Below, piece after piece: positions 1 to 56,800 of a DNA stretch of 56,800 nucleotides. Below the pieces are notes generated by a model. The model had not been told where the DNA came from, did no database searches, and saw nothing but the letters and a program-made list of their open reading frames with translations. Both the position numbers and the translations under genes were made by a program. Within the stretch, counting starts at the first letter, position 1. Each line of letters opens with the position of its first letter. Source of the stretch: Ruminococcus sp. (GTDB lineage: Bacteria; Bacillota_A; Clostridia; Oscillospirales; Ruminococcaceae). Location: NCBI GenBank assembly GCA_017480485.1, contig JAFVAN010000024.1, positions 1 to 56,800 on the forward strand, written 5' to 3'.

Positions 1-147
1 AATGAAGGTATCGCCTTCGGCGATGGATCTTTCCGCGAAGCGGGTAAATTATCAATGCACATTTTTGTGAATATCGATCATTTTGAGCACTTGGCAGCTC
101 TAAATCGGCCGAATGGCCATCTGTCCGCGTCAGCGGACACCGTAATT

Positions 148-176
148 GTGCATTGTGCATCGTGCATTGTGCATTG
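148..176. repeat. Short GTGCATTGT tandem repeat
   Basis: Three imperfect 9-10 bp units of the type GTGCATTGT lie just before the ribosome-binding site of the Uma2 gene. A related ATTGTGCATTG string occurs at about 903-914, upstream of icd. No function is assigned. Confidence 0.5.
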
Positions 177-193
177 AAAAAAGGAGTGATAAT

Positions 194-739
194 ATGGATA
201 GCACCGCAGAAAAGCTTTATACGGCAGATGAATTTTTTATGGCCATCCCCGAGACAAAGGAGCATTATGAGCTCCACGACGGAGAGATAGTTGCACTGGC
301 CTCGCCCTCTGTCCTGCACCACAATATCTCTACTGAGGTATTTTCGGCGCTCAGAGACTATGTCAGGAGCAAGGGCGGCAGGTGCAAGCCCTTTATCGCC
401 CCTCTTGATGTCAAGCTTGACGACCACAATGTGGTACAGCCCGACGTTTTCGTTGTTTGCAGGCCGGAGATAATAGGGGAGAAGCGCATAAACGGCGCCC
501 CTGACCTTGTCATCGAGGTGATGAGCGACAACCGCTACACCGACCTTGTGAAAAAGCTGGAGCTCTACGGCAGGTTCGGCGTTCGGGAATACTGGATAGT
601 TGACCCGAAGAACGAGAAAACGCTGGTATACTTCTTCGAGAAAAACGAATACCCCGCCATCTACCCCTTCAGCGAGCCCGTGCCTGTGGGGATATATGAC
701 GGAGAGCTGAGCATCAATATCTCGGAGCTGACAAAATAG
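194..739 (+). CDS. Uma2 family (DUF820) PD-(D/E)XK-fold putative endonuclease
   Basis: Predicted 181-residue nuclease-fold protein of the Uma2/DUF820 family. The visible signatures are an N-terminal ELHDGEIV segment, HHNIS, a VVQPDVFVV strand, PDLVIEVMS and then GVREYWIVDP, the order typical of the PD-(D/E)XK core in this family. The ATG at 194 is preferred over an in-frame start 48 bp upstream because AAGGAG lies about 8 bases before it. The gene stands alone, followed by tandem repeats and then icd. Uma2 proteins are widespread, often in many copies per genome, and their substrate is unknown. Family assignment is secure; the cellular role is not. Confidence 0.85.
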   Translation: MDSTAEKLYTADEFFMAIPETKEHYELHDGEIVALASPSVLHHNISTEVFSALRDYVRSKGGRCKPFIAPLDVKLDDHNVVQPDVFVVCRPEIIGEKRINGAPDLVIEVMSDNRYTDLVKKLELYGRFGVREYWIVDPKNEKTLVYFFEKNEYPAIYPFSEPVPVGIYDGELSINISELTK

Positions 740-750
740 TGTTAGCCGCG

Positions 751-831
751 GTCGGTGCCCCGACGGGGCAAGTCGCGGTCGGTGCCCCGACGGGGCAGGT
801 CGCGGTCGGTGCCCCGACGGGGCAGGTCGCG
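751..831. repeat. Three tandem 27-bp repeats with internal hairpin
   Basis: Three units of 27 bp start at 751, 778 and 805 and differ at one position. Each contains the perfect inverted repeat TGCCCCG-A-CGGGGCA. The last unit runs directly into copy A of the dispersed repeat, suggesting local expansion of that element's left end. They lie between the Uma2 stop and icd. Confidence 0.85.
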
Positions 832-887
832 TGAGCACTCGCAAGCTCGTTTACAACGGCGTAATGTGAGAGGTCTCCCTCGCGGAG
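824..887 (+). repeat. Dispersed intergenic repeat, copy A
   Basis: First of four copies of a roughly 63-bp intergenic repeat. The core is GTCGCGTGAGCACTCGCAAG followed by CTCGTTYACAACGG and ending in CTCCCTCGCGG. Other copies are at 2945-3010 (reverse), 33579-33639 and 37261-37323. All lie between genes. Confidence 0.85.
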
Positions 888-935
888 AGAGATAGTATAA
901 ATAATTGTGCATTGAAAATACAGGAGGTATAACAA

Positions 936-2147
936 ATGGCAAAGATACAAATGAAAACACCCCTCGTTGAGATGGACGGAGACGAGATGACAAGGATCAT
1001 CTGGCAGGAGATCAAGGACATCCTGCTGACCCCCTACATCGACCTCAAGACCGAGTATTACGACCTTGGCCTTGTTCACCGCAACGAGACCAACGACCAG
1101 GTGACCATCGACTCGGCAAACGCCACAAAGAAGTACGGCGTGGCGGTAAAGTGCGCTACCATCACCCCCAACGCCGCCCGTATGCCCGAGTATAACCTTA
1201 AAGAGATGTGGAAGAGCCCCAACGGCACCATCAGGGCCATGCTGGACGGCACTGTGTTCAGGACCCCCATCCTCGTTAAGGGCATCACCCCCTACATACC
1301 CACATGGACCAAGCCCATCACCATCGCCCGTCACGCCTACGGCGACGTTTACAAGAACGTTGAGATGAAGGCCCCTCAGGGCTCCAAGGCCGAGCTGGTG
1401 CTCACCGACAAGGACGGCAACGAGACCCGCGAGACCATCTTTGACTTCAAGGACACCGCAGGCATCATTCAGGGTCTGCACAACAGAAACGACTCCATCG
1501 CCTCCTTTGCCCGTGCCTGCTTCAACTTTGCTCTGGACAAGAAGCAGGACATCTGGTTCGCCTCCAAGGACACCATCTCCAAGAAGTACGACCACACCTT
1601 CAAGGACATCTTCCAGGAGATCTTCGACAACGAGTACAAGGACCGCTTTGCCGAGGCGGGGATAGAGTATTTCTACACCCTCATCGACGACGCTGTGGCA
1701 AGAGTGGTGCGGTCTAACGGCGGCTACATCTGGGCCTGCAAGAACTACGACGGCGACGTTATGAGCGACATGGTCGCCACGGCCTACGGCTCTCTGGCAA
1801 TGATGACCTCTGTTCTCGTTTCTCCCGACGGCGTTTACGAGTACGAGGCCGCCCACGGCACCGTTCAGCGCCACTACTACAAGCACCTCAAGGGCGAGGA
1901 GACCTCTACAAACTCCGTAGCTACGCTGTTTGCCTGGAGCGGCGCCCTCCGCAAGAGGGGCGAGCTGGACCAGCTGCCTGAGCTGATGGCCTTTGCTGAC
2001 AAGCTGGAGCAGGCCACCATCCAGACCATTGAGGACGGCGTTATGACCGGAGACCTTTACCTGCTCTCCAAGCTGGAGAACAAGCAGAAGGTGAACACCG
2101 AGGACTTCCTCAAGGCTGTTGACGAGAGGCTGAAGAAGCTGCTTTGA
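936..2147 (+). CDS. icd: NADP-dependent isocitrate dehydrogenase
   Basis: Oxidative decarboxylation of isocitrate to 2-oxoglutarate with NADP, supplying 2-oxoglutarate for glutamate synthesis in the cytosol. At 403 residues it matches the homodimeric, eukaryote-like IDH subfamily rather than the E. coli type. Visible signatures include [13 protein letters not shown] at the N-terminus, [16 protein letters not shown] for isocitrate binding, [16 protein letters not shown], and [12 protein letters not shown] near the cofactor site. The ATG at 936 follows AGGAGGT at a good distance. It is transcribed alone and ends at a strong terminator. Specificity for NADP is inferred from the subfamily. Confidence 0.95.
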
Positions 2148-2160
2148 TCTGCTGACAGAA

Positions 2161-2195
2161 GGACCCCCGCAGGGATCGGCCTGCGGGGGTTTTTG
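2161..2195 (+). terminator. Rho-independent terminator of icd
   Basis: Stem ACCCCCGCAGG / CCTGCGGGGGT with a short loop, followed by a T-run, about 15 bases after the icd stop codon. Confidence 0.9.
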
Positions 2196-2263
2196 TGTGG
2201 TCGGGGGTTCTGCGGCCGTCTTGTTAGGGAATGGTGCACGTCCTTGGCATTGTTTTAGGCCCT

Positions 2264-2398
2264 ACATCGGCGGTCGCCCTGTTGCGAGGGGGAGAACCAT
2301 AAGAGGGGAGAGCCCCGAAAGCCACGTGGGCAAAGTGGCCGACATCCCCCCTCTTAAGGTTCTCCCCCTCGCGCTCCCCCTTTCCTTATCTTCCTCCT
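2264..2398 (+). repeat. Fold-back element, copy 1
   Basis: A roughly 135-bp imperfect palindrome: 2284-2310 pairs with 2346-2372 (GCGAGGGGGAGAACC against GGTTCTCCCCCTCGC). Its outer flanks match, inverted, the flanks of the element at 2761-2890, so these are two copies of one sequence in opposite orientation. Confidence 0.8.
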
Positions 2399-2527
2399 GT
2401 CGGCCCCTTTACGCGCGGTGAAGATGGAGTGGAAGGCAAGATTTTTGCCCGCGTTTTTCATAGCCCGCCGAAGGGTTGTGCTTGTGTTTTCATTGCCTTC
2501 CGCTGGCTTGTTCGGCCCCAGCCAAAA

Positions 2528-2580
2528 GCCTCCCCTGAAAGGGGAGGGGGACCGCCGCCGGTAGGCGGTGGTGGAGGGGT
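2528..2580. repeat. Double G-rich hairpin (REP-like)
   Basis: Two adjacent stems: CTCCCCT/AGGGGAG (2530-2546) and ACCGCC/GGCGGT (2551-2569). From memory, similar sequences recur between genes in Clostridia. No T-run follows, so it is not a typical terminator. Confidence 0.6.
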
Positions 2581-2760
2581 CCCTTGCCCCGCACGCTCTA
2601 TCCGTCTTTGGCCAAGCCATAGCTCACAATCAGAATTCACCAAATTACTCAACTTTCAGCTTCGCTCAATCTTACCTTAACATTGCTAAAACAGAAGTAT
2701 AGAAAAATCGCAAAAGTCAAATAGCAAACAAATGAACCTGAAACCTGAGAAAAAAGGGCG

Positions 2761-2890
2761 GGAAGAGAAGGTAAGGAAGGGGGAGCGCGAGGGGGAGACC
2801 TTAGGAGGGGAACACCCGCCCTTTTTTCGTCTTGCGTTTTTGGGGCCTTCCTCTCCTATGGTCTCCCCCTCGCAGGGCGGGCGCCGATGT
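2761..2890 (-). repeat. Fold-back element, copy 2 (inverted)
   Basis: Second copy of the fold-back element, in reverse orientation to 2264-2398. The arms GCGAGGGGGAGACC and GGTCTCCCCCTCGC pair around a loop of about 50 bases. The outer flank ACATCGGCG is shared with copy 1. Confidence 0.8.
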
Positions 2891-2944
2891 TGCAAATCAC
2901 ACCAAAAGAAAGAGCGTCGCAGAAGCCCCAAATGAGACCTCCTT

Positions 2945-3010
2945 CCGCGAGGGAGCCCCGGCTCATTCCACCGTTGTGAACGAGCTTGCGAGTGCTCACG
3001 CGACTTGCGT
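2945..3010 (-). repeat. Dispersed intergenic repeat, copy B
   Basis: Reverse-strand copy of the four-copy repeat. Like copy D it is followed by an imperfect palindrome of the GTGCAC-GCT-GTGCAC type. It abuts the tetR promoter. Confidence 0.85.
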
Positions 3011-3026
3011 GGTGCACGCTGTGCAC

Positions 3027-3055
3027 TTGACAAAACTAATGGGTGGTAGTATAAT
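3027..3055 (+). promoter_or_regulatory. Sigma-A promoter of tetR-DUF998
   Basis: Consensus -35 TTGACA at 3027-3032 and -10 TATAAT at 3050-3055 with a 17-bp spacer, 35 bases before the tetR-type start codon. Confidence 0.85.
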
Positions 3056-3076
3056 AGCTAATATAAGTTAGTTTTG
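3031..3076. promoter_or_regulatory. Candidate TetR operator (inverted repeat around -10)
   Basis: CAAAACTAA (3031-3039) and TTAGTTTTG (3068-3076) form a perfect 9-bp inverted repeat that overlaps the -35 and brackets the -10. Its position suggests autorepression by the adjacent TetR protein. The arms are farther apart than in a typical TetR operator. Confidence 0.4.
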
Positions 3077-3089
3077 AAAGGGGATCGCT

Positions 3090-3707
3090 ATGACACGGAA
3101 GGAAGAGATCATATATGCCGCACTGGAGCTGGCAGCGGAGCATGGGCCGGGGGCCGTTACCCTCTCCCGGATAGCAGATAGGGTCGGCATCAAAAAGCCC
3201 TCCCTCTACAACCACTTTGCCTCGAAGGAGGAGCTGGTGAAGGAGATGTATGCCTTCCTGAGGGAGCAGGCAAAGACGCGAAACACCGCCCCGCCGCTCC
3301 CCGCAGACTTCGGGGACGCCTCGCTGGAGGAGATACTGCTGGGGGCCGTCAGGGGCTATATGGGCTTCCTCTCGGACGGGGATATACTGCGCTTTTTCAA
3401 GGTGCTCTATTCCGAGCGCAGCACCTCCCCCGCCGCAGCACAGATAATGCTGGAGGAGACAGAAAAAATGACAGCCGCCACAAGGAGCCTCTTCTACGCC
3501 CTTGTGGTCAGGGGCAAAATGAAAAACGAGGATGTGGATACCGCGGCGCTCTGCTTTGCAATGGCGGTCCACTCCCTCGTTGACAGGCAGATGGACATGA
3601 TGACCGCAGGCACCCTCGGCCCTGAGGACTGCACTCGGGTCTCGGCGGAGCTTGAGGAGCTTGTGCGGTGGTTTGGAAGGAAAATGGAGGTAGGGGGAAA
3701 TGAATAA
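3090..3707 (+). CDS. TetR/AcrR family transcriptional regulator
   Basis: A 205-residue regulator. Residues 1-50 form the TetR_N helix-turn-helix, with the family pattern ALELAAEHGPGAVTLSRIAD and then KPSLYNHFASKEEL, where the recognition helix sits. The rest is the variable ligand-binding and dimerisation domain. The ATG follows GAAAGGGG. It overlaps the next gene by 8 bp, so both form one transcription unit from a consensus promoter. The DUF998 membrane protein is the obvious regulatory target, together with autorepression. The inducer cannot be predicted. Confidence 0.9.
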   Translation: MTRKEEIIYAALELAAEHGPGAVTLSRIADRVGIKKPSLYNHFASKEELVKEMYAFLREQAKTRNTAPPLPADFGDASLEEILLGAVRGYMGFLSDGDILRFFKVLYSERSTSPAAAQIMLEETEKMTAATRSLFYALVVRGKMKNEDVDTAALCFAMAVHSLVDRQMDMMTAGTLGPEDCTRVSAELEELVRWFGRKMEVGGNE

Positions 3708-4347
3708 AAGGCTCTTGAACCTGCTGGGGCTCACGGGAGTCGTGGCCCTTGTCTCCTACGCTGCGGCGGTGATGTTCGCGCCTTTGGCATATCCAGGGTA
3801 TGACAGCCTCTCTCAGGCCGTCAGCGACCTCTCCGCCGAGGATGCCCCCTCCCGCAGGCTCTGGACCCAGCTGGCGGCCCTGTACGATATTTGCAGCGTA
3901 GTCTGCGCCACCTGCGCCGCTGTCTTTGTCTCTCAGGAGAAGTGCGGCACAAGGCTGCTGCGGCTGGGGGTCTATCTCTTCGCTGTCATGAGCTGGACCT
4001 CGGCGGTGGGCTACAAGATGTTCCCCCTGACGGACAGCGGCAAGGAGATCAGGGGCTTTGACGAAGTGATGCACATAGCTGTGACTGCGGCGGTGGTGCT
4101 GCTTTCCATCGCCTCTCTGGTGCTCTTCATCATCGCGGGCTTCCGAAAGGGGGGAGTTAAGAGCCTTGGCTGCTGGGCCGCTGCCGCCCTCGGGATGATG
4201 TTCGTCGGCACCATCGGCCAGAGCGTTGTCCCCAAGGACTATTTCGGCGTGCCGGAACGCTTCAGCGTCTTTGCCGCCGTGGGCTTCAACGCCGTTCTGG
4301 GGCTGTATATTTTTCGAGGAAAAAGGCTGGCGGAAAAAGGGGAGTAA
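3700..4347 (+). CDS. DUF998 family integral membrane protein
   Basis: A 215-residue membrane protein with about six hydrophobic segments. It carries the DUF998 signature YPGYDSLSQAVSDLSA after the first membrane helix, and a C-terminal positive segment (RGKRLAEKGE). DUF998 proteins are of unknown function. The start overlaps the end of the tetR gene by 8 bp, implying translational coupling and possibly TetR-controlled expression. It ends at a bidirectional terminator shared with copA. Confidence 0.85.
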   Translation: MNKRLLNLLGLTGVVALVSYAAAVMFAPLAYPGYDSLSQAVSDLSAEDAPSRRLWTQLAALYDICSVVCATCAAVFVSQEKCGTRLLRLGVYLFAVMSWTSAVGYKMFPLTDSGKEIRGFDEVMHIAVTAAVVLLSIASLVLFIIAGFRKGGVKSLGCWAAAALGMMFVGTIGQSVVPKDYFGVPERFSVFAAVGFNAVLGLYIFRGKRLAEKGE

Positions 4348-4380
4348 ATGGCAGCGTCCATCCCTCATATTACCCAAATA

Positions 4381-4422
4381 AAAAACGGCTGTTGTGCTTT
4401 GCAGCAGCCGTTTGGCTTTTTT
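4381..4422. terminator. Bidirectional terminator between DUF998 gene and copA
   Basis: Stem AAACGGCTG / CAGCCGTTT (4383-4413) flanked by an A-run on the left and TTTTTT on the right, so it can end convergent transcripts from both sides. Confidence 0.85.
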
Positions 4423-4423
4423 A

Positions 4424-6934
4424 CTATTCTCCTGTTACCTCATAGCCCTCGTCGGCTATTGCCTGCTTCATCTCTTCAAGGTGCGTGAGCTCTCCCGAGA
4501 GCACCAGCACCGCTGTGCCCTTTTTGTGGTCTGCGGAGGCCTCTTGCACCTCGTCAAAGCCCTCGAGGCACCGCTCCACTGTCGCCTCGCAGTGCTCGCA
4601 CATCATGCCGCTGATATGCAGGGTGAAGGTGTCCTTGCCCGCCGAGTAGGGCTCCAGCTTTTGGATGGCGTTCTTTATTGGCCTGTCGCTCTTGGTGCTG
4701 TAGAGCTTAACAAGGTTCAGCCGCAGGGCGTTGGTAACAACACAGAAGCTGGAAAGGCTCATGGCCGCCGCCCCGAACATGGGGTCCAGCTCCCATCCGA
4801 AGAGCTTGATATAGGCCCCCGCCGCCAGCGGTATGCCGATGATGTTGTAAATAAACGCCCAGAACAGATTCTGGCGGATGTTGCGCATGGTTTTGCGGCT
4901 GAGCCTGAGGGCAGCCGCTGCGTCCGTCAGGCGGCTTTTCATCAGCACCACGTCCGCGGCGTCGATGGCAACGTCTGTGCCTGCCCCGATGGCGATTCCG
5001 ATGTCAGCACGGGTAAGGGCGGGGGCGTCGTTGATGCCGTCGCCGATCATTACTGTCTTGCCCTGCCTTTGCAGCTCCCGCAGGACCCGCTCCTTTTCAT
5101 CGGGAAGCACCCCTGCGATCACCTTATCGACGCCCACGCGGCCGCCGATGGCGTTGGCAGTGCGCTCGTTGTCGCCCGTCAGCATTACGGTCCTAAGGCC
5201 CATGCCCTTCAGCTGCGCAATGGCCTCGGAGGAGTCCTCCTTCACCGTGTCCGCCACGGCGATGATGCCAAGCAGGCTGCCGCCGCCAGCAAAGAACAGG
5301 GGCGTCTTGCCCTCGTCGGCAAGGCGCAGGGCGGTCTGCTGTGCCTCCTCGGGGATGCTCACCTTAGTGCCGATGAATTCAGCGTTCCCGCCGAAATATT
5401 CGGTGCCGCCCAGCTTGGCGGCAAGGCCGCTGCCCGAAAGGGCCTTGAAGTCTGCGGCCTCCCTAAGCCTTGCACCCTTTTCCTCGGCGTAGGTGACTAT
5501 GGCCCTTGCAAGGGGGTGCTCGCTTTTCTGTTCGAGGGAATAGGCCGCCTCGACAAGGGCTTTTTCATCCGCATCAACGGGGATGATGTCAGTTACCGAG
5601 GGCTCGCCCTTGGTGATGGTGCCTGTCTTGTCAAGGACGACGATCTGGGCCTTGCCTGCCTCCTCGAGGGAGACGGCGGTCTTGAAGAGTATGCCGTTTT
5701 TGGCGCCCACGCCGCTGCCCACCATGATGGAAACGGGCGTTGCCAGCCCCAGAGCGCAGGGACAGCTTATCACAAGCACGGAGATGGCCCTTGCCAGCGC
5801 GTAGCCCGCAGTCTGTCCCACCGCCAGCCAGATCACCAGCGTTATAAGCGCTATGCCGATGACCGCAGGTACGAACACGCCCGACACCCTGTCCGCAAGC
5901 TTTGCGATGGGGGCCTTTGTGGCGGCGGCGTCGCTTACCATTTTGATTATCTGGGAGAGGGTGGTGTCCTCGCCCACCTTGACCGCCTCGCACCGCAGGA
6001 AGCCCGACTGGTTCACCGTTCCTGCCGAAACGCCGTCGCCTGCCTGCTTGTCAGCGGGGATGCTCTCGCCCGTCAGGGCGGATTCGTCCACGGCGCTCTG
6101 GCCGTCAAGCACCGCGCCGTCCACGGGGATATGCTCTCCCGGGCGAACAAGGAAAACGTCCCCTATCCTCACCTGCTCGGCGGGGATGGTCTGCTCTTTG
6201 CCGTCCCGCTCCACCACCGCGGTCTTGGGGGAAAGCTCCATAAGGCCCTTGAGGGCGTTGGTGGTCTTGCCCTTGGAGTAGGCCTCGAGGGTCTTGCCTA
6301 CGGTGATGAGGGTGAGTATCATGGCCGCCGCCTCAAAGCAGAAGCTCATCATGTCGTCCATGACGGCCTGCTCATTGCCTGCCACCACGGCGCCAGTCAT
6401 GTGGAACAGCACATAGACGCTCCACAGGAAGGAAATGCCCGAGCCCATGGCCACCAGAGTGTCCATATTGGGGCTTCTGTGGATGACGGCCTTGAAGCCG
6501 CTGATAAAGAACCGCTGGTTGATGACCATGATGATAGCAGTCAGCAAGAGCTGCACGAGGCCCATTGCAACGTGGTTGCCGTCGAACCAAGAGGGCAGCG
6601 GCCAGCCCCACATCATGTGGCCCATGGAAAGATACATCAGCGGCAGCAGAAAGACCACCGAAGCGATGAGCCGCTTTATCAGCAGGGGAGTTTCCCTGTC
6701 CGCCAGCTCGTCGGCGGTGTCGGCCGCCTTTTTCTGCCCCTTTAGCGAGGCGCCGTAGCCTGCGTTCTCTACGGCCTTTATTATCTCTGCGGCGCCGGCT
6801 GTGCCCTCTACGCCCATAGAATTCGTCAGCAGGCTCACCGAGCAGGAGGTCACGCCCTCCACTGCCGAGACGGCCTTTTCGACCCTTGCGCTGCAGGCGG
6901 CGCAGCTCATGCCTGTTACATTATATTGCTCCAT
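4424..6934 (-). CDS. copA: Copper-translocating P1B-type ATPase
   Basis: An 836-residue heavy-metal ATPase exporting Cu(I). In order: an N-terminal HMA domain with GMSCAAC at residues 8-14, eight predicted membrane helices, the TGES actuator loop, the [10 protein letters not shown] transport motif, the phosphorylated D435 in DKTGTIT, an HPLARAI segment, [10 protein letters not shown], and a second HMA domain at the C-terminus with GMMCEHC. The C-terminal HMA is less common than N-terminal tandem HMAs. The ATG at 6934 has GGAG 8 bases upstream. The frame stays open with host-like codons for 71 more codons upstream. No copper regulator gene is adjacent. Ends at a bidirectional terminator. Confidence 0.95.
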
Positions 6935-7147
6935 TTTCTCACTCCGTAACATGGATATTTCATATTTCATTCCCATCCGACAGGAGCAGCTGATGCCTCC
7001 CGCCGTCTTGGGTGCGAACTCTATTATGTTGTTCTCTTCGCCGAATTCGCATTCAAGCCCCGACTCGCGGTGCCTGCCACCAAGCAGCCGCGAGAGCTTC
7101 AAGCGGTATGAGGTCAGCTCTTCCTTGCACATCGGCTCATATACCAT
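6935..7147 (-). other. In-frame, coding-like upstream extension of copA
   Basis: From an ATG at 7147 (alternative at 7132) 71 codons read into copA without a stop, and most use G/C-ending codons like the host genes. The peptide contains SCSCR near its end and does not resemble a known domain. No good ribosome-binding site precedes 7147, whereas the ATG at 6934 has one. It could be an N-terminal extension, a decayed small gene fused in frame, or leader DNA. Confidence 0.4.
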
Positions 7148-7215
7148 TGTAGTATATAATTGTGTATATTTTATGAGGAATGTCTGTAATAAATTGTAAA
7201 CGACAACAAAGCCTA

Positions 7216-7244
7216 TTGACTTGGTATGAATAAAATGATATAAT
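7216..7244 (+). promoter_or_regulatory. Sigma-A promoter of the nitrilase gene
   Basis: TTGACT (7216-7221), 17-bp spacer, TATAAT (7239-7244), 33 bases before the ATG. Confidence 0.8.
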
Positions 7245-7277
7245 ATAAAAGTATATTTGATAAAAAGAAGTGATGGT

Positions 7278-8075
7278 ATGAAGCTTGCAATGGCGCAGAT
7301 GTCCATGTGCGGTGACATGAACAGGAACCTTGAAAGGGCCTTGGATCTCATCGGGCAGGCAAGGGGCAGCGACCTGATATTTTTCCCCGAGATACAGCTC
7401 TCGCCCTTCTTCCCGCAGTACGAGAAGCGCGATGCGTCGGGATATCTTATAGAGGCCGACAGCGCCTTTGTTGAGCGGCTTTGCGGAGCGGCGCGGGAGA
7501 ACGGGCTATATGTCTCTCCGAATGTGTATTTATTGCAGGAGGGGAAGGCCTATGACGCCTCGCTTTGGATAACGCCCGAGGGCAGGGCAGAGGGCGCCGC
7601 CAAAATGGTCCACATCATGCAGGCGGAGCAGTTTTACGAGCAGGTCTACTACGCGCCCTCCGACGACGGCTTCAAGGTCTTTGACACCCCCTTCGGCAGG
7701 GTCGGGATAGTTATCTGCTTTGACAGGCACCTTCCCGAGAGCATACGCAGCTGCGCCATAAAGGGCGCACAGCTCGTAATAATCCCGACGGCGAACACCG
7801 CCGCCGAGCCCCTGGAGATGTTTGAGTGGGAGCTGAGGGTGCAGGCGTTTCAGAGCAACGTTTTCATTGCCATGTGCAACCGTGTGGGGAGAGAGGATAA
7901 AATGGATTTCTGCGGGCAGTCCCTTGTGGTCTCGCCCGATGGGGACGTGATCTTTAAGGCCGACGGCCGCGAGCAGCTCATATTGACGGAGCTTGAGCTT
8001 TCGCTGGCAGAGGCATCCCGGGACAGGCGCCCGTATATAAGGACAAGAAGAGACCATAGCTATTACAAAGGGTGA
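7278..8075 (+). CDS. Carbon-nitrogen hydrolase (nitrilase superfamily)
   Basis: A 265-residue cytosolic amidase-type enzyme. The Glu-Lys-Cys triad is visible: Glu in [10 protein letters not shown], Lys in AAKMVHI, and Cys in [13 protein letters not shown]. Overall pattern resembles N-carbamoylputrescine amidase and omega-amidase branches, but the substrate cannot be read from sequence. The ATG at 7278 follows GAAGTGAT and a consensus promoter; an earlier in-frame ATG lacks a ribosome-binding site. It may be cotranscribed with the TcdA gene 100 bp downstream. A second, divergent nitrilase lies at 55300. Confidence 0.85.
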
Positions 8076-8176
8076 GAAAAATGGACTTCAAGGTAGAAAA
8101 GGCAGTGCTGGACAGCACGGCTCGGGGCGCATAGTCGTTCCCGAGGTCGTGTGACGTATTTGGAGGAGAGATAAAA

Positions 8177-8941
8177 ATGCTTGACCAGTTTTCAAGGACC
8201 CAGCTGCTTATCGGCAGAGAGGGGATAGACAGGCTTGCTGCTTCGAGGGTGGCGGTCTTCGGCATTGGGGGAGTGGGCGGATATGTCTGCGAGGCTCTGG
8301 TGCGCAGCGGCGTGGGCGAATTTGACCTTGTGGACGATGACAGGGTGTGCCTGACAAACCTGAACCGACAGATACTTGCGACCCGAAAGACCGTTGGCAA
8401 ATACAAGGCCGAGGTCATGGCGGAGCGGATGAAGGATATAAACCCGAACGTAAAGGTCAATATCCACAAGTGCTTCTTCCTGCCCGAGAACGCCGACGAT
8501 TTCCCCTTTGCGGATTACGATTATGTTATTGACGCGGTGGACACGGTTACGGCGAAGCTGGAGCTCATAATGCGGGCGAAGGCAGAAAATGTCCCTGTTA
8601 TCAGCGCCATGGGTGCAGGCAACAAGCTGGATGCGGGCAGGATGAAAATAGCTGATATCTACGAGACCAGCGTCTGCCCCCTTGCGAGAGTGATGCGTTA
8701 CGAGCTGCGCAAAAGGGGAGTGAAAAAGCTAAAGGTGGTCTACTCCGACGAGCCGCCCACAAGGCCCATCGAGGATATGTCCATCAGCTGCCGCACTCAC
8801 TGCATCTGTCCGCCCGACGCCAAGCACAAGTGCACCGAGCGGAGAGATATCCCGGGAAGCACGGCCTTTGTGCCTGCCGTTGCGGGGCTGCTGATAGCGG
8901 GAGAGGTCGTAAAGGACCTTTGCTCGATGGATAGGAAATAA
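8177..8941 (+). CDS. tcdA: tRNA threonylcarbamoyladenosine dehydratase (ThiF/E1-like)
   Basis: A 254-residue E1-like enzyme that uses ATP to cyclise t6A37 of tRNA to ct6A. The N-terminus carries the adenylating Rossmann motif GIGGVGGY, followed by DDDRVCLTNLNRQ, the ThiF-family nucleotide and metal site. The middle contains DAVDTVTAKLEL and a Cys-containing SVCPLARVMRYELRK segment. Two C-terminal Cys clusters (CRTHCICPP and KCTER) are consistent with the metal-binding loop of this family. The ATG follows GGAGAG. It sits downstream of the nitrilase in the same direction. Confidence 0.9.
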   Translation: MLDQFSRTQLLIGREGIDRLAASRVAVFGIGGVGGYVCEALVRSGVGEFDLVDDDRVCLTNLNRQILATRKTVGKYKAEVMAERMKDINPNVKVNIHKCFFLPENADDFPFADYDYVIDAVDTVTAKLELIMRAKAENVPVISAMGAGNKLDAGRMKIADIYETSVCPLARVMRYELRKRGVKKLKVVYSDEPPTRPIEDMSISCRTHCICPPDAKHKCTERRDIPGSTAFVPAVAGLLIAGEVVKDLCSMDRK

Positions 8942-8981
8942 CAGCCGACGCTGAAAGGAGCCGTGAGATAAGGAGGCCTCT

Positions 8982-9224
8982 ATGGACCACGAGAGGATAA
9001 TACATATACTCAATTACCTCACCCGAGCAACAGACGAGGAGCATGGCGTAACGATCAACAACATCAGAGATCACCTTGCGAACAGCGCAGGGATGTATGA
9101 TATTCGATATTTTTTTCAAGAGGAAGCAGCCATATTAAGCTTAAATCATTCATTGTCATATAACACGACCCCTTTATATCTGTTTTGTTTTTGCCGAGCT
9201 GAAAAAAGCTCGGCACTTTTTTGA
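8982..9224 (+). pseudogene. Truncated WYL-type regulator, N-terminal fragment
   Basis: An 80-codon frame. Only its first 35 or so residues (HERIIHILNYLTRATDEEHG) look real; they match the N-terminal helix-turn-helix of WYL-domain transcription factors, whose family pattern is a leucine-rich helix followed by DEEH. After that the reading becomes unrelated and ends within a terminator. The start has a good site (AAGGAGG). The helix-turn-helix, WYL and effector parts are missing, so this is a remnant. Confidence 0.5.
9192..9222 (+). terminator. Rho-independent terminator
   Basis: Stem TGCCGAGCT / AGCTCGGCA with a 6-base A-rich loop, then CTTTTTT. Ends the tcdA-WYL fragment unit. Confidence 0.85.
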
Positions 9225-9277
9225 TCTTAGATTAAATATTATTATATCATTATGTGTTTATATTGCACAGCAGATAT

Positions 9278-10276
9278 TCATATCTTGATTATCGTTTTGC
9301 CCTTAGACCCGCCCGAAGCGACCTTTTGCAGCGCCTTGTTCACATCATCAAGTGAGAACACACCGTCCACGGCGGCTGCGATCTTCTTTTCAGCGAAGAT
9401 CTCCGATACCCTGCGAAGCCCCTCGCCGTCTTCATGCACGAAGATGAAATAGTATTTCTGCCCCTTTGCCGCAGCCATTTTGTCGAATTTACTGCCTGCC
9501 ATAGTGAATACGAATTTCTTGACCGCGCACATATCGGAGCGCTTTGCAAACTCACCGTTAGGCATTGCACGGAGCGAAACGATACTGCCGCCCTGCTTCA
9601 AAACAGTAAGCTCCTTCGCAAGCTCACGTTCTCCGAGGGTATCGAGGATGCGATCCACATCACTCAAAATATCGGCATAGTCCTCTTTTTTGTAGTCGAT
9701 AAATCTGTCCACGCCGAGGGCAAGCACACGCTCCGCATTGTCAGCACTTCCGTTGGTGTAGACCGTTGCTCCGAGGCTTTTTGCTATAGGTATAGCCATA
9801 GCACCCACGCTGCCTGTGCCGCCTGAAATAAACAGCGTATCGCCCTGTTTCAGCCCCATCAGCTCATATGCCTGCAAGGCTGTCAGAGCAGTCAGCGGAA
9901 CAGCAGCCGCTTCCTCATCGGACAGGTATTCGGGGACCTTTGCTATGGCACGGTAGTCGATAGCTGTGTACTCCGCAAAGGCACCGATCTTATCAAGAGG
10001 CATACGGGCATAAACTCTGTCACCCACAGCAAAGCCCTTAACATTTACACCCAACTTTTCGATAATACCGCAGAATTCATTTCCCATGACCAGCGGGAAC
10101 TTGTACGGCACTATCAGCTTGACCTCGCCCTTGATTATCATGTTATCAAGAGGATTTACACCTGCCGTTCGCACCTTGACTAGCACCTCATCGGCGGATA
10201 TTTCGGGAATGGGAATATCCTTTACCGTCAGCTCTCTGCCGTTTTTATCGTATTTGTCCAAAACTGCGGCTTTCAT
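9278..10276 (-). CDS. MDR family NADP-dependent oxidoreductase (quinone reductase type)
   Basis: A 332-residue medium-chain dehydrogenase/reductase. The N-terminal GroES-like domain has GVNPLDNMIIKGE and GNEFCGIIEKLG, without the structural zinc cysteines of alcohol dehydrogenases. The Rossmann fold has the motif FISGGTGSVGAMAIPIAKS. This is the zinc-independent quinone oxidoreductase pattern, reducing quinones or enones with NADPH. The ATG at 10276 follows GGAGGT. Single-gene unit with its own promoter. The physiological substrate is unknown. Confidence 0.85.
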   Translation of the reverse strand: MKAAVLDKYDKNGRELTVKDIPIPEISADEVLVKVRTAGVNPLDNMIIKGEVKLIVPYKFPLVMGNEFCGIIEKLGVNVKGFAVGDRVYARMPLDKIGAFAEYTAIDYRAIAKVPEYLSDEEAAAVPLTALTALQAYELMGLKQGDTLFISGGTGSVGAMAIPIAKSLGATVYTNGSADNAERVLALGVDRFIDYKKEDYADILSDVDRILDTLGERELAKELTVLKQGGSIVSLRAMPNGEFAKRSDMCAVKKFVFTMAGSKFDKMAAAKGQKYYFIFVHEDGEGLRRVSEIFAEKKIAAAVDGVFSLDDVNKALQKVASGGSKGKTIIKI

Positions 10277-10326
10277 TGTGATACCTCCGCTCGGCTCTGT
10301 TTTGCCAAGAAATTATTCTATTTCAT

Positions 10327-10354
10327 ATTATATCAAAGTTCCAAGTGAATTCAA
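10327..10354 (-). promoter_or_regulatory. Promoter of the MDR oxidoreductase gene
   Basis: On the minus strand TTGAAT, 16-bp spacer, TATAAT, about 50 bases before the start codon. Confidence 0.65.
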
Positions 10355-10533
10355 TACCTTTGTACGAAAAAGCACTCCTCAGAACCGATCTAAAGGAGTG
10401 CATTCGGTCAGAGTGTGTCTTTGCGCATCGGATGATTATGGGATATGCCAGAATTATGATTTGAATTTGTGCGGAACGGTTTCGTAGGGACTAATAGGGA
10501 TCGGACGTTTTTCTCAAAGGACTATAGATATAT

Positions 10534-10569
10534 CAAAAAGAGCTAAGACACATAACCTGTCTTAGCTCC
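10534..10569 (-). terminator. Terminator downstream of the integrase gene
   Basis: Stem GAGCTAAGACA / TGTCTTAGCTC with a 7-base loop (10540-10569). On the minus strand it is followed by a T-run (10535-10539), so it faces integrase transcription. Confidence 0.75.
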
Positions 10570-10807
10570 TTATAATTCTACATAGGGTTCTTTTCTGCTT
10601 TGCTGTTATTATGGGGGTCAGGCTGGGGTCAAAGCTGTCTGCCCGCCCTCTCAAACTGCGTTGTTACGATGCTTTTCACTCTATCGACTTCATCGTCGGG
10701 AACCCATTCCCGACATCTCATAACCCTACACAGTCCTTCAAAGCCCTGTTTTTTCAAAGGGTCTGCATTTTCCTTTTTTACATTAGTCCTCATAAGTCTT
10801 TACATTC

Positions 10808-10837
10808 GGTCGTAAATCAGTCGTAAGTTGGTCGTAA
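10808..10837. repeat. TTACGAC repeats, left end of integrative element
   Basis: On the minus strand three TTACGAC heptamers spaced about 11 bases apart, overlapping the integrase stop codon. Matching repeats occur at 14190-14215. They probably mark the ends of the element, as integrase arm-binding or attachment sequences. Confidence 0.6.
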
Positions 10838-12085
10838 GCTTTCACTTGAATCGCAGGTCAACTGTTTAAAATACTCCTCGAAACCGATCATCTCTTTTGA
10901 CTTCAAGTCTTTGGTCGCATCGGCGTAGATACCCAAAGTCGTTTCAACGTCGGCGTGTCCGAGAATATCCTGCATCGCTTTGATGTTCACGCCTGCCTCG
11001 CACATTCTTGTTGTAAAGGTGTGCCTCAGCGAGTGGTTGCTGAAATCTGGCAGCATGGTGATCTCCTTGCCGCTGCTCTTGTCAAGCAGCTCGTAATTGC
11101 AGTCACGAATTATCCTTTTCAGTGCTTTGTTGAGTGTACCTTGATGCTGAACATTTCCAAATCGGTTGACGAAAATAAAATTGCTGATACCATTGACCTC
11201 CGCTTTGCAGGTGATTCCGACCTCCTCTTGATATGCTTTCTCTTTGAGGAACGCTTCCTTCACCTTCGGCAGCATAGGTATCGTCCGTTTGCCTGCTTCG
11301 GTCTTTGGCGTGTTCACAGAAAATGTACAGCCGTTCTGCTTGCCTCTGCTGAAATACACAAGAGTGTGGTTCACGCTGATCGTGTTCTCCTCAAAATCAA
11401 CATCCTCCCAACGAAGCCCCGTCAGCTCTCCAACTCTCATACCAGTCCACAGCATTACCGTGAATATCGGCTGCCAGTGTTCGTATCTCACCGAGCTTGC
11501 GAGAAAGTCCTCAAAGATCTGCTGTTCCTCTAAGGTCAATGCTCTCCGCTTGTCGTCATCACGATTGTGCGCACGTTTCAGCTCCTTCAAAGCGTTATCG
11601 GACGGATTGTACCTCAAATAATCGTCCTCGACCGCCAGCTCCAGAACCTGATGCAGAACAGTATGTATGCAGTCGATGCTGTTGACCTTGATATGCCGCT
11701 CATAAGCAAGATAATTGTAGAACGCCCTCACGTCCGTCCGCTTCAACTCGGTCAGCTTTATCCTGCCGAACTTCGGCTCAACAAACTGCTCATAGGAATA
11801 CTTGTAGTTGGAAAAGGTGTTGTCCTTCAAGCCCTTTTTCAGCGTTTTCCACTTGTTGTACAGATCGTTTATCGTGAGATTTTTCACGTCCACGTTTATG
11901 CCGTCAAGCGTATCGCGCAGTACATCAAGCTCCTTCTCACGAAGCTCATCGAGCGTCTTGGCATACACCGAATGGCGCTTGCCCATCTTGTCTCGCCACT
12001 TGAATTCAAATGACCCGTTCGCCCTCTGATATTCGCCTTCCTTCAAGACTCTTTTCTTATTATCTTTGCGTCTCTCTATTGCCAT
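10817..12085 (-). CDS. int: Tyrosine site-specific integrase (Tn916-like)
   Basis: A 422-residue integrase. Residues about 60-160 form the core-binding SAM-like domain (LKDNTFSNYKYSYEQFV) and the C-terminal half the catalytic domain. Arg I is in TGMRVGELTGLRWEDV, the second cluster is HSLRHTFTTRMCEAG and then GHADVETTLGIY, where the last Tyr is the nucleophile. The ATG at 12085 follows AGAGAGG; a longer in-frame version would run into xis. Together with the excisionase upstream it forms the usual xis-int recombination module of integrative elements. It looks intact. Confidence 0.9.
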   Translation of the reverse strand: MAIERRKDNKKRVLKEGEYQRANGSFEFKWRDKMGKRHSVYAKTLDELREKELDVLRDTLDGINVDVKNLTINDLYNKWKTLKKGLKDNTFSNYKYSYEQFVEPKFGRIKLTELKRTDVRAFYNYLAYERHIKVNSIDCIHTVLHQVLELAVEDDYLRYNPSDNALKELKRAHNRDDDKRRALTLEEQQIFEDFLASSVRYEHWQPIFTVMLWTGMRVGELTGLRWEDVDFEENTISVNHTLVYFSRGKQNGCTFSVNTPKTEAGKRTIPMLPKVKEAFLKEKAYQEEVGITCKAEVNGISNFIFVNRFGNVQHQGTLNKALKRIIRDCNYELLDKSSGKEITMLPDFSNHSLRHTFTTRMCEAGVNIKAMQDILGHADVETTLGIYADATKDLKSKEMIGFEEYFKQLTCDSSESLRPTYD

Positions 12086-12165
12086 GATAAACCTCTCTTT
12101 CATAACATAGAGGACACGTCTGATGTAATTATTATACACCAAACGTACCCCGATGTCAACTACAC

Positions 12166-12375
12166 TTATATAGAATACGCCTTCGCCAGATACTCCTCCA
12201 GCTTCAATCGTTTTATAAGTCTTTTTGTGCCTACCCATATAACAAAGCCGCAGTTATCATCATTAGTGAGCTCGCGCAGCTTGTTCTGACCTATGTTGAA
12301 ATAGGCTGCGGCTTCTTCGAGGGTGAGGTTGGATTTTTCCCATATGGGGACTTCTATTGTTGTCTTTCTATTCAA
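12166..12375 (-). CDS. xis: Tn916-type excisionase
   Basis: A 69-residue winged-helix excisionase. The signature order IPW-type start (VPIWEKSNLTLEEAAAYFNI), GQNKLREL and a basic C-terminal wing (GTKRLIKRLKLEEYL) is that of Tn916 Xis. The likely start is TTG at 12375, with AGGAG about 9 bases upstream. It directs integrase toward excision. It lies 80 bp upstream of int on the same strand. Confidence 0.85.
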   Translation of the reverse strand: MNRKTTIEVPIWEKSNLTLEEAAAYFNIGQNKLRELTNDDNCGFVIWVGTKRLIKRLKLEEYLAKAYSI

Positions 12376-12459
12376 ATAATCTCTCCTCTCAAAAAAATAT
12401 TAAGTCCAATTGCTTGCACAGTTAAACATTGCAATCAACTCCTTTTTATGATATACTAT

Positions 12460-13113
12460 TTATGACGATGACTCCTTCTCAAAAAGCTGAGTCCATTCTG
12501 AAAATTCAAGATTTGTGCTGATTATCACGCTGGCTCTCTCGGAACGTTCGGATATGATCTGGAATAGCATCTCCGACTGATATCTGTTGAAAGTCAGGTA
12601 ACTAAGCTCATCGATTATCAGCAGATCTATCTTGCTGAGATTTTTCTCCAACTTTGAAAGCCTGTTCATCTGAACAGCTTCTGCAAGTTCAGCTGCGAGA
12701 TTGACCGCAGTGTAAAATTTTACACGGTATCCGGCTTCACAGGCATTCATGCCCAGAGCGATCGACAGATGTGTCTTTCCACTGCCGGGATTGCCTATCA
12801 TAACAATATTCTGACGCTGCTTTATGAAATCGCAGGAAGCGAGCTGCCGTATTGTACTTTCGCTGACGTTTTCAAGCCTTGACATATCAAACTCATCAAG
12901 TGTTTTCAGTGACGGAAACTTTGCAGCTTTTATCCTGCGTTTCTGACCTGTTACCGAGCGTTCTGCAAGTTCCTGTTTCATAAGCTCTATCAGGAATTGC
13001 TCATAACCGTCATCAGCGGAAAGCTGCCTTATGACCTTCTCATAGTTGTTGAATGTAGGCACTTTAAGCTGTCTTGCATAGAGCTTGATCGTTTCCTTCT
13101 GTACACTGTTCAT
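12460..13113 (-). pseudogene. istB: IstB-like ATPase of an IS21-family element, C-terminally truncated
   Basis: A 217-residue AAA+ helper ATPase of IS21 transposition. The Walker A is GNPGSGKTHLSIALG and the Walker B IDLLIIDELSYL; NLEFSEW marks the sensor region. Full IstB proteins are about 250 residues, and here the frame stops soon after the sensor with an unrelated ESSS tail, so roughly 30 residues are missing. Its start overlaps the istA stop by 4 bp as in intact IS21 elements. Confidence 0.8.
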
Positions 13114-13697
13114 ACTGCATCACCGCCTTTCAGCAGTGAATCATATCGTTTAAGATCCGGCAGTATTATCTTTACTGATGTTTCTATTGGTGCATTTTTT
13201 ACTGTATTACCACTAACAAATATATCTCCACTGTAGCATTCACGCATACACCATATCTGTATCTTTTGTTTGCAGCCATCGAGGATGATTGTTGCTTCAC
13301 CCCAGTCTACCTGTACAGCTTCGGCTGGTTCGTATAACAGCGGTACAAAGATATCATGAATATTGCAGCGTAGTTCTGCTACAGTTCGCCTTACAGAGGC
13401 TTCACAGCCCTCAAAGCCGTATTCGGCAACCAGACGTTCGTATATCTTATGAGCTGTATGGTGCTGTTTCCGTGGTGCTTTCTTATCAGATTCTATGCAT
13501 TTTATTATGAAGGCTTTGACTTCATCGGTAATGATATCGTTCTTCCTGCCGCTGCCGGGCTTTCGTTCCCACGGAACGGTCTGCCCCTCCCAGTATTTCT
13601 TTACTGTATTGCGTGATACACCAAGTATCTTCGCTACATTACGCTGACTGTAGTCAGTATGCTCCCGATAATATCTGATCTTTTCATAGATCTCCAT
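13110..13697 (-). pseudogene. istA: IS21-family transposase IstA with internal deletion
   Basis: Only 195 residues remain of a protein normally 400-500 long. The N-terminal helix-turn-helix (NVAKILGVSRNTVKKYWEG) and the first catalytic Asp (VQVDWGEATI) are present. The sequence then jumps, still in frame, from the strand after that Asp to a C-terminal tail ending LLKGGDAV. The other catalytic acidic residues are gone, so it cannot transpose. The ATG at 13697 follows AGGAG at 11 bases; a GTG at 13709 directly abuts that site. Confidence 0.8.
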
Positions 13698-13842
13698 TGC
13701 TATTGCCACTCCTTGTTCCTCCTGTACACAAGCTCTTTCTCTTATTATACAGGATTTTAGTTTTTAGTGGCTCACTTTTTTATTATCATTTTGAGGCTAA
13801 CTGGCTCAGTTTTATTTTAGCATACATAGCAATGACAGTAAG

Positions 13843-13880
13843 AAAGCCTTCTCTAATTGCGAGAAGGCTTTAGTTTTTTT
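13843..13880 (+). terminator. Hairpin with T-run
   Basis: Stem AAAGCCTTCTC / GAGAAGGCTTT with a 7-base loop, then AGTTTTTTT. It overlaps the end of the response-regulator fragment. Confidence 0.7.
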
Positions 13881-14038
13881 GATTGATTCGGCTGGCAAGT
13901 GTACGTTATGAGCAGCTTATATTGCTCGGCAGAGTTGTATTCGGTTATCTTTGCAGACTGATTCCATTCGGTAAGCATTACTCGCAGTGAGCTAAGCTGT
14001 GACGGATCGTCATCGCAGACGGAAATTATCAAGGACAA
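13853..14038 (-). pseudogene. Response-regulator receiver fragment
   Basis: A 61-codon frame whose first 45 residues (ISVCDDDPSQLSSLRVML) match the start of a LytTR/AgrA-type receiver domain, including the acidic DDD pocket. The phosphoacceptor Asp and the DNA-binding domain are absent, and the tail is unrelated. A TTG start with GAGGTG upstream is likely. This is a decayed cargo gene of the element. Confidence 0.6.
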
Positions 14039-14120
14039 TTTAATTCACCTCGCTCTGAATCTTGCATAAATTCAATAGGATTGTATATTCTATAATAACA
14101 CATTTTTCAATAATTGTAAA

Positions 14121-14157
14121 GAAAAAACCGAAGCAGACATTTTTCGTCAGCTTCGGT
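14121..14157 (-). terminator. Minus-strand terminator downstream of lysS
   Basis: Stem ACCGAAGC / GCTTCGGT, followed on the minus strand by TTTTTT. It lies about 100 bases after the lysS stop, on the element side of the TTACGAC repeats. Confidence 0.75.
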
Positions 14158-14189
14158 ATTCTGTTTCATATCAAACGTGCCCTCAAAAC

Positions 14190-14215
14190 AAATTAGTCGT
14201 AAATTGGTCGTAAAT
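14190..14215. repeat. TTACGAC repeats, right end of integrative element
   Basis: On the plus strand the 26 bases beginning AATTAGTCGTAAATTGG match, with about three mismatches and in the same orientation, the left-end sequence AATCAGTCGTAAGTTGG at 10817. A further TTTACGAC is at about 14245. The two repeats bracket int, xis and the IS21 relic. Confidence 0.6.
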
Positions 14216-14257
14216 CTCGCCTTCGAGGTCACAAAACCCGCGTATTTACGACGTTTC

Positions 14258-15841
<1,584 letters not shown>

Positions 15842-15941
15842 ATATTCACATTCCTTTTGTTAGTATGCTCCCGCGCCCGCCTGCTCGGTGGTGCTTTGCG
15901 GGAATTATATCCGACGGAAAATGCGCTAAAGCGCCTAAGGC

Positions 15942-16409
15942 TTACTTGCTTATCTCCAGCACCTCGAATTTGATGGAGCCGTCGGGTACGTCTACCTCAA
16001 AGAGCTCGCCGACCTTTTTGCCGAGGGCGGCCTTGCCGATGGGCGACTCGTCGGAGATCTTCATGTTGTCGGGGTCAGACTCGGTGGAGCCCACGATCTG
16101 CATTGACTCGATCTCGTCGGTGTCAAGGTCACGGAGCTTGATGATAGAGCCTATGCCTATCTCGTCAACAGAGATGTCGTCGTCCTCAACGACGATAGCG
16201 GTAGCGATGATCTGCTCCATCTCTGCGATCTGCGCCTCAAGGATGCCCTGTTCGTTCTTTGCCTCGTCGTACTCGGCGTTTTCGGAAAGGTCTCCGTAGG
16301 AGCGGGCGACTTTAAGGTTCTCGGCTACCTCGCCGCGCCTTACGGTCTTGAGGTAGTTCAGCTGCTCCTGAAGTCTTTGAAATCCTGCTTTGGAAATGGT
16401 ATTTGCCAT
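15942..16409 (-). CDS. greA: Transcription elongation factor GreA
   Basis: A 155-residue cleavage factor that rescues backtracked RNA polymerase. The N-terminal coiled coil holds the family pattern GDLSENAEYDEAKNEQ, whose acidic tip residues coordinate Mg in the polymerase channel. The C-terminal FKBP-like domain has SPIGKAALGKKVGE. The ATG at 16409 follows GGAGG; a longer frame upstream lacks a site. First gene of the greA-lysS unit with a consensus promoter. Confidence 0.96.
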   Translation of the reverse strand: MANTISKAGFQRLQEQLNYLKTVRRGEVAENLKVARSYGDLSENAEYDEAKNEQGILEAQIAEMEQIIATAIVVEDDDISVDEIGIGSIIKLRDLDTDEIESMQIVGSTESDPDNMKISDESPIGKAALGKKVGELFEVDVPDGSIKFEVLEISK

Positions 16410-16474
16410 AATAGTTTTCCTCCGTTCATTTTGCTGCACGGCGCCGTCAGCACCGCGCTTGCTCTCAAAATAAT

Positions 16475-16503
16475 ATTATATCCTATTTCAGGCCCTTTGT
16501 CAA
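16475..16503 (-). promoter_or_regulatory. Sigma-A promoter of greA-lysS
   Basis: Minus strand TTGACA (16498-16503), 17-bp spacer, TATAAT (16475-16480), 66 bases before greA. Confidence 0.85.
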
Positions 16504-16565
16504 GCTTTTTTGAGCGCTGAGCGCGGAAATCGAATTTTGATCTCTTGACGTTTTTTGCCGATATA

Positions 16566-16595
16566 TTGACAAATCACAATGTTTGCTGATATAAT
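16566..16595 (+). promoter_or_regulatory. Sigma-A promoter of the metallophosphoesterase gene
   Basis: TTGACA (16566-16571), 18-bp spacer, TATAAT (16590-16595), 38 bases before the ATG. Confidence 0.8.
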
Positions 16596-16633
16596 ATATT
16601 TATGCTGCCAAATAATTACGAAAGGACACGGAT

Positions 16634-18736
16634 ATGAAAAAGACTGACGACCGCCCCAGCGGCAGGATAAAGGCCCTGACGCAGCTGGTTTTTGACGATA
16701 TCCCCTATTCCCCCGAGGCCGGCGAGGCTCAGGAGAAAATAACCGCAGCCCTTGACGAGAGATTCAAGGCCCTCTGCGAGACCGCCCCCGAGGGCGAGGC
16801 CATCGACACCCTGCTGGCGGAGTACGGCCAGCTCACAAAAATGGCGGAGCTTGCAGGCTATTCTGAGGAGCAGGCCCTTGCTTGGCGCAGCGCCGGAGAC
16901 GCCGCAGAGCTCAGGCCCACCAAAAAGCTTATCTGGAAGCAGCGCAGAAGAGCCTATGCCGCAGCGCTGTTCTCAATGTTCGCCTTTACCGAGTTCGCTT
17001 GGGTGATCTTTGATCTTATCAATATGAACTCCGAGTTCTTCTTTGTAACGGCCATGTTCCTCATCTTCGGCTTCCTTGCCTACAGGTGCGTGAGGAGCGT
17101 TATCAGGACCGAGCGAGAGATCAAGGAGGTCAAATACGACAACGCCGCCTTTGAGTACCTGCGTTCCCTTTCGGATAAATATACCAAGCGGCTCTTCAAT
17201 TCCATCGCTCTTATCATCGGGGCCTCGTTCATCTTCATGGGTTCGGAGCTCAGCTTCTATATCTTCGGAAACTCCAAATCCGCCGAGCTTAAAGAGAACT
17301 TCTTCTCGAACCTGTTCATGATCGAGATAACGCTGTTCGTTCTTGTTAAGAACATCATCCTCTCCACCCTTATCCGCAGGCGCATCGGCCTCCCGGACGC
17401 AAAGAGGGCAAGGCTCCACGGCATCATCATCGCCGCCTTCTCCCTTGTCTATTGGGTGGGGGTCACAGTTATAACCCTCGTCGCCGAGAGCGCCTATCCC
17501 GCAAACAACTTCCTTATGGGCGGGGTGCTCTTCGGGGTCATCATCCTTATCCTTAACCTGACACTCAGGCGCAGGGTGACCTTCAAAAACCTTGTGTTCA
17601 ACCCCAGACGCTTTGCGGTGGTAACGGCGCTGGTGGTGCTGGTGGGCGGCTTTGCAGTTCTCCAGAGGGACACCTGGTACACCCAGAGCTACATAAACTC
17701 CGTGCCTGTTGTGGAGCATAACACCCACAAGATCGAGTACAACGAGGAGACGGGCGTTTACACCATCACCTCCTCTACCGAGGATTTCAAGATACTGCAC
17801 CTGACGGACATACACATCGGCGGCAGCCTCTATTCCTACAGAAAGGATATGAAGGCCCTTAAAGCCTGCTTTGCCGAGATCGAGCACACCCACCCCGACC
17901 TTGTGGTGGTAACGGGAGACCTGTGCTTCCCCTTGGGCATAATGTCCATGTCCCTGAACAACTCCGCCCCCGTGCAGCAGTTTGCGGCCTTTATGAGGAA
18001 CACGGGCATCCCTTGGGCCTTCACCTACGGCAACCACGACACCGAGAATTTGGCCTCGCTCAACAAGACCGAGCTCAACGAGGTGTATAAGTCTCTGTCC
18101 TACAAGACCTCGGGCAATCTGCTCTACCCCTACACTCAGCCCGACATCATGGGCCGCAACAACCAGCTGATCGAGATCCGCAATACCGACGGCTCCCTGA
18201 ACACGGGCCTGTTCATGATCGACTCCAACGCCTACACGGGCGAGGGCATTAACGTCTACGACTACATCCACGACGATCAGGTGGACTGGTACGCCGAGGA
18301 GGTAAAGCGCATGAACGCCGAGGCGGGACACACCGTCAACTCCTTTGTGTTCTTCCACATCCCGCTGCAGGAATACAAGACCGCCACGGAGCTCTACCTT
18401 GAGGGCAGCGACGAGGTAAAGTATTTCTTCGGCGAGAACCCCGGCGACCACGGCGGCATCACAAACGACCTTGTCTGCTGCTCCGATTATCCCAGCAAGC
18501 TGTTTGACACGGCTTTGGAGCTGGGCAGCACCACCGGCTTCTTCTGCGGCCACGACCACTACAACAACGCCTCCATCGAGTACAAGGGCATCCGCCTGAC
18601 CTACGGCATGAGCATCGACTACCTTGCCATGCCGGGCATCGAGAAGGAGACCAAGCAGCGGGGAGCAGAGCTGATAACCATCCACCCCGACAGCACTTGG
18701 GACCTTGAGCAGATACCGCTGGAATCCATAACCTGA
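16634..18736 (+). CDS. Membrane-anchored calcineurin-like metallophosphoesterase
   Basis: A 700-residue protein with three parts. Residues 1-110 are a soluble, acidic helical region. Residues about 110-355 contain about seven hydrophobic segments. Residues 385-690 form a metallophosphoesterase domain with all metal-ligand motifs: LHLTDIHIGG, VVVTGDLCFP, TYGNHDTE, FFHIPLQEY and CGHDHYNN. With seven membrane spans the phosphoesterase should lie on the opposite side from the N-terminus, probably outside. The ATG follows AAAGGA. The substrate is unknown (phospholipid, phosphodiester or nucleotide). Single-gene unit between a consensus promoter and a strong terminator. Confidence 0.85.
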   Translation: MKKTDDRPSGRIKALTQLVFDDIPYSPEAGEAQEKITAALDERFKALCETAPEGEAIDTLLAEYGQLTKMAELAGYSEEQALAWRSAGDAAELRPTKKLIWKQRRRAYAAALFSMFAFTEFAWVIFDLINMNSEFFFVTAMFLIFGFLAYRCVRSVIRTEREIKEVKYDNAAFEYLRSLSDKYTKRLFNSIALIIGASFIFMGSELSFYIFGNSKSAELKENFFSNLFMIEITLFVLVKNIILSTLIRRRIGLPDAKRARLHGIIIAAFSLVYWVGVTVITLVAESAYPANNFLMGGVLFGVIILILNLTLRRRVTFKNLVFNPRRFAVVTALVVLVGGFAVLQRDTWYTQSYINSVPVVEHNTHKIEYNEETGVYTITSSTEDFKILHLTDIHIGGSLYSYRKDMKALKACFAEIEHTHPDLVVVTGDLCFPLGIMSMSLNNSAPVQQFAAFMRNTGIPWAFTYGNHDTENLASLNKTELNEVYKSLSYKTSGNLLYPYTQPDIMGRNNQLIEIRNTDGSLNTGLFMIDSNAYTGEGINVYDYIHDDQVDWYAEEVKRMNAEAGHTVNSFVFFHIPLQEYKTATELYLEGSDEVKYFFGENPGDHGGITNDLVCCSDYPSKLFDTALELGSTTGFFCGHDHYNNASIEYKGIRLTYGMSIDYLAMPGIEKETKQRGAELITIHPDSTWDLEQIPLESIT

Positions 18737-18767
18737 CAGCTTCGGCTCGGTGAATACAAGAAAAGAG

Positions 18768-18811
18768 AAAAGGGATATCCCGACCCATGTGGGCGGGGAT
18801 ATCCCTTTTTT
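18768..18811. terminator. Terminator of the GGGATATC family
   Basis: Stem AAAGGGATATCCC / GGGGATATCCCTTT followed by T-run. Serves the metallophosphoesterase gene and possibly the convergent TerB-like gene. Similar hairpins end guaB and the GGDEF/EAL gene. Confidence 0.85.
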
Positions 18812-18831
18812 AAGTGCTTTTGCCGCAGCGC

Positions 18832-19233
18832 TCAGCCGAAGATGAACTCGCCGATCTTGTCGTAGATGCCTGTGAGCTCCCGGAGCATGGCGAGCACGCT
18901 GTCAAGCTGCTCTCGGGTCATGCCGATCTGCTTTGTAAAGGCCTCGATGAACTGCTGCTCGAACTCGTCGAACTTGTTGTCCGAGAGCAGCAGAGCCGAG
19001 GTCTCCAGCAGGATGATCTTCAGGTCGCTCTCGGAGCTTACGGCGATGAGCTTCTCGGCCAGAGTGGCCATCTCGTGCTGCTCCTCGTATCTCACGGGGA
19101 TGTGCATCTCCTCGCAATACTGGTCGATGACAAATTTCTCGTCCGCCGAGAAGTCGTCGTTGGATTTGGAGGCGTGTATGCAGAGGTCAAGGAAAAGCTC
19201 CTTTTGCTCGTTTGAAAGTCTGTTAAGAAACAT
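18832..19233 (-). CDS. TerB-like helical protein
   Basis: A 133-residue, all-helical acidic protein. The layout resembles the TerB/DjlA-type domain: LDLCIHASKSNDDFSADEKFVIDQYC at the N-terminus, then a helix with acidic residues (LLETSALLLSDNKFDEFEQQF). TerB domains appear in tellurite-resistance operons and in many stress contexts, with metal binding proposed. No other ter gene is nearby. The ATG follows AAAGGAAG. It may be cotranscribed with the 347-residue gene upstream (100-bp gap). Confidence 0.55.
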   Translation of the reverse strand: MFLNRLSNEQKELFLDLCIHASKSNDDFSADEKFVIDQYCEEMHIPVRYEEQHEMATLAEKLIAVSSESDLKIILLETSALLLSDNKFDEFEQQFIEAFTKQIGMTREQLDSVLAMLRELTGIYDKIGEFIFG

Positions 19234-19332
19234 AGGTCATTCTTCCTTTCGTGTTTGAGATAAGCTGCGCATGGCTGCGGGCAGCTTTAATTGTGTTTCG
19301 GCGGGGATGGCTTTTCCGCCGTAAATATACGA

Positions 19333-20376
19333 TCATACCGCCGCGATTATCTCGGCGTAGTAGGTGCCTGTTTTGCTGGGGGAGGGGACGCGCTGGGTCT
19401 TGATGTCGATATCCCGCAGCTTGTCGATGAGGGCGCGGGCGTGGAGTTGGGTGACGTCTCGGACGATGACCACGTCCTTCTCAAGCCTCAGCTTTTCCAG
19501 CAGGGGCTCCACCTGATCCTCGCTCACGGGCAGCAGCTCAAAGAGCCTGTCTCCGAGCCTGTAGCGGTAGGAGAAATATGTCCCCGCGTCGCCCTTGAGC
19601 ACAACGTCGAACCGGGCGCCGTTATACTCGAAGCCCCTGTCAGCGCAGTAGTCGGCGGCGGTCTTCATCCTGTCGGCAGCGGTGGCAAGGTCAATGCGGC
19701 TCATGCCCTCGCCGTAGTCGTCGTCCGCCAGCTTAACCTTGCACATATCGTAGAGCAGGGAGACTAACTGTACAAAATTCTGTACTGCAAACTTTTGAGT
19801 ATCGCCAAAGGTGTTCCAGTCGGTCTTGCGGTTCTTTTCATACATCTGGTCCAGCACGGCGGCGTGGCGGTTGTAGATGTCAAAGATGCTTGCAAGGGAC
19901 TGGGCGTACTGCTCGGCAAGAATTTGCAGGGCCTCGTAGTAATCGAAGGCGGCAAAGAGCTTCTTTTCGGCCTCGGCGGCGTTCTGTGCCGAGGCTTCGG
20001 CGTCCTTGTCGAGCTTGAGGGCGGCGTCCTGCGGCAGCATCCATTCTCCCGTGGAGGAGATATATTGGGACAGGAACCACTTGGGGTCGGCGGCGGCCCT
20101 GCGGATGCCCTCGGGGTCAAAGGGCGGCATGGCGGCGTTCACCACGGACAGATCTGCAATATTGCGGGGCTTGCCCTCGATGCGGTCGAAGCGTGAGAGG
20201 AACTCGGGGAAGCTCCCGACGGCCTGCTCCTGCAGCGCCTCCAGAGCCTGCATGGCGGCCCCGCACTCACTCTCCTTGGTCTTTAGCTTTGCAATATTCT
20301 TTTCCTGCCTTTTTACGGCCTGCTTTACCTTTTCGCCCTTGAAGTTGAAAACACCGATCAGAAACGGCAGCGGCAT
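19333..20376 (-). CDS. Hypothetical protein with coiled-coil N-terminus
   Basis: A 347-residue protein I do not recognise. Residues about 12-50 are strongly charged and coiled-coil-like (KQAVKRQEKNIAKLKTKE). The middle is helical, and the last 70 residues look alpha/beta with repeated acidic and basic alternation (VEPLLEKLRLEKDVVIVRDV). No signal peptide or membrane segment is visible. The ATG follows AAGGAGGG. A consensus promoter lies upstream and the TerB-like gene follows, so the two may act together. Confidence 0.75.
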   Translation of the reverse strand: MPLPFLIGVFNFKGEKVKQAVKRQEKNIAKLKTKESECGAAMQALEALQEQAVGSFPEFLSRFDRIEGKPRNIADLSVVNAAMPPFDPEGIRRAAADPKWFLSQYISSTGEWMLPQDAALKLDKDAEASAQNAAEAEKKLFAAFDYYEALQILAEQYAQSLASIFDIYNRHAAVLDQMYEKNRKTDWNTFGDTQKFAVQNFVQLVSLLYDMCKVKLADDDYGEGMSRIDLATAADRMKTAADYCADRGFEYNGARFDVVLKGDAGTYFSYRYRLGDRLFELLPVSEDQVEPLLEKLRLEKDVVIVRDVTQLHARALIDKLRDIDIKTQRVPSPSKTGTYYAEIIAAV

Positions 20377-20405
20377 AGCATTCCCTCCTTGTTGTATTTT
20401 TATTT

Positions 20406-20434
20406 ATTATAGCACATTTTTCGGAGGTTGTAAA
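20406..20434 (-). promoter_or_regulatory. Promoter of the coiled-coil and TerB-like unit
   Basis: Minus strand TTTACA (20429-20434), 17-bp spacer, TATAAT (20406-20411). Confidence 0.75.
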
Positions 20435-20586
20435 GATGGGGAGGGCAGTTGGGGTTAGTATTTATAAAGAGCGAAACGGCCTGCTTCCCACAGTCCGAAT
20501 ACCAATATATAGCAGTCTCCTCCGGGCAGGGGCGCAAGATATACGTCCTCTCAATAAAAAATTCATTGTTTATTTATCTGTCCCTG

Positions 20587-20615
20587 TTGACATATAGGCA
20601 AAAATGTAGTAAAAT
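20587..20615 (+). promoter_or_regulatory. Sigma-A promoter of guaB
   Basis: TTGACA (20587-20592), 17-bp spacer, TAAAAT (20610-20615). No guanine riboswitch was recognised in the short leader. Confidence 0.75.
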
Positions 20616-20617
20616 AA

Positions 20618-22147
<1,530 letters not shown>

Positions 22148-22164
22148 GGAAGGATATAAAGCAA

Positions 22165-22208
22165 CAAAGGGATATTCCGCCCCGCATGGGGGTGGGATAT
22201 CCCTTTTC
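22165..22208 (+). terminator. Terminator of guaB (GGGATATC family)
   Basis: Stem AAAGGGATATTCCGCCCC / GGGGGTGGGATATCCCTTT followed by T-rich sequence. Confidence 0.85.
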
Positions 22209-22227
22209 TTCTGCTTATGAGTGATGT

Positions 22228-23295
22228 TCACAGCTTTGCTATGAGCTCCGTATCCCAAGCGGGATAGTACGGCTGCTGGCGCAGATAGAGCCTGTAGGCG
22301 GGCTGAAGCCTGTGCAGCAGCAGCGGCAGCTCGATGATGTCATAGGGCCTGTGGTATACTCCTGTACGAATTTTTGGACTATAAGCCTCTATCATCCTCC
22401 TGCTGCCCAGCAGGGCAGGGCGGTCGGCGCCCTCGACGTCATATTTGATATAGGTGCAGCCGACGCTCCGCAGTATGCTGTCAAGGCTTCGGGCCGCGCA
22501 GGGCCTGCCCGAGCCCTCTGTGACAGACTGCTGGCGGCCGGCGCCGTCGGTGAAACGCACCACGCCGTCCTTCTCGTCGGCTGCGGCGTTGTAGAGGCTT
22601 ATGTTATCCAGCCCCCCGCAGCGGCGCAGCAGCTTTTGAAAGTTGCGCTTGCTTGGCTCCAAGGCGTAGATGCGCTCATATCTCCCGCCCGTGCGGGAAA
22701 GCAGCTCCTCCACCGTGTCACCCGTGTAGGCGCCCACGTCGAAGTATATCTCGCGCTCCCCAAGGTCCAGCAGGCCGTAAAGCTCATCGGGACTGCAAAA
22801 GACCTTTTTGAGCTCCTCTATGTTCCCCGTCACCTTGAACCGCAGCACCGCCTCGAAGGTCTGCTTTGACCTCTCGTCCGCCAGCAGAGACCAGACCTCC
22901 CGACATTCCCGGGAAAGCCCCGCAAGGCGCTCCTTTTCAAAGAATTCCTCCCCCGCCACAGCGGTGTCGGGATATACCAGCAGGTGCCGCCGGGAGATAC
23001 TGTCTATCCGCTCCATCACCTCGGGCAGGGAGGTGCCGAAGCCTACCGCCACCGCAAGGTCCCCGAAGCGCTCCTCCGCCTCTGTCAGGGTAGTCACGGG
23101 AAAGCCGCAGAACTCCCGCCCCCGCACAAAGTCGTCGCTGGCAAAGATGCCCTCGCAGCGGATGCCAAGGCGCCCGAAGGCCCTAAGCAGCTTTTCGCAG
23201 CCCGTACCCATCCCGTAGATGAGCACAGGCAGCCCGCTCTCCCGCAGCCGCTCGTACCAAGCGGGCAGGGCAGTGATGGTATCAAAGTCAAACAT
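22228..23295 (-). CDS. FkbM family methyltransferase
   Basis: A 355-residue protein. The N-terminal third resembles a nucleotide-sugar or Rossmann-like domain (PVLIYGMGTGCEKLLRAFG), and the C-terminal half is an FkbM-type SAM methyltransferase: YFDVGAYTGDTVEELL for SAM binding, IYALEPSKRNFQKL, and YIKYDVEGADRPAL. This two-domain layout is common in polysaccharide or glycan modification genes, but no sugar genes are adjacent. The likely acceptor is therefore unknown. Start ATG at 23295 with AAAGGGGC upstream. Confidence 0.8.
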   Translation of the reverse strand: MFDFDTITALPAWYERLRESGLPVLIYGMGTGCEKLLRAFGRLGIRCEGIFASDDFVRGREFCGFPVTTLTEAEERFGDLAVAVGFGTSLPEVMERIDSISRRHLLVYPDTAVAGEEFFEKERLAGLSRECREVWSLLADERSKQTFEAVLRFKVTGNIEELKKVFCSPDELYGLLDLGEREIYFDVGAYTGDTVEELLSRTGGRYERIYALEPSKRNFQKLLRRCGGLDNISLYNAAADEKDGVVRFTDGAGRQQSVTEGSGRPCAARSLDSILRSVGCTYIKYDVEGADRPALLGSRRMIEAYSPKIRTGVYHRPYDIIELPLLLHRLQPAYRLYLRQQPYYPAWDTELIAKL

Positions 23296-23348
23296 AGAAA
23301 GAGCCCCTTTCGGAAGGTCAGATGTAGGAAAACGAAAATAACGTCGCT

Positions 23349-23381
23349 TCTCACCTCTAACCTCTCACCTCTAACCTCTAA
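23349..23381. repeat. CTCACCTCTAACCT tandem repeat
   Basis: A 16-base unit of the form CTCACCTCTAACCTCT occurs twice in tandem upstream of the FkbM gene. No function is assigned. Confidence 0.55.
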
Positions 23382-23446
23382 TAGCTACCGCCGAGCCCCG
23401 TTAAGAGCCCGGCGGTGTATTTGTTCATTCTTGTTCCTTTGATGCG

Positions 23447-23896
23447 TCAACCCATATCGTGGTCGTCGAAGTCATGGACGTCATGGTCAAAGGCATCCAC
23501 GGCGTCCATATGATCAAAACCCGGGTGTCCACCACCCAGTCCGATCATATCGCGGCCTCTGATGTTGTATCTGTCGCGGTTGATATTTATTTGCTTGTCA
23601 AGCATCGCAAGCACCTGTCTTGGGATCTTGACGGACTTGATCTCCTTAACGGGGGTATCAACGTCCTTAACGTTCATGATGATGGTGCCGCATTTGAAGA
23701 TGCGCTGGAAGAACTTGAGCACCAGCTTCTTGTCCGTTACCTTGTAGAGGTCCAGCTCGTCCTCCTCGAGGCTGAGAAAGCCCTTGCGGGTGATGAATTT
23801 ATCCTCTGTGAGAAAATATCTTGTAAAGGATATAGGAAGGCCGAAGAGAGTGCGCTTTTTGTCTGTCCAGATGTAGTCAAAGTCATTCTTTGCCAT
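23447..23896 (-). CDS. PH-domain (bPH2-like) protein with His/Asp-rich tail
   Basis: A 149-residue protein. Residues about 15-105 look like the bacterial PH domain (DUF304/bPH2 type): LPISFTRYFLTEDKFITRKG, then DELDLYKVTDKKL and GTIIMNVKD. The last 30 residues are dominated by His and Asp (GFDHMDAVDAFDHDVHDFDD), which suggests metal binding. No membrane segment is visible. The ATG at 23896 follows AGGAGG. Own promoter at 23944-23972. Confidence 0.7.
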   Translation of the reverse strand: MAKNDFDYIWTDKKRTLFGLPISFTRYFLTEDKFITRKGFLSLEEDELDLYKVTDKKLVLKFFQRIFKCGTIIMNVKDVDTPVKEIKSVKIPRQVLAMLDKQININRDRYNIRGRDMIGLGGGHPGFDHMDAVDAFDHDVHDFDDHDMG

Positions 23897-23943
23897 TTTG
23901 ATACCTCCTGTCCGAAGATAATTTTTCAATATCTTCAAATATT

Positions 23944-23972
23944 ATGATAGCATATTTTTCCCCGTTCGTCAA
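23944..23972 (-). promoter_or_regulatory. Promoter of the PH-domain gene
   Basis: Minus strand TTGACG (23967-23972), 17-bp spacer, TATCAT (23944-23949). Confidence 0.65.
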
Positions 23973-23992
23973 GGGGGTGAGGATCATCTTTC

Positions 23993-26206
23993 TCAGCTGA
24001 GGCTCTTGGCGGCCTTGAGGGTGATGCCGTTGTCGCCAAGACTGATCTCGTGGTCGAGGCCCACGAACTTGCCGCCCTGCTGCCAGAGAACTTCCTTAAC
24101 GAAGTTATACTTCTCGGTGTCCCAGGTGGTGAAGTCGTCAAGCACCAGTCCGCCGGTGTCGCCGGAGTTGGCGTTGAAGCACCAGAAGGTGTGGTTGACG
24201 TGGTTGTCCTTGATGAGCTTGCGCATATAGGTCATCCAGGTTATGTTGGGCTCGGTCATGAAGCCGCCCCATTCGCCTATCAGCAGGGGAGCAATGTTCT
24301 GCTCCTGAATGTAGAACCAGTTGTCTCTCCAGCAGTCCTTCATCAGGGAGTTGTAGCTGTAGCTGCCCTTGAACCAAGGCTGCTCGTAGACCGTGGGGCC
24401 GTAGTCATGGGGCGAATAGACCAGCTTGTCCTGATATTTGCCGAGGTCGATAGGGAAGTCCTTGACGGCCCTCAGGTTGCCGCCCCACCAGTTGAAGTAG
24501 TAGTCGTCGTTGCTTGTGGAGGAGTAGTCGCCCTTGGAGTTCTTGGGGTATATCTCTGTGCCCTCTACCATGATGAGCACGTTGGGGTTCTTGGCCAGCA
24601 CCTTGGAGGCTGCGGTCTCGGCCACATACTTCCAGTTGTTAGCGTCCTTGGAGTTGTTCCAGATGGCTGCCTGCTTGCCCTCGGCGGGCTTGCCGTGGGG
24701 CTCGTTTTTCAGGTCGAAGGCGATGATGGTGTCGTTCTGCTTGTAGCGGTCCGCCATGTATTCCAGCGCTGCATAGAAGTCATCCACCGAGACCTTAGAG
24801 GTGTACCAGAGGTTCACATTGTGGCCCGAGGCGTCGGTCTCCGCCGAATGGATGTCGATCATCACCTTGATGCCGTTGGCCTCTGCCAGCTTCAGGAAGT
24901 AATCGAAGATCTCCTGACTGTTCATGTCGTTGAGGGCGGGGTTGTAGGCGTTGTTGTAGTTGGCCTTGGGGTATTCGCCCGCCGCCCACTGGTTTATGAG
25001 CTCGGCGCTCATGGGAACGCGGATAAGGTTGAAGCCGTGGTCGGCGATGCCCTTGACGGAGCTCACCAGCTCCGAGTTCCACAGGCCGTCGAAGGTGTTG
25101 GTGCCTGTGTTGTAGCCAAACCAGTTGACGCCCGTGAGCCACACCTGCTTGCCGTCCTTGTCAAGGATCTTGCTGCCGTCGGTGTGAAGCCAGTCGTCGC
25201 CCTGCTTGGCCTTGTCGCTGCGCTTTAGCAGCGCGTCAACGTCCACGGGGGTGCTGTTGCTGTCGCCGCCTCCGTTGTTTCCGCCGCCGCTGCCGCCGTT
25301 ATTGCCGCCCTGCTGGGGCTGGTTGTTCTCCTTGGGAACATTGCCCTTGACGACCTTGATGTCCTTGCCGCCAAGCTTGGCGCTCTTGATATTCAGGGCA
25401 ACGCCTGTGCCGATGTTGGCGCCAAGGTTGATGGTGCCCTTGGACTGGATGTCCTTGTTGTAGTCGGCGGGGGTGATGGTCAGGGTGTCGCCCTTGCAGG
25501 TGTAGGTCCCGTTCCAGCCCTGGCAGTTTTTAAGGCTCTCCACCTCCAGCTCAAGCTTCCAGTCGGAGACGGTGCTGCCTGTGCCGTTGTAGACGCCAAG
25601 CTCCATGCCTGTCATGATGGTCGAGCCGTCCTGCCAGGTGTTGTTGCCGCTGTAGGTGAGCACGATCTCGTTGGAGTCCTTGGCCTCGTCCTTGCTGTCG
25701 GCGCCGCCCTGAGGCTCGTCCTTGGAGTCATCTGCTGCCTGAGAGCCGTCGTCCTTGCTGTCGTCGGCGGCCTTGGAGTCGTCCTTCTCCTCTTCGGAGT
25801 CATCGTTCGTATCGTCCTTGTCGGAGTCCTCGTCCTCGTCGCTCTCGGAGTTTTCGTCCTCTATCTCCTCGTCACCGCTGTCGGCGCTCTGTCTCGTGGT
25901 GGCTCTGGCGGCCTTCTTGTCTCCCGAGCTGTCACCGTCCTTGTCAAGGTTCGTGAGTATCAGCGCCACGATCAGCCCCACTATCAGCAGGCCCATTACG
26001 GTAAAGGCCGTGATGAGCTTCATGCTCGGCTTGCTGCCTGCGGGCTTTTCGGCAGGGGCTCTGGGCGCCTGCTTCTCCTCAATGCTCTTTTCCTCCTCGG
26101 AGGCAGTTTCGGGGGCTTCGGTGTCTGCGGTCTCCCCGTCGGTCTCGATCTCTGCTTCCTCGCCGATCAGCTCGTCCACGGTCTTGTTTTCCAAATCCTT
26201 ATCCAT
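23993..26206 (-). CDS. Membrane-anchored GH5 cellulase with CBM2-like domain
   Basis: A 737-residue endoglucanase-type enzyme hydrolysing beta-1,4-glucans outside the cell. Residues 1-62 are an acidic cytosolic tail, 63-87 one membrane helix, and about 90-180 a very acidic Asp/Ser/Lys linker. Residues about 180-285 resemble a cellulose-binding CBM2-type beta-sandwich, then comes a Gly/Asn linker, and about 330-720 is the GH5 barrel. Acid/base Glu502 lies in LKNEPHG and nucleophile Glu645 in LLIGEWGG. It has no dockerin, so it is not cellulosomal. It is the last gene of a five-gene operon, 13 bp after the phospholipase gene. Subfamily and substrate are inferred. Confidence 0.88.
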   Translation of the reverse strand: MDKDLENKTVDELIGEEAEIETDGETADTEAPETASEEEKSIEEKQAPRAPAEKPAGSKPSMKLITAFTVMGLLIVGLIVALILTNLDKDGDSSGDKKAARATTRQSADSGDEEIEDENSESDEDEDSDKDDTNDDSEEEKDDSKAADDSKDDGSQAADDSKDEPQGGADSKDEAKDSNEIVLTYSGNNTWQDGSTIMTGMELGVYNGTGSTVSDWKLELEVESLKNCQGWNGTYTCKGDTLTITPADYNKDIQSKGTINLGANIGTGVALNIKSAKLGGKDIKVVKGNVPKENNQPQQGGNNGGSGGGNNGGGDSNSTPVDVDALLKRSDKAKQGDDWLHTDGSKILDKDGKQVWLTGVNWFGYNTGTNTFDGLWNSELVSSVKGIADHGFNLIRVPMSAELINQWAAGEYPKANYNNAYNPALNDMNSQEIFDYFLKLAEANGIKVMIDIHSAETDASGHNVNLWYTSKVSVDDFYAALEYMADRYKQNDTIIAFDLKNEPHGKPAEGKQAAIWNNSKDANNWKYVAETAASKVLAKNPNVLIMVEGTEIYPKNSKGDYSSTSNDDYYFNWWGGNLRAVKDFPIDLGKYQDKLVYSPHDYGPTVYEQPWFKGSYSYNSLMKDCWRDNWFYIQEQNIAPLLIGEWGGFMTEPNITWMTYMRKLIKDNHVNHTFWCFNANSGDTGGLVLDDFTTWDTEKYNFVKEVLWQQGGKFVGLDHEISLGDNGITLKAAKSLS

Positions 26207-26219
26207 CAGCTTGTCCTCC

Positions 26220-27377
26220 TCAGCTTATTATCCAGATCTGTGCGGGGTCCTGGGGGTCAAATTCGTCAATGGCCAAAGAGCCGCCCTTGGAGCAGGTCAG
26301 CACCTTCTTGAACTCGGTGCCGCCCGTTGTTATGCGGAAGCGCCGCTTGCCGAGGGCCGCCAGCCTGAACAGCGCGGGCTCGCTGCCCGCTTTAAGGTAA
26401 TCGTAGCCGTTGCACTTTTTATTGACAAAGCCCGTGTCCGAGGTTTGCAGGCCGAAGGCCCCAAGGGAGTAGATCTTGAAGAGCAGCTTCTGCTCCTTGT
26501 CCTTGTCGGGGCCGTCCAGCACAAGGCCCTTCTTGGTGACGGTGAGCACGGCGCCGCTTGCCTCGTTCTTCACGGTGTAGCTCTTGTCGGAGACGATGAA
26601 GTTCGACCCGTCGGACCGCTGCACGTCCTCGTAAAATTTCAGCAGCAGCGCCATAACGTTCTGCTGGGCTATGGGGAGCATGGTGCCTGCGGCCTCGCTG
26701 AAGGCCTTGGGGTCCAGAGTGGAGATAGTGTCCACAAAGCGGGAGCTGGTCTTTATCAGCTTGTTGGCTGCGGCCTCGAAGCTTGTGCCCTCATAGCTTT
26801 TTGAGAGCCGCTTGTCAAAGCGCTCCGCCGTAAAGTTCTTGCAGAGGGTGTTTATGTTCTTCTCGTAGGCGTAATGGACGTTAGAGGGCCTGCTCATGTA
26901 GCGGATGTTGGAGACGTGCACAGTGCAGCTCATGTCCTCGATAAAGTGGGCGGCGCGGCCCAGAACGTGCATAGCGCGGGCGGTCTCGCCGCTTTTGTAA
27001 AGGCACAGGGCCGAGGTGTAGTTTTCCTCCAGCATCGTGCGGCTGCTCTTTGAGAAGTCGCCATGACGGTTGCGGTAGTAGCCTGCGGTGGGCTCCAGCT
27101 CGCGGCCGTTGGGGTTGCAGTAGGAATAATAATGCCTGCCCGAGCCCTCGTCGCAGTCGCCGCTGTTGTCGGGCTCTGTGCAGCCCTCGATGATGTTCTC
27201 CTCATATTCCTTGAAAAAGGCGAACTGCTTGGGCTTGTTGTCCTTTTCGAGCAGGGCGATGGCCTTACCGGTGATATCCCTGTGGGTGTCCTTGAACCAT
27301 GCGTGGGCGCGTATGGGCTTAATGAGCTTAACGGCTGTCAGCGCCGCGCAGAGTGCGATGAGCTTCTTCATTTTCAT
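26220..27377 (-). CDS. Secreted zinc-dependent phospholipase C with beta-trefoil-like C-terminus
   Basis: A 385-residue secreted protein. A signal peptide ends AHA (24-26), so the mature protein begins at Trp27, matching zinc PLC enzymes whose N-terminal Trp is a zinc ligand. Other ligands appear in order: THRDIT, EPDNSGD, GRHYYSY, AMHVLGRAAHFIEDMSCTVH. That is the alpha-toxin/PC-PLC type zinc site. The last 120 residues contain a ricin-like pattern ending in QIWII, plausibly a glycan- or lipid-binding trefoil. Its ATG overlaps the flavin reductase stop by 4 bp. Phospholipid hydrolysis is inferred from family. Confidence 0.78.
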   Translation of the reverse strand: MKMKKLIALCAALTAVKLIKPIRAHAWFKDTHRDITGKAIALLEKDNKPKQFAFFKEYEENIIEGCTEPDNSGDCDEGSGRHYYSYCNPNGRELEPTAGYYRNRHGDFSKSSRTMLEENYTSALCLYKSGETARAMHVLGRAAHFIEDMSCTVHVSNIRYMSRPSNVHYAYEKNINTLCKNFTAERFDKRLSKSYEGTSFEAAANKLIKTSSRFVDTISTLDPKAFSEAAGTMLPIAQQNVMALLLKFYEDVQRSDGSNFIVSDKSYTVKNEASGAVLTVTKKGLVLDGPDKDKEQKLLFKIYSLGAFGLQTSDTGFVNKKCNGYDYLKAGSEPALFRLAALGKRRFRITTGGTEFKKVLTCSKGGSLAIDEFDPQDPAQIWIIS

Positions 27378-27982
27378 TTCTTTCCTTTGCTGTTATTTTT
27401 CTTTTTTGTTTTCTTTACCGAGAAGCCGAAGCTCCCCAGCCGCTTGCCAAGGGCAAAATACTCGCCGTGGGAATATGCCAGCAGCTGCGCCCTTTCAAGA
27501 GCCAGCCGCCCCTTGTCGTCCAGCAGCTCCTTTGCGGCGTCGGTCTTAACTATGTCCGCGATGAACATATCGTGGGTGCCAAGGGGGATGATCTCCCTGA
27601 CCCGACATTCAAGGTTCACGGGGGACTGCACTATCAGCGGGGCCGAGAGCTCGAAGGCCTCTCCGAGAGTGAGCCCTGTGGCCTTCAGCTTGTCTGTGTT
27701 CCGCCCGGACCGCACGCCGCAGAAGTCCACGGCCCGCACCAGCTCGGCGGTGGGCAGGTTGATGACGAACTCCCCGCGGCTCTTGATGATATCGTAGGAA
27801 TAGCGCTCGCGCCGAAGAGAGATGTATGTTACGGGAGGCTGGGTGCAGAGGGTGCCTGTCCAAGCAACGGTGAGCACGTTGGGCTCCTCCAGCGTCCCGC
27901 AGGTCACAAGCACGGGCGGGACGGGGGCTGTCATAACGCTGCCCTTCCAGCTCTCCTTTGTGTATTCGGTGAAGCCGCTCAT
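27374..27982 (-). CDS. Flavin reductase family (FMN-binding split barrel) protein
   Basis: A 202-residue FMN-binding protein. Signatures are PPVLVTCGTLEEPNVLTVAW, ISLRRERYSYDIIKSRGEFVINLPT and RNTDKLKATGLT, typical of flavoredoxin-like split-barrel reductases. The C-terminus is Lys-rich. ATG at 27982 with AAGGAG. Its start overlaps the end of the upstream membrane-protein gene and its end overlaps the phospholipase start, each by 4 bp, so the genes are translationally coupled. Why a reductase lies among exported enzymes is unclear. Confidence 0.85.
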   Translation of the reverse strand: MSGFTEYTKESWKGSVMTAPVPPVLVTCGTLEEPNVLTVAWTGTLCTQPPVTYISLRRERYSYDIIKSRGEFVINLPTAELVRAVDFCGVRSGRNTDKLKATGLTLGEAFELSAPLIVQSPVNLECRVREIIPLGTHDMFIADIVKTDAAKELLDDKGRLALERAQLLAYSHGEYFALGKRLGSFGFSVKKTKKKNNSKGKK

Positions 27983-28338
27983 TCGTACAGCTCCTTCGTG
28001 CCCTCGCCGTCCAGCATCATCCTCATCCTGTCGTAGTCCTTGTAAAGGGCCTGTACGGTGTTCTCGAGGAAGTAATAATGCTTGATGTAGGGTATCAGCA
28101 GGCACATAAGGGCCACCGCCAGCGGCACAAGTATTATCTTCTCCGTTACGGCGATCAGCAGAAAGCAGGCCATGGTGAGCAGAGCGAAAAGTATCATCAC
28201 CAGCAGATGCACCAGCCGCTCGTGCATAAAGAACTCCAGGTGCTTCTCGTGATAGCCGATGAGCCTTTCAAGGTCGGCGCTGCCGCTCTCCAGCTGCTCA
28301 AGGATGTACCTGCGGTAGGTGGTCAGATATTTTGTCAT
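27979..28338 (-). CDS. Small membrane protein, two membrane helices
   Basis: A 119-residue protein I do not recognise. A charged helical N-terminus (ILEQLESGSADLERLIGYHE) is followed by two hydrophobic segments (LLVMILFALLTMACFLLIAV and IILVPLAVALMCLLIPYI) and a charged tail. Coupled by ATGA overlaps to genes on both sides in the operon. Confidence 0.65.
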   Translation of the reverse strand: MTKYLTTYRRYILEQLESGSADLERLIGYHEKHLEFFMHERLVHLLVMILFALLTMACFLLIAVTEKIILVPLAVALMCLLIPYIKHYYFLENTVQALYKDYDRMRMMLDGEGTKELYE

Positions 28339-28613
28339 AGGTCAATGAACTCTCCGTTCTCTATGGTGAGGCCCTCCAGCACGGGGTCGTTATAGTGCAC
28401 CGCCGTGTCGTAGAGCTCCTTGGCCAGCGTCTTTTTCAGAAGCTTGTCCACCAGCTGATAGTTTTTCTTCACCCGCTTGGGGAAGTTATTGTACTTTTGG
28501 GGCCGCTTTATCTTTTTCTTCTGCTCGTCAAAGATTATGGACAGCACCACCGAGATCGTCGCAGCGATTATCAGCTTCTCGGGCTTCGAGCTTATCTTAA
28601 CGTCGAATTTCAT
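28335..28613 (-). CDS. Small hypothetical protein, first gene of the operon
   Basis: A 92-residue protein with one possible hydrophobic segment (LIIAATISVVLSIIF) and a very basic middle (EQKKKIKRPQKYNNFPKRVKK). Not recognised. ATG at 28613 follows AAAGGA. A consensus-like promoter lies 40 bases upstream, and the five genes from here to 23993 are packed with overlaps or short gaps. Confidence 0.65.
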   Translation of the reverse strand: MKFDVKISSKPEKLIIAATISVVLSIIFDEQKKKIKRPQKYNNFPKRVKKNYQLVDKLLKKTLAKELYDTAVHYNDPVLEGLTIENGEFIDL

Positions 28614-28654
28614 AGCGCCTGTTCCTTTCATTAAAAGATATACATACATATTTA

Positions 28655-28683
28655 ATTATAACTTATTTTACAGAACATTTCAA
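28655..28683 (-). promoter_or_regulatory. Promoter of the five-gene PLC-cellulase operon
   Basis: Minus strand TTGAAA (28678-28683), 17-bp spacer, TATAAT (28655-28660). Confidence 0.75.
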
Positions 28684-28933
28684 GCCTTTTGAAGATTATT
28701 TTTCCATTGACCCGATTTTATGTCCTTGAACGCGCCTTTGCCCCGAAATGCCTGTTTGCAGGGCAGCCTTTTGTAAACGAAGTGTGACTAAATTTACATT
28801 TAAATAACAAAAAGTTAATCAAATGTTTTTATTTATATATGCTGTATATGCTATGATGGTGTTAGTAATATCTTCTAATATTTAATATTTGCCAATTTTC
28901 AAGCTTTGAAAAACTGCTATGGGAGGAAAAAGT

Positions 28934-30220
28934 ATGAAGATCAAAAAAATATCTGCGGCACTGGTGACTGCTGCAGCAATGGCTGTCAGCCTGTTATCCT
29001 TCGGGGCTTCTGCCGAGCCGGAAACGGTAGAGGACTACGGCATAGCTGTTCTTGGCAAACAGGTGACGAGTGAGAACGCCGCCGATATCTTCGGTGACGG
29101 CTCTGTGACCTATGACCCCGAGGAAAATGCTCTTACCTTCAATTCCGATATTGAATACTCCGGCGGTAATTATCTGCTGAATAACAACAAAGACGGACTG
29201 ACGATCAGGACCTCAAAGGCCGTGACCTTAAAAACGGATTGGGCCGGTTTCTTTATCAAGAAGAATACGACCATAGAGACCAACGGGAAGCTTACCATAG
29301 AGTGCCCCTCAGACGCTATGCCAATATTTCTCTATAACTACTACGATAGGATCGTTCTCACTGTCAAGGATTCCGAGCTTGATCTCAAAGGATATACGGG
29401 AATGTTCGGTTATGGCGATATGTGGGGTTATGACTCACATTCCGCTCTTAAAATAATCAATTCCGACATAACGATCGATGCATTGGATGGCCAATATGGT
29501 ATCGTCGATTTCGATGAAGGCATTGAGCTTGAATGCTGTGAGATAACCTCACCCGAGGGGGCTGTTAATAAAGACGGCAATATTTATGAAAGCGACGGGA
29601 AAACGATAGCAAAAAAAGTAACCATCGCACCCGGCGGCCACGTCGAGGGCGAGGCCGTAAAGGAGAACGAGGTCCCCGCCGACTGCGAGAACGAGGGAAG
29701 CTATGACGAGGTCGTTTACTGCACCGTCTGCGGCGATGAGCTCAGCCGCGAGACCATGACCATCGACGCCTTGGACCACGACTGGGGCGAGCCCACCTAC
29801 GAATGGGCAGAGGACGGCTCCTACTGCACCGCAAGGGTTGTCTGCAACAGGGACGAAGGCCATGTGATCGGCGAGAAGGCAATGGCCACAAGCCAGGTAA
29901 AGACCCCCGCCACCGAGGATGAAAAGGGCACCACGACCTACACCGCGAATTTTGAGACCGAGCTGTTTGAGACTCAGACCCTCGACCTTCAGGATATCCC
30001 CACCCTTGAGCCCGAGGAGGAGTCCGGCGAGGAAGGATCCGAGCCCGAGAGCAGCGAGGAGAGCTCTGATCCCGAGAGCTCAGAGCCCGAGTCCGAGCCC
30101 GAGAAGCCCGCACCCACTCCCCAAGACCAAGGAACTAACCCCGCCACAGGCGCAGCAGCAGGCCTTGCCGTGATTGCAATAGCCTCCGCCGCAGCTGTAG
30201 CGCTGAAGAAGAGAAAGTAA
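28934..30220 (+). CDS. Cell-surface protein with NPATG sorting-like signal
   Basis: A 428-residue exported protein. Signal peptide at residues 1-28 (hydrophobic AALVTAAAMAVSLLSF, cleavage near ASA). Residues about 30-210 look like a beta-helical or carbohydrate-region fold with repeated short strands (LKIINSDITIDAL). Residues 220-340 have paired Cys motifs (CTVCGDELSRETMTIDALDH) typical of surface-repeat domains. An acidic Glu/Ser/Pro linker follows, then NPATG, a hydrophobic segment and KKRK: a sortase-type cell-wall signal with Asn in place of Leu. ATG at 28934 with GGGAGG. The ligand is unknown. Confidence 0.75.
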   Translation: MKIKKISAALVTAAAMAVSLLSFGASAEPETVEDYGIAVLGKQVTSENAADIFGDGSVTYDPEENALTFNSDIEYSGGNYLLNNNKDGLTIRTSKAVTLKTDWAGFFIKKNTTIETNGKLTIECPSDAMPIFLYNYYDRIVLTVKDSELDLKGYTGMFGYGDMWGYDSHSALKIINSDITIDALDGQYGIVDFDEGIELECCEITSPEGAVNKDGNIYESDGKTIAKKVTIAPGGHVEGEAVKENEVPADCENEGSYDEVVYCTVCGDELSRETMTIDALDHDWGEPTYEWAEDGSYCTARVVCNRDEGHVIGEKAMATSQVKTPATEDEKGTTTYTANFETELFETQTLDLQDIPTLEPEEESGEEGSEPESSEESSDPESSEPESEPEKPAPTPQDQGTNPATGAAAGLAVIAIASAAAVALKKRK

Positions 30221-30256
30221 TATCAGGTTAAACAGACTGCATCATGCGGAAATTGC

Positions 30257-30296
30257 AAAAATGGTATCTCCCCCGTACGGGGGAGATACCATTTTT
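30257..30296. terminator. Perfect 40-bp palindrome, bidirectional terminator
   Basis: The sequence is a perfect inverted repeat with no loop mismatch: AAAAATGGTATCTCCCCCGT followed by its exact complement, so both strands end in a T-run. Placed 36 bases after the surface-protein stop. Confidence 0.85.
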
Positions 30297-30350
30297 AACC
30301 AGGAAGAGCGCCTCTCGGGCTGCCTGTTTTTGTCTCCGCAAAGCTCTGCG

Positions 30351-30400
30351 AAAACGTTTAAGCAAAATCACCAATTTGAGGGTGCCGAGTTAGTAACTAA
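30351..30400. promoter_or_regulatory. Possible regulator sites upstream of the GGDEF/EAL gene
   Basis: GCGAAAACGTTTAAGC around 30348-30363 resembles a catabolite-responsive element, and TTAGT-A-ACTAA near 30389-30399 is a perfect 5-bp inverted repeat. Both lie upstream of the promoter at 30416. The 30297-30415 interval otherwise shows nothing. Confidence 0.3.
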
Positions 30401-30415
30401 TTTACAATTAAACTG

Positions 30416-30444
30416 TTGACAAAACGCTGTGAAAGTGCTATTAT
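30416..30444 (+). promoter_or_regulatory. Promoter of the GGDEF/EAL gene
   Basis: TTGACA (30416-30421), 17-bp spacer, TATTAT (30439-30444). TATAAT at 30442-30447 overlaps it. Confidence 0.7.
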
Positions 30445-30527
30445 AATAATCAGTAATAATAATTAACTTATTATTGTTCGTAATCGTTTTTGTTGAACAT
30501 TTCGCTGTGACTTGGGGGAAGGGTCTA

Positions 30528-32195
30528 ATGGACGGAGTGCTTTGCAGTACGAATTTCCAGAAATTTTTTCAAAATATAATAAACGCCTCTGAAAGCCTTG
30601 CAGAGTTCATTGCTGCCCTCAGGGACGACATCCCGCTCATCAGTCGGGAGATATCTCTGGGCAGGCTCAACTTTGAGGCAAGCGAGGAGTTTACTCTTGA
30701 GGAGCTTGGTATGGACAGCCACAAGGCCACTATCTTTACCGAGCCGTATTATAATTCCGCAAATATGACAGAGCGCCGCTACAAGACCCACGACAACGCC
30801 CATGTGCTCATCGAGCTCTATCCCACCAGCGGCCACATCTGGAACGAGCAGGAGACCGAGGCGCTGAACTTTCTGCTTGGGGTGCTCTTTACAATCTGCG
30901 CCAAGACCCGCGCCTTCAACGAGGTGCACAAGGTGGCCGTTACCGACCAGCTTACGGGCGTTCTGAACCGTCAGGGCCTCGCGGATTACTGCGAGAAGAA
31001 CCTGCTCTTCGGCGTCATCGGCCAGTACACGGCGGTATTTCTGAATATAAGGAACTTCAAATATATCAATCAGGTCATCGGCACAAGAGCCGCCGACAAG
31101 ATACTCATGGCCTATGCCCACAAGCTTGAGGAGCTGGCGGGCGAGGGCTCGAAGGTGGCAAGGCTTGGCGGCGATAACTTTATCGTCTTCGTCAAGGACG
31201 AGATGGCCGAGGAGTTCATCTGGCAGACCGAGTCTGTTTCCGTGAGCTCGTCGGGCTATGCCAATCTGGCCCTCTCCGCAAAGGCGGGCGTTTACAAGAT
31301 CGGCATGATCGACACCATGAACGACATCCTGAACTTCGCCTCTATCGCATATACCGAGGCCAAGAACTCCCAGAGCGACCGCGTTGCCTACTTCAACGCC
31401 GAAATGTACAAGAAGAACACTGCCGAGAACGAGATCACGGCATATTTCCCCGAGGCCATGAAGAACAACGAGTTTCAGGTGTACTTCCAGCCAAAGGTGA
31501 GGATGGACACAGGCAGGCTCTGCGGCTGCGAGGCCCTTGTAAGATGGGATCGGGCAGGAAAGATAGTGCAGCCCAACGACTTCGTTCCCGTGCTGGAGCA
31601 GACCGGCGACGTGTGCTACCTTGATTTCTATATGCTGGACGGCACCTGCCGCTGCATAAGATACTGGCTGGACAACAACATAGCCCCCGTGCGGGTGTCA
31701 GTCAATTTCTCAAAGATACACCTGCGCAACCCCGAACTTGCCGACGACATCACGGCGGTGCTGGAAAAGCACAACGTCCCCCCCAGATACATTGAGATCG
31801 AGCTCACCGAGACCTCATGCAGCGAGGATTTCCAGGCACTGCTCAGCTTTATAAACGTTATGCGGGAGCGGGGCTTCAAGATCTCCATCGACGATTTCGG
31901 CACGGGCTACTCCTCCTTGAATATGCTAAAGGATATGCACGTTGACGTCATCAAGCTGGACAAGAGCTTTGTTGACTCCATTGACGAGCCCGGCGAAAGC
32001 CCCAAGATCGTTGTACGCAACATAGTCAAGACCATTCTGGAGCTTGGCATGGAGGTAATTGCCGAGGGCGTTGAAAAGATAAGCCAGGTGAACTTTCTTG
32101 AAGAGATCGGCTGCGAGATGGCCCAGGGCTTCCGCTTCGGCAGGCCCATGGAGGCCGGCCGCTTCACCAACGAGCTGATCTCCGATATGAGATGA
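30528..32195 (+). CDS. GGDEF-EAL protein, probable c-di-GMP phosphodiesterase
   Basis: A 555-residue soluble protein. Residues about 1-120 are an unrecognised sensor-like region, about 125-285 a GGDEF domain, and about 305-550 an EAL domain. The diguanylate cyclase signature is degenerate: RLGGDNF (G214, G215, D216, N217, F218), so synthesis is unlikely and GTP binding might be regulatory. The EAL motif (E335-A-L337) and the ELTET, DDFGTGYSSL, KLDKSF and EGVE motifs are intact, consistent with c-di-GMP hydrolysis. ATG at 30528 follows GGAAGGG; an upstream TTG start lacks a site. No membrane segment. Confidence 0.88.
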   Translation: MDGVLCSTNFQKFFQNIINASESLAEFIAALRDDIPLISREISLGRLNFEASEEFTLEELGMDSHKATIFTEPYYNSANMTERRYKTHDNAHVLIELYPTSGHIWNEQETEALNFLLGVLFTICAKTRAFNEVHKVAVTDQLTGVLNRQGLADYCEKNLLFGVIGQYTAVFLNIRNFKYINQVIGTRAADKILMAYAHKLEELAGEGSKVARLGGDNFIVFVKDEMAEEFIWQTESVSVSSSGYANLALSAKAGVYKIGMIDTMNDILNFASIAYTEAKNSQSDRVAYFNAEMYKKNTAENEITAYFPEAMKNNEFQVYFQPKVRMDTGRLCGCEALVRWDRAGKIVQPNDFVPVLEQTGDVCYLDFYMLDGTCRCIRYWLDNNIAPVRVSVNFSKIHLRNPELADDITAVLEKHNVPPRYIEIELTETSCSEDFQALLSFINVMRERGFKISIDDFGTGYSSLNMLKDMHVDVIKLDKSFVDSIDEPGESPKIVVRNIVKTILELGMEVIAEGVEKISQVNFLEEIGCEMAQGFRFGRPMEAGRFTNELISDMR

Positions 32196-32209
32196 ACAGC
32201 ACCAACGGA

Positions 32210-32252
32210 TAATGGGATATCGCACCCCGGGGGGGGACGATATCCCATTTTT
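32210..32252. terminator. Terminator of the GGDEF/EAL gene (GGGATATC family)
   Basis: Stem ATGGGATATCG / CGATATCCCAT followed by TTTTT. The convergent AraC gene ends at its edge. Confidence 0.85.
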
Positions 32253-33058
32253 CATTTATCATAATTCTCGAAATGCTTCTTCCTGCGGTAGTCCGTGGGG
32301 GTGTGGCCGCTGGAGGCCTTGAACTGGCGCATAAAGGCGAACTGCGAGGCGTAGCCGCAGCGCTGGGATATCTCCTCCACCGTCATGCCCGTGGAGGTAA
32401 GCAGCTGCTTGGCAAGGGCCATGCGGCCGTTTATCATGTCGGCCTTGATGCTGGTGCCGAACATATTCTTATAGGCGTGCTGGAAGCCCGAGCGGCTCAG
32501 AGAGGCCTCGCGGGCAAGATCGTCGATGCTGCCGATGGCGTCGGGCTCGGTGTAGATGCGGGTGCGGATGTGGGTAAGCACCGAGTTGCGCTTTAAGAAG
32601 GAGCCGGGAGAGGGCTGTGCGCAGCTTGCGGCGCACCGCGAGAGCTTGACCAGCAGCAGCGAGAGATAGCTTTCCTCCGCCTCCTTGTGGTGTGCCTCGT
32701 CCGAGTAGTGCTCGTAGGTCATCAGGTGTATCAGCTGGGAGAGCTCGTCGATGTTCCCGAGGAACACGGGGGTGTCGATGGGAATGCCCAGCTCCTCGAA
32801 CCGCCTCACCTCGTCGGGGGCGCACTGAATGAATATCCAGTCGTCGGTGTAGCCCTCGCCGTCGGAGCGGTAGCGGCAGGGGGTGTTGTAGCGTATCAGC
32901 ACAAAGCTGCCGGGGCGGACCTTGTGATCCCGCCCGCCGATGGTGAAGAGGGCCGAGGTCTTTACCAAAAGCAGCAGCATTGCCCCCGGGCCGTCGGGCT
33001 TGTCGAAAACAAAGCTGTCGTCGTGGTCGTGATCGTAGCCCACAGAGCCAACGTTCAT
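32252..33058 (-). CDS. AraC family transcriptional regulator
   Basis: A 268-residue regulator. An N-terminal cupin-like domain (TIGGRDHKVRPGSFVLIRY) precedes the two C-terminal helix-turn-helix units: IGSIDDLAREASLSRSGFQH and VEEISQRCGYASQFAFMRQF, with the SGHTPTDYRR end motif. Such proteins usually respond to sugars and control nearby transport or hydrolysis genes. The upstream SH3 gene ends only 4 bp away, so the two are cotranscribed. The GH5 operon is about 4 kb distant; any link is speculation. Confidence 0.9.
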   Translation of the reverse strand: MNVGSVGYDHDHDDSFVFDKPDGPGAMLLLLVKTSALFTIGGRDHKVRPGSFVLIRYNTPCRYRSDGEGYTDDWIFIQCAPDEVRRFEELGIPIDTPVFLGNIDELSQLIHLMTYEHYSDEAHHKEAEESYLSLLLVKLSRCAASCAQPSPGSFLKRNSVLTHIRTRIYTEPDAIGSIDDLAREASLSRSGFQHAYKNMFGTSIKADMINGRMALAKQLLTSTGMTVEEISQRCGYASQFAFMRQFKASSGHTPTDYRRKKHFENYDK

Positions 33059-33062
33059 ATGC

Positions 33063-33494
33063 TCACCTCTTCGAGCGCTTTTTGGTGTATTCCGCCATCA
33101 CATAGCCCGTTTCGCCCTTGTAGCTGAAAATGAGCCAGCCTGCGGTCTCGCCCGTGGCCTCGATGATGTCGTCCTTGAAAAGCTTTCCCAGCACCTCGCC
33201 CGATACCGAGGGCTCGCGCCTGATGTTCACGGCGGAGGCCATGACCTTGTAGGAGGCCGAGACTGGGGTGACGTTGTATTCCGACCTGTCGGGGTCCTCG
33301 CTGACCAGCCTTGTATACTGGGCGAAAACAAAGGCGGGCTCGCCGTTATATCGGATGTGGTACCATCCTCCCGTGAGGGCGGTGAACTCTATCATATCGC
33401 CCCTGTTAAGGGTCGCGATAACGGGGTAGCTGAGCCCTGCGCCCTTTCTTACCTTGAGGCCGGTAGTCGTTACCTCTGCCTTTCCTGTTGCCAT
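33063..33494 (-). CDS. Protein with two bacterial SH3 domains
   Basis: A 143-residue protein made of two SH3b domains: VTTTGLKVRKGAGLSYPVI with GGWYHIRYNGEPAFV, and ASAVNIRREPSVSGEVLG with GWLIFSYKGETGYV. SH3b domains often bind cell-wall peptides. No signal peptide is visible, which is odd for a wall-binding protein. The ATG at 33494 is well placed after GGAGG; the ATG at 33500 directly abuts it. First gene of an SH3-AraC unit. Confidence 0.8.
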   Translation of the reverse strand: MATGKAEVTTTGLKVRKGAGLSYPVIATLNRGDMIEFTALTGGWYHIRYNGEPAFVFAQYTRLVSEDPDRSEYNVTPVSASYKVMASAVNIRREPSVSGEVLGKLFKDDIIEATGETAGWLIFSYKGETGYVMAEYTKKRSKR

Positions 33495-33526
33495 AGCCAT
33501 CCTCCTCCTTTGGTGCTGCTGATGTT

Positions 33527-33555
33527 ATTATAGCATATTTTTTAAAAAATGTAAA
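33527..33555 (-). promoter_or_regulatory. Promoter of the SH3-AraC unit
   Basis: Minus strand TTTACA (33550-33555), 17-bp spacer, TATAAT (33527-33532) in the common TGCTATAAT context. Confidence 0.75.
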
Positions 33556-33578
33556 GTCGTCCTAACGCGGACGGCGCA

Positions 33579-33639
33579 GGTCGCGTGAGCACTCGCAAGC
33601 TCGTTCACAACGGTGTTGTGTACAGGGGGTCCCTCGCGG
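33579..33639 (+). repeat. Dispersed intergenic repeat, copy C
   Basis: Third copy of the repeat. Right of the core it shares the TACGGCAGCACCG-type tail with copy D (TACGGTGGCACG). It lies between the divergent SH3 and LysR promoters. Confidence 0.85.
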
Positions 33640-33699
33640 TACGGCAGCACCGTAAGGGATAGGTGGAGAGTGGACGGCCTTTTCATTTCCTGCTATCTC

Positions 33700-33728
33700 T
33701 TGATTGCTTTGTTTTTTTATGCTATAAT
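33700..33728 (+). promoter_or_regulatory. Promoter of the LysR gene
   Basis: TTGATT (33700-33705), 17-bp spacer, TATAAT (33723-33728) preceded by TGC. Confidence 0.75.
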
Positions 33729-33796
33729 ATCCTAAGGACAAGCGGCGGGCCGCCCGAAAGAACGGCAGGCGCGGGCCCATGAATGGAGTGATAAAA

Positions 33797-34669
33797 GTGC
33801 TGAAACAGGTAAGATATTTTCAGTCGGTGGTGAGGCTTGGCAGCTTTACCGCCGCCGCAGAGGAGCATTACATTTCTCAGTCTGCCATCTCGCAGCAGAT
33901 AAGGGCTTTGGAGGAGGAGCTTGGCACGACCCTTCTGGAGCGCAAAAAGCGCAGCTTTGTCCTTACGGCGGCAGGGGAGTATTTTTACAAAAAGAGCCTG
34001 GTGCTGGTGGCCGACTGCGACGCCCTCTGCCGCGAGACCAGAGCCATCGGCAGCGGCGGAGGCACCGCCCTGAGGGTGGGGCTTTTGAAGGGCTACAGCG
34101 GCAGCGAGTTCACGGAGACGGTGGCAAAGTTCACAGCAGAGCATCCCGATGTCTCTGTTGATGTCATCCACGGCAATCACGACGCCCTTTACGATCTGCT
34201 GCGTCGGGATGAGCTTGATGTGGTACTCAACGACCAGCGGCGCGCCTTCTCGGACGAGTATCGCAACATCGTGCTGGACATTCGGGAGTATTACGCGGAG
34301 CTTTCGGCCAACAGCCCTCTGGCGGCCCTGGAGGAGGTAGATATCACCGACCTCAAGAACCTGCCGCTCATTCTTCTTGCCTCTCCCGACCAGCAGGAGA
34401 CCGAGAGGCGCTTCTACATAAACGACCTTGGCTTCAAGAGCGAGGTGCAGTTCTGTGAGTACATCGATGACGCCCATATGCAGGTGGTGCAGGGAAGAGG
34501 TTTCATGCCCTTGGAGGGAAGCTCAGCCGCGATCCGGCAGTCCGTCCGCGCTGTAAGGCTCACCCGCGGCGGCAAGCCCATCATTCGGCGCTACTGCGCC
34601 TTCACAAAGGCCGACGCCTTCAAAGAGACCGCAGACAGGTTCATCGAGATACTCAAGGAGCAGTTTTGA
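33797..34669 (+). CDS. LysR family transcriptional regulator
   Basis: A 290-residue regulator with the N-terminal winged helix-turn-helix RYFQSVVRLGSFTAAAEEHY, SQSAISQQIRALEEELG and LLERKKRSFVLT, followed by the two-lobed effector-binding domain. GTG at 33797 is the likely start, with GGAG 8 bases before; an ATG six codons upstream lacks a site. No divergent target gene is adjacent (the SH3 gene is divergent but over 280 bp away), so the regulon is unknown. Ends at a terminator. Confidence 0.9.
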   Translation: MLKQVRYFQSVVRLGSFTAAAEEHYISQSAISQQIRALEEELGTTLLERKKRSFVLTAAGEYFYKKSLVLVADCDALCRETRAIGSGGGTALRVGLLKGYSGSEFTETVAKFTAEHPDVSVDVIHGNHDALYDLLRRDELDVVLNDQRRAFSDEYRNIVLDIREYYAELSANSPLAALEEVDITDLKNLPLILLASPDQQETERRFYINDLGFKSEVQFCEYIDDAHMQVVQGRGFMPLEGSSAAIRQSVRAVRLTRGGKPIIRRYCAFTKADAFKETADRFIEILKEQF

Positions 34670-34685
34670 AAACGAGAGATCAAAT

Positions 34686-34726
34686 TAAAAAAAGCGTAGG
34701 ATGGTATCAATGTCCTGCGCTTTTTT
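34686..34726 (+). terminator. Terminator of the LysR gene
   Basis: Stem AAAAAGCGTAGGAT / ATGTCCTGCGCTTTTT (one mismatch) followed by T-run. Confidence 0.8.
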
Positions 34727-34811
34727 ATCGCAAAAATTTCCTATAATAAAAAACTCAGCTTGGCGCACACTACTAACGCAGCCCCGAAAAAATCGAAAAG
34801 GAGTGTAAAAC

Positions 34812-35060
34812 ATGAAAGGCATCACAACTCAGCAGGGCAGAGAGACTCTTAACAAGTTTAAGATGGAAGCTGCCAACGAGGTCGGCGTAAACCTGAAGCA
34901 GGGCTATAACGGCGATCTCACCTCGAGAGAAGCAGGTTCCGTCGGCGGCCAGATGGTCAATATGATGGGGGCAGAACAACAATGGTGCTTCAAACGTGCA
35001 AACGTGCGTAAATACGGGCATTGTGAGGTGTTTTACATAGCGGCGCAGGTGGGAATTTAG
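34812..35060 (+). CDS. Alpha/beta-type small acid-soluble spore protein
   Basis: An 82-residue protein whose first 58 residues match the DNA-protecting alpha/beta SASP family: NKFKMEAANEVGV, then NGDLTSREAGSVGGQMV. SASPs coat spore DNA and are cut at a Glu in such an EVGV-type site on germination. Family members end soon after GGQMV; here a 20-residue unrelated tail with two Cys follows, so a frameshift or loss of the stop is likely. AAAAGGAG precedes the ATG. Implies descent from a spore former. Confidence 0.75.
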   Translation: MKGITTQQGRETLNKFKMEAANEVGVNLKQGYNGDLTSREAGSVGGQMVNMMGAEQQWCFKRANVRKYGHCEVFYIAAQVGI

Positions 35061-35158
35061 GGGGATTTTTATGTTAAATTATTTGGTGATATTTACTTAT
35101 TGTATTTGGAAGATGTGATGAATAGACATAGAAAGTCTTTAATTTATGGGGAAACTGC

Positions 35159-35608
35159 ACTATACTCAGTCACATTGGCAAAGGTCAGTATTTTGCCGAG
35201 ACCTACGCTCTTCTGCCGGAGGAGGTCATGCTTGTGGACGTTCGGGCGAACGAGGACTGCCGCATTCTCTTTCTGGATATAAGCGGACTGTCCGGATCCG
35301 CGTCGCCCTGGAGCAGCAAGCTTGTGCGCAATCTGCTGATGATCTCGGTGCACAAAAATCTGGCGCTCTCGGGCAGGAGCTTTCACACCTCGCCAAAAAG
35401 CGCCAGAGGCCGGATACTATCATATCTTAACACGATTGCCCTGCAAAAGAGATCAAATGAATTTGACATTCCCTTCGACCGCCAGCAGCTGGCGAACTAC
35501 CTGAATCTTGAACGCACCAATATGTCAAAGGAGCTGACCCGAATGAAAAACGACGGACTTATCCAGTGCAGAAAGAACCATTTCCGGCTGATGAGGACAG
35601 ATATGTGA
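35159..35608 (+). pseudogene. Crp/Fnr family regulator, N-terminally truncated
   Basis: In one frame from about 35159 the sequence reads as the second half of a Crp/Fnr protein: IGKGQYFAETYALLPEE (end of the cyclic-nucleotide-like barrel), NEDCRILFLDI, then the winged helix PFDRQQLANYLNLERTNMSK and a normal end. The first 60 or so residues are missing and a TAG lies just upstream (35129). An internal ATG at 35228 would give a 126-residue product without a sensor domain. Downstream sequence up to the terminator is normal. Confidence 0.75.
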
Positions 35609-35671
35609 GTACCGTAAGGAAAGAACAGCAACTTTGTTGTTTTCATCGCTGAGCGTTGGATAAGCAATATT

Positions 35672-35702
35672 AAAAAAGCACCCGGGGGCGAGTGCTTTTT
35701 TT
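35672..35702. terminator. Terminator between crp remnant and collagen-like gene
   Basis: Stem AAAAAAGCAC / GTGCTTTTTT with a 10-base loop; can act in both directions. Confidence 0.8.
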
Positions 35703-35712
35703 GATTAACGCC

Positions 35713-36618
35713 TTAACCGATCTGTGTTATCACAAGGTGAGCGGAGACCGGTCTCGTTCCGCCGTCTAAAGGCGTAACGGTGATTGCTGCGGCATTGCCG
35801 GCAGGATTGCGGACAGTTAAAACCGAGTCTACGCTTTCAGTTTCAACAATGCACATACCAATTATCTGTGACGTTCCGGTAGCTCTTCCGACTACGGTGT
35901 ATTCAAGGTCCTCTCCGTTCAAGGTCAGCAGAAGCTGTCCGGCTTGCGTTATACCTACATGAAAAAGCACCTGATAGACTCCAATAGCTGCAAGTGTGAA
36001 TGAGCTGGCTCCTGCTCTTGCGATACCACTGCTGCTGTTGGGGCCGTCCTGCGGAAAGCTTACATCTGTACCCGGTGCGACCGTTGCCGAATTATCCGGC
36101 GGCATCAGAGCATAAAAATCCGCATAGCCAAGCACACCGCCGGGAATTCCCTGCGGCCCCGGCTCTCCTGCTGGGCCCTGGGGGCCAGTTTCGCCTGCCG
36201 GGCCCTGGGGGCCGGTTTCACCTGCCGGGCCCTGGGGGCCGGTTTCGCCTGCTGGGCCCTGGGGGCCGGTTTCGCCTGCTGGGCCCTGGGGGCCGGTTTC
36301 GCCTGCTGGGCCCTGGGGGCCGGTTTCGCCTGCCGGGCCCTGGGGGCCGGTTTCACCTACTGGGCCTTGGGGACCGGTTGCTCCTACTGGGCCTTGGGGA
36401 CCGGTTTCACCCGCTGGGCCTTGGGGACCGGTTGCTCCTATAGGTCCCCGGGGGCCAACAGCGCCTCGCTGGCCGGCCTGACCAGCAGGACCCTGCGGAC
36501 CTGTTTCGCCTGCCGGACCCTGCGAGCCTGTTGCCCCTCTCAGCCCTCTTGGTCCGGGCGGTCCCGGAGGACCAGGAGGTCCGGAACAGCAGCACTTTCT
36601 GTTATTATCATTATTCAT
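35713..36618 (-). CDS. Collagen-like protein with BclA-type C-terminal domain
   Basis: A 301-residue protein. After an N-terminal RKCCCSG, residues about 13-170 are continuous Gly-X-Y triplets ([13 protein letters not shown], then repeated GPQGPAGET), which should form a collagen triple helix. The last 130 residues ([24 protein letters not shown] to the end) resemble the BclA/TNF-like trimerising domain of spore-surface filaments. The ATG at 36618 follows GGAGG. It lies 650 bp from the SASP gene, strengthening a spore link. No signal peptide, as in BclA proteins. Confidence 0.85.
36150..36500 (-). repeat. Collagen-coding 9-residue/27-bp tandem repeats
   Basis: At least eleven near-identical 27-bp units encode [13 protein letters not shown] triplets. 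Blocks of almost identical copies (36170-36350) next to more varied ones show recent expansion and make the length likely to vary. Confidence 0.85.
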
Positions 36619-36868
36619 AATTGCCTCCAAATCCGATTTTATTGCAGCCTGAAACACTGCTTAACGTATTCGCGATGCAATCAATACCTACATATCAAAC
36701 TAAAGCTGATCGTTCTGCTGATCGGTGTAAATAAATACATTTTCATAAAACGGGTGAATGTCTTATCTTCGTTATTCTCAATACATAATATGCAAAGATC
36801 AACAAACTGCTACAAAGCAATACTGTCCGATACAGACTTCGGCTCATTTCTGTCATCTACCAAATCAG

Positions 36869-37207
36869 CTATCTTTTCGATTGTTTTTTTATTAGTATGG
36901 TCAACGCTAATGCTATTGATTGTGACCAAAGATTAATAAAAGTTACAAATAATGGTCCCAAGATACCTAGTTTATCTGAATGACCGTAAACAATGAACTG
37001 AGTTGTGCAAAATAACACTTGCGAAAAGATCAGATGAAGCCATTGCATTGGAGTATATTTGATTATAAGCGACATAATTAAATACACTGCAAATGAAACA
37101 GCACAAAATTGCAATTCGGTAATTCCAACAGTATGGCTCTCCCATAACGCCAACACTAAGTTGATTGAATATGGTGATATGTAAGTAAGAACCTTTTTTA
37201 TAGACAT
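36869..37207 (-). CDS. Small membrane protein
   Basis: A 112-residue hydrophobic protein with about three to four membrane segments (FCAVSFAVYLIMSLIIKY, LIFSQVLFCTTQFIVYG, LFVTFINLWSQSIALALTIL) and a basic C-terminus. Not recognised. The proposed ATG at 37207 has GAGGAG rather far upstream (14 bases), so expression is uncertain. Codon usage is A+T-richer than the neighbours. Confidence 0.4.
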   Translation of the reverse strand: MSIKKVLTYISPYSINLVLALWESHTVGITELQFCAVSFAVYLIMSLIIKYTPMQWLHLIFSQVLFCTTQFIVYGHSDKLGILGPLFVTFINLWSQSIALALTILIKKQSKR

Positions 37208-37260
37208 ACATATACCACAAACTCCTCTGTTTTGCAAGTCGTGTACACAGCGTGTACCAC

Positions 37261-37323
37261 GCAAGTCGCGTGATCACTCGCAAGCTCGTTTACAACCGTG
37301 TGATGTGAGGGGGCTCCCTCGCG
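37261..37323 (+). repeat. Dispersed intergenic repeat, copy D
   Basis: Fourth copy, with GATCACTCGC in place of GAGCACTCGC. Preceded by GTGTACACAGCGTGTACCAC, the equivalent of the palindrome next to copy B. Confidence 0.85.
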
Positions 37324-37355
37324 ATACGGTGGCACGAATATGGGCTGGGTGGGTT
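37321..37355 (+). repeat. 35-bp direct repeat, copy 1
   Basis: Starts GCGATACGGTGGCACGAATA and is identical to 37515-37549 except one base. It directly extends dispersed repeat copy D. Confidence 0.85.
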
Positions 37356-37514
37356 GCCTGTTTTTTCTTTCTGCTTATGAGAAAGTGTCACAGCACTATT
37401 AAGTGATCAATACCGATTTGTTCTGCAACACCTTTTGTTTGACAAATTGCGATCATGGGGTATTATACGGTAAAACAATTTGCGATTTTGGGGGAAACGC
37501 TATTAAATAAAAAT

Positions 37515-37549
37515 GCGATACGGTGGCACGAATATAGGCTGGGTGGGTT
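37515..37549 (+). repeat. 35-bp direct repeat, copy 2
   Basis: Second copy, 34 of 35 bases identical to 37321-37355. The roughly 160 bases between the copies are A+T-rich and match nothing else in the window. Confidence 0.85.
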
Positions 37550-37600
37550 TGCTGCTTTATTATAAGACGTTCTATTGTTGTCAGCACTCAAAAACTGCTC

Positions 37601-37629
37601 TTGATTTTACTCTGCGCCTGTGCTATAAT
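37601..37629 (+). promoter_or_regulatory. Promoter of the HipA-like gene
   Basis: TTGATT (37601-37606), 17-bp spacer, TATAAT (37624-37629) preceded by TGC. Confidence 0.75.
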
Positions 37630-37658
37630 ATATTCATCAATGAAACGAGGTGAGCGCC

Positions 37659-38699
37659 GTGAGCAATGATGATCTGCTTATAATGTCCAAAGACACCGTT
37701 ACCGCAAAGTGGGAGGACGGCAGACTTATTGTTGTCAACGAGCAGCTGCTGCCGCTGTTTTTAAGGCGTGTTCACAATGTTTATCTATGGCTTGAGACCC
37801 GGGCCATTGACAGTCACCGGGCTAACTCAAGGCTGCTGAAAAAGGCTCTCCGTCTGAAGGAGAAGGACGACGCCTCGACTGCACTTAAAATGAACGGCGC
37901 AACTATCACCGACACCTACTGGGTCAAGTCGGCTGACAGCAGGCTCTGCTATGCAGATGTCCGTTTCGGAGACGATTATTTCTCGGAGCTTGCCCTTAAA
38001 GGAAGCTATGACAGCTTCAACAAGGCTGCCGAAAGGCCTGACAGCAGGACACCCGAGCTAACTAACACGGGAAGCTTTGAAAAATGCTGGAAGCTCAAAA
38101 ACGGGAAATGGTATATGTACAAGTGCGCCACTCCCGACGAGCAGTTCACCGAGCTCTTTGTATGCCGTCTGGGGCGGCTTCTCGAAATGAAAATGGCTGA
38201 TTATCAGCTTGGCGACGGCTGCGTTATCTCAGAGGACTACACTGCTTCCGCCTCGGTGAATTTTGAGCCAGCCCTTGCATTTATGGGAGACAACGAAGAC
38301 TACGAAGCGGTCATAGAGGAGCTCAACAGGCTCTGCCCTCAGGCGGTCCCCGATTATATCAGAATGATATTTCTTGACACGGTCTGCGCTAACCCTGACA
38401 GGCACACAAGCAATTTCGGACTTCTCCGCGACCCCGACACAGGCGAGTTATTGGGACTTGCGCCCTGCTTTGATCACAACATGGCACTGATCTCCCGCGG
38501 CAAGCCTGCAATGCCCACTGAAAACGATCTGCTGATAAAGCTTTTCAATGAGGTGATAGAGGATCACCCAGAGTACAAGCAGTATATCCCACTGCTGACA
38601 AATGAAGCACTGCAAGAGGCGGCTGACATTCCGGTTAATGCGGATAAGGGATATGCGGTTGAGCTTGTTAAGGCGAGGTATGGGTTGATAAGGAAGTAG
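37659..38699 (+). CDS. HipA-like kinase-domain protein
   Basis: A 346-residue protein with a HipA/CtkA-type catalytic half. The key segment is NPDRHTSNFGLLRDPDTGE (kinase catalytic Asp and Asn), followed by LAPCFDHNMALI (metal-binding Asp). The N-terminal part holds FLRRVHNVYLWLETRAID and a WKLKNGKWYMYKC ATP-site-like strand. It lacks a HipB partner, so it may be a stand-alone kinase rather than a toxin. GTG at 37659 follows GAGGTGA. It sits directly upstream of the T7SS-like island but has its own promoter and terminator. Confidence 0.75.
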   Translation: MSNDDLLIMSKDTVTAKWEDGRLIVVNEQLLPLFLRRVHNVYLWLETRAIDSHRANSRLLKKALRLKEKDDASTALKMNGATITDTYWVKSADSRLCYADVRFGDDYFSELALKGSYDSFNKAAERPDSRTPELTNTGSFEKCWKLKNGKWYMYKCATPDEQFTELFVCRLGRLLEMKMADYQLGDGCVISEDYTASASVNFEPALAFMGDNEDYEAVIEELNRLCPQAVPDYIRMIFLDTVCANPDRHTSNFGLLRDPDTGELLGLAPCFDHNMALISRGKPAMPTENDLLIKLFNEVIEDHPEYKQYIPLLTNEALQEAADIPVNADKGYAVELVKARYGLIRK

Positions 38700-38723
38700 G
38701 GTTGATTTTTAATTGAAATAGTT

Positions 38724-38750
38724 AAGGCACAGCTGGGCTGTGCCTTTTTT
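38724..38750 (+). terminator. Terminator of the HipA-like gene
   Basis: Stem AAGGCACAGC / GCTGTGCCTT with a 3-base loop followed by T-run. Confidence 0.9.
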
Positions 38751-38960
38751 GTAAGTGAAAAGGTCATGAGCTATCATAGTCCTCACCTTGCTTTGGGACA
38801 ATAAGCTTTACCTTAGATCTCAGAATAAAGAAAGGTGAAATGTAATAAACTGACGGATAAGTTTATACTCTCTATAACAATTTAGTGTTAGTTGAACTAC
38901 AACACTTCGATTATTTTGTGTAATTTTTTTAGAATAACACAGCTAAATTACTAAAAAATG

Positions 38961-38989
38961 TTGAAATTTACTTAATTGTGTGATATAAT
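38961..38989 (+). promoter_or_regulatory. Promoter of the T7SS-like operon
   Basis: TTGAAA (38961-38966), 17-bp spacer, extended -10 TGATATAAT (TATAAT at 38984-38989), 138 bases before the first gene. Confidence 0.75.
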
Positions 38990-39029
38990 TATTATACTTT
39001 TTAAGGTTTGATCAGCGTTTCAGTTTTAT

Positions 39030-39086
39030 ACAACTACGCTAAATGTAAAAAGCATCTGAATAATGCTATGTCGATTGTGTAGTTGT
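39030..39086 (+). promoter_or_regulatory. Structured leader of the T7SS-like operon
   Basis: ACAACTAC (39030-39037) pairs perfectly with GTAGTTGT (39079-39086). Inside, AGCAT (39051-39055) pairs with ATGCT (39063-39067). A T-rich run follows (TTTCTTT), so it could act as a weak attenuator. Confidence 0.45.
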
Positions 39087-39126
39087 TTCTTTATAAAATC
39101 AAAAATTGATAAGGAAGTAATAAATT

Positions 39127-42100
39127 ATGAAGAGACCTTCTACGCTTTATGAACTTAATAAAGAATACATAGATGACAATAAGGCTGCAAAAGAGCTTGA
39201 GAACAGCATTTACAATATTAGATCCAATAAAAACCAAGATACGGAAACACTGATTTCCAATATTAACGAGTTAATGCGGTTAAATCAAAAATACAAGCTT
39301 GTCGATCAAAATGATCTGGTGGTGTCGGATGTTATTGATTTATGTAATCAGTATACAATGTGTGTTACTTCGATAAAAAAATATCAAAGCGCTTTGAACG
39401 CTAAAGCTCTGGGACATAAAGAAGTTGAAGAAGTCGTTAAAGAACAGCAAAAGTTTGATAATATAAAGAAGCGCTTCAGGAACAATTATGATATTAATTC
39501 TCAGGAGATCATTGATGATATTATTGTCAAGTGTTTAAGTGCTCTGTACGAAAAGAAAAAACAAGGTCTTGAAGCGTATAAGCAACAGGCACGAGACATT
39601 ATGAATTCTGAGCCGATCCTACTGAAAAAAGATGATCCTATAAATAAGAATGATACTTTACCCACCAAGCTTATTGTGGCAAAAACCACTGTTCATAAAA
39701 CGGATCTTGAGCTATTAAAAGTTATTGGTGTCTCTTTTGATCAGGAATCGATATACAGTGATATTCAAGGCAACGGCAATATATGGTTGGACTATGTTCG
39801 TTCGGATAGCAGTGCTGCTGATATTGATCGATTTGTTATTTCCTATATTACCAAGTATATTGAATCTTTTCCCTTAGGCGCTGTACATGTGAGCATTGTT
39901 GATAAAAATCCATCAGCTGCTTATAATGCTATGATCAATGCCTTTCAAAGTGATGCAAACGGGGATAACGCCAGAGACACTGTCCAGGTATTTGACAAAC
40001 TGAAAACTGTAACAGATAAGTGCAAGCAGCACGGTGTAGATATATTCAAGAAATTCAAATCATCTGATCAGACTCTTTTTGATATATACAATACTGACAA
40101 AAGTGATTACTTTGAACTTATTGTATTAAAAGGCGGAATTAAAGACAGAGATTATTCCGCTTCAGATATACAGGATGATATTAGAGCCCTGACCAAGGCA
40201 AAAGAACGCGCACATAGAAGCGGCATCCGATTTCTGATCATCAATGAGGTAAAGACTGAAGAGCGGGAAAGATCAAAAGAGAGAATGCTCGAAGAGGAGA
40301 TAAAGAAAAACTGCGGAATGGTTTTGAGCTATAATAATGGGACATTTGAGTATAACAAGGAAAAAGTTGAATGCTTGAAGATCTATGGAGATGTTGAAAC
40401 TTATGTTAGGTTCAGGACTCCTAAGCTTGCGGAAATGATAAACAAGATGAAGAAAGACTTGGTAGAAATAAAAGACATTTCTTATACAAGCACTTCATTT
40501 AATGATGATATTATGTTTATCCCTGTCGGAAAGAGCGGAGTTGATACAGTGGAGCTTCCATTCAGCTGTAACAATTCGGTCTCTTCTACCGAGGCAGGCT
40601 GTATTGGATATATGGTTATCGGTGCGAGCGGCTATGGAAAATCATCTTTATTTCATAGTATTGTTATCAATGGTTGCCTAAAGCATTCGCCGAATGATCT
40701 GAATTTCTGGCTCCTGGATTTCAAAGACGGAAGTGCGTCATCAAAATACGAGAGCGGCATCCCACACATAAAGTATATTGCATCCAGAAATAAAGTTGAA
40801 GATGCTGACTGTTTATTCCAAATGGTTCTTGAAGAGATGACCAGAAGAACAGATGCGTTTAACAAAATAGGCGTAAATAATATTGTTGAGTATAATAAAA
40901 AATCACCTGATCAACTGCCGAGGATAATAATTATTATTGACGAAATACAGGAGATTTTCCTGGATGTGAGTGGTGAATACAATTACAATGAGAGTATAAA
41001 GAATAAAATAGCATCTATTTCCAGCCGTATGAGATCTGCCGGTATGCATTTTGTAATGATTGCACAGAATCTAAGCATAGGAAGATCTAATGTGCTTCAA
41101 GAAGCATTCATGCTATCAGCAAGTGGCAGAATATGTTTTCGAGTTGATCAGGATGCTCTTACTGGTTCGGGGTTTAAACAGGCGTTCCGCGATCATCAAG
41201 AAGAGATCGCAAATCTAAAGTCGGGAGAAGTGTATATAAGCTATAATAACGGCGGTTCTATAAGGAAAGCCAAAATATCATTTGCTTCAGCTGATGAATT
41301 CGGCGAGTACTTGAAAGAGATCCGTGAAAAATATCCAAACCAAAGAAACACAAAAGTAATTGGTTCTGAAACCAGGCTTTCATTAACTGATAAATTACAG
41401 GGCCGTTCCGAAACATACTATGATGTTATTAGCCATGCACGTAATCGATCTGATCGCTTTGCTTCCGTCATCGGAGAAGATATATACAGAATGGAACCGA
41501 TTGGGGTCGATTTTTCTACAGATCGAAATTCATCACTGCTCTTTGTAGGAACGAATAAGCGTATCTCAGCCTCCTTATGCTCTTCCGTTGCGATTTCTGT
41601 TTCTAAGCTAAATGCAGATGTTTATACTTTTAATGCAAACAGAGATCAGCTATTTATGACCGTCAGAAAAGCATTAGAAAACCCTGTTCAAAGCTGTAAA
41701 CCTATTGAATTTTCCGGAGTGATTGGTAAATTGTATTCTGTTTTCATTGAAAGGCAGAATGAGCTTCAGTATCTTGACGATGATGAAACTCCTGATTATT
41801 CACCGATCTTCCTTATTGTAAACGACTATTATGAAATAGAATCAGTAAAGAAAAACGAGCAGATAACTCTTAATGGAACAGATAATCATCCTGACCAAGA
41901 AGATCCTGGACGTATGACTTTTGATCTGAATTTTAGCAATGATATGCAAAATGAAGACCCACAAGAAAAATATCCTGTTCAGGAATTAGTTTCTATTCTA
42001 TTGAACGAAGGCTACAAAACAAACATTCACGTTGTGCTTTCTATTTCGAGCGTATTGACAAGAGGATATGGTGATGATCTTATGGCCGCTGAGATGATTC

Positions 42101-42291
42101 TGTTTAATGATTGTGACTTAGATCAATTACCGATCAACCATGATAGAAGATTAAAAGGGCTGCTGGAAAGCATTCACATGCCCTCTGGTGATGAGACCTT
42201 AGCTATTAGAGTAAGCAGTGGCGGCAGATTCAGCAAGATAAGACCGCTGATCTACGATAATGATGATGTAAAGAAAATAGGATCTTTGTAA
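39127..42291 (+). CDS. FtsK/EssC-like ATPase of the T7SS-like system
   Basis: A 1054-residue FtsK/SpoIIIE-type P-loop ATPase, presumed motor of the system. Residues 1-165 are charged and coiled-coil-like in place of the FHA domains of EssC. Residues about 190-450 look like a divergent ATPase-like module without P-loop. The active module has Walker A GASGYGKS (499-506), Walker B RIIIIIDE (599-606) and the FtsK-family RSAGMHFVMIAQNLS. A third module has a degenerate loop GTNKRIS (808-814), like the inactive C-terminal domains of EssC. I see no membrane helix, unlike EssC. The ATG follows AAGGAAG. First gene of the operon. Confidence 0.85.
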   Translation: MKRPSTLYELNKEYIDDNKAAKELENSIYNIRSNKNQDTETLISNINELMRLNQKYKLVDQNDLVVSDVIDLCNQYTMCVTSIKKYQSALNAKALGHKEVEEVVKEQQKFDNIKKRFRNNYDINSQEIIDDIIVKCLSALYEKKKQGLEAYKQQARDIMNSEPILLKKDDPINKNDTLPTKLIVAKTTVHKTDLELLKVIGVSFDQESIYSDIQGNGNIWLDYVRSDSSAADIDRFVISYITKYIESFPLGAVHVSIVDKNPSAAYNAMINAFQSDANGDNARDTVQVFDKLKTVTDKCKQHGVDIFKKFKSSDQTLFDIYNTDKSDYFELIVLKGGIKDRDYSASDIQDDIRALTKAKERAHRSGIRFLIINEVKTEERERSKERMLEEEIKKNCGMVLSYNNGTFEYNKEKVECLKIYGDVETYVRFRTPKLAEMINKMKKDLVEIKDISYTSTSFNDDIMFIPVGKSGVDTVELPFSCNNSVSSTEAGCIGYMVIGASGYGKSSLFHSIVINGCLKHSPNDLNFWLLDFKDGSASSKYESGIPHIKYIASRNKVEDADCLFQMVLEEMTRRTDAFNKIGVNNIVEYNKKSPDQLPRIIIIIDEIQEIFLDVSGEYNYNESIKNKIASISSRMRSAGMHFVMIAQNLSIGRSNVLQEAFMLSASGRICFRVDQDALTGSGFKQAFRDHQEEIANLKSGEVYISYNNGGSIRKAKISFASADEFGEYLKEIREKYPNQRNTKVIGSETRLSLTDKLQGRSETYYDVISHARNRSDRFASVIGEDIYRMEPIGVDFSTDRNSSLLFVGTNKRISASLCSSVAISVSKLNADVYTFNANRDQLFMTVRKALENPVQSCKPIEFSGVIGKLYSVFIERQNELQYLDDDETPDYSPIFLIVNDYYEIESVKKNEQITLNGTDNHPDQEDPGRMTFDLNFSNDMQNEDPQEKYPVQELVSILLNEGYKTNIHVVLSISSVLTRGYGDDLMAAEMILFNDCDLDQLPINHDRRLKGLLESIHMPSGDETLAIRVSSGGRFSKIRPLIYDNDDVKKIGSL

Positions 42292-42316
42292 AAGCTTATA
42301 TGAGGAGCGATGAAAA

Positions 42317-42928
42317 ATGAAAAGGCTTAATGTAAATATTGAGGAAGTAAACATAAAGGGTGACATCGACCAACTTTCTCAAGCTGTGATCGTTATTGAT
42401 AAGGCTCTGCAATCTATTGCTGACAATACGGATAAGCTATATAGCAAGCTTATGAATTTTCAATCAACCAATCTCGGTAAAACTTATAATAACATTGTAC
42501 AGACCACGGCAGAGCTCAGGAGTGAATTATACTATTCATCTGCAGAGATGAACGATCTGCAGCGCCAGCTTATCGACTATCAAAACAAGCTTTATAGGTA
42601 TGAAGGAATAAACAGATCCGCTCCCTCACCGAATAAGTTCTTTGTTCAGAAAAGAAAGCTCAGCACGAGCACCAATGGCTTTATGTTTTCAAGAAAAGAT
42701 ATGCAAGACCTGATAGCTATGATAAAAAGCTTTGTCGGTTCAGTTGAAAGCAATCTGAAAAATATTGTTAAAGCTAAAGACTCGGCATCGCATTTCTGGA
42801 AGGACAGACAATATAAAGACTTCTCTTCATTTATTGATGATGTTAATAATAAAACACAAAGAGCAATAAAAAAATATGAAGGATTTATAGCTGATATTGA
42901 CAACAAGGTGAAGGAGTTGAGTGAATAA
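42317..42928 (+). CDS. WXG100-like helical protein with C-terminal FWKD motif
   Basis: A 203-residue helical protein. The first 95 residues are coiled-coil-like (LSQAVIVIDKALQSIADN), a short Pro/Ser linker follows, and the last 75 residues resemble an ESAT-6-type hairpin with Trp161 in HFWKDRQYKDFSSF at the turn. It could be a two-module WXG100-like protein or an LXG-associated partner. ATG with GAGGAG, 25 bp after the ATPase gene, in the same operon. Function is inferred from context. Confidence 0.6.
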   Translation: MKRLNVNIEEVNIKGDIDQLSQAVIVIDKALQSIADNTDKLYSKLMNFQSTNLGKTYNNIVQTTAELRSELYYSSAEMNDLQRQLIDYQNKLYRYEGINRSAPSPNKFFVQKRKLSTSTNGFMFSRKDMQDLIAMIKSFVGSVESNLKNIVKAKDSASHFWKDRQYKDFSSFIDDVNNKTQRAIKKYEGFIADIDNKVKELSE

Positions 42929-43180
42929 ATGGATCTAAGATTTGATTCAAAAGCTGCATTGGATCTGATAAAGCATATGGATATTTATTATAAAGACATG
43001 GGAAGAGAGATCAAACATATTATCACTCTGACCGAACGCTCAAGCAGATGGAACGACGATCAGAATGCAGCTTTTTTTAATAACATCAAAGAGATAGTAG
43101 AAGAACTAAAGGAAACAATCAAGATACAAGTAGATTATAGAAACACTTACTATGACAGAGTAAAAGAACTTAGGGAGTGA
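42929..43180 (+). CDS. Small WXG100-like protein (W-x-D)
   Basis: An 83-residue all-helical protein the size of ESAT-6/WXG100 proteins. Trp41 in SSRWNDDQNAAFF lies at the expected turn between two helices, but the motif is W-N-D instead of W-x-G. A helix with YRNTYYDRVKEL ends the protein. The ATG abuts the preceding stop (TAAATG) with AAGGAG upstream. Predicted secreted substrate or effector chaperone. Confidence 0.65.
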   Translation: MDLRFDSKAALDLIKHMDIYYKDMGREIKHIITLTERSSRWNDDQNAAFFNNIKEIVEELKETIKIQVDYRNTYYDRVKELRE

Positions 43181-43186
43181 GCTTAG

Positions 43187-43480
43187 ATGAAAAGGCACTA
43201 TGATATGTGCGTAGATTTAAACACATTAAACGATCTTCACGTCGGCCTTAAGAGAATAAAACTCAATATAGAGAGCTCTGTATCACAGATGGACAGGGCG
43301 ATGGGATATAGTCAAGATTATCTTTCAGGAGAACAATTTGAAAAGGCAAGAGCTATCACAGATTCATGCTTAGAACGTAACAAGATCACAGTAAAAAACA
43401 TTGAACACGCATTAAAATACTTGGAAGAGCTGATGGAGCAGACAGAAAGATACAATAAGCTTATGTATCAACGGAGGTAA
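43187..43480 (+). CDS. Small helical ESAT-6-like protein
   Basis: A 97-residue helical protein of WXG100 size. No Trp is present; the turn region reads YSQDYLSGEQFEKAR around residue 45. Helices before (LHVGLKRIKLNIESSVSQM) and after (TVKNIEHALKYLEELMEQ) suggest a hairpin. The ATG follows GGGAG, 6 bp after the previous gene. Comparable to Lap-type partners of LXG effectors. Confidence 0.55.
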   Translation: MKRHYDMCVDLNTLNDLHVGLKRIKLNIESSVSQMDRAMGYSQDYLSGEQFEKARAITDSCLERNKITVKNIEHALKYLEELMEQTERYNKLMYQRR

Positions 43481-43481
43481 T

Positions 43482-43751
43482 ATGAAAACAGTAGATCTGA
43501 CTAAGCTATATGCGAATGATAAAGAACTCATCAGGTTGATAGAAGAACTAAAAAAAAGATATAAATGTAATTGGGATGACGCGGTACATGATTCGTATAA
43601 TAATTACATTAAAGAGATAGTCCACTACTCCTCCATGATACACAAAGAATGTGATAGTATTAAAGAAACAAATGCTGAGATCGGATCAGTAAACATTGAA
43701 GAAATGAAGAATACAATAAATGATCTTTGCCGAAGGGTTGATAGCTTATGA
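43482..43751 (+). CDS. Small WXG100-like protein (W-x-D)
   Basis: An 89-residue helical protein. Trp31 in CNWDDAVHDSYNNYI sits at the start of the second helix, again W-D-D where W-x-G is expected. ATG follows GGAGG, one base after the previous stop. The 3' end overlaps the LXG-like toxin start by 4 bp (ATGA), so the two are translationally coupled, suggesting a chaperone-effector pair. Confidence 0.65.
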   Translation: MKTVDLTKLYANDKELIRLIEELKKRYKCNWDDAVHDSYNNYIKEIVHYSSMIHKECDSIKETNAEIGSVNIEEMKNTINDLCRRVDSL

Positions 43752-45175
43752 ATATATATGCAAAAGTTGATCATGACGATGTTAAAGCTTTTCGCCTTAC
43801 TTCTGATGCGATCAAAGAATACGCTGATAAGCTTGATAGCAGTTTTGAACTCATTGAACTGATGACAAGATCGGTATCTGTTACAATAAACGATCTGGAT
43901 TCATACTCCCACAAACTCGAGAATGCCAAAAAAACAGTTGATAATGAACAGGATAGAATTAGAGAAAGACTCCGTGCATTGGAAGATGAGTGTGAGGAAA
44001 TAGAAGACAGTATAGATGATGTTAAATCTGATCTGCAATGTACTGATAAAACAATCACAATGACAGACAGCGAAGGTGAAGAATTTGAAGAAACAAATCC
44101 TGAATACACTAAGCTGATGGACAAGCTTCAAGACCTTGAAGACGATCTGGATAACGTAGAGAGCAAATTATCAGATACCAGAAGTGAGCTTAACAGGGTA
44201 ATTTATCTCAGAGATGAGATAATTGAACAAGACCGTTTAGCCAGAAATGCAGTTGACCTTTTGGATGACTGTAAACGAAAAGTAAATCGTTCGCTAAACG
44301 AATTAAGAAACTATTCTGCTAACATAAGAGAAAGCAGCACCTCAGCGGTCGATACACTTATTCAAATTGAAAAAACAATAGAAGAATATCGAAAGATAAA
44401 GATCAGACTTAATCCTGCCCAAATCAGCCCTCTGGATTATTCTTCCTTTACAACGGATAGAACTATTAGTTCCCCTCTTATCAATGTAGAAAAAATAACT
44501 ATAAACATTAATAATAAGGAAGCTCATAACGCTTCGGCTATGACGTTAAAAAAGCAAAACGATCCCGCAGCAAATGAACACGAGCATACCAAGGTAGATC
44601 AAAATGGGCATATTTGTGAATTTGAAGGTAGAACTTATGGAGGAAAGTATAACTCCTATGATGAAAGACTTTCATACACGCCAAAAGATAATTCCGTATA
44701 TGGATATTACGAAAGCGAAAGAGGCGAGTCAAAGTTTATTCCTTCTTCCAAAACCGTCGAGGGAATAGAAATAATTGCAATTTTAAGCAATTATGATTTA
44801 GACGGTATTATATATAGAAATGCCGAGCCTGATTTTGAAGTATGTTCAGAAGCAGTAGTTGAAATAGATGATATGACAGAAAACAGATATGATTATCTCA
44901 AAGGAAGTGTAAAAAAGCCGGGCAATTTTTCTCAAGCAGATATAAAGCTTGCAAAGAAGTGGTCTGATGAAAAGAAAAATTCCAAAAGAGATTGGACACC
45001 TTCTGATGTTCGGACCTATCGACAGTCAAATCGTCTGACCTGGCATGAAAAATGTGATACAAAAACAATGGTGATGGTAAGAAGAGAAATAAATGAATAC
45101 TTCAAACACATTGGCGGAGTATCTGAGTGTAGAGTAAGAGATGGAGGTATAAAAGATGGCGGATTTGATGACTAA
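43748..45175 (+). CDS. LXG-like polymorphic toxin with HNH-type nuclease domain
   Basis: A 475-residue modular toxin. Residues 1-230 form a long coiled-coil LXG-like region (RERLRALEDECEEIEDS). Residues about 280-400 are a pretoxin-like region (FEGRTYGGKYNSYDERLSY). The end (about 400-475) matches HNH/GHH-type toxin nucleases: LTWHEKCDTKTM with His433 and Glu434, VMVRREINEYF, and HIGGVSE with His454. Such domains cut DNA or RNA in rival cells. It overlaps the upstream small gene by 4 bp and the immunity gene by 20 bp. Lacks signal peptide, as expected for type VII substrates. Confidence 0.75.
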   Translation: MNIYAKVDHDDVKAFRLTSDAIKEYADKLDSSFELIELMTRSVSVTINDLDSYSHKLENAKKTVDNEQDRIRERLRALEDECEEIEDSIDDVKSDLQCTDKTITMTDSEGEEFEETNPEYTKLMDKLQDLEDDLDNVESKLSDTRSELNRVIYLRDEIIEQDRLARNAVDLLDDCKRKVNRSLNELRNYSANIRESSTSAVDTLIQIEKTIEEYRKIKIRLNPAQISPLDYSSFTTDRTISSPLINVEKITININNKEAHNASAMTLKKQNDPAANEHEHTKVDQNGHICEFEGRTYGGKYNSYDERLSYTPKDNSVYGYYESERGESKFIPSSKTVEGIEIIAILSNYDLDGIIYRNAEPDFEVCSEAVVEIDDMTENRYDYLKGSVKKPGNFSQADIKLAKKWSDEKKNSKRDWTPSDVRTYRQSNRLTWHEKCDTKTMVMVRREINEYFKHIGGVSECRVRDGGIKDGGFDD

Positions 45176-45539
45176 TAAACAATTAAATATCTGGGGCAGA
45201 GATTTTGATCTGCCTGTAGTGTTTCAGAATTTTTCAGATGAGCCCATATCTAATCTGGAAAGAGAAACAGCCCAAAAATTAGGAGTCTCTGATTTTAATA
45301 CAGCTAAGCACCATCTTACAGAATTCATCCTTAAACACAACAAGGAAGAGCTTGGAGCTTCAAAAATAGATAATATATTCAAATATGTAATTCCAAAGTC
45401 TATCATAATATGTAATAATAAGCACAATAGACTCTTCGCTTTGATGTGCAACTACAGATTTGATATGGAACACGGTTTAGCAATAGTGTTTGAGAATGAG
45501 TCCTATAAAGCAGTCGGATATCAAGATATCATCTTATAA
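45156..45539 (+). CDS. Immunity protein, DUF6985-like
   Basis: A 127-residue cytosolic protein predicted to neutralise the preceding nuclease. It starts inside the toxin gene (20-bp overlap) with GGAGG before the ATG. The pattern LPVVFQNFSDEPISNLERET, then MCNYRFDMEHGLAIVFENES and GYQDIIL at the end, resembles DUF6985-type immunity proteins as I recall them. The acidic C-terminal part could mask a basic nuclease surface. Binding is inferred. Confidence 0.7.
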   Translation: MADLMTNKQLNIWGRDFDLPVVFQNFSDEPISNLERETAQKLGVSDFNTAKHHLTEFILKHNKEELGASKIDNIFKYVIPKSIIICNNKHNRLFALMCNYRFDMEHGLAIVFENESYKAVGYQDIIL

Positions 45540-45565
45540 ATAATTAGCTATGGGGTGTTAATAAA

Positions 45566-47953
45566 ATGACATCATATAAAGAGTATAGTGTATACTTGAC
45601 TAATTCCAGGAACCTGATACATGAGCTTGCTTCGTATGATAGGGCTAAATACAGATTTCTTGTTGACGAGTTATGTGAAAAGCTAAAAAATGCTATAATT
45701 GACATAACACAGCTTGAACCGTATGAAAAGGCTATAAAAAGCGCTTGCATCAAATATAATGACAATACTATCAAAACAACTGATTATATGCATGACATGG
45801 ACGAACAATCGCTTAATTTGTTCATTGAAACTTGTAACCAACAAGAAAAGCTACTAAGAAGATTCGATGAGCAAAAGTGGCGTGTCCCTGATATCAGCTT
45901 CCGAGATGTTGCAAGGCTAAAAGAAAACACATTAAACCGTGTTAAAGCAAGTAATCTTAAAACTAAGTTGACTTTTGCAGATAAACAACTCACAAACACA
46001 TTGAAAAAAGCTCAAGCCGAATACAGCAACGAATATTGTGAACAGGCGAGCTATGAGTTAAAGCAGCTAAAGGATTTGATAGATGAATGCAAGATCAATA
46101 GTATCAGTATTTCGAGTATCAAGAATAAGGATGTTAAAAAAGTATCCCAAAAGATAAATGAGATCAAAAATATCATTCGCGCTGTTGAACAATGCCATAA
46201 GAAAATATACGAAACAGATCAGCAAATCTATGCATTGATAACAAGTCCTACCGCGACTGACCCGATATCCAGCCATAATATAGTTTCGCTCTGCAATTTA
46301 CAGAAGGTTGATCTGTATGATTGTAAAGCCCACTCTTATCATTTGCCAAATAAATTAAAAGTAAATGAATTGGATCAAACAATAGCGTTCTATTCTAAAT
46401 ACACAATCACTGAGCGCATAAAGGAATTAGATAACAAAATAGATAGCGAACTTGAGGCAGCAAAAAGAACATCAGATCTTAAAAATTGCGAGCAAGCAAG
46501 GGCATATCTTTATCAGATGCAGCAGTTGGTCTATTTAGGCAAAAACAATGGACTTGCTGTTCAGTTGACAAGAAACAACGAAAAAACGGTCAGTGATTGC
46601 GAAACAACTATAAAGGCATCGATAAAAAAGAACGAAGACATTGCTGCAGAGATCAATGCCCTGTACTCAGAGCTTTTTACCAGAGTTTCAGATCAGGATA
46701 TCACGCATGATAAATGCCAGACAATAATCAATACATGTGATAAGCTGTTGCCTCTGGTGGAACGTTTCAGTGCAGTTGAAGGGAACAATCTATCAATAAG
46801 TCCCGAATATATCAACAACTTAAAGGAACAATTCAGTTTATATCCTCAAATGATAGACCTAAATGAGGAACTGGAGATAAAGCCTAATAGAATAAATAAT
46901 ACTGGCTCTATTAATATTCTTCTTGAAAAATGTAAGCAGCAATCTGATAATTTCAAAACTTGCATCAAGCGTCATTGGATGATCCCATCTGATTTCAATG
47001 ACCCTAAGCCACTGCAAGAAAAGCTTAATGAAAGAAAACAAGCCCTCCAAAACAAAGAAGCTAATAGGAAGAAGCTTAAATCCTTCTTATGCAAGGCAAT
47101 AGTGGTAGTTGTCTTCGCTTCTGTAGCTGTTTTTTGTGTAATTAAGTATGTTAATAAAAAGAATGAAGAAAAGAATAAGGATATGGTTTCCATACCTATA
47201 GACCTGTCAGAAACGGTAAATGAAGATCATGAGAGTGTAAAAAAACAATTTGAAGATGCTGGCTTCACAAGTATTACAGAAACAATAACAGATAAGGGCT
47301 ATTATCCGAGCGGTTCGGTCGTTGAAGTAAGAGTTGAAGGAAACACTGATTACAAAAAAGGAACCAAGGTAAAAAAAGATACTGCTGTTACAATAACTAT
47401 TGCCAGTGAAGAACGGATCGACGTTACATCCGTTGTAAATAAATGGCTTAGTAAGGAAACGCTTTCAGCTGCTTTTGACAAAAATGATATGAAAAAAGAT
47501 TTTGCTGAAGCAGGGCTTGACCCTGGTAAAGTTGAAATAGCTCATACATTCATCTTTGATAAAGAAAAAGAAAGAATGATAGATCATGTTGAGCTGGGCG
47601 GCATAAACTACGAAAGCGGAAAATGCTATGTTGACAAACAAGCAACTGTAGTATATCGAACTTTCATATCAACGATAATAGTTGGAACCAGCGCAGAAGA
47701 CTACATAGATAAAAATTATTCCTCCGTAGTTGATGAGCTTAAAGAAAAAGGATTCACTAATATAAGATTATTAAGAAAAAATGATTTGTCTACAGGCTGG
47801 CTTGAAAAAGAAGGAGCCATTGATTCTATTAGCATTGATGGTGATGATGATTTTAGTGATGACGATTACTATTATTATGACGATGAAATAATAATAATTG
47901 TGCATACCTTTAAGAAAAAAGGATGTGAAGATATTACAGAAACAGTAGACTGA
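45566..47953 (+). CDS. Single-pass membrane protein with PASTA-like repeats
   Basis: A 795-residue protein, last large gene of the operon. Residues 1-506 are cytosolic and mostly helical or coiled-coil. About 507-530 is one hydrophobic helix (AIVVVVFASVAVFCVI). About 540-795 lies outside and holds two to three PASTA-like repeats (VKKQFEDAGFTSITETITDK with a KKGTKVKKD end; SSVVDELKEKGFTNIRLL) and an acidic/Tyr stretch. Topology recalls EssB or PASTA kinases, yet no kinase motif is seen. A likely membrane anchor or channel component for the ATPase. The ATG has a weak site. Confidence 0.7.
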   Translation: MTSYKEYSVYLTNSRNLIHELASYDRAKYRFLVDELCEKLKNAIIDITQLEPYEKAIKSACIKYNDNTIKTTDYMHDMDEQSLNLFIETCNQQEKLLRRFDEQKWRVPDISFRDVARLKENTLNRVKASNLKTKLTFADKQLTNTLKKAQAEYSNEYCEQASYELKQLKDLIDECKINSISISSIKNKDVKKVSQKINEIKNIIRAVEQCHKKIYETDQQIYALITSPTATDPISSHNIVSLCNLQKVDLYDCKAHSYHLPNKLKVNELDQTIAFYSKYTITERIKELDNKIDSELEAAKRTSDLKNCEQARAYLYQMQQLVYLGKNNGLAVQLTRNNEKTVSDCETTIKASIKKNEDIAAEINALYSELFTRVSDQDITHDKCQTIINTCDKLLPLVERFSAVEGNNLSISPEYINNLKEQFSLYPQMIDLNEELEIKPNRINNTGSINILLEKCKQQSDNFKTCIKRHWMIPSDFNDPKPLQEKLNERKQALQNKEANRKKLKSFLCKAIVVVVFASVAVFCVIKYVNKKNEEKNKDMVSIPIDLSETVNEDHESVKKQFEDAGFTSITETITDKGYYPSGSVVEVRVEGNTDYKKGTKVKKDTAVTITIASEERIDVTSVVNKWLSKETLSAAFDKNDMKKDFAEAGLDPGKVEIAHTFIFDKEKERMIDHVELGGINYESGKCYVDKQATVVYRTFISTIIVGTSAEDYIDKNYSSVVDELKEKGFTNIRLLRKNDLSTGWLEKEGAIDSISIDGDDDFSDDDYYYYDDEIIIIVHTFKKKGCEDITETVD

Positions 47954-48033
47954 TGGACGTTCTTGCACGCATCTGCTACGTTCTTGAATGCGATCCCCAG
48001 GAGCTTATCAGATACGGAGACCATAGCAAATAA
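47953..48033 (+). pseudogene. C-terminal stub of an XRE/Cro-type repressor
   Basis: A 26-codon frame overlapping the preceding stop (TGATG). The peptide VLARICYVLECDPQELI matches the last helices of Cro/CI-type helix-turn-helix proteins. The DNA-binding half is absent. G+C content rises here, so it marks the right edge of the island. Confidence 0.5.
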
Positions 48034-48036
48034 AAC

Positions 48037-48062
48037 AAGCCCCGCTTCCTGCGGGGCTCTTT
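48037..48062 (+). terminator. Terminator at the island's right edge
   Basis: Stem AGCCCCGC / GCGGGGCT followed by CTTTG. Probably ends the T7SS-like operon. Confidence 0.7.
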
Positions 48063-48069
48063 GCATTGA

Positions 48070-48378
48070 TCAAAGCCTGTCATTCAGCTTTTCCTTCACC
48101 CATTCCTCATTCACGAAGCCTACCCGCTCCTTCAGGGCGTCAGTGTGCAGCGTTATTATCCTGCTGCTGTCAGCCGATACTTTCCTTCCCTTTGTCCAGC
48201 TGCCCTTGTCGATCAGCAGTGAGCTCCTGCATGACCTGTGAAGCTTGCTCGTGCGTATCGGGTACACTACCGCAAGCCCGGGCATCACAGCTGCCACAAG
48301 CACCATTCTCCTGCCGGAATAAACCTCTCCCTGCAGGTCTGCAAAATATACTTCTCCAACATTGATAATATTCTTCAT
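48070..48378 (-). CDS. PemK/MazF-type toxin
   Basis: A 102-residue MazF-family endoribonuclease-like protein. Pattern: VGEVYFADLQGEVYSGRRMV (substrate loop and catalytic Arg), VYPIRTSKL, and a Ser/Thr-rich KVSADSSRIITLHTDAL. The ATG has AGGAGG. No antitoxin gene is adjacent, so it is an orphan or acts through a distant partner. It is convergent to the T7SS-like operon. Confidence 0.65.
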   Translation of the reverse strand: MKNIINVGEVYFADLQGEVYSGRRMVLVAAVMPGLAVVYPIRTSKLHRSCRSSLLIDKGSWTKGRKVSADSSRIITLHTDALKERVGFVNEEWVKEKLNDRL

Positions 48379-48524
48379 TTAGATTCCTCCTCTTAAATTT
48401 TACTTTGATCTTTGTAGACTCCTGTTATCAGTTAAGCTACACTATATATGTATACGAAAATTCGAATTCTTAAAAAACAGTTTCCAAATCATAAAAAACT
48501 TCACTTTTTCTCCAGCGACAGCGA

Positions 48525-49108
48525 AATTTCCTTGGATATTCAAGCTGTTCGAGGAGGAAAGCGAACACAACTACATATATGTATGCTTTCATATCCTTGC
48601 GATCTACAGCGGTTTCCGGCTTGGAGAGCTTATGGGGCTGGAGTGGAAGGACATTAACTTTGATACCAATGTTGTGACGGTCAACAGAACGTGCCTTTAT
48701 TCAAAAGAGCGTGGTCACTACACGGAAACTCCAAAAACCGCACAGAGCATGAGAAGCCTGAAGCTGCCGCAGGACGTTATGGACGTACTGAAAAAATGGC
48801 AGGGCTTGCAGGACATTCAGCGCAAAAAAGTCGGCTCGAAATGGATCGAGACAGACAGAGTTTTCACCAAGTGGAACGGGCTTACTCTTGACCGTTCGGC
48901 ACCCGGCAGGTATTTCAAAAAGCTCTGTGAGAGAACTGGAATGAGGTATGTATCAAATCACTCATGGCGGCATCTGAACGCTACGCTGCTCATCAACAGC
49001 GGTATTGATGTCAAGACTGTGCAGTCCTGTCTTGGACATAGCGTTGCGACAACGACTGTAAACACCTCAAAAGGACACACCCCCACCCACCGCAGCCATA
49101 TTCGATAA
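48525..49108 (+). pseudogene. Tyrosine integrase, C-terminal fragment
   Basis: Catalytic half only: ILAIYSGFRLGELMGLEWKD (Arg I), then HSWRHLNATLL (His/Arg) and QSCLGHSVATTTVNT, where the Tyr nucleophile region is lost because the frame diverges into HTPTHRSHIR. No start codon in the 5' part of the frame. A remnant of a mobile element flanking the T7SS-like island. Confidence 0.75.
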
Positions 49109-49113
49109 AAAGC

Positions 49114-49155
49114 AAAGGTTCAGCGACCTATCAAAGCCGCTGAACCTTTATTATT
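49114..49155 (+). terminator. Hairpin terminator
   Basis: Stem AAAGGTTCAGCG / CGCTGAACCTTT with a 12-base loop and T-rich tail. Confidence 0.8.
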
Positions 49156-49247
49156 TTGTTCTATTATTCTCAATCTCCGCCACTGTGAGTTTCTATTTTG
49201 TGTCGTACCCGCCTTGACCGCATCAAGCACCTCGATCATGTGTGCGG

Positions 49248-49991
49248 TCATCTTCGTCCGGATTTCATAGCCTTGAGCACCCTGCATATCTCGTCCACCT
49301 CGGTCGGGGTCAGCTCGTCGAAGCGGTCAAGCTCCGACTTGACTGTGTTTATCATCGTGATGTGGGTACTGTGCCGTCTGCGTTCCATGAAAAACGAGGT
49401 CAGCGTGCTGGTCAGCGAGCCTATCAATCCGATCCCTACCAACATCAGTACCGATGCGATTATCCTGCCATACATCGTCGTGGGCGAGATATCTCCGTAG
49501 CCTACAGTGGTTGCAGTCACGAACGCCCACCATATGCCGTCGGCTATCTCCATGCCTTCGGCATAGTGTATCAGCACACCGCCTGAAATCACCGTCATCA
49601 GCGCGGCAAATACCACGTATTTGAAGCCGTTGGTGTTGTAGAAGGCTTTAAGCTTTCTTAGCGGTCGTGACAGGAACGCAACTGCCCGCACAAGCCCGAG
49701 AATGCTCAACATAATGTCGAGCCGGGTGTCTGTAAGCGGAGGCAGGATACCGTGTATCGGTATCAACGCGATAACGTCCCAGTAATTCATCGAGAAGAAT
49801 TTTCGCTTGCTTTCAGACTTGACGATCCTCACTATGAGGTCAGCAGCGAATACGAGATACAGCGTAATAAACATCGCACGCTCGATGCTGGTCAGCCGCA
49901 CTGCCGAGTCTATCACCACCAATACTGCCGCCATGCAAGCCAGTGCACCGAAGATCATATCATAGGCTCTATGGAGCCTTGCGCTTTTCAT
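49248..49991 (-). CDS. Potassium-channel-type ion channel
   Basis: A 247-residue voltage-gated-like channel. Several membrane segments precede the pore, and the selectivity filter reads TATTVGYGDISP, the TVGYG signature of K+ channels. A helix with alternating Arg/Lys (RAVAFLSRPLRKLKAF) resembles an S4 segment. The C-terminus is a cytosolic tail. ATG at 49991 follows GAGGTGG. It is 10 bp downstream of mgtE, so both form one operon under the M-box-like leader. Confidence 0.88.
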   Translation of the reverse strand: MKSARLHRAYDMIFGALACMAAVLVVIDSAVRLTSIERAMFITLYLVFAADLIVRIVKSESKRKFFSMNYWDVIALIPIHGILPPLTDTRLDIMLSILGLVRAVAFLSRPLRKLKAFYNTNGFKYVVFAALMTVISGGVLIHYAEGMEIADGIWWAFVTATTVGYGDISPTTMYGRIIASVLMLVGIGLIGSLTSTLTSFFMERRRHSTHITMINTVKSELDRFDELTPTEVDEICRVLKAMKSGRR

Positions 49992-50001
49992 ACATACCAC
50001 C

Positions 50002-51423
50002 TCAGTTTAAATGCAGGACATTCAGCAGAAGCACCCAGCTCATTCCGTAGTAGGTGACTACTGCCACAAGGTCGTTGACCGTTGTTATCAGCGGGCCGGA
50101 GGCCACCGCGGGATCGACCTTTATCCTCTTGAAGAACAGCGGGATAAGTGTGCCGACCGAACTGGATATCACCATCGCGATGATAAGCGACACCCCGATG
50201 CAGCCGGAAATCGCAAAGGAATCCAACGCCCCGCGACCCTTGAACAGCATGATATAAAATCCCACGAGCACAAAGGATATCACGCCCAGCAGCAGACCGT
50301 TGCACAGCCCGACCTTCATCTCCTTGCCGACAAGGTGAAGCTTCTGACCGAAGGTGAGGTTTTCGTCGGTGAGTACGCGGATAGTCACCGCCAGCGACTG
50401 AGTGCCGACATTTCCCGCCATGTCGAGTATCAGCGACTGGAATGCCATGATGAGCGTAAGCTGCGCTATCACCTTCTCAAACGCGCCCACCACGCCCGAC
50501 ACCAGCATCCCCAGCCCCAGCAGCACGAGCAGCCACGGCAGGCGCTTCTTCATGCTCTCCCTGAGCGGCTCCTTTAAGTCCTCCTCGGCGGTCAGACCTG
50601 CGAGACGCGCATAGTCCTCGCCCATCTCGTCATCGACAGCCTCGATCATGCTCTGGGAGGTAATGACCCCCAGCAGCTTGTTTCTGTTGTCGAGCACCGG
50701 TATCAGGTTCTCGGAATAGTCCTTCAGCTTTTCGATGCAGTCCTCGGTCTCCTCGTGGGCGTATACATACGGAAAGGACGTGACGATAAGCTTGCCGAGA
50801 GGTGTGGTGCTCCGAGCGGTTATGAGATCCTTGAGGTCAATGGCGCCGTAGAACTCGCCGTCCTCCTCCACCACGAAGATGGTCGAAATGTTGTCGTTCT
50901 CCTCCGCCTGGCGCACGAGCTCGTTCATCGCCTGCTTTACGCTCAGCCCTTCGGTAACGGAGATATAATTGGTAGTCATGCGGCTGCCGATCTCGTCCTC
51001 GTCAAAGGAGGCGATAAGGCTTATCTCAGCGGCGGTATCGGGACTGAGAAGCTCAATGATGAGCCCTCGCTTAGTCTTTTCTATCTCATGAAGGACGTTT
51101 GCGGCAGTATCGGTCTCGAGCGCTGAGACGACCTCAGCAGCCTTGGAAATATCCATCTCGTCGAGATATGTTCCCGCCGTTGCCTCGTCGGAAAACTCGA
51201 AGATCTCCGCCAGCATATCTGGCGTACATATCCTGAAAAGCTTCTTTCGCTCTGTAGCACCGAGTGTCTCCAGCGCGTCGGCAATGTCGCTGCCGTGGTA
51301 GTCCTCCAGCTTCTGCTTCATGACCCTCGGCGAATCGCTGCCGCGTATCATCGCCGCTATCTCTGCGGCTCGGTCAGGCATTGCGCCGGGCTCAACGGCT
51401 GTTATTCTGATATCCTCTGACAT
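50002..51423 (-). CDS. mgtE: Magnesium transporter MgtE
   Basis: A 473-residue Mg2+ channel. The N domain (LETLGATERKKLFRICTPDM) and two CBS domains (TNYISVTEGLSVKQAMNELV and LIPVLDNRNKLLGVITSQSM) sense cytosolic Mg2+, and the last 150 residues hold five membrane helices. ATG at 51423 follows GTGAGGG, a ribosome-binding site inside a hairpin (CCCTCAC/GTGAGGG, 51431-51461). It lies upstream of the K-channel-type gene. The preceding M-box-like leader fits Mg2+ control. Confidence 0.92.
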   Translation of the reverse strand: MSEDIRITAVEPGAMPDRAAEIAAMIRGSDSPRVMKQKLEDYHGSDIADALETLGATERKKLFRICTPDMLAEIFEFSDEATAGTYLDEMDISKAAEVVSALETDTAANVLHEIEKTKRGLIIELLSPDTAAEISLIASFDEDEIGSRMTTNYISVTEGLSVKQAMNELVRQAEENDNISTIFVVEEDGEFYGAIDLKDLITARSTTPLGKLIVTSFPYVYAHEETEDCIEKLKDYSENLIPVLDNRNKLLGVITSQSMIEAVDDEMGEDYARLAGLTAEEDLKEPLRESMKKRLPWLLVLLGLGMLVSGVVGAFEKVIAQLTLIMAFQSLILDMAGNVGTQSLAVTIRVLTDENLTFGQKLHLVGKEMKVGLCNGLLLGVISFVLVGFYIMLFKGRGALDSFAISGCIGVSLIIAMVISSSVGTLIPLFFKRIKVDPAVASGPLITTVNDLVAVVTYYGMSWVLLLNVLHLN

Positions 51424-51464
51424 ATTAAAACCCTCACTTTCGTTTGATACGTGATGTGAGGGCC

Positions 51465-51503
51465 GAAAAGCAAGACCCCGCCTCGGACGAGCCGAAACGG
51501 GGT
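51465..51503 (-). terminator. Leader terminator before mgtE
   Basis: On the minus strand stem ACCCCG / CGGGGT with longer imperfect pairing, then CTTGCTTTT. It stands between the M-box-like element and the mgtE start, fitting transcriptional attenuation. Confidence 0.65.
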
Positions 51504-51504
51504 T

Positions 51505-51665
51505 CATCAGCACTATATATCATCAAGGCCGTCTGCTCTCAGGACAGCGCAAGGCCAAGTGCACAGCGTGACAGCTCCGCACTCCGATTTGATACATATA
51601 ATGTGTGGCATGAAAGGCGTTTCGACCCGCAACTGTCACCGTTGTTCACTGTTTTCACCTCAGCT
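51505..51665 (-). promoter_or_regulatory. Candidate M-box (Mg2+) riboswitch
   Basis: The leader of mgtE on the minus strand contains GGTGAAAAC, CGGTGACAGTTGCGGGTCG, GTCGAAACGCC and ATATAGTGCTGATG, in the order of conserved M-box (ykoK) parts. The element is followed by a terminator and an RBS-sequestering hairpin. Family placement is from memory of the motif. Confidence 0.55.
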
Positions 51666-51688
51666 TTAATTCAATATTTTGCTTTTAT

Positions 51689-51717
51689 ATTTTATCACAT
51701 TTTAAAGGCTATGTCAA
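51689..51717 (-). promoter_or_regulatory. Promoter of mgtE-channel operon
   Basis: Minus strand TTGACA (51712-51717), 17-bp spacer, extended -10 TGATAAAAT (TAAAAT at 51689-51694). Confidence 0.8.
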
Positions 51718-51921
51718 GAAAATTAGTTTGATTTTTAAAATAAATATAACATCATTTTCAAGTCATTTTTCAGTAAATGACATCTCACCTTTCATGCTAT
51801 ATAATTGAATCATCAGATAAAATATTATCATCATTGTCATTCCATATATGGTTCACCCGTCAAAACCCCATTTTTTCACCCCAACACCTCAAAAATATCC
51901 TTTAAACACGAAAAATGCCAT
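51718..51921. other. A+T-rich spacer
   Basis: About 200 bases between the mgtE promoter and the transposase terminator. No gene or clear signal is visible. Confidence 0.4.
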
Positions 51922-51942
51922 AAAAAAAGAGCCTCACGGCTC
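51922..51942 (-). terminator. Terminator of the transposase remnant
   Basis: Minus strand stem GAGCC / GGCTC with a 4-base loop, then TTTTTTT. Confidence 0.65.
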
Positions 51943-51948
51943 ACTGTT

Positions 51949-52668
51949 TTACCCCGTTATCTGCATTTGGGCGCAGCTAATCTGCGTTCGCCTGCGGCTT
52001 CTTAAAAACTTGCAGAAGTTGTAAGCGAGCACCTTGAACTCGAAAAATATTTTCTTGGCTTGCAATCCGAACACGGGAATTTCATCTACACGATATTTTC
52101 TCCGAAGTACAGACGGAATCCCTTCGACCGCATTTCTTAACCGACCGATCTTTTTGTATTCCTCTGTCGATATTTTTTTCATATATTTTGCTCGAACGAC
52201 CTTCTTTGATGAGATACTGAGTAAATATCCGTTTGTCTTTTTCTTAACGCTGCATTCATCTCGGTGCGGACAGCTTTCGCAATGCTTCTCTGACATGATG
52301 ACTCTGCTCGTTTCGTTGCTTTCGCTGTAACTTTGGCGAATAGGCTCGTGACCTTCGGGACATCTTAAAACACTTTTTCCGTCCTCGCTCATTTCAAACT
52401 CCGAGAAGATCGGGGCGGGCAGCGCCCCTGTCAATGCTGTGCAGACAAGCTCGACATTCTTCTTTTCTGCCAGCTTAAAATTCTCGGCACTGCTGTATGC
52501 GCCGTCTGTTACCATGAGCTCGGGCGCTGCATTTTCTTCTCTGCTTTCAAGATATTCTCTGCAAAATTCGCTGTCATTGTGAGAGTTCTGTTCGAACGAT
52601 ATATCGGTTATCAGGCTGTCATTTTCTTCGCCGGTCGTCTCAACTATATTTGCTACGTAAAAGCAGAT
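51949..52668 (-). pseudogene. IS1182-like transposase, C-terminal part
   Basis: About 240 codons encode the catalytic C-terminal half of a DDE transposase: VANIVETTGEENDSLITDI, PELMVTDGAYSSAENF (catalytic Asp region), a Cys cluster HCESCPHRDEC, and GRLRNAVEGIPSVLRRKY (final Glu region). The N-terminal half is replaced at about 52668 by an integrase fragment on the other strand. Not functional. Confidence 0.75.
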
Positions 52669-52857
52669 ATACACTATTGAGGAAATGAACGAGCTGTTCA
52701 GGCTTATGCAGGGCGAGCCCCTCAAATATCGGTTGTTCTTTACTCTTGCAGTTTGCAGCGGTTTCAGACGTGGAGAACTTCTCGGTTTAGAATGGAAAGA
52801 CATTGACTGGGATAACCGCTTGATAAGTGTTCGCAGAACATCAAATTACTCGGCTGA
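52664..52857 (+). pseudogene. Tyrosine integrase, short internal fragment
   Basis: About 64 codons: YTIEEMNELFRLMQGEP and FTLAVCSGFRRGELLGLEWK with Arg I. Both ends break off into opposite-strand sequences (IS1182-like transposase left, another integrase right). Confidence 0.7.
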
Positions 52858-53470
52858 CCTGATACATATAATGCTCCTTGTCTGCGTACAGACAAGCGAA
52901 AAATCTGCCAAGCTCTTCTTCACCAATCGCCGATATATTCGGACGTTCTTTTTTTGGCGGAAGTGCCGCTTCGGAATAATTCCGAGGGATTATTCCCTCG
53001 CGCAGAGCTAACTGCATTACGTTATGGATAAAAATATGAAGCTCATGAATGTATTTCCTTGTGATGCCGCTGTCAACCATATCGGCATAAGCACGGTTCA
53101 AAGTATTCGGCAGCAAATTTTTTAGCTGGATATGCCCGATAAACGGTGCGAGCTTATTTCTTCTGTATTTATAGCTGTATAGCGTCGAGCTTTTTATACC
53201 CTGCTGTTCCTTTATCCTCAGAAAGTATTCGCAGTAGTTGTCAAACGTGATACGAGAATCACAAACTGTCTGTTCCTCCACACCTTTTTCAAAGACCGCA
53301 CCCTGCTTTTCAGCGTTCTTACGGTTCCACTGTGCCGATTTAGTATTATCGTATTTTACGGATAAAGTTTTGAACACCTGCTTGCCCGTCTGAGCGTCAC
53401 GATGATCGAAAACACGAATACGATATGATGTTATCATACCCTCTTTGTTTTTGCGTTCCTGTATATTCAT
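52858..53470 (-). pseudogene. Tyrosine integrase of the mobilisable element, N-terminal part
   Basis: About 204 codons with the N-terminal arm-binding region (MITSYRIRVFDHRDAQTGKQ) and SAM-like domain (IKSSTLYSYKYRRNKLAPFI), ending just inside the catalytic domain (EELGRFFACLYADKEHYMYQ). The Arg-His-Arg-Tyr catalytic half is missing. ATG at 53470 with AAAGGTGG. It is downstream of mobA, as in small integrative mobilisable elements. Confidence 0.75.
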
Positions 53471-53613
53471 TCTGCCACCACCTTTCGTGTGGTGGTATTT
53501 TTCTGCTGTCTTAGCATTTTAACTCCTTTCCGACAGCGGAATATATCGTACCCTCAGTATAACACATTCCGCTGTTTTGTTCAATATAAAAGTTGCGTTA
53601 AATCTTTGAATAT

Positions 53614-54693
53614 TTATCGTCGGTGTTTCTTTTTTGGTGGCTGCTTTTTCTGCTCCTGCTCCCTGCGGAGTTTTTCTTCCTTGACGAGCTTTGAAATGAA
53701 ATCTCCCTTAGAAATATCATTATATGTATCCCTAATGTCCAAATACACCTTCAGTTTCTCCCAACATTCCTCACTCTCATACTTTTCATACTCTTTTCTC
53801 AATCGCAAGATCCTCCCCTCCAGATCACCGATCGACGAAATATGATCTTTGTTTATGACAGCCAACATCTCCGAATGTCTGTAAACATCAAGCTGTTTTT
53901 CCGCAGGCTTTGCAAAAACCTGAATCATACTTATCCTCGCATTGAGCGACTCCTCGGTATAGTCCTCCCCCAGTTTCCACAGACTGACCGAACGCTGCTG
54001 CCCAGGGGCTTTTATCAGAATGTTCTTATCACGCTTGACTGTAAAGCCATGCCTTTCAAGCTCTGCAAGCAGGTCATCAAAAGAATTTACGGAAGGTATC
54101 AAGCTGTCTATCGCCTGACGAATATGCTCTTTCCATGACGTGCCTTTCTTTTTGTGCTGCCATTCGGAATAGTTTAGCGACCTACCCTCGTTCTCAAAGT
54201 TGAGGGCAGGAGTAATGCCAAACGCTCTACACACCCCGTTCGTGACCTCACGCATTTTTCTGACGGAAGCCTTGTTATCATAAAACCGCTTGCCGTTAAT
54301 TGCATAAGAATTTATCAAGATGTGATTGTGAACGTGATCGGTGTTGACGTGCGTAGCAATGACCGCCTGCACAACGTCACCAAACATTTTGCGGACAAAC
54401 GCCATACCTATCTTGTGGGCAAGCTCCGGAGTAACGCCCTCGGAATCCGCAAAGCTCATTATGTAGTGGATCGCCTTGACGGGGCTTTTGCCATTTTTGC
54501 TCGGAGGGGCATCATAGCTGCGCCTTGCGTACTGCTCGTAAACCGTCTTCATCTGCGTGTAGGCGTACTCGGGCTCGGTCATGCAGTTTACCGAAATCGT
54601 CAAAACTCGGTCGTCGGTCTTGTCGGGGTTGAGAATGTATGTCAGAGCTTGCTTGACGTTACAGTGGACAGCCACAGATTTACAGTACGGCAA
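53614..54693 (-). CDS. mobA: MOBP-type relaxase (MobA/VirD2-like)
   Basis: A 359-residue relaxase that nicks oriT for transfer. An N-terminal Tyr candidate is MPYCKSVAVHC; the metal-binding motif HVNTDHVHNHILINS is the MobA/VirD2 3-His motif. A basic C-terminus (QKKQPPKKKHRR) follows a coiled region. The start is TTG at 54693, supported by a perfect AGGAGGTGA 6-7 bases upstream and by a 52-bp overlap with mobC. It is short of the usual primase or coupling domains, so it depends on a helper element for transfer. Confidence 0.85.
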   Translation of the reverse strand: MPYCKSVAVHCNVKQALTYILNPDKTDDRVLTISVNCMTEPEYAYTQMKTVYEQYARRSYDAPPSKNGKSPVKAIHYIMSFADSEGVTPELAHKIGMAFVRKMFGDVVQAVIATHVNTDHVHNHILINSYAINGKRFYDNKASVRKMREVTNGVCRAFGITPALNFENEGRSLNYSEWQHKKKGTSWKEHIRQAIDSLIPSVNSFDDLLAELERHGFTVKRDKNILIKAPGQQRSVSLWKLGEDYTEESLNARISMIQVFAKPAEKQLDVYRHSEMLAVINKDHISSIGDLEGRILRLRKEYEKYESEECWEKLKVYLDIRDTYNDISKGDFISKLVKEEKLRREQEQKKQPPKKKHRR

Positions 54694-54989
54694 AGCTGGC
54701 TCACCTCCTGACGGAGAATTTCAACATCCTTAACATAAATGCTGCACGTTTCGTTGGCTTTCTTCGCCACCTGATTGATATTTCTTGATATGACCCTCAT
54801 TCCATTCAGCAGGGGGGCAAGCTCTTTCAAATCAATAACATTTACCTCACCACTTAGTGACATTGCCCTAATAAAGGTCGCAGTTTTCAAGTGACACTCA
54901 GCAGCCTGCTTTTCGATCTGCTCCCATTCCTCGGCGGAATATACTATCTCCTTGCGGCGGAGCGTTTTGTTTTTTCTTGCTATTTTCAT
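54642..54989 (-). CDS. mobC: MobC-type relaxosome protein
   Basis: A 115-residue accessory protein of the relaxosome (MobC/PF05713 type). A basic N-terminus precedes VYSAEEWEQIEKQAAECHLK and TFIRAM, a ribbon-helix-helix-like DNA-binding part, and the end has NGMRVISRNINQVAKKANE, the family signature. ATG follows AAAGGA. It overlaps mobA by 52 bp. Binds near oriT to help nicking. Confidence 0.85.
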   Translation of the reverse strand: MKIARKNKTLRRKEIVYSAEEWEQIEKQAAECHLKTATFIRAMSLSGEVNVIDLKELAPLLNGMRVISRNINQVAKKANETCSIYVKDVEILRQEVSQLCRTVNLWLSTVTSSKL

Positions 54990-55018
54990 CAGTCCTTTCT
55001 TTTTGATTATCGTTCTAA

Positions 55019-55032
55019 TGGCTCACTTTTTT
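55019..55032. repeat. TGGCTCACTTTTTT shared with the IS21 relic end
   Basis: A 14-base identity with 13768-13781, a repeat at the IS21 relic end. It lies upstream of mobC and suggests a trace of an IS21-like end here. Confidence 0.5.
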
Positions 55033-55065
55033 CGAGCCTTCGTTTAGGGCTGCAAAGCCTCTAAA

Positions 55066-55152
55066 CACCGCAGAGGTTAACCACGTTAACACCTGCGGGA
55101 AAGTGCCGGTATTTTGCCGGGACTTTCTGTACTTGCTAGTACCTAGTACAGA
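55066..55152. other. Candidate oriT of the mobilisable element
   Basis: Three inverted repeats in a row upstream of mobC: AGGTTAAC/GTTAACACCT near 55074-55092, AAAGTGCCGG/CCGGGACTTT near 55100-55125, and CTGTAC/GTACAG near 55128-55152. Such clusters are typical of nick regions. The nick site cannot be read. Confidence 0.5.
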
Positions 55153-55240
55153 GCTCCGAAAATCAAACCTCAAAATCATCATTCGATCCTCTCCTGACAT
55201 TTCGGGCAGGTCTGAGCTCCGCTATAACGAACTCACGCAG

Positions 55241-55269
55241 TTGAATTTTAGTCCCTCGCGTGATATAAT
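55241..55269 (+). promoter_or_regulatory. Promoter of the second nitrilase gene
   Basis: TTGAAT (55241-55246), 17-bp spacer, extended -10 TGATATAAT (TATAAT at 55264-55269). Confidence 0.75.
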
Positions 55270-55299
55270 TAAAACATCATCACCGCAAAGGAGACCGCT

Positions 55300-56136
55300 A
55301 TGACCAAACTAAAAATCGCACTGTTACAGATAAACCCCATCGGCACCCTCGCCGGTAATCTTGAAAAAGGCACCGCCGCCTGTAGGCAGGCAAAATCTCT
55401 CGGTGCAGATATCGCACTGTTCCCGGAGATGTTCAGTATCGGCTACGATATTTATGACCGACCTGCCGAGGTGTGGACAGCTGAGGTTATCCCTGCCGAT
55501 GACGAGTTTGTGCAGACCTTCGAGAGGCTGGCGGCCGAACTTGATATGGCTATCGGCATAACGTTTCTTGAAACTCATGACCCGAAGCCGAGGAACACTC
55601 TTGTGCTCTTCGACCGCCACGGCAGGGAAGCGCTGAAATACTCCAAGGTCCACACCTGTGATTTCAGTGCGGAGAGTTCGCTCGACTCGGGCGATGGCTT
55701 CCATGTCTGTGACCTCGACACTGCTGCTGGTATTGTCAAGGTTGGGGCAATGATCTGCTTTGACCGGGAGTTTCCCGAGAGCGCAAGGGTGCTTATGCTC
55801 AAAGGCGCCGAGGTCATTCTTGCGCCCAACGCCTGCCCAATGGAGATAAACCGCCTGTCCGCGCTGCGGGCGAGGGCTTACGAAAATATGCTCGCCGTGG
55901 CGACCTGCAATTACCCCGAGGGCGTGCCCGACTGCAACGGTCACTCGACGATTTTCGACGGGGTGGCTTGGCTTCGTGATGAGCCCGGCGTGCGGGATAT
56001 GTGCATACTCGAGGCTGACGGCTCCGAGGGCGTGTTCACCGCCGAGATAGACCTCGATATGCTGCGTGAGTACCGCTCGCATGAGGTCATGGGGAATGCC
56101 TATCGTAAAACGTGGGCGTATAAGGTTCTGCTCTGA
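55300..56136 (+). CDS. Carbon-nitrogen hydrolase (nitrilase superfamily)
   Basis: A 278-residue cytosolic amidase-type enzyme. Glu in ALFPEMFSIGYD, Lys in ALKYSKVHTCDF and Cys in VGAMICFDREFPES complete the nitrilase triad. It differs clearly from the enzyme at 7278 (only motif-level similarity), so substrates probably differ. ATG with AAAGGAG upstream and its own promoter. It is bounded by the candidate oriT and the SOS-like promoter. Confidence 0.85.
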   Translation: MTKLKIALLQINPIGTLAGNLEKGTAACRQAKSLGADIALFPEMFSIGYDIYDRPAEVWTAEVIPADDEFVQTFERLAAELDMAIGITFLETHDPKPRNTLVLFDRHGREALKYSKVHTCDFSAESSLDSGDGFHVCDLDTAAGIVKVGAMICFDREFPESARVLMLKGAEVILAPNACPMEINRLSALRARAYENMLAVATCNYPEGVPDCNGHSTIFDGVAWLRDEPGVRDMCILEADGSEGVFTAEIDLDMLREYRSHEVMGNAYRKTWAYKVLL

Positions 56137-56153
56137 TTGTATGTCAAAGTGCA

Positions 56154-56253
56154 CAAACATATGTGCGAAATTTCTACACCACAGCCCTCCCATTGCCATT
56201 GACAATCGAACAAATGTGTGCTATTATATAATAGCGTAGAGAACGTATGTGCT
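56154..56253 (+). promoter_or_regulatory. Promoter with LexA-box-like sites
   Basis: TTGACA (56199-56204), 17-bp spacer, TATTAT (56222-56227). The spacer holds CGAACAAATGTGTG (56207-56220), one or two changes from the Firmicute LexA consensus CGAACRNRYGTTYG. Related sites are CAAACATATGTGCG (56154-56167) and AGAACGTATGTGCT (56240-56253). Suggests SOS control of the genes after it. Confidence 0.5.
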
Positions 56254-56643
56254 TCTGCTCGTATATGCGTTCCTGCACAACGCCTGTTAAGACCTCGCCA
56301 ACCTTGACAGTGCAATACAAAATAGAAAGGAGTTTTGACTCAGACAGCATGCTAAAACGCACCTATCGCCAAAGGTGCTGAAATGAATTGATCGCTACAT
56401 CATCTCCGTGCAAAAAATGCCATTATTGAAGCAATTAGTATTTGGACGGACCGGTTTTTCGCGGTGACTTCGCCTGCACCGTGCGTTCGCCTAGGTTATG
56501 ACAGTCATAAATAAACTAAACCGGCTGCGTCCGTGATGATCGAAAGGGAAAAATTGAGCGGAAAACAGGCAGCAAGACATTTTGAAGCGTTGGAGAATAA
56601 ACCTGAGGCTCCTGCCAATAATGAGAAAAAAGGAGCTGATGGC
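56254..56643 (+). other. Leader region without a clear gene
   Basis: About 390 bases between the LexA-box-like promoter and the small gene at 56644. It contains an unused-looking AAAGGAG (about 56329) followed by a 10-codon frame and a 12-codon frame beginning ATGACAGTCATA at 56498. No complete gene is visible. Confidence 0.4.
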
Positions 56644-56778
56644 ATGACTAAGACCGCCGAACTGGCGCTGAAAAAGCAGACCCTCGAGGCCTGGGCGCGG
56701 ATACTGTACGGGCAGGGAATGATCGACCTTGCACGCTGCAACCGCATGATCGAGGCTATCGGGAGGTTGAAGGCGTAA
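56644..56778 (+). CDS. Small hypothetical protein at window end
   Basis: A 44-residue protein (ALKKQTLEAWARILYGQGMI followed by DLARCNRMIEAIGRL), helical and basic, recalling small ORFs that precede recombinase or SOS genes in Clostridia. The ATG at 56644 has AAAGGAG 8 bases upstream; a longer in-frame ATG at 56533 has no site. It should be read with the sequence beyond the window. Confidence 0.55.
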   Translation: MTKTAELALKKQTLEAWARILYGQGMIDLARCNRMIEAIGRLKA

Positions 56779-56800
56779 AGACAAAAAGGCCGCTGATCGG

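Follow-up and report, generated by a model that had tools for sequence, protein, structure and literature searches.

An eight-gene, type VII secretion-like nuclease operon with a predicted soluble EccC-like motor on an A+T-rich island in Ruminococcus sp.

Closest described systems and how the locus compares

Type VII secretion systems of the T7SSb kind comprise EssC/YukB, EsxA, EsaA, EssA, EssB and EsaB, together with LXG toxins and Laps. In the ESX-1 system the ATPase EccC is divided, such that EccCb is a separate, cytosolic half that works with the membrane-bound EccCa. For the variants T7SSc–T7SSj, the consulted sections of the describing article name an ATPase and WXG100 proteins as the common components and place all but T7SSd in Bacillota; all eight possess a membrane-bound TsxC with four NTPase domains, all but T7SSd a ubiquitin-like TsxB, and several subtypes include single-span membrane proteins (PMC11217815). 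The same sections report small WXG100-related proteins encoded beside T7SS substrates and their immunity genes (Garrett 2024, PMC11217815), whilst Tox-WHH appears among toxins with T7SS export in the portion used of an earlier toxin survey (Zhang 2012, PMC3482391).

The locus described here lies within a 56,800-nucleotide stretch of a Ruminococcus sp. contig, hereafter the window. With T7SSb it shares an FtsK-superfamily ATPase of EssC-like multi-domain layout, small helical hairpins, and a helical-front toxin with a C-terminal nuclease and an immunity gene. It differs from T7SSb in that its ATPase has neither FHA domains nor membrane spans, W-x-D stands in place of W-x-G, neither EssB nor YukD was detected in three operon-carrying genomes, and every full-length toxin found bears the same nuclease. 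Likewise, in contrast to T7SSc–T7SSj as covered by the consulted sections, the span-free ATPase does not correspond to the membrane-bound TsxC, and their description there contains neither a PASTA protein nor a fused hairpin pair (PMC11217815). EccCb resembles the operon ATPase in being a soluble T7SS ATPase chain without a membrane span, but no EccCa-like membrane partner was seen for the latter. Finally, the HerA defence complexes (HerA-Sir2/Nezha and HerA-DUF4297, according to PDB titles) also have a soluble FtsK/HerA-superfamily motor adjoining a nuclease or other effector, and relatives of the operon nuclease occur beside HerA; here, however, the motor is EccC-like and is accompanied by hairpins, a membrane PASTA protein and an immunity gene. 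Thus, the operon is neither an ordinary T7SSb, as judged from its span-free motor, the separate branch of its P-loop domain and the genomes without EssB and YukD, nor one of T7SSc–T7SSj as set out in the sections consulted. In the portion of the open-licence PMC literature that was consulted, we found no description of the eight-gene layout.

The genome searches behind this comparison covered three relatives that carry the operon (G001–G003), where EssB/YukC and EsaB/YukD were found in none, with B. subtilis as a positive control for both, and no EssC scored over its cut-off. Besides the operon ATPase, G001 and G002 each held one further weak EssC-family match, which grouped with FtsK, and G003 held none; since not even an FtsK was returned for G003, this genome is incomplete or the search missed one, and the absences there weigh less. 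An NCBIfam scan of 10 flank proteins from the three related loci gave no match to EsaA or EssA. An ordinary T7SSb with overlooked neighbours is not supported by the three relatives, where no EssB, YukD or over-cut-off EssC came to light and of which G003 is possibly incomplete. The same absences, and the grouping of the weak extra matches with FtsK, argue against a cargo island served by a T7SS whose genes lie elsewhere in the cell, in which the operon ATPase would be an accessory similar to soluble EccCb, an arrangement that we consider quite improbable.

Gene order, relatives and the A+T-rich island

Eight ORFs on one strand, with short gaps or overlaps, form a single A+T-rich operon at positions 39127–47953 of the window, as the initial annotation had proposed (all features given here are on the + strand). 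A consensus scan placed terminator-like hairpins between a HipA-like gene and the operon (38724–38746) and past the operon (48038–48058), the region having 10 sites of this kind where 5.6 are expected. It also identified a promoter-like site at 38961–38989 (TTGAAA-17-TATAAT, TG ahead of the second hexamer, 11 of 12 matches), in a region where 41 promoter-like sites are no excess over the 36.7 (sd 6.0) of shuffled sequences. Directly past the operon, close to the right-hand limit of the A+T-rich part, a 26-codon ORF was recognized by eye (47953–48033), which from its motif we presume to be a 3' stub of an XRE-type regulator. HipA- and PemK-like genes are found on the flanks. The island itself is distinct: G+C content per kilobase is 0.34–0.38 over 39–48 kb and 0.42–0.63 in the other kilobases, and the stretch with the operon looks acquired. 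No close relative of the window's organism was found for an empty-site comparison, the best LysS identity being 76 % among 391 genomes, and further searches gave 0 of 10 for MgtE and 0 of 396 for the ATPase.

The same eight genes occur in identical order in a Pseudobutyrivibrio, a Butyrivibrio and a Lachnospiraceae MAG (L001–L003). All three other loci found thus have the gene order for which the initial annotation had suggested looking in other Clostridia, and because it recurs, the operon is not a chance assembly; nuclease and immunity gene are kept in all four loci, the window included. The distribution is sporadic. A protein search with 7,996 candidates produced at least 15 ATPase homologues, of which the most divergent, P0015, is encoded on a 19.5-kb contig. 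The toxin list contains no entry from such a contig, and the P0015 locus may either have different cargo or be truncated where the contig ends.

Motor, helical proteins and membrane protein

The first gene (39127–42291) encodes the soluble EccC/EssC-like ATPase, which matches FtsK_SpoIIIE (3e-19). Its model consists of a helical N-domain (residues 7–159) and what we read as three ATPase-like domains, one without a P-loop (181–441), one catalytic (462–735) and one degenerate (778–1040), and it accordingly has the tandem ATPase domains of the EccC/EssC type that characterize T7SS in the wide sense. The catalytic domain contains Walker A (499–507) and Walker B (D605/E606), all invariant in 15 of 15 homologues. 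None of these 15 has a hydrophobic membrane span (highest 19-residue mean 1.57), and the window ATPase gave no FHA match and only 85.8 bits against TIGR03928 (cut-off 778.4). In a Foldseek search the best PDB match of the model was T. curvata EccC (4nh0, E 2.1e-25, 1025 columns), followed by EssC and EccC fragments and then FtsK, whilst in VIA-align FtsK scores level. The P-loop domain forms its own branch outside both EssC and FtsK, a tree that leaves kinship to either open; the grouping with FtsK that the initial annotation had named as counter-evidence is not seen. No other T7SSb component was recognized in the operon, in agreement with that annotation.

These data also bear on whether the protein could be an FtsK/TcpA-like motor with which a mobile element handles DNA, accompanied by a toxin/antitoxin-like pair and unrelated to protein export. 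The EccC-like multi-domain layout, the lack of an FtsK gamma domain in the Pfam list for the window ATPase and the linkage of hairpin and PASTA genes in four loci all speak against this, as does the failure to match the ATPase in 72,556 plasmid records or viral contigs, or the toxin in 50,697 phage records; we regard such a motor as very improbable. An origin as a phage or plasmid partition system was rejected, the ATPase being unmatched in plasmids and viral contigs and the toxin in phages and viral contigs.

Four small helical proteins follow, with 203 (42317–42928), 83 (42929–43180), 97 (43187–43480) and 89 aa (43482–43751). The initial annotation had called all four WXG100-sized, a description that does not fit the 203-aa protein. 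The latter is modelled as four helices, that is, two hairpins in one chain, and in its family N52xG54 and W161xD163, located at the two turns or next to them, are invariant; against WXG100 it scores 26.2 bits (1e-5), just below the curated cut-off of 27.3. The 83-aa protein, with W-x-D, resembles its second half (hhalign E 1.2e-5, probability 81 %). An ESAT-6 fold is only putative here, but its complete want amongst the small proteins, another result named beforehand as contrary, did not emerge. Turn motifs in the small proteins are W-x-D (also in the 89-aa protein), N-x-G or L-x-G (in the 97-aa protein), W-x-G occurs in none, and the WXG100 C-terminal pattern was present in 0 of 16. The fold matches listed for the 203-aa model were non-specific and included no WXG100 structure, but this says little because solved WXG100 pairs are separate chains. 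PDB profile searches with the 83-aa family and the 203-aa second half gave weak matches to HP0062 (0.07–0.1 and 0.009–0.013, respectively), amid unrelated matches that scored as well or better; we take HP0062 to be ESAT-6-like. For the 97- and 89-aa families, PDB profile searches returned nothing meaningful and profile comparison no link to the 83- and 203-aa families; from their position both are candidate Lap-like toxin partners.

The last gene (45566–47953) encodes the single-pass membrane protein with PASTA-like repeats that had been claimed (PASTA 3e-5). It has a cytosolic part that is helix-rich by eye, a span at about residues 506–526 and extracytoplasmic repeats, and flanking charges place it N-in/C-out in 5 of 5. 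Its identity between the window and its relatives is the lowest of the eight proteins (22–25 %), whilst amongst L001–L003 (48–56 %) it is not below the other operon proteins.

Nuclease, its relatives and possible functions

The toxin (43748–45175) has a coiled-coil front (about residues 1–230) and an HNH nuclease (about 290–475), which matches Colicin-DNase (PF12639; 4e-9, 37.6 bits, cut-off 25) and WHH (PF14414; 6e-8, 32.7 bits, cut-off 25.1) and shares their H-N-H residue order. Tox-WHH is named for W-H-H, whereas this subfamily reads W-H-E: [WR]HE is present in 101 of 101 toxins and I/V-[NH]...HxGG in 100, with the middle residue N in 100 and H in one. The overlapping gene (45156–45539) encodes an immunity protein of the DUF6985 family (6e-9). 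Of the LXG-like toxin with HNH end and immunity gene that had been annotated, the nuclease and immunity gene therefore stand; LXG (PF04740) does not appear in the best 25 of 56 families for the window toxin or in the best 25 of 29 for L001. The nuclease is far more conserved (60–64 % window to relatives, 63–68 % amongst L001–L003) than the toxin's own front (19–45 %). Its conservation is comparable to that of the catalytic domain in the motor (56–60 and 77–81 %, respectively), and the idea that it is the operon's most conserved domain was rejected. All 101 front-bearing toxins keep the nuclease; 27 of these proteins also served to build the profile of the front, the search favours the conserved nuclease, and the P0015 locus lies outside it. 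The conserved front and variable C-terminus of polymorphic toxins are thus reversed in the operon toxins, whilst related nuclease/immunity pairs also occur with other fronts in other operons. Two weak front-only matches, in G129 (E 1.7e-11) and G312 (7.2e-11), were discarded as simple heptad-repeat ORFs on short loci without the other operon genes.

The gene order in four loci, the EccC-like motor model, the WXG100-like hairpins and the N-in/C-out PASTA protein together suggest export, and we give an even chance to the operon being a T7SS-like module that exports its toxin by itself, using a soluble motor. In such a module, the cytosolic part of the PASTA protein would serve as the membrane platform on which the ATPase assembles, and the repeats would position the apparatus at peptidoglycan. 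An EsxA/EsxB-like pair engaging the motor would be made up of the fused double hairpin together with the 83-aa hairpin, and the 97- and 89-aa proteins would be Lap-like partners binding the toxin's coiled-coil front. ATP hydrolysis would then drive the complex outward, where the nuclease would presumably cut the DNA of a neighbouring cell, the DUF6985 protein protecting the producer. The minimal or undescribed branch of contact-dependent toxin delivery first suggested is partly supported, by the T7SS-like anatomy, the acquired-looking island and a layout not found in the literature portion consulted, with delivery itself, and contact dependence with it, predicted at most at the strength just given; none of the three contrary results named in advance occurred.

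Relatives of the nuclease outside the operon, for which ten contexts were taken (G057:C36 left out), introduce a different explanation, which the initial annotation had not considered. In six of the ten the nuclease follows a HerA ATPase; five of these six also have a called immunity gene, and three have dynamin-like genes. A homologous WYL regulator (54–65 % identity) is found near operons of both kinds (L001, L002 and L037). These contexts, as well as the span-free motor, the sporadic distribution and the HipA- and PemK-like flanking genes, favour an intracellular, abortive-infection-like defence system made from T7SS parts and without export, which we deem possible if rather unlikely. Here, the PASTA protein would sense envelope damage or phage entry, and soluble motor and hairpins would hold the nuclease with its DUF6985 inhibitor until a trigger freed it to cut DNA within the cell. 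Well-conserved nuclease and immunity proteins beside a least-conserved PASTA protein would suit an effector that stays fixed and a sensor that varies. The PASTA protein's ordinary conservation amongst L001–L003 does not follow this pattern, however, and a nuclease no more conserved than the motor's catalytic domain lowers confidence further. Moreover, export systems are characterized by WXG100-like hairpins, EccC-like motors and toxins whose coiled-coil front has small neighbours (in part from the consulted sections of PMC11217815), and all PADLOC matches were of the generic FtsK/HerA type, coiled-coil or weak. A further related nuclease (L031), with an adjacent immunity gene, has by eye a lipoprotein-signal-like start, such that the WHH-type toxin domain may be exported in another setting. 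In L032, another relative is one gene away from a HerA ATPase, with an ADP-ribosyltransferase gene in the middle. The fuller form of the defence explanation, an intracellular immune machine in which a membrane-freed EccC-like motor, a fused WXG100-like pair and a PASTA envelope sensor control an inhibitor-held DNase, is in our estimation unlikely; if so, it would parallel the HerA/dynamin operons with related nuclease and inhibitor, one HerA case having a related WYL regulator.

Should the operon export its toxin, we would know of no smaller T7SS-like machine. It would also demonstrate that EccC-type motors can work without being membrane proteins, and the T7SS channel question could then be addressed with only eight genes. 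Without export, T7SS parts would be linked to bacterial immunity, and, were the immune machine real, ESX-type motor and hairpins would serve two contrary purposes, namely export and immunity directed at the cell itself. In both cases, a nuclease/immunity cassette that occurs with EccC-like as well as HerA-like motors provides a way to study how cargo is chosen by such motors.

The operon and its surroundings

The region had been read as a single tight operon of eight genes, and this was borne out by eight ORFs on the + strand at 39127–47953, with short gaps or overlaps between them. In order, these encode an EccC/EssC-like ATPase, helical proteins of 203, 83, 97 and 89 aa, a toxin, an immunity protein and a PASTA protein. 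The island is likewise richer in A+T than its surroundings, as claimed, with a G+C content of 0.34–0.38 vs 0.42–0.63 in the remaining kilobases of the window. Consensus matches to terminator-like hairpins lie 5′ (38724–38746) and 3′ (48038–48058) of the operon, and a promoter-like site lies 5′ (38961–38989); the promoter-like sites of the region are consensus matches only, their count being not above that of shuffles. The operon is flanked on one side by a HipA-like gene (37650–38699) and downstream by a PemK/MazF-like gene (48070–48378; just below the cut-off). Also 3′ is a 26-codon ORF, judged by eye to be a probable XRE stub, followed by phage-type integrase pieces on both strands and pieces of a DDE transposase and a MobA/VirD2 relaxase (48632–54693). 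Given the XRE-like stub, the PemK-like gene and these pieces, horizontal acquisition of the operon, as suspected in the initial annotation, is plausible.

The stretch at 48632–54693 was itself recorded as a decayed mobile element adjoining the island. Elsewhere, a 44-bp direct repeat (37321–37364 and 37515–37558; 91 % identical, 194 bp between) precedes the HipA-like gene, and 35713–36657 encodes a collagen-repeat protein with a BclA-like C-terminus (BclA match below cut-off). A second A+T-richer stretch, 10817–13709, carries a Tn916-type integrase and an HTH-containing ORF, beside which is an ORF presumably resembling an IS21-type helper.

Conservation of the operon and its toxin

Using aligned ATPase homologues, we reached three further loci in the GTDB contig collection, from Pseudobutyrivibrio sp. 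MD2005, Butyrivibrio sp. LC3010 and a Lachnospiraceae MAG. Whether the gene order occurs in other Clostridia had been raised at the outset; it recurs in all three loci reached, with content and order identical for all eight genes. Identities between the window and these relatives were 37–38 % for the ATPase, 36–42, 35–41, 37–40 and 29–39 % for the 203-, 83-, 97- and 89-aa proteins, 37–38 % for the toxin, 50–51 % for the immunity protein and 22–25 % for the PASTA protein; among the relatives, the ATPase, immunity and PASTA proteins reached 55–57, 58–62 and 48–56 %, respectively. Distribution of the operon is sporadic: the sole match in each of four genome sets (1/397, 1/79, 1/29 and 1/38) was the centre genome, and in another family 0 of 396 genomes gave a match.

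We found 116 toxin relatives, of which 101 (P0022–P0122, window toxin included) have the coiled-coil front and the remaining 15 do not match its profile, for which 27 of the scored proteins had themselves served as input. The nuclease is kept in all 101, a count from a search favouring proteins with words common to the conserved nuclease, and one that leaves out the unseen locus of P0015, the most divergent ATPase homologue. Across four loci the nuclease is 60–68 % identical and the front 19–45 %, such that the toxin's conservation pattern is, judged by sequence identity, the reverse of that of a polymorphic toxin. Identity of the motor catalytic domain is 56–60 % from the window and 77–81 % among relatives, and that of other ATPase parts 25–56 %; the nuclease thus appears about as conserved as the former and more so than the latter. 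So well conserved a nuclease is better explained by intracellular defence, in which T7SS-derived parts would act inside the cell, than by export, although we consider this alternative the less likely of the two overall, and slightly less so since the nuclease proved no more conserved than the motor catalytic domain. For four ATPase/toxin pairs the longest contig of the source was exactly equal (9021, 15461, 50240 and 12354), which suggests that the two genes are linked in those pairs, and in the sets of 397 and 79 genomes full-length toxin occurred solely in an ATPase-bearing genome.

Hairpin proteins and T7SS partners

The 203-aa protein matched WXG100 slightly below the cut-off (E 1e-5; 26.2 bits vs 27.3), and four helices, with no others, make up its model (pLDDT 81, pTM 0.79, 4 sequences), in which the invariant N52-x-G54 and W161-x-D163 sit on or next to the turns of the two hairpins. 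The second half of the 203-aa protein aligns with the 83-aa protein (hhalign probability 81 %, E 1.2e-5), and the tails of both carry a similar [KR][VI]xEL. The 203-aa protein thus resembles two WXG100-like partners joined into a single chain, with the 83-aa protein a relative. Counting against this, fold matches of the model are headed by generic four-helix bundles, strict W-x-G is found in none of the operon's small helical proteins, and the WXG100 C-terminal pattern, as given in the available text of PMC3935865, is found in 0 of 16 tails.

In three operon-bearing genomes (G001–G003), EssB (PF10140) and YukD (PF08817) were each found in none, with the B. subtilis control positive for both, and no EssC (TIGR03928) match exceeded the cut-off. 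Below it, G001 and G002 each yielded the operon ATPase and one other protein, which groups with FtsK, and G003 the operon ATPase alone. To our knowledge, FtsK is expected in every bacterium of this kind; G003 is therefore incomplete, or its FtsK was missed by the search, and its absences weigh less. The missing membrane parts, too, are explained better by intracellular defence than by export.

Eight further T7SS subtypes, every one with a membrane-bound ATPase, are described in the available text of Garrett et al. (2024; PMC11217815). The operon's layout is none of those in that text, and no other description of it was found in the open-licence literature searched. We class it as a novel T7SS-related variant, outside both T7SSb, whose EssB and YukD features were not found in the three genomes, and T7SSc–j, whose ATPases are membrane-bound in all eight according to that text, whereas the window ATPase is soluble.

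Related nucleases beside HerA-type ATPases

Nuclease matches outside the operon, from the same genome searches, carry other fronts. Contexts of 12–18 kb were taken for ten such places, including L035, where the nuclease was seen by tblastn and is absent from the called ORFs. In six of the ten (L028, L029, L030, L032, L033 and L037) a HerA-type ATPase gene lies upstream of the nuclease, directly adjoining it except in L032 (one gene between); the L029 ATPase was so called from 68 % identity to that of L028. Excluding L032, these ATPases are of 1069–1217 aa and are followed by the nuclease, beside which a DUF6985-like immunity gene was called in four of the five; across all ten, a related immunity protein was called next to the nuclease in six (L028–L033). 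Dynamin-like GTPase genes (Pfam) lie upstream in L028 and L030; in the same position are a gene 46 % identical to that of L028 (L029), a Sel1/TPR protein (L037) and a gene with no Pfam match (L033). These five HerA–nuclease operons may represent a toxin or defence system of their own.

In L032 (7666–14068), a HerA ATPase, an 811-aa ADP-ribosyltransferase-domain protein, the nuclease and an immunity gene stand in a row, a single HerA motor with two different effectors, both with long acidic fronts containing DIP repeats. Of 147 ORFs scanned, three share an A-x-x-F-W motif at residue 35, a possible targeting leader: two nucleases linked to HerA and a neighbouring protein with weak similarity to metallopeptidases (L028:9699–10400, L029:7755–8462 and L029:6707–7375). 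Homologous WYL-type regulators (54–65 % identity; named from the Pfam match of the L001 regulator) lie near both EccC-like and HerA-type nuclease operons (L001:8752–9708, L002:20500–21471 and L037:14722–15672; L001 and L002 being relatives with the operon). One further family lies downstream of both kinds (L002:18845–20479 and L033:6647–7330; 32–33 % identity), its L002 product having no Pfam or NCBIfam match. The L031 nuclease is preceded by a stretch that, judged by eye, resembles a lipoprotein signal.

The HerA parallel is again better explained by intracellular defence, which, however, gives the hairpins and the toxin front no role known from other systems. Export by a soluble motor docked at the membrane is the reading we favour, at about an even chance, because the EccC-like motor, the hairpins, the helical-front toxin with its small partners, the immunity protein and the outward PASTA protein fit T7SS logic, and because a related nuclease may, in a different genomic context, be an exported protein. 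As the nuclease/immunity pair occurs beside both the EccC-like motor and HerA-type ATPases, it looks like a portable cassette, combined with two kinds of motor from one superfamily.
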